Assembly (NCBI RefSeq): GCF_048128805.1 | Contig: NC_136019.1 | Coordinates: 11,146,905-11,210,904 of the forward strand | Source: Centroberyx gerrardi | Taxonomy: Eukaryota; Chordata; Actinopteri; Beryciformes; Berycidae | Direction of reading: 5' to 3' | Length of the DNA: 64,000 nucleotides | Shown here: positions 1-64,000 of the stretch, one piece after another | Layout of the letters: each line of letters starts with the position of its first letter | How positions within the stretch are numbered: position 1 is the stretch's first letter | Notes under the pieces: generated by a model | Seen by the model: only the letters and a program-made list of their open reading frames with translations | Told to the model about the DNA's origin: nothing | Database searches by the model: none | Made by a program: the position numbers and the translations under genes

Positions 1-540
1 CTCAAAAATGCATGGTGATCAAGCTAAAAACAAGGCTGCTTTTCTCTAAAAGCAGCCTCAAAACTTGACAATTTGGAGATACAAGGTTTTCACCTTATGA
101 CACATGCGTGCACACCAGATTGCCTTGTACAGTTTAATTTATAATTGATACACTTGCAAAACCACAAACCCACAAAGAAATTCCAATAATTGTACTAATT
201 ATGTAACAATTGCAAGTGGTTTCACATTGTGGGATATTTCATTCTGAGGCATCTGAGGTTTTCGATCCGAAATCAAAAACTTGGACTTAAAAAACAAACA
301 TATCACTCATATCAGAGTATCTTTTTATTGTTTGAAAACAAATAAACGTTTTACAGTATCCACGATATTATGACTTCTCTGTGCCAAAGTGCATTCGTGT
401 GCACACGGCTTCCATGCGTGCCATGTTAGGCCTGGTAAAACAAAGTCAGACACTTCTAAATAAAAGTCAGACACTTCTGTAATCAGTACCTGGGAAGGAA
501 ATGATATTGCCTTCAACTGAACATGCCCCTTTCCTCACAG
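1..540. other. Intron sequence upstream of the first visible capg exon
   Basis: No coding exon could be supported here. The stretch is AT-rich and ends with a pyrimidine tract and the cag acceptor that opens the capg exon at 541. It is most simply an intron of capg, whose exons for the first gelsolin-like domain must lie left of the window. Confidence 0.6.
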
Positions 541-3202
541 GAGGGAGGCGTGGAGTCCGGCTTCAGGAGGGCTCAGGGTTCGGGGACGGTGCACAGGCTG
601 TACCAGATCAAAGGGAAGCGCAACATCCGTGCCAAGGAGGTGGAGCTGTCCTGGGAGAGCTTCAACAAGGGAGACTGCTTCATCCTCGACCTCGGCGAGG
701 TGAGAGAAAACACTCCTCAAATCCAGCTTTTACAGTTTTTACACATTTCAGTGAAAGTTTTTCTCTTTCGATCCAGCTGAGTGACAGGTCTGGACATACA
801 AAAAATGTATTTTGCTCACATTGCTTTCAAAAACCAGATATGGAAGTGGTCAGGCTAACATTGTGATTGAATTTACTACTACATTTTTTTAACATAATCC
901 AGCCACAATGGGAATACAAGCAGTGTAAGGAGATGAAAAGGGAAAGTGGTAGTAAGTAATGCAGGTACAGATTTAAATAAATACAACAGGAGAAGCATAA
1001 CAGCTGTAATTAAGCCTAGTGTGGACATACAGTTATGTGGCCTCATCAAGTCTGATCTTTTGAATCTGATCTTGAAAATCAAGTCAAAGTGACAACTGTA
1101 ACAGTAGACTCTCCTGGTACTTCCCTAAATCTGAGTAGATCTGTATGCCTAATATATAGGAGGTTAAATGAAAAATATGCCATGTAGCTATATTGAAAAA
1201 AATGAAATGGTTTGCTGTGAAACATGCAGTGAGACTGTCAGACTTATATGATCTCATGCTGCTTCCTCGGCTTCCAGACCATCATGTCGTGGATCGGCTC
1301 CCAGGCCAACATCTTCGAGAAGCAGAAAGTGCGCGAGATCGCCTCGCTGATCCGTGACACAGACAGACACGGTAAAGCCCGCATCGTGGACATCTGCGAG
1401 GGGGAGGAGCCACCAGAGATGCTCAAGGTAAACTCTCTTAACAGTTGTCCTCTCAGTTCAGCAGGCTGTGCCTCAGTGTATTCAAATGTTTCATTTAATT
1501 CTAAAGACTTGGTAGACTAAGATAAGAGGTTGATAGTCACTTACGAATCTTCCCTTCAATAACAGTCACTTAATTCATACTTTATACTTATAGAGGACAT
1601 TATTAATGTTTACTGTGATTCACCACCATCATCAGAATCCATTGCAGAATGGTTGTCAATATAAAAAATGCTTTGAAATCAAGTGACACTAGAAGAAATC
1701 AGTCCCAAAGAAAGCTCCGAATCTGTTTTTTCAGTCGCTAAGGTTTCTGAGGTTGGTGTCAGCTTTGCTTACATAAACATCCCCACTCTCTTGATGAGCA
1801 GGTCCTGGGCCCGGTGCCAGCGCTCGCAGAGAGCACTCCAGAGGAGGACAGCAAAGCAGACGCCTCCAACTCTGCCTCCCTCTACAAGGTAGCTTCACTT
1901 GCCAAACAGTCAATATTGCATCCATATGCCAAAACTATTACTATATTTGTGTCTAAAAACGTTTTTGTGTTAAACCTGCTTTTTGTAATCAAACAAAAGA
2001 GAAACCCTGTGTTCATTTGCTCCACAGGTGTCTGATGCGACAGGCTCGATGACGATGACCAAAGTGTCGGAGAAGAGCCCATTTGCCAAGGAGCTGCTGG
2101 TGCGCGACGACTGCTTCATTCTGGACAACGGGGCCAACGGAAAGATCTTCGTCTGGAAAGGTGAGGAAATACTCGACCCCCAACCAGAAAACCTCTGCCT
2201 CCTGAAAAGCATACCTGGGGACAGTTGTTTGATCAGTAGCTAATTGAATGAATTGTTTTACAAGCATTGTGAAAAATGTTGATCAACACTTTCATGGGGA
2301 GATGAGACTGAGGTGAGATATCAGAGTTTAGCCATCTCTTCCTCTCCTGTCATTTTGAGTTATAGTCCATTCACTAATTTTTTCAACATTTACTTTATTA
2401 CTTTATTTACTTTATGGTGTCAAACTTAGCTTGAAATTAACTGCTGTCTCAGCTAACAAAGACACCTCAAATAAAAAGACACAGATGTGACAGTAAAGTT
2501 TGTAAGGCGACATATTTTGAGGGATTATTTCCTGGTTAAGACTTCCATTTCTTGCTGTGGGCGTCAGGTGTTTGACAGAAAGCAGAGTGTACCGTAACGC
2601 AGCACTGAAATGAAAACACTCAACTCAGGCACAATAAAGTAAGAATAAAACAGAGAAATGATGACAAAACCAAATTAAGGCTCGGTAATTCTCAAGTCTG
2701 TGGAAGTTGATTTTCATACTGTACAAGAATGAATGGCAGCACATGGCTGCACCTCTTCAACCACAAGTACCAATCTAGTTCATTGATGGCCGACAGGTAG
2801 CGGAGCCAATGCTGAGGAGAAGAGGGAGGCCCTAAAGATGGCGGATAACTTCATCCAGCAAATGAACTACCCCAGGATGAAAACACAGGTGAGCCTTAGA
2901 TATTAGATTAGACATTACTGTAGCAACTGTTCTGTCTGGTGCCAAACTGTACAAAGGAAAACCAGATACATTCTCATCCTTACTGTAAACTTGCAGCTTG
3001 TTATGATGTTAAATGATATTTTACAGGTCTGGGATTATCACCTCCACTAAATGAAACCATTTGCTGTACTGTAAATGCTTTATGCGTATACAATCAGCAG
3101 TTAAAATATATGTAAACTCTGTATTCTATTGTTCAGGTGGAGATCCTGCCACAAGGGAGGGAGACCATCATCTTCAAGCAATTTTTCAAGAACTGGAACT
3201 AA
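541..3202 (+). CDS. capg: Macrophage-capping protein (gelsolin-like actin capping protein), 3' part of the gene
   Basis: CapG caps the barbed ends of actin filaments in a calcium- and phosphoinositide-dependent way, in cytoplasm and nucleus. Six exons are visible: 541-699, 1278-1427, 1802-1888, 2028-2160, 2797-2888 and 3137-3202, all with GT-AG borders and matching phases. They encode the end of domain S1 or the S1-S2 linker ([29 protein letters not shown]), domain S2 ([37 protein letters not shown]), an acidic linker ([10 protein letters not shown]) and domain S3 ([17 protein letters not shown], ending FKQFFKNWN). The C-terminus closely matches my memory of human CAPG, which also stops after three domains; gelsolin and villin have six. 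The N-terminal exons are outside the window, so the gene is cut by the window edge, not broken. Fish carry two capg copies, and I cannot say which this is. Confidence 0.93.
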
Positions 3203-4165
3203 ACATTTCATGGGGAAATTCACATATCTTGCACTCATGAGAAATTAGCTTGAACCCAACAGTCTCAGTATCTCAATATCTCAGTCTTCTGTCAAAAAAC
3301 GACAGCATCTGATACACATCGACATTCATGTTTTTTTTATATGCGTCTACTTGTATGTACATATTTGTAAGGTTCTGCACTAACGGAGCATTGCTTGTTT
3401 TAGACTTAGGTAGAATCAGAGATGTGATGCCACTTTTATATGCATATAAGTATATGAAGGGTTTCATTTCAAAAAGCTATATTGCTATATTTTGGAAAAA
3501 ATGTTGCTACCTGACATTCATCAGGCAATATTGGAAAAACATAAATGATTCTGTCTGTTTTATAAGCAAATGTGTTAATTGACTTTCATGTCAGCAGTCA
3601 ATATAGGAGAGTGGGTGGGTTAAATGGTGGAAATCTCATTTTGGAACAAAACTCTTCATATATATATATACAAACACAGTTTCCTCACCGGGATTCTTTC
3701 ATCTCATCTTATTTCATCTCCAAACAAAATCTGAGATATTTTTTTCAAATGTCACCCATCAGCACTGTCACACAGATCTTTAGGTGTTGTTGTGATTGGA
3801 AAAGTTGATTGTCTTCCTCTTAGAATTTACTGTTTTAGAGCCGACGGTGCCTCATATTCCTGAGTCTGCCTTAAAGGAAACAGGTCAAATTAGTAAATTC
3901 TTGTGAGAGTGAGCATAAAGCTAACGAGGGATAAAAAAGCGCCTGTATCTTATTTTTACATAACTTTTCATCATGAGGACCAGACCGCCTACTCCTGTTA
4001 AATCTTCTAAATCTAAGTCTTAAATTGTTGTTTTTAAAGCCAAGAAGATTCCAGTGAATGAGTTTGGATTTGTCGGGGTGTTTTTTTTACATTTGTTTAA
4101 AAGTAACATAGATGTATTTTCCTGCATTTGAAAATATGAAAATAAATTCCAAACTGAGTCCACTT
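3203..4165 (+). other. capg: capg 3' untranslated region with poly(A) signal
   Basis: AT-rich non-coding sequence follows the capg stop codon. A canonical AATAAA lies at 4141-4146, so transcription probably ends near 4160. Part of this UTR (about 3449-3672) resembles other stretches in the window and may be an old unclassified repeat. Confidence 0.6.
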
Positions 4166-4810
4166 GTACATTAAGTGGTTTGATTCTCCTTTGCCAGCAG
4201 TTATACCAGCAATTAAAATGCTATGATCATAATAATAATTCTGGCAATTTCCCCTGTTATGACACGTTTGGTTTCACCTCTGCTCTGGATATCCAGAGGC
4301 TCGGTTGTGCCTCCGCCCATGACAGTCAACCAATGGTATCACCAAACGCTTTCTACATAACCTTCATTGAAACTCTGTTGTCCCTGTTGCCATGGCGACA
4401 TATATAAATCTGATAATGTGACAGCAGATCACAATCAGGGTCCGCTGTAACTTCAAGCTCACACTCCATAGACTGGAAGCACACAATCAATTTTTTAAAG
4501 TCAAAATTAGTGTGTTCATTGAAAGCCAATAGGAACAACTGTTAATATAACTTTAACTCCAATCTAGCATTAATTAATTAATTACAACTGAACTCCCATC
4601 AAGATTTTGACCAAATTCAACCCCAGCTAAATCATTCCACACTAAGAATACCAGGGTCAAGGGTCAAGATCCTGCATCTTTTTTTTCAGCACCTTTGGAG
4701 AAGTCTAAAAAATTAACTGGGAACTGGCAACTTTGATACTTAATTAGTCCAAAAACTACTGAAGTTTTTTCTTCTGCAGAGAGTAACTAAAGCTACATAT
4801 ACAGCATATC

Positions 4811-4875
4811 TAATAATAATAATAAAATTGATTTATATAGCACTTACAGTTACAAAGTGCTTCAAAAACAGTAGT
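4811..4875 (-). repeat. LINE (L2/Rex1-like) 3' tail relic
   Basis: The + strand reads an AAT microsatellite followed by tttatatagcac and acaaagtgctt. This is the reverse complement of the typical L2-like LINE 3' end, and it matches the tail of the intact LINE fragment at 53480-53560 in the same orientation. No coding part remains. Confidence 0.55.
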
Positions 4876-5116
4876 AAGAAATCCAACGAGAAAAAAAAAA
4901 GACGTGAAAAGTAAAAACAGGAAACGAGACTGGTAACACCACTGTTCAAGTAACTGCAAGCCTAAAATGCTGAGTTTGCAGAAGTGTTTTAAAAGAAGAT
5001 TGTTTGGGCGGATCTACTCAACGTTCATCTTATTGTTGCTTCAAGGCCACCAAAGATAATAACTGTCTCGTCTCTTCTTATCCATTTATGGCCTATTATT
5101 GTTGACTACAGGTTGA

Positions 5117-5131
5117 AGGGGTGTGTGTGTG

Positions 5132-5172
<41 letters not shown>

Positions 5173-5344
5173 CCAGTGTCAGTTCATGTTCATGTTACAG
5201 AAACACTGTTGGGGATCCTAACCCTAAAAGGTTAACTGCAGGTATTTAAACAAACATAAAACATTTTAACATAAAACATCTTGGTCTTAATCATAGCTGT
5301 TTTTTTTTTTTACACTTTTCATGCATTCATTTGCAGTGTACTTC

Positions 5345-5388
<44 letters not shown>

Positions 5389-5411
5389 TGTGTGTGCGTG
5401 TCTGTGTGTGA
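5117..5411. repeat. Paired (TG)n microsatellites
   Basis: Two long TG runs, about 5117-5171 and 5348-5411, are separated by some 175 bp of ordinary sequence. Each has a few interruptions. No function is evident. Confidence 0.85.
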
Positions 5412-5989
5412 AGCCACTGCACTGTGACGTCTGAACGACTGCTAACAATCATGTTTACATTGGTTTTTATATGATATGAAGTTTATGACAGAAGGTTCAT
5501 GATGGCGTAACCCTTCTCCTTCAATGTGTGCCAGCGTGCCAAATGGAAGCTTTTATGGCTGTTTATGTTAGAACGGGAAAAGATAGATTGATTAGAGTAA
5601 ATAACAGCTATCACTTTCTATCACCAGTATTATGTGTGTCAAGGCATCATAAGATCTGACTGATATCTTGGTATTGAGGAGGCAGAGGGTCTGCTTTTCT
5701 GTCAGGGTCTGTATTGATGAGGCGAATGATGAGGCCCTTGACTGACTTTTACTACAAATTAATCATTCCTGCACTGGATCTGACTAACCTGATTTAATTA
5801 TGAATCATATTTGTATCATAAAATGCTCTTTTCTTTTCTTTTTCTCACACTATGTGGCAAACATTGCATCAGCTCATACTGAAATCATACCATTAGATAA
5901 TGTTTCACCCCAAACCACCAAGTCAATCGAGCCTTGATTTCCTAATCTTTGAAGTCATTTTTATAGCCTTGCTTTGATACAAGGATCTT

Positions 5990-6165
5990 TTGTTTATAGT
6001 TTTTGATCTTCCTTTTATCAATTACTTTCATGTTTCTTGCCCTACTTTTATATTTCTTACCTGGCTTGCACTGGTTTTGCTTTCAATTTTTCATTCTTTC
6101 AAGCACTTTTTAACACATTTTTAACATGCTAAAAAGTGCTATATAAATAAAGATTATTATAATTT
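5990..6165 (+). repeat. LINE (L2/Rex1-like) 3' tail relic
   Basis: Sequence ending in agtgctatataaataaagattatt has the form of an L2-like LINE 3' terminus on the + strand. A very similar stretch ends near 27885. No open frame is preserved. Confidence 0.45.
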
Positions 6166-6327
6166 TATATATTTAAAAAAAAACCCATCACACTTCCAGT
6201 TGTATGTCAGCTCCACTAATTAATAATATGATCAATATGATTGTATTATTAGTAATACTATTGTAATACCAGCTGAAAATCATCTGCGTCACTCTAAGGC
6301 CAGAGTTCAGCCTGCTCTTATCACTGT

Positions 6328-6560
6328 TATAAAACAGATGATTTCATCCCGCCTTTATTGTAAAACAGCAGCGACTGCCGGGAAGCCAGCAGGGATTTTA
6401 TATTTGATTCCTCTGCAGAAACGTTGCCTCGCCAGCTCAGAGGCCATAAAAAGTCCAAAGGTCAGGGAGACACAGAAAGGTAGAAATAAGTTGGACAGGC
6501 AGCGCCGGACGTCCAGTCTCCTCCACCAGCAGACCTGCACCTGCTCTCCTCCAGAAACAG
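6328..6560 (+). promoter_or_regulatory. Probable promoter and non-coding first exon of the SPRY gene
   Basis: A TATA box (TATAAAA, 6328-6334) is followed by a probable untranslated exon that ends in a good donor (aaacag|gtagg, exon end 6560). The next exon begins near 7243 after tctttctcag and carries the ATG at 7251. The start of transcription near 6360 is inferred from the TATA spacing only. Confidence 0.4.
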
Positions 6561-6962
6561 GTAGGACAACCAACAACCACGGGAACTCTGGGAATATTAG
6601 GACGGCATGTGTCTGATATGACCTAATGTGTAACTAACATATTTAAATTCTAATATTTTTTGGACATGTTTTTTGTTACTTTGATATCTGATACATTTTT
6701 AGTGTAAATGATTTTGTGTTGTGGGCACATTGGATGTTAAAAGGAGTTGGGAAAATTGGTCTGCTTTGTTTTTAATTGACATTCAGGTATCATTGACATT
6801 ACAAATCATTTTCAATGGTTTGGATTTGTCATAGGACCATGAAAGAAATTATTCACGAGGGATGGTGTCAGTTATTGTTTACAATGAAAGAAATAATGAA
6901 TTGTTGAGCGTATTTGTAACAAAATTCTCTCTTTATTTGGCAATACTGGTGGTTACTTCAAG

Positions 6963-7018
6963 GTTTCTGCTGGACAAAAGCTTCTATATTAGTTTCTGCT
7001 GGACAAAAGCTTTATGTT
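6963..7018 (+). repeat. Short tandem duplication of about 30 bp
   Basis: The 20-mer tttctgctggacaaaagctt occurs twice, about 30 bp apart, inside the first intron of the SPRY gene. It is a simple local duplication. Confidence 0.8.
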
Positions 7019-7250
7019 AGTTCTGTACAGCTGAAGTCGGCTGAAACTTTATCAAGGTTTTACAGTAACATTGTTTATGTCTCACAAAGAATAGCTGCCT
7101 TGCATATTTACACTTTATATTTGCTCTTAAAGTTTCTGTTTCATTTCTTATTTGTATAGGTGTGGTAAAGCTTGATTTAAGTGATGTTAAGTCATCAGAC
7201 TTCACAGCTCCAGGCATCTTACAAGTGTTTTCTCTTTCTCAGGAGTAAGA

Positions 7251-7913
7251 ATGCCACATTTCGAGATGAAGAGTATTCTGAAGAAAAGTAGGTGTTTTGC
7301 TTTATCCAACTATTGTTATACTGTTGCAACATTAGTGATTGATAATTTGGAACCTTTGCTCAGATCAAGTCTACGTGATGCGTGGATCTTAAATAATGTT
7401 CATATCATTCATGGATTAAATCCAAGCTGATATCAAGGCCATCCGTGTTAATAATTGCTTAGATTGTAGCTGTAAATGCTTGATGATGACATATTTCCAT
7501 AAGGACTTAGCCAACGAAGCTTATTCAATTTTCTTTGCTATTTGGAACGATTTATATCATCTAACTTGGATTTACTTCCTCTGTCTCACAACAAGAAAAA
7601 GTTTACTCTCATGTTTTGCTCATTTTCTGGACTTGCTCCATTCTCAATTGAAAGAGACAGTCAGCTATAAAGCCACATTAACAGTGACTTGGACAGCTGA
7701 AGCTCATCTCCTCTGCCTCTCTCTCTCTCCCAGAGCTGAGCTCGGACTTGAAGGAGGAGAGCAGCACCCAGAGCAGCTCTATCGGAGCGGTGCGCTGGAC
7801 CCTGCCGCAGGAGAGCACCACGGCCCACAGCTCGGCCCCCAGCAGGACCGCCAAGACTACACACTCACAGGTACAATACACATCTGTGCAGAGGAGCGCA
7901 CATGCACACACAC

Positions 7914-7952
<39 letters not shown>

Positions 7953-10391
7953 CACACACATGTACACAGGCTCACCAATGGTTTCAGTTTGTACTGTGCA
8001 GCTTTTTAAGGTGTGCTCTGCACGAACGCCACCAACACAACTTCCTGACTTCCTTCCTTCCTGATTTTCACTCTGACAAGCAAATCCAATTAATTTATTT
8101 GTTTGGTTGTTACTGATATTTCTCTCCTGTTATTGGTGTGTGTCGATATTCTGCTTGTGCGCTGCTCTGTTGAGGCTGAATGCATTTCTAAACCAATCTG
8201 ATGAGTTTCACATCTAGGTTGGTTATGAAATTCATAAAAAATCTATGAATATAAGTAAATACATTAAACATCACCTGTTGTGTGTCCTGCAGCAACATCC
8301 CCGTCAGAACGGCCTTAAGGATCTGCGCAGCCTTCAGGAGTGTGTCCAGTTCATCGAACACTGGAAGGAACAAGTGGACCAAGTCTGCAAGGTAGGATCC
8401 GAGAGAGAGAAAGGAAGGAAGGAAGGAAGGAAGGAAGGAGAACGAAAGAGAATGCAGACAGATCAAAGTCACTATTTAATCTCAGCGCTCTTTCAAATTT
8501 AATGATACATAATGAGGGCAAAGAACAAGGAAATAGACAGTAGAGAAATGCAGGGCTGATGTGCATCATGTGAAACCTGTAGACATGAGGAACCAGGCAA
8601 GGAACTCCAGATACTGATGAGGGTTTGCCCCATTTTCCTATAACCCTCAATTTCTTTTAATATAGAGATTATCATAGATTGCTGCCACCTCAGGAAAAAA
8701 AAGCAAACAAAACATTTCAGATGAGAGTCCATTGCTTGTGAACAGGCTATGAGGCTGACCAGAGCAGAAAACAAGGTGGTGTAACCCATCATGGTTGATC
8801 ATTTTACCTTGTTAAAAGTTCATAGGTGCAGATAAAGCTTGCAGATGTGCAGAAATTCACTTTAAAACCCACAATTGTGACTCAGCGCCAAGATAAAAAA
8901 AGACCCTTACTTAACAGGTAAGGGGTTTCCTCTCTGAGGTCGAACAAGTTTGGGCGAATGAGAGTTTATGAGCATAGAGATTATACAGGTCGGTTAAGCG
9001 TTGCTACGGGAAATGATTACTTGGTTGCTCATGCAGAGAGTGATGACGGAGTTAATTGAGTGGGTGGATGCTGATAGGATGCATGTCGTTGACTCTTTTA
9101 CAGCCCAGTTAAGTTACCCTCTGCCCTGTACGGGCTGGGGCAGGCAGGGTGGGCTCCAACACACAGCAGGTGTGATCTGATGGACGCTGTCGGAGTTACA
9201 TATGAGGTTAGAGGAGGGACAGGTTGTGAGAATGGAAAAACATCCCCATGTGGCCTATTTAACTGAGCTTTGACCCACAAATAGGCCACAGTTGGTGGAT
9301 TTTCTGACCAGAATGACCTTTTGAAATATGTAGCCTAACTATCAAGTGGTGTAAACAAAAACACCTGCTGCCCTATTTTACCGAGCTTTGACCGTAAAAC
9401 ACCTTATCCAGAGTGTATGATCCTGACTGACGCTGTGTTGTTGCTGCAGGGCGAGGTCGACCCGGAGGAGGGCAGCAGTAAGAAGGAGGCCCACAGCTCA
9501 GACCGGCGAGCTGAGCGCAGTCTGGAGGAGAGCAGGAAGCTCATCCTGGAGTGGGCCAGCGAGCTCCACCACGTCGACAAGGTCAGTAGATACACCATGG
9601 GACATGTGACAGGGTGGGGGTGGGGTGGGGGGGGGGTGGGGGGGGGTGGGGGGGGGGGGGGGTGGGGGTGGCACAGAGGCTGGAGAGACTGTCCTGTAAC
9701 TGAAAGGTCACAGGTACAGTCAGTGTGTTTCTACCAGCAGCGAGATACTGCTCACTCAGTGTTAGTCACTCTGCATACAAGCATCAACCAAATTCCTAAA
9801 ATGGAAATGGAATCATGCTTGCATTCATGATTTTTCCACCTAATATATTATGAAACATTCATCTCTGCCACATTTTCATCATTAGATTAAACTCAATTTT
9901 AATATATACCCAATAACCACACATCAAACTTTGCTTTTGAGGCAAAAACAACCATACTGAACTACACTCTTCTGTGTCCTCAGCTACTGAAAGAGACGCC
10001 CTGGGCGACAGACAGCTGTGAAAAGGAGACGGAACAAGAGGTGGACGCCAAAGAGGAAAAGCAAATGAGGATCATGGAGTGGGCCAAGGAGCTGCAGAGG
10101 GCCTCAGAGGTGAGGGGTGGAAAGACTTGAAGTAAATTCCAGGGGGAAACATGGTTGTCACCAGAACCCAGAGAGGCAAATTACATTTTGAATGGCTCTT
10201 CTGCTGTCTGGCCTGTAACTAGTAGGCACAGAGATCAAGATACCTAATAACTTCAATAATATATAGTAGATAGTGAGTTTACTGTCATGCCAACGGTTAT
10301 ATTCTCAGTGCAGGTGTCATGTTTTTGAAAAGGGCGGATATGCCCTTTTGGAAAAGGAAACAGTGTGAGATCATGCAGTTTATGTCGGTCT

Positions 10392-10433
<42 letters not shown>

Positions 10434-10567
10434 AGCTGCGGCGTGCCGAGTGACGAGCTCGGTCAAGTGTTGCGCCTGCTGGGCCTGAAGAAGAAGAGGC
10501 TGGTCAACCTCCTGCCTCTGCTGGAGTTCATCACCTGGTCTCTGCTCAAGGAGGACAGCATGGTGAG

Positions 10568-10598
<31 letters not shown>

Positions 10599-12396
10599 TG
10601 AAGGGTTTCACTCCAAAATGTTATATGTCCATTCTGGAAAAAAAAAAAACAACTTCCTGAAATTCATTCATCAATATTCTGTCCTCAGAAACAGAACTAT
10701 TTTGTAAGAAAGGGTTTTTAAATTAATCCTAACTTTAACCATAATGTGCTTTACTTTCATACCAACAATCTCTTTAGTAGAAGTCAGGTTTTAAAATGCT
10801 GGATATCACATTGTGGAATGAAACATGTTGACACGAATGTTACATTTGACACGTACCGCAGAGATGAACATCCCAAGTTATGAAATTTGTTGCTTTACAT
10901 AACTTGTGATATACTGATCCACACAGATTAGAGTGGACCCTGCTCTTTGGATGCATGTTCAATGATAGCATGAATAAATGAACATGGTGATAAAGTTTAT
11001 ATGACCATGATCTGCTACTGGACTGATGAACCCACTCCCATCGCTGTCCTTGTGCTAATAACTGGCAGTAAAGACTCAACAGATAAACTATCTGCAGATT
11101 CACAGATGATAGGAGGACAGGATTGACTGAAACTTCAAGAAATATTCTGTGGTTTTGTCTCTGGTTTCAGTTTGATTAAGTTCAGTTAGAGCACATACAC
11201 TTCAAATGACCTTTCACAATAACTCTTCCAGTAACAGTGAATTGCTTCTGGCACAAACGGTGAATCGCTTCTGGCTCTGTTTATACATGGCAATGACCTT
11301 TTGGCATTAATACAGTCATCACTCACTACAAAAACAGTGCAGTGAGACTGTTAGTTATTATTCCGATCATAAACCCTGTGGTGTCACCGTTAACAGCCTT
11401 ATCAGAGCATTCACTGTAAAGAGTCACTCTGTCCAACAATTTATTGCTTAGCTTCACACGCCAACCACACTGCCACAAGTAGAATTGAGGAATTAACACA
11501 CATTTTTTCTGTTTTTTTTTGTTTTTCTTTTCAGAGAATGATCCCACAGTTATGGCTGCTGGTGAAGCAGCGGACCTGGAAAGCAGGAACTCCAAGATAC
11601 ATCCCCAACTCAGGTGTGTGCTCATTTTAGAAAACATTTCCCTCAGTCAGTAGGACTTGTGCACAGCCTGAACTTAATATAAAACCTCCTTGAGCCTGAG
11701 CCAGCATGTAACGTCTGTTTTCTGGTTCCCGTTTGCAGTGTGGAGTTGGATTTCCAGTGCAGCAGGTAAGATCAACTTGCATTGAGAACAAACATTTTCT
11801 CATATTCACACAGCAGTGAGGCAATAGACATCACATTCACAACATGATGACCGTCTCTCCTCATCCTAACAGCTGACGTCATTCTTGACCCCATGACCAA
11901 CCACCCGTGGCTGCAGCTGTCGGACGACCAGCGCAAGGTGCAGGAGGGGATAACCATGTCCGAACTGCCGTACAGCTCGCAGCGCTTCGACAGCTGGCCG
12001 TGCGTGCTGGGCTGGGAGGGCTACGTCAGCGGCCGCCACTACTGGGAGGTGGACATCGCCAACAACGGCTACTGGCGCGTGGGACTGACCACCACCGACT
12101 CCAAGCGCCACGGCCGCTTCCCCATGACGCCGCAGCGGGGCTACTGGGCCCTGTGGCGCAGCACGCACCAGTTTTACGCATGCAGCAAGCCGGAGACGCA
12201 GCTGCCGTTGGGCCTCGTGCCGCGACGCATGGGCATCTACTTGGATTACGAGGAGGGCCAGATCTCCTTCTACAACGCCGACACCAAGTCCCACATCTAC
12301 ACCTTCACCGGGACCTTCAAGGGGAAGCTGTACCCGCTGTTCGCCCCGCTGGACGGGCGCACGCTCCTGACCATCATCCCGCCAAGTGGAGTTTAA
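7251..12396 (+). CDS. PRY/SPRY (B30.2) domain protein without RING or B-box
   Basis: Nine coding exons: 7251-7287, 7734-7870, 8293-8391, 9450-9581, 9984-10109, 10434-10562, 11535-11613, 11739-11765 and 11873-12396. They join in phase into 429 residues. The start MPHFEMKSILKK is the first ATG of its exon. Residues 1-100 are Ser/Thr-rich and low in complexity. Residues about 100-220 are charged and probably helical, with two related segments (ILEWASELHHVDK, IMEWAKELQRASE). A Leu-rich segment follows (LRLLGLKKKRLVNLLPLLEF). The last exon encodes PRY plus SPRY (LDPMTNHPWLQLSDD, RFDSWPCVLG, GRHYWEVDI, GYWRVGLTT, GIYLDYEEGQISFYN, PLFAPL). B30.2 domains bind protein ligands in TRIM and butyrophilin proteins, but the RING, B-box and Ig domains of those families are absent. 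No signal peptide or membrane segment is visible, so a cytosolic adaptor-like role is inferred. I do not recognise a named orthologue. Confidence 0.85.
7900..7960 (+). repeat. (CA)n microsatellite
   Basis: A long, nearly pure CA run lies in the SPRY gene intron, 30 bp after the donor at 7871. Confidence 0.9.
8408..8442 (+). repeat. (GGAA)n microsatellite
   Basis: About eight GGAA units lie just after the donor of exon 8293-8391. Confidence 0.85.
9612..9670 (+). repeat. G-run tract with G-quadruplex potential
   Basis: Nearly 60 bases consist almost only of G runs broken by single T bases. The tract starts about 30 bp after the donor of exon 9450-9581. The G-rich strand is the sense strand, so the pre-mRNA would carry it. 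Confidence 0.85.
10396..10430 (+). repeat. (GT)n tract forming the 3' splice site region of an SPRY gene exon
   Basis: An uninterrupted GT run reaches the acceptor cag of exon 10434-10562. It takes the place of the usual pyrimidine tract. Confidence 0.9.
10568..10594 (+). repeat. (AC)n tract just after the same exon
   Basis: An AC run starts six bases after the end of exon 10434-10562. It is complementary to the GT tract at 10396-10430 on the other side of the exon. Confidence 0.9.
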
Positions 12397-13125
12397 ATTT
12401 CATTGAAATTTGAAGTTAAAGTGAAACATCTTAAAGTCTTGAAAGCATCTGGTCATAAAATGGAAGAAAATCACATGCATTTCTTTGAATGCCACTGGAA
12501 TTTGCTTTCCATAAATACCACTCAAATGAACTACTCTGATATTAACAACTTCAATTGATCCTCACTGATTTGGATTTAAAATTTTGGACATTTCAGTTCT
12601 GAACTGACCTCAAACCCTACAGATAGAGATGGATTTAAGAAAAAAAAAAAAAAAGTGAATGAATTTGTCCAAGCATAGCGCTCTGAATAAATCTAAAAGG
12701 CTTCAAGACAATGATAGCACTGATACCACTGGATACCAATAGATGTGTTCATAAGAAGCCAGACTACTATGACTTAACTTTAAATAAATATAATAGATAT
12801 TTTTAAAGAAAATGGGATAAGGTAGATTATCAAACTTTTTGACTGATCCACTCATACTGTCCAAGAAAGCTAAATGTAAAATATACAGTAGAATATGTAC
12901 TTTGCTTAGTTTTTTAACATTTATAAGTTATATATAGATTTAAGTCTAAGGATATATGTGTTTTTGTCTGTCTGTACAGTATATATGCACTTTATAATGC
13001 ACTTTAATGACCTGTAAATAATAAATATTCAATGTATGCATCTTGTCTTTAATACTGTATGCTTTCCGGTACTTTATCTATCTCTGACTTTCTGTTGTTG
13101 TGTAGCTTCTTATTAATAAAAATGT
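12397..13125 (+). other. SPRY gene 3' untranslated region
   Basis: AT-rich non-coding sequence follows the stop. AATAAA motifs lie near 13019 and at 13115-13120, so the transcript probably ends near 13140. Confidence 0.55.
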
Positions 13126-14498
13126 AAAACAAATTACAAAGCATGCATTACATTTTTTCCACAACTATACAAGTCTGTTTAAACGAAAAACCTTATCTGA
13201 TGGTTTCAAGAAACCACCCACATATCAACCATCTCTTCTCTGATATCGGGTTCTTGATAAAAGCTCTTTGGACACGCACTTCCTTTACACTTCTGACTTC
13301 CATAACAGAAAACATTGCATTACATGTTTACATGTGAGAGTGTGCTGTGAAAGCTGCAGTGGAAGTGTCAGATTCTGCAATATCGTCCTGTCTGCTCTTA
13401 CAGTAAATGTGTGATCACACTTGTCACACATTTACAATAACTATAATATATTTACTGCCACTTCCCTCATGAGCTAAAGTTGATGCTTGGACTGCAGATG
13501 ACGTTTCAACTTCAAAAGTCAAAAACAGCACTATCCAGGGATGTAGCTGTATCAAACTGATGGAATTTATATAAAGATAGGGTCTAAATTAGAATAGATA
13601 AATTATTTTCTGAAACTTTAAATAGATATTTTTGTTGATATTAGTGGGTGCGATGCCTCATGAATGATCAAGGTCCTATAGTTTACCCATCTTTTTATTT
13701 AGCATATCACTTGTACTAACACATCAACAAAGACAGACCTCATGTTTTCTGAACCTGAAACAGTTATGTGGCAACTTAGTCCATATTTTCTGGGGGGAAA
13801 AAGTCTCAAAAATCAAAATAACTGGAGTTCTGCAGCAGGGTGCAATATCATAATCTATGCACATTAGAGTGTAAGTATAAATTTCTGAAACTGTTATTTA
13901 AGTAGAGTGTTGAGGTATTCAAATGTATCACTACTTTTACACAATTAGAGGATTTATGCTTCTTCTACTACTGTCAATGTCAGTACACTTATGCATTTTA
14001 GGTAGACTACAATCATTAAAGAGAAAACACCTTAAAAACATAATAGACACGGTATTCCTCTGATCCTCATGGGTTCAGTCTGGAGCCATTAACATGATTC
14101 ACTGACATTAAATGGGAGTTCAACTTTGTGGACATTACCTAGTGGGATTTTACTACTTTTTCTACTACTACCTGTAATTGTTCAATGTACAAACTACTGA
14201 AGACAGCCAAGATAGCATACAGAAATATAAGTACATACTTATGAACACATGAATCTGAGGCTTTTGGGGCCCGGGGTAAAGTCCCACTGCGTAGTGTCCA
14301 CAGCAAAAAGTGACATAAACATTCAGTCTTTTATCAATTCACTGTCAATAACTCAACTCATGATAGCACAAATATTCCCATCATCGGAATAACGTGAGTT
14401 CTGTTTTAGGGTGTGTTTTTTTTTGTTTTCCTCCTTGGTAAGTCAGTATGTTGGTGGCTCCCTGCACTGTTTGTGTCCATCACCGCTCCCTTTGCCTG
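13126..14498. other. Intergenic region and probable 3' UTR of the minus-strand lectin
   Basis: No coding exon was recognised. A minus-strand AATAAA near 13692 could end the type II lectin transcript, which would give a 3' UTR of about 800 bp. Confidence 0.4.
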
Positions 14499-17400
14499 TC
14501 AGGACTCCCTCTTACAAGCCCAGGGTCCGTAGGCTTCACAGTCCGCCGCAAAGAGACTCCCGCCCCCCCTCAGGTCTGCACAGTCCCTGTCCTCGCCGTC
14601 CCACTCCACCTTCGCCCTGCCAGACACACACACACACACTGAAGCAGAAAAGTCTCTCTAATATGTCAGTTGACTGTGTATCAGCATCTGAATCCAAATC
14701 AAGTTTATCTGCAAGAATTTGAAGTGGTGTTTGGTGTGTGAAATATTTACATAAAGACAAGTGTTTAGATAAAACATAGGACTATAATATAAATTGAGGC
14801 TAGCATACAGTTGGACAGGACATGATTTCGACAACTAGACTATGATTTGAGCTAGACTGTACATTAGTGGTAATGTGTACATTTGACAATTAAAAGAAAC
14901 TTTGCAATAGGAGCATTTTTAATGATCACATTAAATTTGATTGTTTAATTGGTGTGGATCAGGTGTGTTACCTGACTGGTCCTTGTGGGTCAACCTAACA
15001 AATATAATGCGGTTTGCTCCCATTTCTGTAAAGAAAACCTGATGAAGGTCCTAGTACAGAAATGTTTTCAGTAAAAACGCTCAAATTGACCTACAGTCTT
15101 CTCCCCCCACACCTGTCGCCTTGTACTCAGGTGTGTAAAATCTCTATCGCTTAATGTCACATTTGAAAGATGAAATTTGATCTGGACTCACGGCATGTAG
15201 TGCTGGATCTCCGCCCCGTCCCGCCACAGCCACCGCCCCTCCTCCTTGGAGTCCGTCAGCCCCACCCACAGGAAGGGGAAGTAGGGGAACGTCCTCATCA
15301 CACCTTGAATAAACTCCTGCAGCAGAGGAAACATTTGGGATTCATTCCCAAAATGCTACAGACACATTTTGGAGCAAAATGTGTATTTATAGAAGTACTT
15401 CCGCTATGCCAGCTATCATATTGTCAGAAAAGGTATTAACAGTTCAAAGTGAAGGATATCTCACTTCATTCTATAAGGCTGGTAAAATACCACACCAAAA
15501 CCACATGATCTAAAAAGGTATGCGTTAGCTACACTATTATGGAAGTTAAGTCCCATTTATAAATTTGACCTTTTGGACATGGACCCTGTTTATTGTCTAT
15601 TTTGGTGTTGAATAGGAATGGATTTCTTGACTTGAACTCGACTGGGCCTGATCTTGGGACTGACTTGGACTCGACTAAAGTGGTTTTGATTACGGCCATT
15701 TGAAAAGTATGTTTTCTGCACAGTACCATCTCTGACCGGTCTGTAATCACAGCCAAGCTGCTGTTGTGTCTCTGGCAGAACTCGGCGCTCTCGTCCCACT
15801 GAAGGTTTTCCTCCAGTCCCACGGAGAAGAAGTAGCAGTGACCGTTCCACCAAAACCACCGCTCTGGACACACTCCGCACCTGGAGTCTGCACAGAACGG
15901 GACAGAGACCGTAACCGTACCAGAGGTTTAAATCGACACTATGTGACATTTTCATACAAGTACATTTACATTTTGCTTCTCTGTGTTACTAGTTCATGTA
16001 AAACAATAGCGATTCAATTGATACCCAGTTCATGAAAACCTTTACATTTGCTAATTTAAACACCCGGTAGCAGGTGGATCTTTCCAGGAAAAAAGTGATG
16101 CGTTTAACATTTCCGGCAGTAGCAACAGCGGTTTGTTTGGAATAAACAGAAGAAGAACTGGGTAGTTAGCATGAGCAGTGATAGCCACCACAACTGAACA
16201 GACAAAGAAAAGAGCGCCACCTGCAGAAGGTCAAACTTCATCACTAGAAACAAAAGAACAAAACGTCACAGTACTGGACACACTGTTTGATTGACAGGTG
16301 ATCTGTGGGAAGTGCAGTGCAGAAACACCACAGCAATGATTAAATAGCATCAAAGATGTAGCCAAAATAAAAAAAAACAAGAATCTTCGGTGTCTTGAGA
16401 TTAATAGTACCTGTCAACATTGTAAGTTTGTATTAGACTGCAGCAAAGCAATAAGCCTGAATGAAAAATACTGGAAACGAAGCCAGTAGATCTACTGAGA
16501 TATGATGTTTCACAGTGTGTCAGTGAGAGGTAAAAATGATAAAACCACCTCGAGTGACGGTGTGAAGCACCAGGTTCAGGTCTCGGCAGTCCTCCTGGCA
16601 TTGCTGCAGGTGTTTCCTCAACTCTTGTCCAGAACTGTTGGCGGTCTGATCCGTTTCTGCTGCTGCTGTCCTCATGGCTAACAAATCTTTAAAACAGATG
16701 TTGTACACAGTCCTTCAAGAATTTGGAGTGACTTTGACTTTGATTGATGGTCTGATTGTTTTAGATGGTTTCTTTGTGGTTTAAATAACTGGTGCTGTGG
16801 TGCACTTTAGATAAACAGAGGTACAGAGGTATTAATTGTAGTTTTATAGATGTGTTTATGCTTGACTGGCTGAATACTCACTAAGTAAAGCCAGAGTCAA
16901 AACAAGTCCAGTGACCAGGATGACTGCTGCCAAGGAAACAGCCACTCGAACCGCCAGCCGGCAAGTCGGACAGGACGCTACACAAACAAATGATTAACAG
17001 GATCTACTGTGACTGTAGGATCTTATAGCATGTTTTGGGTTTGGACTTTGTGCCTCAAACTTTGCCCGTCTGCCATCATTTGATAAAACAGAAAGTACAG
17101 ATGTCCACGTGCTGTTTCTTTGGCCAAAATGTAATCAATCAATCAATTGTAAAGATGTAAAAGAATCATGATGATAAACAACTGGAAGAAAGATATTCCC
17201 CTCTAACTGTGTTACGTTTACCCAAGACAGTGTTTGATGTTTTTTGTACCATTCTCTTCCTTGTTGAATTTTGTGATGGCATTTGTTTCTGTTGTTTTGT
17301 GTGGATGTTTGTCATATTGATTTTTCTTTTTCTTTTACGGGTGTTTACATGTTTCATATGTCCCTTTATAGGGCAGCACAAGGCACCAAGCACATGTAGG

Positions 17401-17919
17401 GAAACATTTATTACAAGATTTATTTACGAGAGTTATTTCCAAAACAATGTACAGGTATTTTGGAAAGGAAATCATTATCTTGAGTTTATTATTCAAATTC
17501 TCTAATAAATGTAGAGGATCCTATCAGAGATATCTCAGTGTTAAAGCGTTATCATTTTGTTAACCAAGGGACCCAAGTTACCTGCTCACCTTAAAAAATA
17601 CTAGTTTTTGTTTTAATCTTTTGTAGTCATCTTCTAAGAGAAAGTGTCCTGTTTTAAAAATGCTGGATCTCTCACTTTGGACCAAAACTCTTGATAGAAA
17701 TGCACATATAGTTGGATAAGGACATGCTACCTATAACCAACCTGCAGGTGTTTTGTGTGTTTCTCCTGTGTGTTCAGCATCCTCCTCTGGGTTTCTCCGC
17801 GACAGATCCATCCTGCCGCTCGATGCTCCTTGTCCCATTTGTTCTCAATTTGAAGTGTTCATCGACTCTGAGTCACACACTCCTCGACACTTACTCACAC
17901 TCTTCTCATTTTCATACAT
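14499..17919 (-). CDS. Type II transmembrane C-type lectin (NK-receptor-like)
   Basis: Six exons, 5' to 3' on the minus strand: 17919-17895, 16977-16882, 16686-16549, 15887-15727, 15316-15192 and 14616-14499. They join in phase into 220 residues. The order is a tiny cytoplasmic tail (MYENEKSV), one membrane helix (AVRVAVSLAAVILVTGLVLT), a polar stalk of about 60 residues with an NSS sequon, and a C-type lectin domain (CPERWFWWNGHCYFF, WDESAEFCQRHNSSLAVI, LWVGLTDSKEEGRWLW, DRDCADLRGGGSLFAADCEA, end ACKRES). The EPN/QPD and WND calcium and sugar motifs are missing, as in NK-cell lectin-like receptors, so a protein ligand is inferred. The YENE tail resembles an SH2-binding YxN motif. The first exon is the least certain: it was chosen for its strong donor (gtaagt) and correct phase, and another candidate lies near 17750-17815. 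It lies in the same orientation as the FN3 lectin gene upstream but is not closely similar to it. Confidence 0.8.
15600..15685. repeat. Short tract of degenerate gactt/ctcga words
   Basis: Intron sequence rich in cttgact, actcgact and gacttggactcg words resembles the larger tract at 24275-24630. It is probably a fragment of the same dispersed fish repeat. Confidence 0.45.
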
Positions 17920-19046
17920 TTTGTTGTTTGAAATGTGATCGCTCCACCCCTTCCTCTTACATATACTGTGCCATAAATAGAATGGAGGAAGCTGGCAGGG
18001 TGTGCAGGCTCTCTGACCCAGGAGATGTTGCTTATGTTGTAGGTATAGAAACACTTTGCACTTAACTTGGCCCGGCTAGATGAAAACAGTGGGGTGTGTG
18101 TGTGTGTGTGTGTGTGCAAGGAGATAGTAGGATTGTTGTGTGTTTCACAACAGGAACGATGCAGGACACACTGTCAAGTTAAGACTGCTATCTGCCGGCC
18201 CAAACTTGAACCTGGTGCAATTGTCATCATCCTTTTTGTTTTGATGTGTATTTCAAAAACTCTCTTCCCTCTGTGATTATCTGCTGACCTGATTGATCTG
18301 CTGCTTACCTATTGATTATCTTCTGATTATCAACCAAAGCCATCAGGTCAAGGTGATTCTTATCAAGGGATGTAACCGGGTCATGTTTGTTGCTGACTAA
18401 ACACAGTACAAAAACTCAAATTTAGTGATTCCTGTATGCCGAGTTATTGTATTTCATTTTATTTAACCGCTTTCTTATTTACAACAGCTGCTTGGGGAAG
18501 TAGCCGCTGAAAATAAGAAAAGTGGATGAAAGAAACAAGTAGAAGAAAGAATCACGGACAAAGATGGGTTTTACTCTACTGATGAGTATATTCTATTTAC
18601 TTTTTATTGAATGTACAAATTGTAGTCTTTAATAATGTCATTACGATCTGATCTAGAAAAGTTCACCAAAGTATTACTAAACACCACAATCGCAATTCCC
18701 ATAGAAGAAATCATCTTTCAAAATACTTGATAGTAGTTTAAATTTAGATTAGATTATTACACTTTGCAAGTTTGCAACTAAGTTTACAAACCACAAGAGA
18801 CAAAAGTCTAGCGAGATTTTCATTCTTTTGACTAAATATCACACTGAGTGATTTTATATAAGGTCTCATGAGGAGCGGCAGCAGAATGTTGAAGCTTTTA
18901 GCATCAAAATGCTCAAATTCACAGAAAACTGAAGACAGAACAACAAACCTCCACCAAGGCCCAACAAGAGAAAAAGACAAATAACATAATATATTTTCTC
19001 TGTGTGTGTGTGTGTGTGTGTGTGTTTATTCCAATGCACTGCTTCT
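17920..19046. other. Spacer between the two minus-strand lectin genes
   Basis: It holds a GT microsatellite (about 18091-18117), upstream sequence of the type II lectin gene, and the likely 3' end of the FN3 lectin gene. Minus-strand AATAAA motifs lie at 19024-19029, only 18 bases past that stop, and at 18602-18607. No further exon was recognised. Confidence 0.45.
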
Positions 19047-19471
19047 TCAGTACTTGAGTTCCCAGAAGACAGAGTCGTTCAAACGATTGCTGAAAAACGT
19101 GCTCAGCTGCATCAAAACACACAAACACATACAAATTAAAAACAGTTAATGGACATCCTCTTTTAAATCATAGCACCAACTTGTATCTACAATACATGAG
19201 GCTGGGTCATTCCTTCTCAAACTGTACTTGAAATAGTGACAAATGTCCAATTAGATTTGTGCTTTTGGTTCACCTGTATCTGAGTCTAACATCTTAAATT
19301 TGCTCCTTTCTACCCAGGACGTTTCCCCCTGGACCCAATGAGTGTTTGCTGGATGTGGCGACTGACCCTACCCGGAGGAACATAACTTCCCGCATGCCGT
19401 CTGAGTCGCAGAGCAGAGCCCTCTCTGAAGAGCACAGCATGGACAGGCTGATCTCCCTCCTCTCTACCTCT

Positions 19472-19512
<41 letters not shown>

Positions 19513-21955
19513 TAACAGACATGTAAGGTGAAGAGGAAGCTAAGGCGAGGAGAGACATTTGTACTCATGCTGTAAAATGTGTAATTAGCTCCGGACCGCA
19601 GTTGGATAGTATTGCCAGGTTGTCAGTCACATAAACATACTATATTGACTTTCAAATACTTTCCTGTGATTGTCTCTCTGGCGTTGTGTTGTCCTATGTG
19701 GCAAACCGCTGCCGTCCCATACTCAAAGCAGGTTAAAAGAAATTTGATTTGTTAAATTTGACCAAAGTGTGATTATCGCACCTGTTTGCTGTGATATCCC
19801 GACGGGCTCGCTGATCAGCCCCCCTGCCTTTGTTCGCACTTCAAAGTCATACTTGGTTCCTGCTTTCAAGCCATCAAACGTAAAGCTGTTGTTGCTACCC
19901 ACTTGGCGATTCCAGCTGTGGCCCCAGAAGTCGGTGCGGACATGGACGTCGTACTGGGCCGTCTGGAGCGCGTTGGTGGGGGCCGTCCACTTAAGAGTGA
20001 TGTGGCTTTTATTAAAGTATGTGATTTTAGGATCCTTAGGCGGCAAAGGCACTAAAAGGAAAGAGAGACTTGATCTTAGTTTTACTTCATTCGATTATTT
20101 CAAATGCCTTTTCAACAGCATCTATAATGCAATCTGGAAAGACCAAAGTCAAAACAAAGTCACTTACAGGTGAATTTGGAGCCGGCCACCGGCTGGCTCC
20201 TCAGATGCCCGTTGGCGGTGTAGACGGTCAGTGTGTAGTTGGCCCCGGTCTTCAGGCCGTCCATGCGCAGCGCATGGTCTGTGGTGTTCTCTGTCTTTTT
20301 GTCATCGGAGCCCATCGCCTGGAGCTCAACCATGAAATGTTCATGATTCCCCTCAGGAGCTTTCCAGGTAGCACTGATGCTGTTAGCGGTTGTGGTTAAA
20401 TTTAAACTCGAAATTGGTCCAGGAGCTACAGCCAGGAGAGAGAGAGGGGGGGTCAGTCAAACTATATGAGAGGGAATACCAAAACACTAATATCAATTTC
20501 TATACATATATCTATACATGTGTCAATATATATCATTTCTGGGAAAAAATTATGTTCATTGCTCAGTATTCAAAACATACAGATAATTACATGGCATGAA
20601 TTCATGTTACTATTTTACTCGACAGGGAATTTTACTTTCATGCCAGTAAAACAGTCACTGGGTCAGAGAAATTGTCATACTTTTTTCAAATGGTGGACAT
20701 CACCATTCACTTCACTTTGTTTTCCAGTAATCTCCTCACCAGCAGCAACTAGCAGTCACAGAGCTTTAACTACAGTGTACAGAGAGGTGAAATTGTAATC
20801 AATCAAGCAATCAATAGTCTATAGTCACCGGTGAAGCCGATGACGGTGACGGCGTCCCCCTCCAGAGAGCCATTGGCCAGTGCCGTGACGCTGAGCAACA
20901 GCTTGGTGCCCGGCTGCAGACTGGTCACCGTCACACTCAGATTCTGGCCCACTGTTTCCCTGTACAATTTTCTGTTAGGAAGAGAAACAACCGCCGCTGT
21001 CAGGTGAAACCCGCCGTGCATCTCCACAATGTCAACTGTTCAGACATGAAGGACTGCTGAAGTCAGACATGACGGCAGCAGGGTGGTGTGGTGAGCAGGG
21101 AGACCAGGATCTGCTCTACTGAAGTGGCCATGAGAGAGACAGTTAATACCAAATCCAATGGTGGTGTTTTGAATCTGAACCTATGCTTTTATCTCTTTGT
21201 GGAGAGGAGGCAGGAAAAAAGAGAAATTCCCAGCAGGGATCAATAAAGTATCACATTACTATTTATTATTACCAGAAAGAAAAGTGTGGAGAAACTGTTT
21301 GGAAACTGTTTTGAACTTCGGTACCCAGAAATCCTGTAATATAATGTCAGTAAACTGCACACGGCACGCTCATGTTTACCAACCCGGCCGGTCTGTGATG
21401 CTTCATACCAAGGGAAACCAAAGAGACGAGAGAGGCAAAGATCTAACGCTGGTGAGTCCAGCTTTCTCTGGACGGAGCGCTGCTCACTGCTGTTTAGGAG
21501 ATTTCACTCTTAAGTTTTGTTTTGTCACTTACTGTGGGTGAAGAAGTGTCCATAGAACAGCAATCCCAGTTGAAGCATTATAATCCCACTAATGGCTTTG
21601 TTTCTGTTTGCATTCTTTAAATTGAAGATGTCTCACTCTAAGTTTTACGTGAAGAGGGTGCAACAGTGGCTGCAACAGCTTTGTTGTGCGTCAGAAATGG
21701 TTGTGAACATGTAAACCTGTAATGTTGACCTGAGTTACAATGATTTCTTAAAGTTTCCAGATTATTTAGCATGCACACATGAAATGCTACAAGAATCACT
21801 GTGGATATACCTGAAATTCATATGGTCAAATAAATTCTGTACTGTGACTGTGAAGAAATATAACCATATTTTCTGACTGACATCAGTGCTTTTTTGGTTT
21901 CCATAAGCACCAAGGTCATGAAACCTATTCAGCACATAAAGGATCATGTAAACTC

Positions 21956-21997
<42 letters not shown>

Positions 21998-24900
21998 AAA
22001 GTGACTGAACCTACGTATTATTATTACTGCAGTCCACAGCTGTCACCCGGTAGCCTGTGGTGTTTCCCTCGGGTGGCTCCCAGGAAAGCTGCAGGGAAAT
22101 GTTCCGACTATCAGACACTGTCAGATTGGACACCGTACTTGGCTCTGGAGCAAAAAGAAGAAAGAAAATTATATTTATAACAGACTGAACAAAACCCTGT
22201 TTACTGTTAATCATCATGACCCCACCTGCAATAAGCAGTAAACCATCCTCCAAAAACCTCTCCTCATTTAAAACTCAACTAAATAAAGCTCACTGCTTTC
22301 TATCCCCACACTACACCGTGTACTTCCTTTAAATTCCCTATCATTTAATGGTATGAGTACTTTAATACTATTTTTGCAGCTTTTATTAATCTTTTCGTTT
22401 GGACACACCTGATTAAATGTACTATGTTTATGTTAAAGCCATTTTGATCTAAAAGCTTATGCTTAAATGTTTTTTTACACAAATATAAAGAGTGAAGTTG
22501 ATGCCTATGTATGAATTTCTTTCCAAAGCCTTTGCCTTTCCATCAAGGCAAAGGGCGGCTACTTTAAAGAATCTAAAATATAAGATAGTTTTGATTTGTT
22601 TAACACTTTTTTGGTCACTGCATAATTCCATGTGTGTTATTCCATAGCTTTGATGTCTTTACTGTTATTCTAAAATGTGGAAAATAGCAAAAATAAAGAA
22701 AAATGTGTTTGTCCAAATTTTTGACTGGTAGTGTACGTTTTATTACTATACTAACTACTTTTATTAGTATACTAACACTGATTTGAGCAACAATGGCCCA
22801 ATCAGTGGCCGCTTCACTCACTGGTATATGCTGTGGTGCTGACTCGTTCTGCCCATTCGGACTCGTCTTGGACTCCTGTGATGACATGAAACGTGTAAAG
22901 GCGTCCAGGTGTTAAACCGCTGACCTCTCTGTTCTCTGTGGTGCTACAAATCTCCAGGTCAGGTTGACCCCTGACCTCAATTTTGTAGAAATCCACGTTT
23001 CCAACTGGTCGACTCCACTTCATGGAGACAGAGGTTTCCGTTACCATGGTAACAGTCAGGTTGTGGACGTTCTCGGGCTCTGAAAGAAAGTGATAAGTCA
23101 TCGGGGTTACGAGCAAAGTCTTCTGCATCGATATTACTTTGTCTATTTAACTTCTATTCACTTCAGGTCAGTGAAAGTAAATTATATTATGGTCAATATT
23201 GGCATCATCTCTCCCACTATCAGCATCATGAACTGTGTTTGTAGCGGCACTTCCTCCATGAATGATGCAGGCACCCTTTGGACCAATCAGTAACAAGATG
23301 CATCATCCCTCCAAGTTTCATAATTGGACCAACAGTTATGGCAGTTAAGTTTGAAATTTAGACCTTTAATTGTAGCGCCCCCATCAGGCCAATCAGTGTA
23401 ATGTTTTTAAACGCCAGAACACAGTGACCAAATCATAGGGCAAAATGCATCATCCCTCCCAAGTTTCATCAAAATCTAGTCACCAGATTTCATCACATGG
23501 GGAACAAAAAACATTTGGGCTTACTTGGTTTTAAAGTGTTCCTGCAGAAAAATAGAAAAAACAGTAATGCACAGATGTTTTGGTACTCAAACAGGTTTTA
23601 GTCCACTGAGATTTCCAATAAAAGAAAAAGATCCTTTCTGTCCCTCTCCTTGACTCTTATTTTTATTTCTCTTTTATTTCTCTGGTCACAGGAATATTGT
23701 CGAGGCACTACGGCTCCTTTGACCCTTCCACTATTTGTTGCTTGTAATGTTGCAGAGTAAGAACTGAAGCGAGGCAAACTTACTGGTGTAGAAGGTGTGA
23801 GTCTGCGGGTTGAGGTCTCTCTCACACTTGATGGCGAACACCTGGACCGAGTAGAAGCTGCCTGCCGTCAGGTTGACGAGGTCATAGGTCAAATTACTCC
23901 GGTTCACTGTAAGGTTGAAGTCACCCTTGACCTCGACCCGGTAACTGCTGATGTTACCGGGCCCGGCCGACCATCTCAGAGCGGCGCTGTTCGAGGTCAA
24001 ATCGGTCACACTGATGTTGCCATTGAAACGGTCTGTGATGGGAAATAGGATGATGATTGTGAGCTCATGGGATGAGCAGGGATGTGATCAGGGACAAGTA
24101 AATAATAAAAAAGGAGGAAGGGTTTAAAGGGAAAATATAAAAACAGTGCGAATGAACATCAACTTAAATTCTACCCATTTGAAATTGCTTCTTTTATTAG
24201 GTGACGTTACAGAAAAGCTCATATTCTGGTGCAGTGCAAAGAGAGATGCACCCGAAATGTAGCTTTTTGCAGAGGTAGGGACTCGAGTCACATAACTTGG
24301 ACTCGTGTCAGACTTGTGTCATAATGTGAATTGCTTGAGACTTGACTTGTTGCATGAAGAGAATACTTGAGACTTGACTTGGGTTCTGGTGACTTGGGAC
24401 TTGACTTTGACTTGTACTTGGATGACTTGACTCAAGTCTTGACAAAACATCTTGTGTTTGTGTAAATGATTTGATTTGTTCTGACTTGACTTGCTGTTCT
24501 ACATTTAGACTTGAGAATTGACATTAATGACATGGACTTGACTTGGTAATCTACTTCTAGACTTGACTTGACTTGAGACTTGTGCCTCAAAGACTTGGGA
24601 CTTGAGGAAAGTTGACTTGCTCACACCTCTGGCTTTTTGTGCTGTGTGAAGTCAAAAAGAAGCAGGGAAGCAAGATGGTTTCAAAAGAGTCCTACCTTCA
24701 TAGCAGATATAGGGCAGAAGCTCCCAGCAGTCCCTCTCGACCCACGGCCCAAAGCTGAGCAGGGCCACACAAGCGTCTTCAACATACCCGTCCTCATCAT
24801 CACTAGTAGTAAGACTGCAAAAAACAGTAGTTGGTAGCTCTGTCGGCGTGACTGTCGTGGTCTGATCTGTGGAAGATCCCGTCGTGGTCTGATCTGTGGA

Positions 24901-27900
24901 AGATCCCGTCGCGGTCTGATCTGTGAAAGATCCCGTCGCGGTCTGATCTGTGAAAGTTCCCGTCGCGGTCTGATCTGTGAAAGATCCCGTCGCGGTCTGA
25001 TCTGTGAAAGTTCCCGTCGCGGTCTGATCTGTGAAAGATCCCGTCGCGGTCTGATCTGTGAAAGTTCCCGTCGCGGTCTGATCTCTGAAAGATCCCGTCG
25101 CGGTCTGATCTGTGAAAGTTCCCATCGCGGTCTGATCTCTGAAAGATCCCGCCGCGGTCTGATCTGTGAAAGTTCCCGTCGCGGTCTGATCTGTGAAAGA
25201 TCCCGTCGCGGTCTGATCTGTGAAAGTTCCCGTCGCGGTCTGATCTCTGAAAGATCCCGTCGCGGTCTGATCTGTGAAAGTTCCCGTCGCGGTCTGATCT
25301 CTGAAAGATCCCGCCGCGGTCTGATCTGTGAAAGTTCCCGTCGCGGTCTGATCTCTGAAAGATCCCGCCGCGGTCTGATCTGTGAAAGTTCCCGTCGCGG
25401 TCTGATCTGTGAAAGATCCCGTAACGTTCTGAACTGTGGAGGATTCCGTCGTGGTCTGAGCTGTGGAAAATTGCGTCGTGGTCTGAGCTGTGGAAAATTG
25501 CGTCACGCCGTTTCCCCCACACCCGCAGACGATGGAGTGGGCGCGAGGCTTGGCCACGGGCCGACCGGGGTACCAGTTCTGGAACGTGAGGGGATCCCCG
25601 TTGGCCCAGCGGGACCAGGGCATGGCGGGGCCGGGACCCGAGGTGTTGAGGCCCGAGGTGTTGAGGCCCGAGGTGTCGAGGCTCGAAGTGTTGAGGCTCT
25701 TGCGGAGGCCGATCCAGTAGTCAGAGCTGAGGTTCTGGACGATGGTCCGGATGTTGTCCGGAGTCAGAGTGACCAGATCTTTGTAACAGACCTGATGGGA
25801 CATGAGAGGTTAATTCAGGGTTTAAAGACGATCCACTGCAGCAGAAGTCAACAGTGAGATGTGGCCTTGATCCGGCTTGCTGCACTTCATACTGTGTTCA
25901 TTAGGGATGGGACGATACGCTTATCTCACGATACGATACTCGATATGGGGTTCACGATTCGATACAACCACGATACGATGTAATAAATAAAAGTTCAAAG
26001 ACAACAAAGTGTGACTGTGCAGAATTATGGTTATTTCTGAGCCACAAATCTTTCTAGCAATAGCACATTGGCTTGCTAAAATGTAAACAACAATTTAAAA
26101 ATGTCATTACAAAGTGTAAATAATATAATTTGGATGGAGAGCTTGTGAAATTGTGATGGGCGAGCCGTCTCATTTGTGATTACTACAGCAGAATAAAATG
26201 GAGCTAATATCGTGATTCATTGTTCTGCCCCACGATGCATATTTTTGTATTGCGATATATTGTATTTCGATATATCGTCCCATCCCTACCGTTCATATGA
26301 TGTCTTTGTTCACTTTTAGTGTCCTTCTTGAATTCATGTTTTTTAAATTTCTTACAGGTCAACTATATTTTATGCATTAAACACCAAACCAAGGCCGACT
26401 TCCATTTCTGTTTCATTAACAGTATACAATACAATTTCTCATCTAACAGAATGGCATATGAAGCTAAAAGCATTAACCTCACTAATAATTGCATTCAATT
26501 AATGACTACATTTCGCAATCTTGACAGGTCCACAGAATGAATGCCATATGGAAGAGTGTTGTTTACGCTCTACTGAATGCCAACATCTATTTTGACGATG
26601 CTATAATTCAATGCCCCACTACACATGAATGCCTTAAGAATTTTCAAATCCTGACACTTCCAATAAATATCTGTACACATTCCGGTCTCATTTTGTTTCT
26701 GTAAATAAAATAGCTGTACCTCGCAGTGGTTCCTGGCCTCCTCCCATGTGACGGCGCTGCTCTGGGGGAAGAACTCTTGCTCCGCTACGCAGCACAGCAG
26801 CATCGGAGCTGGGGAGAGGCATACAGAGAGGGGAAATAACATCAGGGGATCTCACAGGCAAATTTCATGGTTACAGCCAACTCCAAACCAAATTACAATC
26901 CATGAAAATGTGTCTTCATGCCCAAATCAGCAGGCATATTAATTTTCTCCAGTCTTCTGTAATATAGCAACATTTGAAATAATTTCTAGTTATCCAAGAT
27001 ATAGGAAGCATTTTTCTATAATCTCTACAGTATGTTAACATACAGAAGATACAACATACAATACAATACAATAAAATACCACTTATCAAGGAAATCCGTT
27101 TAAAATAAGTGCTGGAGAGCATCAATATGTAGAGATGTTTGGCAACTTGGTGACTGTAAGATTTCGATGAAGCCATTATTCAAATTGACTGTGGGTCAAA
27201 AGATTTAGGGGTCAGCCGATGGCTCATTTGTTTACTCTATGTGCTCAAACCTATGGTGTTAACCCCTAGTGCACAGTGCACATCCTCTATAACAGTGGAA
27301 AAGATACAATACACTAGTGTCTAGTTAACAACATTCATAGTGAAATTATCAGTCCAGTCAGTTTAGTACTGGTATAAAATGAATTGTTCAATGTATCAAT
27401 GTCCTCAGCAGTGGGGAGCATATAAAACAACATTCACAGGACTGTTTTCTGTCCGGTCATTTCAGATGTATTTACTGTATATACTATTTTAGTGTATACA
27501 ATCTTACATTATGCACATCAGGCACAGCAGTGAGCAACATAAAACAACAACAGGGTAGTGACTGGGTTATGAACATCTGTTCATAAAAAAAGTTGTCAGA
27601 CTTAAGTGATAAAGAAGTAATTGCACATCTATGCACTAATAGATATGCAACTGAAGTGAGTTCATGAGCTTGCATCAATGAATCAATGTAAATTTGCAGG
27701 CTTGTCTTTGTTTTATCGAATTTGCTTCCCCTTTTACTCTTGAATTAATTTCATGTTCTTATATTTAATCACTATTTCTTTTGAAGAGATTTTTCACTAG
27801 TATGCCTTTTTATGGTTTCCCTTAAAACACTTTAACTTGGCTTTAAAACAGTGCTATATATAACAATAATAATGAGCTTTAACGCTGCTGAGAAAAGAAG

Positions 27901-27958
27901 ACAACTTACCCCAAAACATCAACATACAGACTTTATCCTGGATAGATAAAATCCCCAT
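19047..27958 (-). CDS. Secreted-looking C-type lectin with mucin-like insert and five FN3 domains
   Basis: Eleven coding exons on the minus strand: 27958-27910, 26808-26720, 25791-24696, 24032-23784, 23079-22822, 22144-22015, 20971-20829, 20425-20168, 20051-19782, 19469-19372 and 19106-19047. They join in phase into 899 residues. Residues about 1-25 form a signal peptide (VCMLMFWAPMLLCCVA). A C-type lectin domain follows (TWEEARNHCE, DYWIGLRK, WANGDPLTFQNWYPG, then EDACVALLSFGPWVERDCW and LPYICYE). It is interrupted by a 24-unit Thr-rich repeat array. Five FN3 domains follow, each in a phase-1 exon except the third, which is split over two exons. Many N-glycosylation sequons are present. The FN3 style recalls R3-type receptor phosphatases (PTPRB/PTPRJ-like), but no membrane helix or phosphatase exon was found. 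The last two exons give about 50 residues of unknown type (LSMLCSSERALLCDSDG, end SVFWELKY). The domain calls are firm; a complete secreted form is inferred from splice phase and needs a transcript. Confidence 0.75.
19478..19508 (-). repeat. (CT)n tract at a 3' splice site
   Basis: On the minus strand a CT run forms the pyrimidine tract directly upstream of the acceptor of exon 19469-19372. It is an unusually long but ordinary acceptor tract. Confidence 0.7.
21952..21997 (+). repeat. (CTGT)n microsatellite
   Basis: About eleven CTGT units lie in the intron between the two exons of the third FN3 domain, close to the donor of exon 22144-22015. Confidence 0.9.
24275..24630. repeat. Degenerate gacttg-rich dispersed repeat
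   Basis: About 350 bp consist largely of degenerate copies of acttgact, gacttgg and actcgag-type words. It lies in the intron between the lectin exon and the first FN3 exon. The style is a common dispersed repeat of fish genomes that I cannot assign to a named family. Confidence 0.6.
24853..25500 (-). repeat. Coding minisatellite (27-bp unit, 24 copies) inside a C-type lectin domain
   Basis: The minus strand encodes 21 close copies of a nine-residue unit of the form G(S/T)F(T/R)DQTAT at 25419-24853. Three degenerate copies precede them at 25500-25420 (QFSTAQTTT twice, then ESSTVQNVT). GSF and GTF units mostly alternate, so the working unit is a 54-bp dimer. The array is in frame and stop-free. 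It lies between the WYPG segment and the C-terminal cysteine segment of the lectin domain, in the position of the long loop. The Thr/Ser content suggests mucin-type O-glycosylation. Confidence 0.93.
25902..26288. mobile_element. hAT-like non-autonomous element (MITE), about 390 bp
   Basis: The ends are near-perfect inverted repeats (TAGGGATGGGACGATA and its complement). Flanks gtgttcat and ccgttcat are a plausible worn 8-bp target duplication with two differences. The interior is AT-rich with no open frame. It lies in the intron upstream of the FN3 lectin's large lectin exon. Confidence 0.75.
27830..27885 (+). repeat. LINE (L2/Rex1-like) 3' tail relic
   Basis: The sequence acagtgctatatataacaataataat resembles the 3' end of L2-like LINEs and the relic near 6165. 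It lies just downstream of the first coding exon of the FN3 lectin gene, in the intron. Confidence 0.4.
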
Positions 27959-28126
27959 ATTGGCTTCCAGTGGATTCTAGACAGCTTCATGAAATTTTAC
28001 CAGAGGAAAACTACAATCAAAAGATAGTAGGCATTCAATATTTTCTTTATTTTACATCAGACATATCCAAGTCAATCTGACTCCAGTTGAAAGCAGAACA
28101 GTCTGCAGCGGTCCAACTATACTCAC

Positions 28127-28214
28127 CCAGGCTATGGACGCCTCCTCTGACCTGATGTGTTATTTCTCTAGAAGAGGATGAAATGATCTCTCCATATGAG
28201 GTTTGGCTATATAA
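28127..28214 (-). promoter_or_regulatory. Possible promoter and untranslated first exon of the FN3 lectin gene
   Basis: On the minus strand a TATATA-type box near 28214-28207 is followed by about 80 bp that ends in a good donor (ctggg|gtgagt style, exon end 28127). The next exon carries the ATG at 27958 after an acceptor such as ctgtctag. The transcription start is inferred from spacing alone. Confidence 0.35.
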
Positions 28215-29198
28215 TACAGTACACACCTTTTCCACACACATGGAAGATGAACAGGTAATAAAAAACACATTTGACTGGCAACACAAGGCTCTATTCAGCA
28301 TGGGCAGACGAATAATGTTTTAGATGCTGCCTGGTTTTGCATAAACACACACATGCAAAGTATTAACAGGGAATATCAGGAGTGATGGATCTAACAGTGC
28401 TGCAAAAACAAGGCAGCTACCAGAGATGCAAAGCTTGAGTACCAGTGTCAATATCAGCGACGCCAACTTCTCATGCAGGACAATTTCCTGCCTCGGCTGG
28501 ACAATAAAGTTTATTCTATTTGTTTACATCAATATTTGCATTGTTTTGATAATAAACATTACATTCTTTAAAATTCGTAAACTTGTAGGATTAAATAAGA
28601 GGAAAAAAGAGCTTCCGTTCCGCATAATACATTTATTTTGGCGAAATTTGCGAAAATCATATTCAACAATTCTCGATAGCACCTCCTCTTATGGAGAGAA
28701 TACAAAAATGTGAATTAGTACAAAATGAAAAACATGAAAAAATAAAAACAATGAAAAAACATTTAGAGAAAGATAAACCTCTTATACAAAACATTAAGTT
28801 CCCAAAAATAATCTATAGAGATACAGAAATAAAAAAAACAAAATGCCTTTATGCAAACCTAATAGAATATGGCAGTGTAAAAAAAGAGTGGTTGCTTAGC
28901 ACAGACTGAAGTGCTGTTGAAGGGGACAAATTGCATGGTCCATGGTTGGAGGCTTTGTCCAGGGGAGGAGGGTGTGTGTAGGGGTGTGTGTGTGTGTGTG
29001 GAAGGGTTCTGGACAAAGCTTTTCCATCATAGGGGTTGAGGCTGCTCGCAAACCAGCATAAACGGTCCATCTAAATACACAACGGGACCACTGGGTGTCA
29101 CTGAAGAGGGCCACACAAGAGAAAACAAACTAAAATGTAACTTGTGTTTTGAAATCACTGAGTGGCTTTGGTATAAAAAGAACATTGGGGGTCAAGAC
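28215..29198. other. Region between the FN3 lectin promoter and the hAT element; possible distal tp53 3' UTR
   Basis: The sequence is very A-rich on the + strand at 28690-28870, which means T-rich in a minus-strand transcript. Minus-strand AATAAA motifs lie near 28631 and 28509. If tp53 transcription reads that far, its 3' UTR contains the hAT element at 29199-30626. No coding exon was recognised. Confidence 0.35.
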
Positions 29199-30626
29199 TA
29201 GGGCTGTGCGATATGACGATATATATCGTGTGACGGTAGAAAAACGTCATTTGGACGACGCTTTGCGTTCTTCCACACGGCATGAAGGCATGCAACAGAA
29301 ACAAACATGGAGGACGGTGAAATATTGGAGAAGTATTTTAACAAACTCATCTGAAATCTTTTAATACATAGCTTATAGGGGTCACGATTTCGATCCTAAA
29401 TTGAAAATCGATCGAAATGAGCGTTCGATTTCGACCTTCGAAATCACAAGCAGGTTCGCGATTCTCCCAGTATTTTTTTTCTCTCCACCCCTGCCTACTT
29501 GCACGCATCTTTTTGCGGCGACTTTTATCCATATAAGTTTGCCGACTATTATTGTCTGATCTTATTACTGTGTGGGCTGAAGCGCTGGAGGTTTTGTATG
29601 TATTTTGAAAGCTTATGTTAGCCAAGATAGGAAGGATCTGTTTTGTTGTCATACTGTAAATGACACTTCAGTAAGGAGACGCCCTGAATCGCCTTGCCAT
29701 GTATTTGGTACCAAATTAAAGGGAAAGTTGTGTTTTTTTAGATGGAAAAACTTTGAAAAAAATTTGACCATATGGCCTTAGTGTGGTACATTCCAAAAAA
29801 AAAAATATATATATGGCAGTTATATCACACTTGATACCATCTTTTTAAAGAAGAATTTGAAAATGATCTTTTCTCATTAAAAGTAATGGGAAGCGGCCGC
29901 TCCCGAAAAGCGCTGCAGCGGCGTTTTTTTCGTCAGAGCGGAGCGCTTTCAAAAGTTGAGAAATGTTCAACTTTTCAGAAAAGCGCCGGGTGACGTGAAC
30001 CGCTTTTTCCAGCCGACCAATCGCAATGACAGAGACACCGGCCGTTTCCCATAGCAACAACAAATATGGAGAAAGTGATGGTGCCGGTGGAGAAATTGGA
30101 CGTTGTAATAAGTGAATTTCCGTTACTGCAACAGCGATCTTAAAGGCAGTATGGATTATACTGGACATGTATTGGAAATATCTGGTAAGCCTTTGCTTGT
30201 TGTACAACACTGTTCTGTCTGCTAGAAGAGCTAACCAGCTGTCTCTTCTCTTCTTTCTCTCTCTTCTCTTCTTTCTCTCTCTCCCTCTTGCCTCGGCCGG
30301 GTGTCGCCACTTCCTGTATCCGTTGTTTCAAATTAAAAGCCCTCTGCAGAGTCGTGTAATTGCGACTTCATGACATTTCATAAAATTCTGAAGCAGCGGC
30401 GGCAATAATTTTGCAGTGGGGGGCCGCCGCTGCAAAATGTATATAACGGAAACTCTGGAGTATATAATTCAAAATGTAATAAGAAATAGGCCTTTCCATG
30501 TGGTCATTTTATATAAACTATTCATTTAATTTACAGAAAATGTGCTATATCGTGATATGTATTGTTAACGGGATATGAAATGACCTATATCGGGATATGA
30601 GATTTTGGTCATATCGCCCAGCCCTA
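29199..30626. mobile_element. hAT-like non-autonomous DNA transposon, about 1.43 kb, with perfect 8-bp target duplication
   Basis: The termini are inverted repeats beginning TAGGGCTG(T/G)GCGATATGA and their complement. Both sides are flanked by the identical octamer gtcaagac, the target-site size of hAT transposons. No transposase frame is present. The interior contains sub-blocks of different composition, including a GC-rich block near 29890-30060 and 30395-30435, which suggests nested insertions or a composite element. It lies about 310 bp past the tp53 stop codon. Confidence 0.88.
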
Positions 30627-30935
30627 GTCAAGACCTGCATGCAAGGAGAGAGAGGAACACTGCTCTCCTCAGTATGATGCGTTGAACACTTAACCATTTG
30701 CATCAAGTCAAGAACAGCAGGAGGGGAATCATAGTTACAGTTACAGTAAATAGTTTGGCAGTACAGCATCAGATCAATTCAGATGGTTTGCAAGCGGCCT
30801 GAGGCAGGAGGAGTCGATCCGGGCTTCCGATCGCTAATAAAAACCTGAAATCTAAACCCGTTGGCTTCGGAGGGCAAGTATGAGATTGTTTTTTTCCATG
30901 ATGATAAACGGCAGCAACGTTGAACCGGCCTCTCC
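30627..30935 (-). other. tp53: Proximal tp53 3' untranslated region
   Basis: Non-coding sequence lies between the tp53 stop codon and the hAT element. I see no AATAAA on the minus strand within it, so polyadenylation must use a variant signal or lie beyond or inside the element. Confidence 0.5.
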
Positions 30936-32008
30936 TCAGTCGCTGTCGCTCTTCTCTCCTCGCTGGAGGAGCCGCTTCCCGCAGGACGGCAGAGGAGCCT
31001 CCTGTTTGACGGCGACTTTGCTTTTTTTACTGTGGGGGGAAAGAGACAGGACAGGCCCAGTGAGCAAGGGAACAAGGAGGGAGAGAAGACCTGGTGACTC
31101 CTACACATGAGCTGAGAGAATGGATTGTGGATCTCAAAAAGCCAGAAAAAGATTTTCTTTATCATAGCTGTCCTCCCCTCAGAACATTTTTGAAAAAAGT
31201 GAAACTGCAAGTCAAATTAATGCACTCTATGGCAGAATTTTTCCACTTGCTTTAGAAAAATACAATTTTAAGACTCAATACAAGACTAAATGATTTGCTA
31301 AAATACACACTGCAGCGTTTGCACTGTTGAGATTTTCCTGAAGCATGTCGATATTTAGCATGTTGAACTAGTACTTGTGAGTGTGAGGATTGTGTATGTA
31401 CTGAGTGGGTTTCTGATGAAATGCTGATCAACTGAATATCCAGCTTACTTCTCTCTGTCCAGCATCTCCAGGCCGTCGTTTATTTTTTTCAGCATCTCAA
31501 ACCGTTCTTTTCCACGGACCTGCAGGAGAGATCAAAGCTAAGCTCATCAAACTGAAAGGAAACCCAGAGTCACAACAAGGACATGGACGCAACCAGCTTC
31601 ATCTTCATAATACAGTGTGTGCGTTTGTTTACTCACATGCAGCACAAACACCTCCTTGTCCTCCTCCTCGGCACTGGAGGCAGACTTGGTCTTCTTCACC
31701 ACAGTTGTGTCAAGGACAGGCTGGCTTTCTGAGGGAAGAGGAGGCGAGGTTAGCTAGGAAACAGGACACAAGGGAGGAAGCCGTTTGAAATCAGCGGAGC
31801 ACAGCAAAGACGTACTTCTCTTCTTGGTCGATTTGGTGCCGTTCTGCGTCTTGTTGGCATTTTCTTCTTCAGTTTTGCGGTCTCTGCCTGGACAGGCGCA
31901 AACACGCACCTCAAAGCATCTCCGGCCCAAAACCTGACCCCTAGGAGGGAGGAGAGGTTTGATCAGACGTTTGGAACATAAATATCAACGTAATGTAGGG
32001 CTGCACAG

Positions 32009-32044
<36 letters not shown>

Positions 32045-35000
32045 ATTCCCACCACATCCGCAGACAGAGACTAGACTTACTCCGGTGTCTCGAGGGTGAG
32101 GATGGTGAGGATGGGCCGGCGGTTCATGCCTCCCATGCAGGAGCTGTTGCACATGAAGTTAAGCAGGACCGTGGTGATCTCAGAGCCCAGCTGAAACACA
32201 CAACAAGTTTAATTTAACTGTGTTGCTGGTTGAGGGTACAGATCAAGCAACTGGAGAAAACAGGAATATAAGCTGAAGCAATATGGTAGACCCTTTAAAG
32301 ATATAAAATTAATACATCTATGACATGAATTCGTATTATACAGCCAATCTGAAACTATATAATTCTGAGGATGCCCAAATGCAAGCTTTTTGATCAAGAT
32401 CCCAATTCGACTTTTTCTGGGGACCACTTGGATCTCCTCATGGACCCCTTTAGGGTGTCCAGACCCTACTTTTGAGAACAACTTCAACATTACATTACAC
32501 AATACCATGACGTATACATGCAGGTGGCTTAAAGCAATATTTCAATTTGGGAGAATATTGTCTTTCACATGCCCAAATGATTTCAACTGCTGTAATTTAT
32601 GTATATTTACATTTTGTACTTAAAGTATGACTTTTTTTACTCATTTACAAAACAACAATAAAATGAGGGACGTCACTAACAGCAGAGTATCGGTGGCTGA
32701 GTGTTCATGAACTCATATGGGTTTATGCATGCTAAAAAGGCAAAAATGTTCTACCAAAGTGCCATATTGCTTAAAGTGTGCACTCCCTGGGAATTGTACA
32801 TGATGGTTAACATGATTACAGTGCTGTAGATACAAGAAATATGCAACAGTACCTGTGGAGGCTCGTAAGGCACAGTGACGCTCTGCCTCTTGGTGTGGAG
32901 ATCCTCCAGGTACTGGGCCCTCTGGCTGCCCTCCACCCGGATCAGATGGCTGCGATGCTCCACAACTAGACATGGAACAGGGATAAAGAATAAACTCTGT
33001 TGTGATTTCTCTCCTTATATTCATACAGGAGTTTAAAATGTGTAAAAATCCACATTCACATTCTTCCACCATACAGATTCACTGAAACACGCAGTCTCAT
33101 GTCACTTTTCTTACCATCTTCGTTCTGGTGGTGGGGGCAGCGGCGCACCACGTCGGCCACGTGCTCCGTCTTCTTGTAGACGGCGGTGGCCCTGAGGAGG
33201 GCACCCTGAGGAGGCTCCATGGCCACCAGCACTTCCACTGGGCAGGTCTTAGCAAGCTGACAATACAGCTTATTGAGCTGCACCGAGTACTGAAAGAAAG
33301 CAAAGGGAGAGAGAGAAGTAAGTTTACATATGAAGAGCAACCAGTTGTGAGGTGGAATGATAACAGCGGCAAGTTAAAAGTCAAGCACTGGTCTGAGATT
33401 TCGGTCTCAGACTCAAACCCAATCTGTAAAGATAAATCAACTCAAATAAATCAAAGTCTATTTCAATAAACCAAAAACGCTAAATAAATACACGCCAACT
33501 TCTCAAAACTCACAACTTCAAATCAACATTAAGACTAGATTCATCAGATTCAAAAGCTGTTTTTTGTACCTCTTTTTCGTCCATTTTTAACCCCGTCTGT
33601 GCTGGAGGAAGGGAGCAAAGGAACATGCCCCGTCATGTCAGAGCTGTGCTTTGCAATCAGCCTGCACCTCTCCAGAGACCACAGAACAAGTCGCAAGGGG
33701 TGGGACTTTAAAGGCAGAGCACCCTAACCTCTGACTACACCGACCAATTGTGGTGCGATGATGGGTGAGTCACCGTGGAAACCTTCCTGCTATTGGCTGT
33801 TCAAACACAGCGACTGGCATCTAGACCTTAAATTTTAGCGAATCGTCACAATGAATAAGATTTCACATGAATGCCACCATGAGAGATACGAAACAATGGA
33901 TTTTTAAAACGCCAAGGTAAGATGGTTCACTTTACTGATATATTATAAAAAAGTTATTGATCTCTCAGCAATTTCAAATCACTTTACTGTGGATGAAAAA
34001 AACCTATACGGTCAGTCAGTGGAATTTACTAGATTTCTTCAATTAACAAGAAAATTCATCAAATTCCTGTGTTCTTACGTTATTTTTAAATGGAGTGAAT
34101 TAAAACAACACCTGACAAGAGCAGAGTCTCTGTGTATGAGAATTACCGTATGGGAGTTACTGAGTTGAGCAGTAAATGGCGCTTCCAGCCTGGGAAGCGA
34201 CAGGAATCCCTTTTGTTTCTGTCCAAGTGTTCAAATAGCAGACTTCTGCTCTTTGCCGTGTTTGGTTACAGGATGAGCTGCAGCAACTCCTGTTAATCTA
34301 GACCTTAAACTGCACTGGGCCACAGCAAAAATACAGCCAAATGCTGGAATGAGCAAGTTCTTCTGATATTGAGACTGGTGATTTTAGATGATAAAAAGGT
34401 ATTAATAAAAATGATAGTGAAAGTGATCTTATAAGATAAGATAAGATATCACTTTATTAATCCCCTTGGGAAAATTCCGTTACTCAGAGTGAACGGCCAT
34501 AATGAACTGAGATTACTGGTAATTTACAACTGGAATAAATACACAAGTCAGTCCGTTTGAAAGTAAGAGGAATCGACAAATTAATTGAAACCAATTTAAG
34601 TTAAGTATTAGTGATTTGTAGAGCTCAGACCCATCAAGTTACTTGTAATATTACATAGCTGGCTAGAGTTACTCACTGTGCAAGTGACAGACTTGGCCAC
34701 GCCAGACTTCTGGAAGCGGAGCTGGAAGCCGAAATCCCCAGGATAGTCAGTGGTGGTCGGCACAGTGGAGGCCGGGGGAGTCAGGCTGTCCGTAGGAGAC
34801 ACATCAGGGGGCAACTCAAACAAACGCTCATCAAAACCTTCGGGGAGAGTGGAGTCAGGAATGAGCTGTGGGAGAGAGGAACAAGAGAGTCAGTTATCTG
34901 CCAAAAAAACCCAATGGTGCCTACTTGTTTTTTGAACTCATAAATATAGACAATTATCAACTGATGTAAGGCTCTCTCAAAACAACAATTAAACTAAATG

Positions 35001-35283
35001 TTGTTGCCAAAGGGTACAGCTATGTTAGCTTACCGACATAACCACACCAGACATCCAGGTCTCATTGGTCGCAGTTGGAATAGTGGAGATGGAAGGCGCT
35101 GTACTACAAAAAATGTAAACACAGAAATCTGTTAATATGTGGTTTTCCCAACAAAATGCAGACTGAAATGGTTGGCTACCCTTTTTTTTTTTTTTTTTAA
35201 ACTTACACGCTCTCCCAAAGCTCCTTGAAGGAGTCCTGACTCAGAGGAAGGCTCGGAAGATCCTCGAACCCCTGCTCTTCCAT
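30936..35283 (-). CDS. tp53: Cellular tumour antigen p53
   Basis: p53 is the tetrameric nuclear transcription factor of the DNA-damage response. Ten coding exons on the minus strand: 35283-35207, 35103-35034, 34865-34677, 33289-33115, 32965-32853, 32190-32081, 31940-31816, 31728-31637, 31519-31449 and 31029-30936. They join in phase into 371 residues, the usual fish length. The MDM2-binding helix is present ([12 protein letters not shown], with F and W in place). The DNA-binding core spans about residues 95-285 and includes [26 protein letters not shown] and [16 protein letters not shown]. These carry the four zinc ligands and the DNA-contact arginines matching human R175, R248, R273 and R280. 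The tetramerisation helix is [14 protein letters not shown] at about 320-335, and the basic C-tail ends [11 protein letters not shown]. An in-frame ATG at 35301 could add six residues (MNEGYR); I chose the inner ATG because MEE is the conserved p53 start and has a strong context. Confidence 0.97.
31993..32042 (+). repeat. (AC)n microsatellite in a tp53 intron
   Basis: A nearly pure AC run lies between tp53 exons 32190-32081 and 31940-31816. Confidence 0.9.
34432..34495. repeat. Short retroposon-tail-like sequence
   Basis: The sequence aagataagat followed by atcactttattaatccccttgggaaaattc resembles the '...tttattgatcccc...gggaaatt' tail widespread in fish genomes. It is a short relic in a tp53 intron, and the family is uncertain. 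Confidence 0.4.
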
Positions 35284-36268
35284 CCTGTATCCCTCATTCA
35301 TTTTCTCCTGCCCTCGCTGAGAGAAACTGAGGAGAGGACTGGAGGCCGAGATGGCGAACCACCGAGATGCAGGATGGCTGTGGGGGTTAAAGAGGAAGTG
35401 AATCTCCTGTTAGATTGATGAGGTATGTGACAACAATTCAATTCCTATGAAACCCTACGTGTGTTCAGTGTGCAGCTGGGGGAGAATGGGGATCTGGGTA
35501 GAAAAGGGGAAGCAAAACAAGCAAGGGCATCAAAAAGACATGAGTAAGACAGACATGAGGAAACAACACACTCATACTGATAGTAAAAAGAAACACGGTG
35601 ATAGAATATACTGTAGTGGTGGGAGCTGCAAAAGACTGACTGAGCTGCAACTTTCAATGAAGATCAATCCAGCCACACAGGAAATGCGAGTTCCTACTTG
35701 AGCACAAAAGTAGGCCATTCGGCCCCATTAGCTCGTTAACTAACATTGGTCTAGTGAACTATCCTTAAATAAAACATATTCTTATAAACAGCCATAACCC
35801 AGAACATGCGCTACATAATGCTTGGAGCAATACCTAATTTGCGAGACCGCAATCATAAGCCATCATCGGCTGCAGACCAAAACAAACAGCTTGGAGAGAT
35901 TAGCTATGCTAATTAAGCCTGCTAAACACCGTCCATTTTCTTTTGAACAGGCCCGCACGAATTGAATGAATTTTGCGACATTCGACGATAAAGTCAGCGC
36001 GTACTAAAATGATTGTTAAGACATCACTAAAACTGATTTATTGGCGGAGATATCTTTACGACCAAATTATCAACTCTGCTAAATGGTCTCGACTTGTTTT
36101 TAGCGAGCTAGTTGGCTAATTAACTAGCCAACGACCGTGCTAGCTAGCCAGCTACGTTAGCTTTACGTTGTGGAATTCGACCGACAAATCTGCCGTAAAA
36201 CTTTTTTTATCGGACAAATGAAATCTCAGTTTTACTTCAACGACTCATACGAATGAGATCAAAGAGCT

Positions 36269-36500
36269 ACCTTGTGTCCCGTTACAGCTGTCCCGAAACA
36301 ACCTCTGAGTCACGGTTGATTGTAAAGCAGGCGAGCTGTGAATCGAAAAAGCAAAAATATTTTGAGGCAAAGAGCACGTTGTTGGGGATTCCCAAAAAAC
36401 AGGGGGAGGTGCGAGTTGAGAGAGAGATCGGCCTCCAATCCTAGTTTAATACATCCATGCTCCAATCACGGCCCGCTCCCTCCTCCTGCTGGGTTTAAAT
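36269..36500 (-). promoter_or_regulatory. tp53: Probable tp53 promoter and non-coding exon 1
   Basis: The exon carrying the tp53 ATG starts at an acceptor (cccccacag) near 35380. Upstream on the minus strand, a donor of the form acaag|gtagct near 36270 could close an untranslated exon 1. A TTTAAA element lies near 36495. This follows the known p53 layout of a non-coding first exon, but the exact exon is inferred. Confidence 0.35.
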
Positions 36501-37583
36501 GGAACAGCGCGGAACCATGCTGCCTTCGGGTGCTGTAGGAAATATTGCAACTGCGAGCTGAGCTGCACTTGAACAACCAAACAAAGGGGCAAATAAATAG
36601 TCTGTGGTACCTGAGTTCTCGAAATGTGACGTTTAGGGGGCGGAGGATATGAAAGCCAACTGACGGTAAAAGGTTTGCATTTCATTACCACAGCACTATC
36701 ACCAGGGCGCCATGGTCATCAAGAGGCAAATTCAAGTCAGGCAGTCATGAGTGAGACACTTCACCTCTGCACTGTCAGAGTTCATCAGAGTTTACAGCAC
36801 TTGACAGAATCATTTCCTACAAATCATGTCTGTTCTTTAATGAATCTAATGTATCTAATCTAATCATTATTTCTGACCAAAGGCACTTTAATGCTCAACA
36901 ATTCGTATTTACAATCTGTAAAGTCAGAAGTAGGAGTTTATTTGGAGCAGTTGAAGACAGCATAAGCACGTCACGGCCGAAATGCTAATTTACGATAAAA
37001 ATGAGAGAGCTTACTGTAATATCCACAAAACACTGGTATCAGTTGGGCAAAAGTATTGCACACCGACATATAAATATCGTATTAGCCTAATACTAATACT
37101 ACTAATACTAATTCTAATACAATTCACAATATCACAAATCTATTCTGCATTATCAATTGTAGTCTCCTGGTCATTTGAATTAATTTATGTCCAATAAGCA
37201 GCGGGGACTTGAAGTGGAGATACAGCATTGTTAACACCCACCCAAAAGCAGCATTCACATATTATTCCTGTGATTTTTGGGCAGTTCAGCCATCTTTTGT
37301 GAACACCTTAAACAGGTCTGTAATAAAGAAACAAGGCAGCCAAGCCTGTTGGTGCTTCACTGACAGTGAATGAGTGACTGACTTTGTGGTCACACTGGCC
37401 TTACCCAGGGTGATTTGAAACATATATGGCCACGTAATGTGGTTAATAACTGTTAGAAGTACAGTGACACAGAACTAACTAATACCATAACCAAAAATTC
37501 TGAGTTTGCAACGCCAGTCTGAAATTCACTGTCAAACTCAAAACAAAATCACTGTGATTAATGTGATACTGTATTGATTCTTG

Positions 37584-37900
37584 TACACTCTCAGAAAACA
37601 AGGTACAGGAATGTACTTAATGGGGTACAAAGGGGTACAAATACTTATTGCTGGGACTGTACCCTATTGGGGTGTGAATATTGTACCATTAGGCGTGGTC
37701 CATTTTTGTACCCTTGTTGCCTGTACCATACATATATACAAACATGTACCTTTTGCTGTCAGAAATATCCATGTACCTTTAAGTGCAAAAAAGGTACACA
37801 ATTAGGACCTCTAGCTTACCTTTGAAGGTACATTTGTAACACAAGTGTACCTGTGGGGACAGAAATGGACCTGTACTGTACCCCTATTTCTGACAGTGTA
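37584..37900. mobile_element. MITE with CACTG-type inverted ends, about 317 bp
   Basis: The left end TACACTCTCAGAAA and right end TTTCTGACAGTGTA are inverted copies with one mismatch. The interior repeats the words ggtaca and gtacctt. Flanking TA on both sides fits a TA target duplication, or CACTG could be the true terminus. It has no open frame that looks real. Superfamily not assigned. Confidence 0.7.
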
Positions 37901-39099
37901 GGGAAATTGTGTTTTTGCTGGCCTTCTTCCACTGAGGTCAGAGGTCACGGTAGGCTACGGAGCAGCGTTTTGCTGAAAGACAGTCAAGGATGGTTGAACC
38001 TGGCTCCTCCAGGTGAAGGACAGTCTGTGTAACTATAGGCCTCCTTTCTGCCTTTGAACTGTGCATAGATTGCATTTTAGACTTTTCCCTTGTAGTTGAA
38101 ATCAGTTTATTTTACACTCAACACTGGGAATGCTATTCATAATCTGCTCTAACAAGCTGGATGCCATCGCATCTCATCACCCTTCATATGACCCCTTGCT
38201 GATAAGATAAACGCTGCAGAGAAACTCGGACCTCAGTTGGCTGCAGCTGCGTCGTACCATGCTATTGGTGTCGTACCCCAAACCGGCAACATCAAATCCA
38301 ATCAGAATGCATTGAATTTTGGTTCTCGTCCATCTCTCTGAGTGCACAGCGGTTATAGGTGCCACTTTGGGGCACCAATAGCTGTTTGACCTTTGAGCGA
38401 ATGCGCAGATGGTGCCAGCGAACCCACCATGAACTTGATCCGGCTACTACTGTATATAGATACAATAAATGGCGTTGGTGAGGTCAAATAAGTCCAGTGC
38501 AGAGAGGAGAAAGTGATCGCTTTTAAATTTGCACGATTGATTTACATTTTCTGAGGTTGTAGCACAGTATTGTGACTGAATTAATGCGATGCAGTGCGTA
38601 ATTTGATATTCTTCCACAGTGTGCATGTCATGGGACAGGAACATGGAAGAGGCTGCAACAGTATATGTGTTTTGAATCCCGTCCAGCGGTTATGCGAGGG
38701 CACAGGGATTCAGTCCAAGATTACTGCAGGCATGTCGCACAGGCAGATCTGACTTTCCATACCTAACCGTGCCTCATTTCTGGAGTAACTAGTCAATAGC
38801 CCAGATATGTCACACTTTACCCACCACAGAGGAAAAATATTACACCTCAAATTTGTACATGGCAACACCATAAGGCATCCCTCACAGCTGATGCTTGTTT
38901 CTGAGGTTTTTGGACTTCTGGATTCAGCTTTTCTCTCCCAGGTAACAACTGGATTGTGAGCTGAACTCACAGATGCAACTGTTCAGTGTGAAAGCTGTCG
39001 GGTGTCACACAGCACAGTGACCACACAGTGCAACACCTGCCTACGGTCACACGACTCAGTTTGCTGTTACATGATTTTGAACCAGCTGACCCCCCCTAA

Positions 39100-39100
39100 C

Positions 39101-39136
<36 letters not shown>

Positions 39137-39143
39137 CACACAC
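39100..39143 (+). repeat. (CA)n microsatellite
   Basis: A CA run with one CG interruption in the tp53-slc2a4 intergenic region. Confidence 0.9.
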
Positions 39144-41131
39144 AGAGTCGTGACAAGGAGGAACGGTATTTACATCGGCTGTTCCTCCAGGTCACCTGGG
39201 GAAGTGGTAGAGGGCAGTCACATGGCGTGTGCGCCCATGAGGTGGCGTGACTTTTGTTTCAGATAACAGTAACACACACGCTGATTGGCATGTCCAGTTT
39301 GGGGACAACACAAGTGACATTTGCACTGTGAAATAATGCTGATTTGTTTTTGTTCAAAAAGGTATCCGTGTGACTGAGTGCATCTTTGTGCAAAGGAGCG
39401 AGTGTAAGCTTGATTTTATGTTTATGTTTATTTATCCTTTTTTGTAAGTTTGTACTTTGAATACTTCTTTGTCTGTTGTTTTTTGGGTATTTTTTGGCTC
39501 ACTCTGTACGAGTTCATGTCATACTTTTTAGTCAATTGGAAATCTATTATTATTTGTACTATCCAGCCCTGGTTGCGTACATGAGCCCCTGTCCTAATGG
39601 TGTAAGGTTTCTCTACATTTGGTTGGAGTCACACACATGACTGTGCTTGGGGCCCTGGCTTCAGCTGGGGGTGTCAGGTTCGACCCCTCTTTCTCAACCT
39701 GCGTCCCAGGAAAAGGCAAGGGAGGGGAACTCCAGAGAGAGAGAGAGAGAGAGAGTGGCGTGAGATGGAGGTGTGTCTGCAAGGGGAGGAGGGGAGAGGG
39801 GGATTTTATTGAGTGATGTAGAGCAGAAATTTTTCCATTGAGCTCCTGGCAGATCCTAACTTTGCCCGCCCAGTGCAAACCCGCCCACACCACACCCCCC
39901 TAATCCCCGCCTCGGACGCACCGGCCCGCTGGCCACCCCTCCGCCCCCGACTCGAGTGGTACGCCCCGAATTTAGGGTCCACCTGTTGCCTTGGGAAGGA
40001 TTAATCTTTTTTGTGTGTAATAGGGGGCGAGCTTGTCTGCGGTGTGCAGCTATGGTGCCTGACCCCTTTGGCATGCGCTCTGAAATAGAAGGGGATTTAT
40101 GGGCGCTGGAAAAGACAGACAATAGCAGCCAGGCTGGCAAAGACGAGCCCCTTCTTACTGTAAATGAGAAGTGTTGAGTCATGGCAGCACACTTTTGTCA
40201 GCGCTGGACTCTGGCTTGGGTTCGTCTGAGGTCCAGCCACTGTGCAACACACACTGGGTGTCAACCCATAATGAAGCCTCCAGTACTTCACCTTTTACAG
40301 CTGATGCATCTCAAACAAGTTGTGGGTCTATAAATCAAATTGTTCATTTGAATATTACCATCTTGTGCCTTAATGAGCAATAAAAAAAGAGAGTAAGATG
40401 CACCACATTCTTGTCTGTGGGCCATCAGAGACATATCATGTTTGGACATCTGCTTCTTTTTTGCATCTACACTACAGATTTTCTTGTTCTTAAAAAAGAC
40501 CAGTGGAAGTTATGTAACACGGCTGCAAAATCAGGACCTGGAGACCAAATTTGGCCCTCAGCGAAACTCTCTTTGGCCTGCTAAAGAGCTCCAGAGAATT
40601 ATAAGGCAATCATGTTTTTGGCCCATGCCCATCACCTGTGATATGCTTCAACCCTTGGCCCTCTAATTTAAAAAAATGGACCTTCTTGCCTGTTTGATCA
40701 CCCCAGCATTTTGGTCTTCCTGTATACAGAGAACACTCTTCCAGGCTTCAGCCAATGGTGGTTAAGGTCAAGACAGCTTCCTGCTTGCGTCTCTTGCCAC
40801 AAAAGACGACCTCTGTCGCCCTCAAGATCAGCCTCGCCCCCCTCCCCCCTGGACACGGAGAGAGGCGTGGAAGTGGGTGTGCGGGTGTCACCCTATCTCG
40901 GCTGGACGGACACAACACAAACTTCAAACAAGGGAAGACGCGCTGCAGAAGATTCATAACTTTGGGATCCTCTTTTGACGTGGATTCTACTTTTCCAGTT
41001 ATTTTTTCTCAGAAGTGCCAAAGATCTTAGTCGGGCTTGTTTTCCTTTTGGGGAGAGTTTCACGTGGTCTCCATTTGGCACAAGACGCAACTGTCACCGA
41101 CTGCGACTGGCTGTCTGGCGCTGTCAAAGTC

Positions 41132-43120
41132 ATGCCGGCCGGGTTTCAGCAGCTCGGAGGGGAGGTAATTTCAAAGCGCTTTCACCATTTATTTAACTGG
41201 CTGCGATTCTTTTTGATGCGTAAAAGCGGTGTGATGAAGTGTGTAGTCTACTGTGAGAAAGTCCATGCGCATTTCCATTGAGGCTCAAAAGGGATTTTAC
41301 GCACGGGTTTATGTCTGTAGTACATTGTATGTAAGTAATGAAATGTAAGAGAACTTAAATGCTTTGTTGTCTTGAAACACATTTACCTAATAGAATAAAA
41401 AAACAAAACAAAAAAAAACAAAACCCGTACAAATCCACTGATTGATTTGTCAGGCAAAAAATACCTGATAATAAAAATATTACAAAAGTGAGAAGATCTT
41501 GGTGAGAAGATACATTGCCATTATTTTCCTCATTTTCTTATCCGTTACCCAACATACTCCTTCCCAAAAATGTCATAGAATAGGCTAGCCTATATTTGCT
41601 TTAAAAGGAATTGTTCAGCAATAGGCCATACCATAGGCTACTTAGGTGATCCAGACCCCAGAGAGCAACAGCCATCTACAACCAACAACTAGTAGATGTG
41701 TGAGTTTCAGTAGAAAGAGTGGGAGGGAAACTAACATCAAGCCTGATCTGAAGGGGCTTTGGCCCTTATTTAGTTCTGACCTTGACCAGGCAAATATGTG
41801 TGCTTACAGGTCAGAGCTGAGCAGCAGTTTATTAGGATCGTCATGCCACCTAGACCGACTGGTTTCTCTTCACCACTCACATAAACAAAACCTGTATTGC
41901 CCCCTCCCTCCAGCTCTGTTTGACAATTCATTATAATTTCTCGGCCAGATGGATGCGTACCTGTCCTGGTTGATGTGAGTGTAGGTTTGATCGGCAGGAA
42001 ACCCATGAGATCCACCATGAAACAGAACTGACATGTTATTCCTGTGATCTTGGACAGTTCGGGTCATAATAAAGTCTCTCCCTAAGCTTGAAACAAGAGA
42101 GAGCAGACTCTTATTGGTGATGTCATCAAGATAGAAGTCCTGAAGCTGCTCCACTGACAATAAACAGGAGGCTGACTGTGTATTCCTGATATGGGTACAT
42201 TTACTGGTCCAGAAGTGTTAGTGTCACTGTTTAATAAATCCCAGTAGTGTGGAAACTCTAACAAAGCAAAAAATAAACACTCTCTGAGTTGATGAAACAG
42301 GTCTCCCTTTCAGATCAGTGGCAGGTCTGTTGAGGACGTCCCATGAAGTCTTGGTCAAGTCTTGAAAACTGTTCATATGCACATATGATCAAACTGTACT
42401 AGATTAATAGAATAGAATAGCAACTTTATTGTCTGCATGGGGAGATTTGGGTCGCAGTGTAACACATTTGAGGTGTTCACAGTAAGTATAAAAGAACACA
42501 AAGAGCAACAACAATAAAAAATTATAAAAATAAAATAACAAAACAAAATGCCAGGCAATGGACATCGCCAACATGCGATACACTGTATAATATGTAAAAG
42601 TAAACTGTATAAGTATTATATTGTATGTGGAGATGGCATTCAGCCAGAGGATTGTCTCTTATTAGGATCACAGTTATATATAGTAGATATTAGTGCAGTT
42701 GAGCTATGTGTGTGTGTGTGAGAGTGTGTGGGTGTGTAGATACATGCATGTGTGAATGACTGTGCCACAGACTTTATGAGTGAACAGTTTCCACATAAGC
42801 TTCATTTTCATTTGTCATTATTATTACAAATTATCATTCTCAAAGTAATATTGTTTTTAATGCATTGTTCCGCTCTCTATATTTGTTTGTGTGTGTGAGC
42901 GATATTCCAGACCAGTGGAGTGGGTTAAGATAAGATGATAAGAGAAACGTGTGACTTGTGTTTTAAGGCGGTGTTTCATTTTAAGGTGTCAGAGTCGCAC
43001 TTGAGTCAAACTAGATGCACAACAGCATCAGCACTGAAAGAGGAATGTGTTCCTGTTATTAAAAAAAGCAGGTACAGAGCATGACTGACCGCCTCAGGTG
43101 CTCTACCTTTTCTGCAGGAA

Positions 43121-43163
<43 letters not shown>

Positions 43164-44322
43164 CACACACAAACACTTGCCCTTTTGTTTTGGTTTATGA
43201 ATACTAAACAGTACTTATCTGTAGACTCAACACGGCAAGGTCAAGTCACAGACACACCCAGACAAACTCAAACCCTGCTGAATAGAATAGAACAGAAAAA
43301 ACAATTTTGGACATGTTGGCGAAATATAAAACACTAAACATATACAGGGCAGATCGCTCTCCAGAGTTTCTTTTTTTTTTTTCAGATAGTACACAACAAA
43401 GATGTGCACGTGTATGGACTGCTGTTTCCCTGTCAAACATAAAGTTGCACTCAAATCTAGGGCCATTTTTAAGTTACATCATATCGCTGTTGTTGGGTGA
43501 AAACTTTGCATCTCCAAAATGTCACCATACAACCATACATTTCTTGCATATTGATCCAATGGGGTTTTGAAAGGTTTCATAAACCCAAGTGTTGTAGAGC
43601 TTCCTCATCCCATAGAGGAAGATGTAAACCTCCAATTTAAGATAAAACATGAAAATCACCCCCCTAACTCTACTACAGCAGGTGTTTGGTCGAGAAATGA
43701 CACTGAAACATCACATCCAAAAGAGCTCATCTGAGGCTCAAATCTTGTCTGATCCATGTCAACTTCGGGTTTTCAGTCTCTCATTATTGTTAGCGACACA
43801 ATCCTTGTTGCTAAGTAACTAATCTGACCAAAATCTCACAACCAGCAGCTCCTGTCTGCCTCTCCTGGTAGAGCCGAGGTTTTTTAAATGTCTCTATAGG
43901 ACGTAAACAGTAGGGAAGACCTCATCTCTCCGAGGGCCTCTTGTCAGTCACCGTGGAGACAGGTGCCTGAGGCATGATGGGAAACTGGAGGGAAGCTAAA
44001 GTTCAGGCGCCAAGAACAAAGTAGACTGTGAAGTCATGGACGGCCCTTAACAGATTGTCTCTCATTAGGATCACAGTTATATATAGCAGATATTAGTGCA
44101 GTTGAGCTATGTGTGTGTGTGTGTGTGTGAGAGTGTGTGGGTGTGTGTGTATGTGTGTATGTAGATACATGCATGTGTGAATGACTGTGCCACAGACTTT
44201 ATGAGTGAACAGTTTCCATTTCATTTTCATTTGTTATTATTATTACAAAGACCATTCTCATCGCATTCATCATCATTCTCAAAGTAATATTGTTTTTAAT
44301 GCATTGTTCCGCTCTCTATATT

Positions 44323-44354
<32 letters not shown>

Positions 44355-45071
44355 GACCCCAGATAGTGACTGGAACCCTTGCCCTCTCAGTCTTCACTGC
44401 TGTACTGGGATCTCTGCAGTTTGGCTACAACATCGGCGTCATCAATGCACCTCAGAAGGTAAGACCACCTGTCCCGATGTTGCATTTTGCCAATGAATGA
44501 GTTAAAAGGATCCTTCAATCACTGATCAAAGTGTATGTCAGACGTTCTTTTTGTTGTGATCAGTTGTTTATTGAGCATTACAGCTTTTTTTGAGGAAAAA
44601 AAGAACAACCCTAAAAGTGTCAGGTGTTCAACATGAGGCACTTGTCTGGGTGAAGTGTCCCCTTGAATTTCAGCAGGATTTAGCATCGTCTCAGATTCAT
44701 GCTTCAGTGTCATGTAATGTTTGATTCTGTTGTAAAAGACAGAGATCCTGCTGATGGAAGTGCTGATGCGGGAGGATGATACGGTGACATTCAACCAGAC
44801 GTCCGTTTGATTCCAGTCAACTAAGCTCTTTCTCGTTGTTTCATCATTTTTTAAGAGGCGGCGTGTTTGACACCACAACATCCACAACATCCTCAGTCAG
44901 TCAGATCGTGCCGACGGTGTTTAGAAAATAAAGTGGGACGAGGGAATCAGCCCCAGACATGCGATGCTGTCAACTGATGCAATGAGTGTACAACAGTTTT
45001 AGGGAAACAGGAAAACTTTGGGATGGGGAGTCAGTTGTCGACTACAGAGAAAGGAAGTTGAGAGAGAGAGA

Positions 45072-45120
<49 letters not shown>

Positions 45121-45273
45121 GCAATTAATGCGTCTTAGTTATGTCAACAGATGGGACAACATGCTCTTTAAGGAAACATGGCATCGCCAAAAACTCTCTC
45201 ACCCTTCCTCCTCCTCTTCCTCACCCTCCATCCTGTGACAAGCTGCTCTCTCTCTCTCTCTCTCTCTTTCTCA

Positions 45274-45318
<45 letters not shown>

Positions 45319-48300
45319 CCTTTCACCCTTCCCCATCTCAGGCATCGGCCTCAGCTTAGGTAGAGGAGGTTTTACGACAGTTCTGCCTCTGGTGTAATGG
45401 GAAAGAGGGGCTATTTCTGTCTTTTTTTTATTGGTTGTGGGGGTTGGGGGGGAGGGGGGTTTATGGTTGATTTTATGGTTGGTTCTCTGACGCGTCCGGG
45501 AAGGAACATGGTGCCATACACACATGTGGGACCTCGCCACATCCAATACGAACACTGAGCTAGAGGCAGATGGATCTTTGAAAACCTGATTTGCCTTGTT
45601 CATTAAACATGTTGTTCTTCATATAACAGTCACATGCGGTGTTCTGCTATAGTGGCATGCTTGCGTTTTGTTTATGCAAATGTATCAGATGTGATTTATG
45701 AGTATGTATATTTGTATTATCCCTTTTTATCAGGACCGGAAAGGGGAAATAAAAATCAGTCAAGAAATGTATGAATATGCATTATCTTCTATTGAAAAAC
45801 AGCTAATTACTTCCACTTAAAGGAAATTTATTTCTATTATTTTCACCCCTGAATCTACCCTTACTTCAGATATTTCCTATACAGTATGTCACACCAAATC
45901 TGTCACCAGAGAATATTGCTAGGCAGAGATGAATGGACAGTTGTTTCTGACTTGGCCTCTAGTATTTTGACCTCTGGTGATGAATCTGTCTCGCCTTGAC
46001 CCGTCACTGCTGCTGCCAAAAACATGACTCTGCTGCCGGATTTTCACAAACAGAGACCCTAAAACCAGAATAGAACAGAGTAGACGTAGCTGTGTGAGTC
46101 AACCTGCCTGGGTGACATTTTGGGGACGGCCCTGTTGATAGAAGCGTATTAGCAAGAGAAAGACTATCTGTTAGTGTCTGTTCTTGTCGACATATTGAGC
46201 AATTTGCTGTACTATTTAGACAATGCCCATTTCTCTCAGATCATAAGGCCTTTATTTAGTGTTCATTATAATAACCCTTCAATTATGCACTGTGCATAAT
46301 CCAAAAGGCAATTTATGTTGCTTAAACAAAGAAGAGCGGGCGGTTCACTCATCATTAGCAATTTTTAATTTCGTCAGACAGATGGAAAGTAGTGAGGGCG
46401 ACAGAGTGCAGAAAACACAGGAGAGGAAGCTTTGGTGGGTTTCGATCCCTGACATTGATCTTATTAGCAATGGAATTAAAGGGGCATTAAGTAATCTATT
46501 ACTTTTATCGACCAGGGAATTGCAGCAACATTGACAAGCCTGTGGCACAGCTTAATTGACATAAATATTAAAGTCACAATTTCACAATAGAGACAAGTAA
46601 GCTAGCTAATTAGAGCAGAGATCCAACAGAAACGTCAAGTGAAGAGGTAATATATCACGATGCAGACTACTGTATTAGAAATACTGTCAAACTACTGTAA
46701 TAAAAAAATAAGAGAGTGCGCACACTCAGTAAACCTTTCTTGGATGAATAAAGGTTAAACAATTGCTTTTCTCTGGGTTTCTCTATATTTTATATTATAT
46801 CTTTAAATTTGCTTATACAGTGCCCTTGGGTATTTGGAAAGGTCCATTTTGAATTCAATTTGTCTTAGCATGTGTCTTTATGTATTCTGCTCTGCCTTCT
46901 TTCTGTTCTGGGCTGTTGTGAGGGATCTCTTAGTGGGGTGATCTGTTGTTTAGCATGTCTTTGACACGGTTTCTCCTGGTCTCCCCGGTGCAGATCATTG
47001 AGGCGGACTACAACGCCACCTGGGTGCACCGGTATGGCGAGCCGATCCCCTCAGGCACCCTCACCTCCCTCTGGTCCCTGTCTGTGGCCATCTTCTCCAT
47101 CGGAGGCATGTTCTCCTCTTTCTGCGTGGGTTTCGTCTCCGAGTGGCTGGGCAGGTAGGTCTGATTGGTAATTGGAATAGAAAGTTCATTTGTTGTTGAT
47201 GTCCTGTTGCATGAACCCAAGCTTGTGAAAACCTTTGAAATCCTTTTGTATGAGCTGCACCAGGCCTCAGCTGATTTACATACTGTACATGTGAAGTAGG
47301 TTCAAATGTGGATCAGCAGCTGTGTCACAGTCATGTCCTCCTTCTCTCACCTTTCCTATCAGGTTGTACAGTTCACTGTCCTATACCCAGTAAAGCAAAA
47401 CAGCACTTCAACTAATCTGTAAAACATTGTACAGCATCAAACTGCATAGGAGTCAAACAAAAATTAACTTTTTTCCTTCTGTATGTCCTTTTCTGAGATA
47501 AAGATTTTCACCTAACAGCAGGATTTATCAATCAATCAAAATTTCTTACTTTAAAATGAAATTAAATGCAATGCGCTGCAATGCGCAGAGCAACTGAAAA
47601 AGTCATAAAAATAGAAGCAGGAGAGAAATTAAGGAAATAAAATAATTAAAGAATTAAAACAAAAGAAAGAAATGGACAAAAGAATGTAAAAGAGTAAAAA
47701 AAATATATATAAAAATGAAAAGCACCAATAACAAACTGTCAGTAAATTATAGTCTAAAATGGTACGTTTCTTGTAAACACTTAATTACGTCAAACGAATT
47801 AGCTGCCCTCAGATTAAAGTTTAGAAGTCTTATGGTAGCAGTTGTATGGAACATGACTGTCTATTAGCGTACATATTGCGAATGTACATATTATACATAC
47901 ACAAACTAGGTATGTTACGTTACCAGCACTTTTCAGCAAAAAGACTTGACAACTGACTCCCCATCCTAAAGCTTTGCCATTTCCCTAAAACTGCTGAAAA
48001 GTAAAGTTTTGACACATTGTGAGAGGAGAGGTGAAGCTCCTTGCTAGCTCACACCTGCTACACCATAGTATACACATTTGTATAGGGCAGGTGTGGAAGT
48101 CCAATATCAGATATGTCAGATATTCATAAGTCATAGCAGACACTACACACAGTCACAGCTGTACATGCATCTGTACCACTGATTTATTCACTTATACACC
48201 AAGGGCAATGCAAACCTACTGTTGGACAGACAGGTATATATACTGTATATCCTCTGTCTGACCTTAATAATAAAACAGCTCCAACCAAACTCTGCAAAAC

Positions 48301-51300
48301 CTCAGTCCATGCTATCTTTGGCTTGGACATTGTAATAAAAAAAAGAACTCTAGATGTCCAATACTCTAAGTCATGACAGATTAGTGTCTCCTTTCTACGT
48401 CTGCAGGGATCCAAAATGGATCCCTGTGTCCAGTCCCAGTCCCAGTCATTCAGGAGGAACTTGGCCCTGGTTGTTCCTCGTCGACCCAGTTTCCCGCTGT
48501 AACCCGAGCCTGGATGCAGACCGGGCCGCAGCCCACAGCTCCCACTGATTGAAAGCGGATCCTAATGGAGCCGGCTGCACTGTGTTTAACTTGGGTGCAG
48601 TCGGGACAAGGTGGTCCTCAAAAGGCAGAGGTCACCGGTGTGGCTGGGAGAGACAGCGGGAGCTTTCAAAGTGCTTTAAATGTGCATCAGCAGAAGCCTG
48701 CAGATTAAAGTTTTGTCATATTGTGAGAGGAGAGGTGCAGCCATAGAGTTCCCCATTAACAGACAATCTTTATGTAGCTTTGCCTTCCTATGGGAAGAGA
48801 GACTGGTGCAGAACATGAAAGAGACAAGCATGAAAGGAGGCTTTACAATTTGTTTTACTAGATGAAGTGTTGGAAGTAATTAATTTTGACTGTGTACTTT
48901 TTTAGTGTAGGTAGTGAGAATCAACCTCCTGCCATTGTTATTGCCAAGCTGTAACTGCGCTACACAGCACTGGAAAGTAACATTTGCAATAAAACAACTT
49001 TTTGGCAGGACTGTTCATGATCACAGTCTAAAAACAGCTTCAAGTAAAATGGAAAGATCCCAACCTTGCCAGCAATAGTCAATCTGGCAAAGTCAAGTGT
49101 TCCAGTATATGGATCTGTCGTCTTTGTGCCTGGTTGAGTGTTGACATTAAGAATTTGATTACCTGCTCCTTCTACGTCTGCTGTGTCACTGAAACATACT
49201 TTCCATAACATTTTCCTTTTTAAACAGAAGGAACAGCTACTGATTGCAGTTAGGAACTAAGCAACTGACTGAAGTCTTCTTTGTTTTTGTGTCACACTGC
49301 CCTCTGGAGGCTAAAAGATAAAAATATGAATGTCTTTTCAGTAGTAAATGATGTGTAGTTCAGGTTGTGCACAGGTCAAGGAAAATTGGAAAGGTTTTAC
49401 ACACATCTAAAATATCCAAAATACATCTATCAGCTTAATTACAAGTGACACGTATATCATTGATCGGTCAGTAAGTCCACTTCCTCAACTGCCACCACAT
49501 ATGTAGCTTTGTATAACGTTCATCCTCTGAATGTTAAAAAGTGTACGTTTACTGTACCATTGAATGTACATTTTTGGGGAAAAAAATCATTACCCGAAAT
49601 GCATCATTCAATATCCGATCTGTAAAAGCACTGTGTCAACCCAAGACTTAAGCTACCAACAGTCTTTATCATTATTTGTTTCAATTTTGTGCTATTCATT
49701 ATTTTGTAAGAATGGGTGTTATTTTTTCAAATGGTTGGTATCTCATCTTGCTCTTCAAATGCTGAGACAACTTCTTTTCATCCTGGCAGAGTTTTAGATC
49801 ATGTTCTTTTCCTGGATGATAAATGACAAGCTTTGTTCCAAAATAAGACATCCATCGTTACAAATGTGACACCTACTCTGATAAAATGATTGCTGGCATG
49901 AAAATAAAATTCATTATTGAATATTACTGAAGTTAATGGCTCCTTCTTGACCCATTCATTTATGAAATAGTCACATTTAGGATAAAATAAAACATCAAGG
50001 ATTCCTGTGAGTAAATTGGGTGTTTTTGAGGATGTAATCATCTGTATTTTCATCATTTGTATTGAACAATGATCATCAGGTGATATGTAATATGTGGATA
50101 TGTTTTGGAACTGAATTATTGCAATGATGCTTGTGTGTGTTTTTCCAGGAGGAAAGCGATGCTCGTAAACAACCTGTTTGCCTTCATTGGTGGAGGGCTG
50201 ATGGGAATGTCCAAGGTCAGTCGCTCCTTCGAAATGATGATCCTCGGACGCTTCGTCATCGGCGCCTACTGTGGTGAGCAGTCCGCTGTTCTTTATCTCT
50301 TTTTTTGTTGCTTTGTTTTCTTCTTTCTTTTCTTTCTTCTTCTTTGTGATCTTTGTTGTTTCTTCAAGCTAAGCAAGTTGATGACAAGTGCAAGACAACA
50401 TACGAGTCAGATCAGTATTTATACTCATGCAGTATATTATTTCAAAATGCATCATTTGTAAAGGATTAAGAGAAATATCCTGGAGCAAGAAACAGACAGG
50501 TTACATGATCCAGTCCCTTACAGGGAGACTGACCTTCTAGCAATCTCTCTTTAATTCTACCATTAAGCACCAGTGGATTCTGGGTATTGTCTTCTTCACT
50601 GTGATTGACAGATAAAATGACACCATCTGATAAGAATTATTTGCAGCTACTGTTTGACCAAGATCTGACCAAGCCATTCTTCAGTCGGTTACCTCCCTTG
50701 TGCCTTAAAGGGACACTCGTCTCTGTGTCTCACCTGACCTGTCCTCTCTCCAGGTTTGGCATCAGGCTTGACGCCCATGTATGTGGGTGAGATTGCTCCC
50801 ACCAGCCTGCGAGGGGCGCTGGGCACTCTGCACCAGCTGGCCATAGTCACTGGCATTCTCATAGCACAGGTATGACCGCACACTGTGGTATCCATGGTGC
50901 AGAAATCATAATGAAAAGGTTGGAAGCCATGTAAAGGGTGAAAATGTATTAAATGCTTGGAAAGTGCAAAACAATAAAGAACAAACAACACAGTGATAGG
51001 CTTCTATACTACACGCAGGTTAAGCAACGCATTTCAAGCTTAGCACTCTTCTCAGGCAGCATATAAACAATGAATACATTTTCACCCTTTTGCATTTAAG
51101 TGGCTTCCCCAGAGAGAGGCTTCTTCATATTTTTTGAATTATCTTTTTATGAAAAGTCTTTTTATCTTCATCTCATGCTGTTATGTGTGTCTTCTCTGGC
51201 TGTGTAGGTCCTCGGTCTGGAGTCGTTACTGGGCAGCGAGGACCTGTGGCCCGTCCTGCTGGGGGTAACTGTTCTGCCCACGGTGCTTCAGATGGCGCTG

Positions 51301-52437
51301 CTGCCCTTCTGCCCCGAGAGCCCCCGATTCCTCTACATCGTCCGCTGCCAGGAGCACCACGCCAAGAGCGGTGAGCACAGGACATCACTTCACTTAACAG
51401 GAATAATTCACACACCAAAATGAAAATTCAGTCATTATCTACTCGCCCTCATGTCACTCGAAACTCCACTGTAGTTCGTACAAACACCAAACACACAGAA
51501 AGTTAGCCCCTCGTAGTTCCATCTCAGCCTTTTCTCAAACTATTAAAGTTAATGGGGCTAGACATCTTTTTACAGATAAAAAAAAAAGCATAAAATGTCC
51601 ATCAAATTTCTCCAAACAGCTCATGCAGCATAATCCAAGTGTTTTGTAGCCAAACGATTGTACTGTGGGTCCAAAAGAACAATATTTACCTCATTATCTC
51701 CCATATGTTCTTCACTGATAATGTGCACCCTGCCATCTGGCGTTAGACTCTGCTTCCTACTGTAGGTTTGGCTACAAAACACTTGATTATGCTGCACAAG
51801 CTGTTTGGAGAAATTTGTTGGACATTTTGTGTGTTTTTTGGAGCTGTAAAAAGATAACTTTTAACTGTTAACTTCAATAGTTTAAAGCCTGAGATGGAAC
51901 TATGGGGGCTTTCACCAAACACACTTTCTGTGTGTCCTATGAACATCAGTGGAGTTTCGACTGACGGGGGTAAGTAGACAATGACTGAATTTTCATTTTG
52001 GAGTGAACTATTCCTTTAACCCAAGTCCCAGCCCTAAACCAGCCCCTTGAAGGAATGAGTACCAACCAAAATGACCTCACTTTGCAAAAATGCCCTCACT
52101 CCGAAGGTCCAAAACTCAAAGTGATTGCCACGAGAATAGAAATATCAGAACACACACATCTCAACTCTCTCTCCTTCCATCCCTCGCTTGTCCAGGCCTG
52201 CGGCGGCTGACAGGCAGGCAGGAGGTGGGGGACATGCTGGCGGAGATGAAGGAGGAGAAGAGAAGGATGGACATGGAGAGGAAGGTGTCCATCGCGGAGC
52301 TCTTCCGCTCTCCGCTCTACCGCCAGCCCATCATCATCGCCATCATGCTGCAGCTCTCCCAGCAGCTGTCCGGGATCAACGCTGTGAGTCAGCGGTTCCT
52401 TTACACTCGTTTAGACATGGTGACACCCCTCCTCACA

Positions 52438-52483
<46 letters not shown>

Positions 52484-55400
52484 CACAGCTGGGAAAATGA
52501 CCCCACAGCTAGGAAAATGTGAATACAATGAAAATTCATCATCTAGCCTTATTGCTGAAAAAAAAACCTATATTGTTCATATATCCTCATACAAATAGCC
52601 AAATAAGATCAATTCTTAAGCTGCAACACCTATTTGAACTAATCCTGGAATTGGATCAGAGTGTGTTTATTTTATATACGTTTCTTTCTTTCATTGTTAC
52701 TTTCTTTTCTTTCTTTCTTTCTTTCTTCATTACTTTGTTTTCTTCTTTTTTTCTTTCATTATGTATGTATGTATTTGACAGATATAAAAGCACATATCAC
52801 GTATGCATGAGAAGAAAAAAAAGAAAAAAGTGTGTTAGTGTGTGTGTGTGATCTGAAATATGTATGCATATTTTTGCATCATTGCATGAGCATGTCCAAT
52901 GATGTTCCAGTGTTTGAAATGAATCTAGAAAGTCTCAAAATCTTTCAAAAATGTGAATCAGTGCAGTGTAATTCTAGTATAATACTAATCCGCTCTCACT
53001 CCTCTGACCAGATATTCTACTACTCCACCAGTATCTTCATGAAGGCGGGAGTCCAGAGTCCAGTCTATGCCACCATCGGAGCCGGTGTAGTAAACTGCGC
53101 CTTCACTGTCGTCTCGGTCAGTAATCAAACCGACCGCCATCGTGCCTCGAAAGCTTTGTGGCTACAGTTTACACATCTGGGATTTTTGATGTGCTCCATT
53201 TTTACAAAAGAACTTCAATTCTCAAGAGGGTTCAGTCTTTTGTATATTGCATGCTAGAGTGTACAGCACTGTTTTATACCCATGTCTGCCTCTATTACTG
53301 TTTAACATAGTTATCAAAGAGCAAACAAGATAACGGGGGATATCGGTCGCCCTTTCCGGGTCGCCCACCTCTCGAATAGTTCTGCGTCCAAACAGGCCGA
53401 GTTTGGTTTGTCAGGTCGAGATGTTTCAATGTCACTGATTGGGTCAAGATGGTACGAAGCTTCACCCTTGGATTTATAATTATAATAATAATAATAATAA
53501 ACTTTATTTATATAGCACCTTTCAAAACACGGTTACAAAGTGCTTTACAATAAAAACAGAACACATTAGAAGCACAGAGAGATTAGAATGAACTAAAAGC
53601 CATAAAAATAGACACATTATAAACACAAAGGGAGTAAAAACACTAAATTAAAAAATTAAAATAATAGACATGAAATTAAAAACAAATAAAAATCAAGTAC
53701 AATAAGGAGGCAGCTCAGGTAAAATCAGGAAATGCTTTCTGATAAAAGTACGTTTTAAGAAGAGACTTGAAAGAAGACACTGACTTGGACAGCCTTATTT
53801 CCTCGGGCAGGTCGTCCCAGAGCCTCGGGGCCCCCATGGCAAAGGCTCTGTCCCCTTTAGTTTTCAGCCTGGACACTGGAAGGGACAGAAGACCTCTGCC
53901 CGAGGATCTCAAACTACGCAAAGGTTCATAAGGGATTAAAAGGTCTAAAATATAATCTGGAGCCAGGTCATGAAGAGCCTTAAAGGTAATCAATAAGATC
54001 TTAAAATCAATCCTAAAACAAACAGGGAGCCAATGTAAAGAGGCTAAAACAGGTGTGATGTGATCGTGCCTCTTAGTTCTGGTTAGAAGCCTGGCAGCTG
54101 AGTTCTGTACAGTCTGTAGTCGTTGCAAAGTTTTTTGATTAAGACAGGAGAAAAGGCTGTTGCAGTAATCAAGGCGCGAGGAGATAAAAGCATGTACAAC
54201 AGTTTCTGCATCTCTAAAATTTAAAATAGATCTTATTTTTGCAATATTTCTGAGGTGATAAAAACATGATTGGACAAGCTTTGTGATGTATTGCTCAAAG
54301 CATAAATTACTATCAAACAGGACACCATGATTTCTTGCAACAGGCTTGATATGTTGTGACAGGTAACCAGTCGATGGAAGTATTTGTTTTGTGATATGCT
54401 TGGACCGAATGACAAGGATTTCTGTTTTATTAGAATTGAGCTGAAGAAAATTTATCGACATCCAGTTTTTTATATCACTCAGGCAATCCTGTAGTGAACT
54501 CAGCATACTGAGGTCAGTGGGCTTAACAGGGAGGTACAACTGTGTGTCATCCGTATAACAATGAAAAGAAATACCATGTCTATGGATGACATCACCCAAG
54601 GGGAGCATATATAGGGAGAACAAAATTGGTCCTAGAATTGACCCTTGAGGCACACCATACTTGATATGGGAAAAAGACGACAAGAAGTTGTTAACAGAGA
54701 CACAAAACTTCCTATTAGACAAATAAGATGATAACCAGTCTAATGCAGTACCAGATATGCCCACCCAGTGCCTCAGTCTATCTAAAAGAATGCCATGATC
54801 AATTGTATTGAAAGCTGCACTTAAGTCAAGCAGCACAAGAATTGAACACATGCCTGCGTCAGCATTCATTAAAAGGTCGTTAGTGACTTTTAGAAGGGCT
54901 GTCTCAGTGCTATGATACTGACGGAAACCTGGTTGAAACTTTTCAAAGATACTATTATTTTCCACAGCAGCAAGAAGCTGCTTTGAAACAATTTGTTCAA
55001 GAATCTTAGAAATAAATGGCATCTTAGAAATCGGGCGATAATTATCTAGGAGAGTAGGATCAAGCCCAGGTTTTTTCAGGACTGGTTGGACACAAGCAGT
55101 TTTAAAATAATCTGGGACACAACCGGTAGACAGCGAGCTGTTCAAAATAGAAAGCAAATGGGGCCCAATACATTCCATTATTTCAAATAAAAACTTTATC
55201 AACATGGCAAGGAGGGATTGCTGTTCTTCAGACTGAATATGAAAATGTCATGATGCAATTCTATTTCAGTACACCCCCAATTGAACTTTTAACAGCTTGT
55301 GTGTCCACTTTGTAAATGTGCTATGTCATCAAAACAGAGCAGTTTTCTCACTTTAACCCAGAGTCATTCACACTGAAATGGGAAGCATAAATCTTGGCTC

Positions 55401-56665
55401 CCATTGGACACTGTGGGTGCTGACCTACTGTATCTGTAACCCTGTTGTTGTCCAATCAACAGCTCTTCCTGGTAGAGAGGACGGGCCGGCGGACGCTCCA
55501 CATGCTGGGACTGGGCGGGATGTGCATCTGCGCCATTGTCATGACAGGGGCTCTCGCCTTATTGGTCAGTCTCCCAAAGGATATCAAACGTCCTGTACTG
55601 TTATGGAATTAGAGAACAATTGCACATAGAGCACAACATATCAGAAGTCCATATGAGCTTTCCTGTCAGCATGAAAAACAACTGAGACTGATTCCCTCTC
55701 TTCTCCCCCATGGCAGGACAGTGTGCCTTGGATGAGCTACATTAGCATGCTGGCCATCTTTGGGTTCGTGGCCTTCTTCGAGGTGGGTCCAGGCCCCATC
55801 CCCTGGTTCTTTGTGGCTGAGCTCTTCTCTCAGGGTCCAAGGCCAGCTGCCATGGCTGTGGCCGGCTGCTCCAACTGGACTGCCAACTTCATCATCGGCA
55901 TGGGCTTCCAATATGTCGCTGTGAGTCATTTTTACCTACAGCAGATGTGGCACATTTGTACATTGTGGCAGCAGGCAGAGGACGAACAAGAGTCCGCACA
56001 ACAATGAAAGTAATCCACTGCTCACTGGTTTGATTGAAGTCTGGTGGTGAAACACAATGGTTCCAATTTATTTGGTTGCTACTGTATAGATACACTGCAA
56101 ATATTTCAAAATATGGAGTACCTTCATGATTGTGTGGACAATTCTGTCACTTCTTCCCATCATGCAACTGTAGCTCTAAAGGAAAGGATAGAGAAGAGCA
56201 CACAGCCAAGTAGAGGTGTTGGAAAAAATGGAATCCGTAAAAAGTAAAGTGTAGCTGCACACTCTGATTGTGTTTTATTTAGGACACAAACGTTTCAGCA
56301 AGAAGCCTTCATCAGGGTGACAGATTAGGACTGTAGCTCTAGCAATTTCTGATAATATTACGAATGTGGCTCTAGTAATATCTGATAACCTTCTTCATGT
56401 GTCACGGTTAATTTGTGATCTTCCTCCCATCCCTCCGCAGCACCTGTGCGGGCCTTACGTCTTCCTGATCTTCGCAGCACTCCTCCTCTTCTTCCTCATC
56501 TTCACATTCTTCCGGGTGCCGGAGACACGGGGCAAGACCTTCGACCAGATTGCAGCCAACTTCCAGCAGCACTCGCCGGGGGGAATGATGGACATGGACC
56601 TGGACCTGGACCTGGGCAAGCCCAGCACCGAGCTGGACTACCTGGGGGAGGAGAGCCTCAACTGA
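41132..56665 (+). CDS. slc2a4: Glucose transporter GLUT4 (solute carrier family 2 member 4)
   Basis: GLUT4 is a twelve-helix facilitative glucose carrier that insulin moves to the surface of muscle and fat cells. Eleven exons: 41132-41164, 44363-44458, 46994-47154, 50149-50273, 50754-50869, 51208-51370, 52196-52383, 53012-53116, 55463-55564, 55717-55920 and 56441-56665. They join in phase into 505 residues. Family motifs are intact: [77 protein letters not shown] and [11 protein letters not shown]. The start MPAGFQQLG carries the FQQ(I/L) trafficking signal and the end PSTELDYLG the TELEY motif; both mark GLUT4 rather than GLUT1. The dileucine before that end is missing, with [12 protein letters not shown] in its place. 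Intron 1 is 3.2 kb and holds a local duplication; later introns hold a MITE and a LINE. Confidence 0.96.
42644..42900 (+). repeat. Direct repeat copy 1 in slc2a4 intron 1
   Basis: About 255 bp, from attgtctcttattagg through the GT tract to ctctatatttgtttgtg, recur almost unchanged at 44055-44336. Confidence 0.9.
43122..43162 (+). repeat. (CA)n microsatellite in slc2a4 intron 1
   Basis: An AC run about 1.2 kb upstream of the GT tract that borders exon 2 (44323-44354), to which it is complementary. Confidence 0.9.
44055..44336 (+). repeat. Direct repeat copy 2 in slc2a4 intron 1, next to exon 2
   Basis: A near-identical second copy of 42644-42900, about 1.41 kb downstream. Differences are mainly in the GT tract length and a few small indels. 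It runs to within about 30 bp of the acceptor of exon 44363-44458. Confidence 0.9.
44323..44354 (+). repeat. (GT)n tract at the 3' splice site of slc2a4 exon 2
   Basis: A GT run ends eight bases before the acceptor of exon 2 (gtggaccccag), giving a poor pyrimidine tract. Confidence 0.85.
45073..45118 (+). repeat. (TG)n microsatellite
   Basis: A pure TG run in slc2a4 intron 2. Confidence 0.9.
45246..45316 (+). repeat. (CT)n(AC)n compound microsatellite
   Basis: A CT run passes directly into an AC run in slc2a4 intron 2. The AC part is complementary to the TG run about 170 bp upstream. Confidence 0.9.
51394..52019. mobile_element. TTAA-flanked fold-back MITE, about 620 bp
   Basis: The ends are long inverted repeats: TTAAcAGGAATAaTTCAC... 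and ...GTGAAcTATTCCTTTAA. Further inside, aaaatgaaaattcagtcatt is mirrored by aatgactgaattttcatttt, and most of the two halves can pair. TTAA at both ends is the target site of piggyBac and Kolobok-type transposons. No transposase frame is present. It begins 24 bp after the donor of slc2a4 exon 51208-51370. Confidence 0.82.
52434..52480 (+). repeat. (CA)n microsatellite
   Basis: A CA run about 50 bp after the donor of slc2a4 exon 52196-52383. Confidence 0.9.
52680..52760 (+). repeat. (TTTC)n-rich tract
   Basis: A pyrimidine-rich stretch with repeated ttct and tttc units in the same slc2a4 intron. Confidence 0.8.
53470..55240 (-). mobile_element. 5'-truncated LINE (L2/Rex1-like) with open reverse-transcriptase frame
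   Basis: The minus strand holds a 496-codon open frame (55205-53715) with non-LTR reverse-transcriptase motifs: [37 protein letters not shown] and [13 protein letters not shown]-terminal region follows, of the kind seen in L2/Rex1/CR1-type LINEs ([26 protein letters not shown]). The endonuclease domain is missing, so the copy is 5'-truncated, as most LINEs are. The 3' end (ggtgctatataaataaagttt followed by an ATT run) lies near 53480. Two positions differ from the common consensus: YTDD for YADD, and AFN for AFD. The open frame suggests a young insertion. It lies antisense in the slc2a4 intron between exons 53012-53116 and 55463-55564. Confidence 0.92.
56230..56320. repeat. Short dispersed-repeat fragment
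   Basis: The words aaacgtttcagcaagaagccttcatcaggg recall a repeat motif common in fish genomes. A weaker relative lies near 15040 (ctgatgaaggtcctagtacagaaatg). The family is unassigned. Confidence 0.35.
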
Positions 56666-57945
56666 GGGTCCCGGCCTGAAGGAGGGGGAGGAGGCTGGGA
56701 GAGAGAGAGATGGAACTGGGTACAGCTTGGGGTGAACTGTATATTTGAGCCTGAGTCCAAACTGAAGCCTTCTGCTCTTTTATTTTCTGTGACATGTATA
56801 CTGAGGTCAACTGTTAATATATTCACATAGATAGGGGTGCCAAAGCAGAGTCTGAGGGGCACAAGAATTTAGGTGGAGGATTGTTACGGAATCAGGTCTT
56901 TACTGGTACCATGGCAACAAGAGGGAGAGTTATGTATTAGGCTGTGACAAAGAAACATTTATGGAGTAAGAGTTGACGGATATAGTTTCAAAGAGTGAGC
57001 TGTGCATGGTCACACAAGCTTTGCACCGACAAACTTGAATAAGAAAGGGGTGTCTGGACTATTGAGGCATTAACCGCCAAGGTGAACATGTGGAATAGAT
57101 GGTAGAGTTTTATTCCGTGGTGAAGCACACAGATGTAGTATTGCCAGACGGAGGTGGAGAGACTTTGGAATTCCTGCACTTTATCTACAAAGACGTCCAA
57201 AGTTTTCAAAGATGGGAGGTAAAACAGTAGGAAAATAGCCATGGAGTTGACCACGCTCGCCTGTTTTTATCAAGCTGGGCGAGTGCCATCAACTGAAGTA
57301 TTTTTCTGATCATGTTCATGAGAAACTCATTGCACAGCCTGCAGAAATGCTAATTTGATGAGGGCAAATCATGTATTTTAGTATTTAATGTATATAGTGT
57401 GCTGCTTTGACTGAAAATATACAACGGTGTGAGGGTCAAAAAGTTTCAATTCTTTACCTACTCCAGTAGGTCTTTGGTTTCATGGGCAAATGCCCAATGT
57501 ACTAGAGCAAGATCTCTAATTGCAAGAGTAGATCTTCTCGTAGAAGAATTTTGTATTGCACAAGCCTTTAGTTTGTGTACTTTTCTGGCATCTGTCTCAT
57601 ACATGTGTGCCGTTTGCTGTCCATTCTTTACTAGTGTGTATCACTACCTTCTGAAGATTTGTATTGAGATTGTTCAAAGAGGACCTGTAATTTGTATAAA
57701 GAGTGAATACTGATGCAGTGGTCATGATGTGACAAATACTGTTGTTGAAATACAGCAAAAGCCTGGAGAGGCTCTGCTAATCTGTGTCAAGATTTTTTAA
57801 CTGGTACTGCACGTGGGGTTTTGTACATTGTTCAATATTCTGAAGTCAACATGCAAGTACAAATACAGTCCAAAGCTTTTTTGCTGTAAGGCTGCACCCT
57901 TGTCACGGTCATGGAGAAATAAGGAGAGAAGCCTGTTAGTTGCAA
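56666..57945 (+). other. slc2a4: slc2a4 3' untranslated region
   Basis: Non-coding sequence between the slc2a4 stop and the tail-to-tail ybx2 gene. I did not find a clear AATAAA on the + strand, so the transcript end is not fixed. The two genes probably end within a few hundred bases of each other. Confidence 0.5.
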
Positions 57946-59094
57946 ACATGATTTATTAATTACAATTTTTATTTACTGACATTGCACATAATCCCCTCCA
58001 AAGAAAATCACACAAAAAAATAAGACAAAGTAAAACAAAAATAAGTTTTTCCTTTTCATCAATCCATCCTCAAAACTGAGGCAATGGGGGGTGGGGGGGT
58101 GGGGGTGGGTGGCATGTTTTAGAATTGAATACAGTGGTAGGTAGCAGAACTAAAACTCTGACTCCCAGAATGCACCACCAACCTCACACTGCTTGGTTTT
58201 CCCCTCAACAAACTTAAAAATAAAATAAAATCAAGGCTGGTTCCTCTAGTCACCTCTTTTGTGCCCCGTCTTAGTCAATTAAAGAAAAATAGCTTGGGGG
58301 GGTTATGGAATAACTGGGCTACCAAGCAGATTTTCATTCTTTTTCCATTTTTCTTTTAAAGATGTACTTTCAATTTCTAAATATACACCCATCTCCCACC
58401 TCTGTCCCCCCTTACCCAACCCCTCCCCTCTCCAGAAGTCAGTGCCTGGACAGGACAAAACAAGATAAGATATGGGGGGGCTGAGGGACGGCGGTGAGGT
58501 GGGGTGGGTTGGAGGATGGGGCAGTGCGGGGGAGGGGAAAGCAGTGCACGTGTTGCGAAATAGGTCCAGTCCCCCAGTTTACCAACCCAAGGACCTAAGA
58601 AAACAAACAAAAAAAAAAAAAAAACAAGGGAAACAGGGGTTGAGAGAAGGGGGACACAGGCAGAAAAGTAAAAAAAAAAAAAACAACAACACAGAAATAG
58701 ACATTAGAACACAAAAAAATAAAAAAACACCTCTAACCCTGAAACATAAATTTAATTTCAATCTGAAATCCAGGGTCCCAGAGTTTCATCTTTTACTTTG
58801 CAACCAAAATAATCCCTGTATTCAACAGAAGACCGTAAGAGGACAAGTCCTAAGACTCATATTGGGAATCAAATTTCTTTTCCATCCCACCATAAATCCG
58901 TTTACAGGCAAAATCAACTAAACAGCCAGCTAAACGTCGCCCTCAGTGCAAGATAGCTGACATAACACCTATAACACGAGAGGCGCAACCCTACACCCTC
59001 ATCCTGCCCACCCCGCCTGACCCAGGGTTGCGCCACTTTAGCGCGGGGTCCCACCTCTTGCCAAGGGTCACGTGACGCCGTCCTCCCACCAGCG
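57946..59094 (-). other. ybx2: ybx2 3' untranslated region
   Basis: About 1.1 kb follow the ybx2 stop on the minus strand. Two AATAAA motifs occur on that strand near 57975-57950. A G-rich block (58086-58112 on the + strand) would be C-rich in the mRNA, and long T runs would match the A runs at 58610-58625 and 58668-58683. Confidence 0.55.
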
Positions 59095-62000
59095 TCACTC
59101 TGTTGGTGCGGGAACTGTTGTGGCAGCTGTCTGCTGCAGGGAGGGAAACTGGAGTCAGTTTAGAAAGATGGAGGTTTATGATAGATGTGCCAACTGTAAG
59201 CACAACAACCCCAATAAATCTAAATCTTTTGTATTCTGAGGTGTTTGAGCATAATGCCAAGAAAACAGCGACATCAGCCCCTTACCTCAGGTGATTTTGG
59301 TGTTTTAGGAGAGGTTTTGGGGGAGACCTTCGGTGACTTCGATGTGGATTTGAGGTCGGCTGGCTTTGAGGTCTGAGGGGGGGTACCAGGCTCCGAAGCA
59401 GACTTCTCTGTATCGTTCTGCAACAGGCACAATAAAGGCACCAAAAAATAGATTAGGACCAGTTTATCCCAGAGACAGACATCCGAATAGACAAATGTTC
59501 AGCACACCAACCTCCTTGAAGCATGCAATTAGAAAGACTGACAATAAATCTGACTGAAGGATTTTTCGATTAAATGTGTATGCATATTTCATATGTTTCA
59601 GACCAGTGTTATCTATTAAAACTATTATTTCAGTGTCTGAATATCAAATAGTGTCTCAACAAGGCAACCTTGTTGACACTTCAGGGTGAGTCATGATGTT
59701 TCCACCCCCTTGGTGGTACATTTACACCTGGCTGAGATCTAATCACAATGGAGCCGGACCACCTCCGGAGGTGGTGGATCATATTCCAATCATAATCTGT
59801 GCTGTGTGCGTTTACACCCAACTGGCGCAGATTAATATACGATTCTCATACTCACCTTAGAGGCAGAGGACTCGGAGTTCCTTTGCCTGCGGCGGCTGAA
59901 CTGGCGGCGTGGTTTCTGGCCTTGGCCCTCAGCTGCTTCTCCGTTGGTCTCCTGGCCCCCGGGGGCCTCCGGCTGCTTGACCTCCTCCTGGGCCTGGGCC
60001 TGGGCCTCCGCTGGAGCATCCGCCTGCTGGCCCTCTGCTTGCTCTTCGGCAGCAGAGCGGGGGCGGAGTGGCCTGCGGACCCCCGGACAGAGAAGACACA
60101 TGGTATATTCTTTCAAAACGTCTTGAGTCATCAGGCAGGTCGTTTGTGTTAAACACTAAACCTCAATCAGTAGCCTATTTATAACATCTGGGAATGAGGG
60201 AAGTAACAAGTGTGATGGTACAGAAAATTTAGGCGATGATGTCATGGTCACCTGCGGTATGGGGGCCGGAATCTGCGACGCGGCGCCCTCTGCTGGTCGC
60301 CCTCTGCTACTTCATCCTTCTGCTCTCCAGCTTCACCCTGACAGACCAAACCTCAGACCGGTCAACAAGACAACTCTAAACACCTTTAATAACAGTTTAT
60401 ATCATTACTTTGAATAGACTCTCTAATCCTTACTGCACTGAAACTTATTTGTGTCAGACAAATTGATCTTCTGAATAGGGATAGTGAGCAGAAATTACAG
60501 CACTAAGTTAAATTTAAGCTATACAGATGACTTTAAACTGCAAATTAGGCAGTATGTAGGATTTGTGCACACACATCTTAAGTTAATCTTTGGTTTAGAA
60601 TTTCAACACTAACGTTCCCCAACATTCACTTCTCCCAAACCACCTCTATTCCTAGGGGAACAGATAAACAAAGTACTACTGCTTCCCTTTACCTCACTTC
60701 CACTTGCATAATACATTTCATTTTACAGTGGATTGTAGAGGAACAAGGTCATTCTCAGTTGTAGTACACCCCAATTTTCCTAAAACATTTCAGTCTGCAC
60801 CAGTTAAACTGACAGGAAAGAAGCAAGGTTGAAACAGAATTGGTAAACAAAATGCTGTCATGAAAAAGGATGTCACTCCCTGCAGCAACATCCCTCAGTA
60901 TTGAGCCTCATTAGAAGCTCTACAGGCTTTTCTCTCTCTCTGCCTCAGCTCTCCCACCTCCTGCCGCGGTCTGCGGGGTCTGCGGCGCCGCTGTACGGGC
61001 CTCGTTCCCTCGTTCTCCGCCGTCCCCTCGCCCTCTGAAGGCGGGCCCTGGCCATCGGCTGGCTTGCCCTGGTCGCCGGGCCGAGGGCTGCGGGGGAAGA
61101 ACCGTCGACGGAAGCGGCGTTTGTTGGGTGCGTAGCGGCTGCCTTTGACCGGAACGCCGCCGGGTCCGGTCACATTGGCTGCTTCCGAGCCCTGTGGGAT
61201 ACCAAGAAAAATCAAGGACAGCACATAAAGTTTGTTGTGATACACCGAATAATCAAAACGGATCCCACAATTCTTACCTTAGCTGCTTCAATCACGTCAA
61301 ACTCCACGACCTCCCCGTCTCCCACACTGCGGAGGAATTTCCTAGGATTGTTCTTTTTGATGGCGGTCTGAGGAGAGAAGATCAAGCGTCAAAAAACGAT
61401 GTCAAGCTACAAGAAGTTCACTCCCACTTTTAATAAGTCATTAGGAAGAAGTTTCCCCTCGCCTTACCTGATGAACAAACACATCCTCTTTGGTGTCATT
61501 CCTGTGAGGATTAAAACCAGTTACTGGCAAACTCAGGCTTTAGATTTCATTTAATTAGACTGCTGTTGCTACTGAAGGATCTGACAGTGCGCCGGGTTTC
61601 AGTAATGTAGATAATATATTGCATGGCAGGGCAATTGACAGGGAACATTGTACCTGTTTATGAAGCCATATCCGTTTCGCACGTTGAACCATTTCACTGT
61701 GCCTTGGACCAAGGTGGCTGAAACGACAGTGGCAGCAGCTGATTAATCATGTACACTGATGACAATATTCACACAAGAGACAGTTATACAGAAATTAAGT
61801 CAGAACACAGAAACTATACACTCTTATCTGACTTGTATCAAGTGTGGCAGGCCCAAGTCGACTTGCCTACAAGTAGAAATGGGAGCTGTGTGTGTCAATC
61901 ATTAACAGTAACACTTTGTCTCCCACTAGGTCAAATGGGAGGGTTCCTACACAACTGGGCCGCATTTATCTTTCTGGCCTCTTACTGTAGGTCAGAATCA

Positions 62001-62934
62001 CTGATATGAGTCTCTGAAACCTGCACAAACAGTACAAGATTCATTTCTAGTTATCATGAGGACAAGCAGTGAAGAGCTTTACAGCTGAAACATACTAATC
62101 ATGCTCATAAGCACCGATATCCTCAGATTTCTCAGCTTCTCCTGAAAATGACTAACACCTGTGTGTGCGCGCACCCGCCCCTCTGAGCGCGTGACAGTAG
62201 ATAAAGGGGAAATTTAGGTCATGTGTTCACACCGCTAACCTATATTCAAACGCAAATAAACATAGTTTTAATCACTTTTTTTTTACATTACAGACTGGAC
62301 TCTGGTCAGCTGAAGGTAGCCATTAAACACAAATATGTGCGTCAACGGGAAGGGAAGGGATGTCATTTAAATAAAGCATGACACCTCCCATGTAGGCCTA
62401 CATTTGGATTATAAATGAAACAATACGTTTTTCAGCTGGATAAATGAGTTTTACGTTGACGTTTCATGACACGGCGGAGATTTAACCAGTTCTTTAAAAT
62501 GGTTGCTCCCCACAAAACCCATGCGTAAAACGCAGGACACGTGTTGCTCCTAAAAACGAAACACTGCGTTGGGTCACAGAAAGAACTGATTGATTAGCAT
62601 ATTGATTGGCGATACAACTGAAGATACAACCTTGTCTAGGATAGATAATAAAACTAAGTTCACAAGTGGATAAACTTGGATTTCTCAGTTACACTGCCAA
62701 CAGTCGAAAATAACTTTATCCGACAACAATATATGAGTCCAATCTCACTTATACCCAGGCACATAATAAAAAAACAAATAAACTCGGGCTTTAGTTGGTG
62801 GTTTCTAAAAGTCTGGACAGCCTGAGTTTGGGCCTGGATCAGACTCTCGCCCTACCTATGACATTCCTCTCCGGCTGTGGCTTTTCTTCCACCGGTGCCG
62901 ATGGTGTTGCGCTCTGCGCCTCGGCGTCGGTCAT
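59095..62934 (-). CDS. ybx2: Y-box-binding protein 2 (cold-shock domain RNA-binding protein)
   Basis: Y-box proteins bind Y-box DNA and package mRNA; YBX2 is the germ-cell form that stores and represses maternal and spermatid mRNA. Nine exons on the minus strand: 62934-62856, 61717-61654, 61501-61468, 61367-61278, 61191-60958, 60337-60252, 60072-59856, 59417-59286 and 59133-59095. They join in phase into 324 residues. A short acidic N-terminus ([20 protein letters not shown]) is followed by the cold-shock domain at about 27-105, with RNP1 (NVRNGYGFI) and RNP2 (EDVFVHQ). Then come alternating basic and acidic blocks ([39 protein letters not shown]). [14 protein letters not shown] and [13 protein letters not shown] resemble YBX2 more than YBX1 or YBX3 as I remember them, and the position next to slc2a4 matches human SLC2A4-YBX2. 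A paralogue remains possible. Confidence 0.88.
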
Positions 62935-63060
62935 ACTCGCTGTCGGTACACTTTTGCTCCTGTGTCCCCTCCCTCCTGCTCTCTCCAAAACTTTGCTCTC
63001 CACCACGGCTAAGTTTTTATCCCGACATCCCCACGGACTGCTGGCCTGAAGCCGCGCCCT

Positions 63061-63120
63061 CATTGGCTTCACCGGAGCTCGTCCAGGACTCTGATTGGCT
63101 GAGCGCGGTTGGCAATTGGG
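63061..63120 (-). promoter_or_regulatory. ybx2: ybx2 promoter with three CCAAT/Y-box elements
   Basis: Within 190 bp upstream of the ybx2 ATG, three ATTGG cores read on the + strand (CCAAT on the gene strand) occur at about 63062, 63094 and 63115. The middle one, CTGATTGGCTGAG, closely matches the classical Y-box consensus CTGATTGG(C/T)(C/T)AA. No TATA box was seen. Confidence 0.55.
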
Positions 63121-64000
63121 AGGGAAAAATTGACAGGTGGACGACAGGTAGACCTGAGATCAGAGGTGCGACTCTGTTTATCTGCCTGTACAGACATTAT
63201 GCTTTATAGACTAAACTCATAGCAAGTAGGCTATTATCAAACTGAGGTACGTTATATGAGGAGGGGTATTCTAAAGGGAAAAAAACACAAATGAATGCTT
63301 TTTTGAAAATATAGCCTGGCTGATTTTATTATAATGGCGGTTGTTTCTATGATGATCATGCCCCAAATTTTTATTTAGTAGCCTAAATGTTTTTTTCTTT
63401 ACCGTTACATCACTGCCAAAGATGTTTGTGTTAAACAAAGATTGGGTTTAAATATATTTTGTGTGTTTATGATTGGCCTTTAAAAAAAACAAAAAAGTAT
63501 CTACTAGCCCTTAGACCTTTTGTATATAGCCTACTGTTGTGAAACATATGGATAGTAACTGCTGGACTCAATTTATAACACAAGCTATATAACCAGGCCC
63601 CCTCGGGTAAAATTAAGGAAAAACCTCGTCATCTGTTCAAAGCTGAAACACTGTGATACCCTGTCCTTTGGTGCAGAGGTTCAGGCCAGGTTCTAATGCA
63701 AATCAATTTGGGGATCCTTGACATGCAAAAGTTTGGGAACCCCTGCTTTAGTGAATAATACCCAGCTACAGTTTAAGTATCTACCTTGGGTGCGGCTGTC
63801 ACCTTGTTGGATATTTCAGCCCCTGCAGCGGTGATAAATTAGAGGCGCAGGCTGCTGTGCTGCAGTCAATATAAACAACCAGAGCTGCGTTGAGCAGTTA
63901 CTGATAAACACTAATGTGACACTCGTTAATTATTTCACAGCAGTAATTTGTTACTCGTTTAATTACCTGCATGTTCTCTTACCTTCAAATGTCGCGACAC
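63121..64000. other. Sequence upstream of ybx2
   Basis: AT-rich sequence in which I recognise no gene, RNA or mobile element. Confidence 0.5.

What the first reader, a model, noticed from the sequence alone, without database searches (positions are those of the whole stretch)
24696..25791. A coding minisatellite has expanded inside the fold of a C-type lectin domain
The exon encodes the start of a C-type lectin domain (DYWIGLRK, WANGDPLTFQNWYPG), then 24 nine-residue Thr/Ser-rich repeats, then the rest of the same domain (EDACVALLSFGPWVERDCWELLPYICYE). The array occupies the long loop, the part that carries the ligand-binding site in this fold. Mucin-like repeats normally lie in stalks between domains, not within one. 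Array length could vary between alleles and push an O-glycosylated arm from the binding face. The splice frame and the conserved end of the domain argue that it is expressed, not debris.
Basis: partly seen in the sequence, partly recalled or inferred. Interest (0 to 1): 0.85.

Follow-up and report, generated by a model that had tools for sequence, protein, structure and literature searches.

The report
Repeat array inside fish lectin domain
A fish gene carries 24 copies of a 27-base repeat in the middle of a C-type lectin domain, in frame and free of stops, but good splice signals on both sides mean that cells may cut the repeat out, so whether it becomes protein can only be settled with RNA.

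Summary
In detail: on the minus strand, 24 in-frame 27-bp units (25500-24853) interrupt one C-type lectin domain between its NW motif and second conserved cysteine, in exon 25791-24696. Pfam sees two pieces with the array (27.0 bits) and one continuous domain without it (31.5 bits). Fibronectin III exons follow, the architecture listed in Fugu as CFN3.
The interval is also stop-free, 3 x 236 nt, with coding-like codons, though other arrays can show this too.
My preferred reading is an exitron-like optional segment (0.42); rivals are an ordinary intron (0.30) and an always-translated array (0.25). The splice pair matches neither intron position that I read in other lectin domains of this genome. 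The usual calcium motifs are absent, so a sugar-binding arm is unlikely. The searches found no paralogue of either domain half. RNA would decide.

The parts
26720..26808 (-). Exon 2 (first part of the lectin domain, ...QEFFPQSSAVTWEEARNHCE; the start reads like the end of a signal peptide, inference), enters in phase 1, leaves in phase 0
   Evidence: acceptor score 8.3, donor 4.3; joins in frame to exon 3
24696..25791 (-). Exon 3, unspliced form: rest of the lectin domain with the array inside; 365 codons plus one base
   Evidence: acceptor 6.88 and donor 8.4
25523..25791 (-). N-terminal half of the domain (DYWIGLRK ... NWYPGRPVAKPRAHSIVC)
   Evidence: Pfam match together with exon 2
25637..25697 (-). 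Second, 15-bp repeat (4.1 copies) in the same half of the domain, with three N-glycosylation sequons between WIGL and NW
   Evidence: TRF; sequons at P0001 residues 34, 44, 49
24853..25500 (-). The 27-bp array, 24 units, main types GSFTDQTAT, GTFTDQTAT, GSFRDQTAT
25521..25522 (-). Candidate splice donor GT (CTGCGG|gtgtgg), phase 2, before the array
   Evidence: matrix score 7.35, rank 69 of 3889 GT on this strand
24815..24816 (-). Candidate splice acceptor AG (ctactgttttttgcag|TC), phase 2, after the array
   Evidence: matrix score 7.85, rank 138 of 4151 AG on this strand
24815..25522 (-). Candidate exitron or intron, 708 nt = 3 x 236, no stop codon in the reading frame
24696..24814 (-). C-terminal half of the domain (LTTSDDEDGYVEDACVALLSFGPWVERDCWELLPYICYE)
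   Evidence: aligns to the PLA2 receptor (VED.C...W..RDC...LPYIC)
23784..24032 (-). Fibronectin type III exon 1
   Evidence: Pfam fn3 45.3 bits; splice sites
22822..23079 (-). Fibronectin type III exon 2
   Evidence: Pfam fn3 48.9 bits
22015..22144 (-). Fibronectin type III domain 3, first part
   Evidence: Pfam fn3 28.5 bits
20829..20971 (-). Fibronectin type III domain 3, probable second part
   Evidence: phase-compatible splice sites only, not scanned with Pfam; inference
20168..20425 (-). Fibronectin type III exon 4
   Evidence: Pfam fn3 40.8 bits
19782..20051 (-). Fibronectin type III exon 5
   Evidence: Pfam fn3 42.3 bits

Best explanation
The array is an optional, exitron-like segment. 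A 27-bp minisatellite has grown inside the loop-coding stretch of a CFN3-type gene (one C-type lectin domain followed by fibronectin III domains) for which no paralogue was found. Splicing from 25522 to 24814 removes 708 nt in frame and leaves a complete lectin domain; when the segment is kept, 236 extra residues, Thr/Gln/Ala-rich and probably without a stable fold, loop out between NW and the second conserved cysteine. Shown: array, frame, bracketing splice-like sites, matching phase, completeness of the domain without the array. Inferred: that both forms are made, that the long form is translated, and that the loop tolerates it.
For: Donor 7.35 and acceptor 7.85 fall within the range of the other sites of this gene model (eight acceptors 6.3-11.3, eight donors 4.1-8.6); those sites are my own choices, not confirmed by RNA. 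In ten long open frames from the same genome (16,620 nt) 0 of 9390 overlapping windows hold such a phase-matched pair at this spacing; the product estimate is 0.0019, before allowing for cut-offs set at the observed scores. The spliced protein is one continuous Lectin_C match at 31.5 bits against 27.0 in two pieces unspliced. Three of the four exitron marks given in PMC4494720 (main text read) are met: length a multiple of three, no stop, G+C 49-58% in bins over the array against 29-39% in eight of nine bins of the preceding intron. Codon use in the segment's unique part is coding-like: 0 of 157 intron or intergenic windows reach it.
Against: The fourth mark, prevalence of synonymous changes, is not met: 13 of 16 distinct changes among units are non-synonymous, where about 30% synonymous is expected for random change. 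The 157 control windows were not matched for open frame or G+C, so many fail because of stops; and frame 2 of our segment scores nearly as well as frame 0 (3.0 against 4.1 bits). Arrays elsewhere can look coding: of 126 frames in 21 array rows (about 16 distinct arrays, one of them, in L037, probably coding), 30 are open and 6 score at least as high as ours. The pair is not at the intron position read in two type II lectins (phase 2, before the NW-like W) nor in mannose-receptor-type domains (phase 1, Gly after NW, 4 of 6 loci), so it would be a new intron. The splice matrices are recalled textbook frequencies, not trained. The exon also holds a stray strong donor (24787) and acceptor (25578). 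No RNA was available.
Confidence: 0.42

Rival explanations
1. The array lies in an ordinary intron (25522-24815) that is always removed; its open frame is an accident of a 27-bp period and the protein is a plain lectin-fibronectin III protein.
For: Splice pair of ordinary strength in matching phase, rare by chance in open frames of this genome; domain is complete without it; most changes between units are non-synonymous; 30 of 126 frames of other array rows are also open.
Against: A multiple of three by chance is 1 in 3, and stop-free by chance 0.07-0.43 depending on the model; codon use unlike any of 157 unmatched intron or intergenic windows; G+C like the exon, unlike most of the preceding intron; not at either lectin intron position read here.
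Confidence: 0.3
2. One reading: the array is always translated, and the lectin domain carries a permanent 216-residue repeat arm inside its fold.
For: Exon open over 365 codons with good outer splice sites; a second repeat of 15 bp lies in frame in the N-terminal half of the same domain, so this exon does tolerate repeat growth; 140 of the 150 lectin-domain hits scored in the genome cover nearly the whole profile in one piece, two of them with a stop inside, so an uninterrupted exon is normal (counted by hand).
Against: The bracketing splice pair; none of those 140 hits spans more than 387 nt, so none has a long insert, though such a domain would tend to be missed, as ours was, and only 150 of 471 candidates were scored.
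Confidence: 0.25
3. Assembly artefact: the array length or its presence is misassembled.
For: Near-identical units (19 core units of only 5 types) are hard to assemble.
Against: Diverged end units and intact unique flanks on both sides in one frame; the window lies in a 25-Mb contig.
Confidence: 0.03

Closest known systems
CFN3 of Fugu rubripes (PMC514892, one table row)
   Same: Listed as a protein with CTLD and FN3 domains, as here
Mannose-receptor family (group VI) C-type lectin domains: FcRY (IgY receptor), CD206, PLA2 receptor
   Same: The three best-scoring kinds of solved sequence (E 1.5e-7, 0.00067, 0.0027; selectins follow at 0.0033); the C-terminal half aligns to the PLA2 receptor as VED.C...W..RDC...LPYIC
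   Different: Single lectin domain with fibronectin III exons, with an insert, and other intron positions than in the six such loci read here
Exitrons (PMC4494720)
   Same: Stop-free, 3n, G+C-rich interval between splice sites inside a coding exon
   Different: Synonymous changes do not prevail; splicing not shown; filled by a minisatellite
Coding minisatellites in lectin stalks, e.g. locus L037 in this genome
   Same: Long tandem array in an open frame of a C-type lectin gene
   Different: There the array lies in the open frame between a membrane-like segment and the terminal lectin domain; here it lies inside the domain

Membership tests
C-type lectin-like domain (Pfam PF00059) | Profile match above the curated cut-off over the whole domain | tested here: met
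   31.5 bits against 22.6, positions 2-106, interval removed; 27.0 bits in two stretches with it
C-type lectin-like domain (Pfam PF00059) | Four conserved cysteines and WIGL motif (recalled rule) | tested here: met
   NHC, EDAC, RDC, YIC and WIGL present
Calcium-dependent sugar-binding lectin | EPN or QPD in the long loop and WND (recalled rule) | tested here: not met
   RPV and WVE at these places
CFN3-type protein (lectin domain plus FN3) | Lectin domain and fibronectin III domains in one gene | tested here: met
   Pfam fn3 above cut-off in five of five scanned downstream stretches, compatible splice phases; that they form one transcript is inferred
CFN3-type protein (lectin domain plus FN3) | Orthology to Fugu CFN3 | not testable with these tools
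   Fugu sequence not held
Exitron | Length a multiple of three | tested here: met
   708 nt
Exitron | No stop codon when retained | tested here: met
Exitron | High G+C | tested here: met
   49-58% in 100-base bins over the array against 29-39% in eight of nine bins of the preceding intron, 47% in the ninth
Exitron | Prevalence of synonymous substitutions | tested here: not met
   3 synonymous of 16 distinct changes between units; between-species data not available
Exitron | Alternative splicing observed in RNA | not testable with these tools
   no RNA data

The most novel reading that the evidence does not exclude
One lectin domain is made in two forms, a short one and one with a 236-residue, length-variable, possibly glycosylated loop growing out of its fold, and the choice is made by splicing of a minisatellite-filled exitron.
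Probability: 0.4. Interest if true: 0.7.

Novelty: new variant of a known kind. Interest (0 to 1): 0.5.

Why it matters
Coding tandem repeats usually sit between domains (general knowledge). One inside a folded domain would show how far a lectin loop can be stretched, and a minisatellite whose inclusion is decided by splicing would join two sources of variation, repeat number and isoform choice. If instead it is an ordinary intron, the case is a warning that an in-frame array in an open exon is not proof of a coding repeat.

Tried and rejected
AlphaFold2 on the whole exon without an alignment: mean pLDDT 65.3, strands stacked along the repeats (residues about 103-314), both lectin halves mostly below pLDDT 50. 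Perfect repeats often give such stacks (recalled), so I drew nothing from it and ran no fold search.

Inherited-intron idea: the type II lectin next door (donor after 15192, acceptor before 14616) and L032 both have a phase-2 intron, in L032 just before its NW-like YW, and mannose-receptor-type domains have a phase-1 intron in the Gly after NW (4 of 6 loci had a donor above 6.5 there; L065 showed only a matching phase-1 acceptor and L062 neither). Our candidate pair is at neither place, so I rejected inheritance. At the second place our gene reads CCCCG|gtcggc, score 4.08, phase 1; no acceptor above 3 other than 24814 lies between the array and the second conserved cysteine. Units of the array do hold weak acceptors (3.1-5.6), so splicing into the array cannot be excluded.

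Selection test on units: 3 of 16 changes synonymous, little power. Paralogue test: neither half has a convincing relative (next hits E 0.76 and 0.57). The nearest FN3 matches are a run of exons at C4:21.64-21.67 Mb; no lectin domain was seen by eye among open frames of 50 or more codons in the 6 kb fetched next to it. Array relatives: of the 20 loci I examined ten with TRF and found other units; in blastn against all loci then fetched, the only other matches (65-67% identity) were to the one array around L014. Rfam gave nothing. Papers, listings only unless said: 'exitron' with 'minisatellite' 0 papers; 'long loop region', CTLD, insertion, tandem repeat gave only PMC514892; minisatellite, C-type lectin domain, repeat, coding gave 2, in one of which, by passages, a bacterial repeat protein is capped by a lectin domain; searches listed nothing that I took for this case by title. 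The library holds open-licence papers only.

Full report
What is there. The window is 64 kb of a 779-Mb assembly, C23:11146905-11210904; gene content and genome size suggest a teleost (inference). On the minus strand lies a gene with a lectin-domain exon pair (26808-26720 and 25791-24696) and downstream fibronectin III exons: five of five scanned stretches match Pfam fn3 above the cut-off, with compatible splice phases. I did not look systematically for its first exon or its 3' end. The 27-bp array has 24 units at 25500-24853; the end units (QFSTAQTTT, ESSTVQNVT, GSSTDQTTT) are diverged and the 19 core units are of five types that mostly alternate S and T at position 2, which explains the 54-bp row. 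A second, 15-bp repeat in the same exon (25697-25637) holds three N-glycosylation sequons.

The domain is one. Without the 708-nt interval, exons 2 and 3 give a single Lectin_C match, 31.5 bits, positions 2-106; with it 27.0 bits in two stretches; exon 3 alone 18.3 bits. The nearest solved sequences are of the mannose-receptor family: FcRY (E 1.5e-7), CD206 and the PLA2 receptor, with selectins close behind. The four usual cysteines and WIGL are present; EPN and WND are replaced by RPV and WVE (motif rules recalled), so calcium-dependent sugar binding is unlikely. Exon 3 has four further cysteines, at P0001 residues 2, 89, 91 and 325; 91 and 325 flank the repeats and could pair at the base of the arm if it is made (inference).

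The splice question. Scoring every GT and AG on the strand with recalled vertebrate matrices, a donor at 25522 (7.35, rank 69 of 3889) and an acceptor at 24814 (7.85, rank 138 of 4151) flank the array. Ten acceptors and nine donors of my models of this gene and the neighbouring lectin range from 6.3 to 11.7 and from 4.1 to 8.6; they are not confirmed by RNA. Both candidates are in phase 2; the interval is 708 nt; the spliced reading is AHSIVC-G-LTTSDDEDG, 158 residues with exon 2. In ten long open frames of the same genome (16,620 nt; their coding status not confirmed) none of 9390 overlapping windows had such a pair, a donor of this strength within 72 nt and an acceptor of this strength within 85 nt at this distance in the same phase; product estimate 0.0019. 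Against this: the cut-offs were set at the observed scores, the exon holds two other strong stray sites (24787, 25578), and the matrices are untrained.

The coding question. The segment is free of stops, with chance 0.07 to 0.43 by model, and its length is a multiple of three. Its unique part scores as coding-like (4.1 bits; neighbouring halves -8.2 and 8.6), and none of 157 intron or intergenic windows reach it, but these were not matched for open frame, and our frame 2 scores nearly the same, 3.0. In 21 array rows with periods divisible by three (about 16 distinct arrays, one probably coding), 6 of 126 frames score as high and 30 are open. Changes between units are 13 non-synonymous and 3 synonymous: no sign of purifying selection, little power. 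The degenerate unit 25 differs from unit 24 mostly at third positions (8 of 9 third, 5 of 18 others); units 1-3 against the consensus show the opposite, so I give it no weight.

Relatives. The searches found no convincing paralogue of either domain half. Of 150 scored lectin-domain hits (of 471 candidates), 140 run from profile position 6 or lower to 99 or higher in one piece, two of them with a stop inside, the longest spanning 387 nt; ten are partial (counted by hand). So none of the 140 has a long insert, but a domain broken by one would tend to be missed, as this one was. The two type II lectins that I read carry a phase-2 intron, in L032 before its NW-like motif; mannose-receptor-type domains carry a phase-1 intron in the Gly after NW in 4 of 6 loci read. 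The candidate pair matches neither.

Weighing. The splice pair speaks against constant coding, the open, 3n, coding-like segment against a plain intron, and an optional segment accounts for both; that is why I rank it first, at 0.42, with 0.30 for a plain intron and 0.25 for constant coding. These numbers rest on my own priors. Exitrons are described in PMC4494720 (main text read, part 1 of 2); CFN3 is one table row of PMC514892 (abstract and passages read).

Noticed in passing
L037 (C11:814300-824200), array 5295-8036: A lectin gene with a 1307-codon open frame that holds a membrane-like segment near its start, a 63-bp tandem array of 43.6 copies and a lectin domain at its end: a probable coding minisatellite in the stalk position.
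   Followed up: partly
window 14502-16993, minus strand: Next-door type II lectin gene: membrane segment, stalk and a lectin domain in three exons with a phase-2 intron. The stretch with its first domain exon gave a weak Pfam match below cut-off, the last domain exon none.
   Followed up: partly
window 32700-35000, minus strand: Open frames that read like tumour protein p53 ([24 protein letters not shown]...); identity recalled, not searched.
   Followed up: no
window 50000-56700 plus; 59800-63200 minus; 11851-12393 plus: Open frames that read like a GLUT-type sugar transporter, a Y-box protein and a SPRY/B30.2 domain; identities recalled, not searched.
   Followed up: no
window 53718-55247, minus strand: 510-codon open frame that reads like a LINE reverse transcriptase; recalled, not searched.
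   Followed up: no
window 24290-24610: The intron right after the lectin exon holds degenerate GACTTG-like repeats, so repeats lie next to the exon as well.
   Followed up: no
C14, C1, C19, C6, C7, C3 of the assembly: Nine of the ten loci examined with TRF also hold an array with a 27-bp period, with other units (two groups share a unit); this may reflect that the loci were found with a nine-residue repeat.
   Followed up: no
exon junction 26720/25791: The domain's first intron (HCE|VCYKDL, phase 0) is at none of the intron positions that I saw in the lectin loci read, which hints at intron gain in this gene.
   Followed up: no
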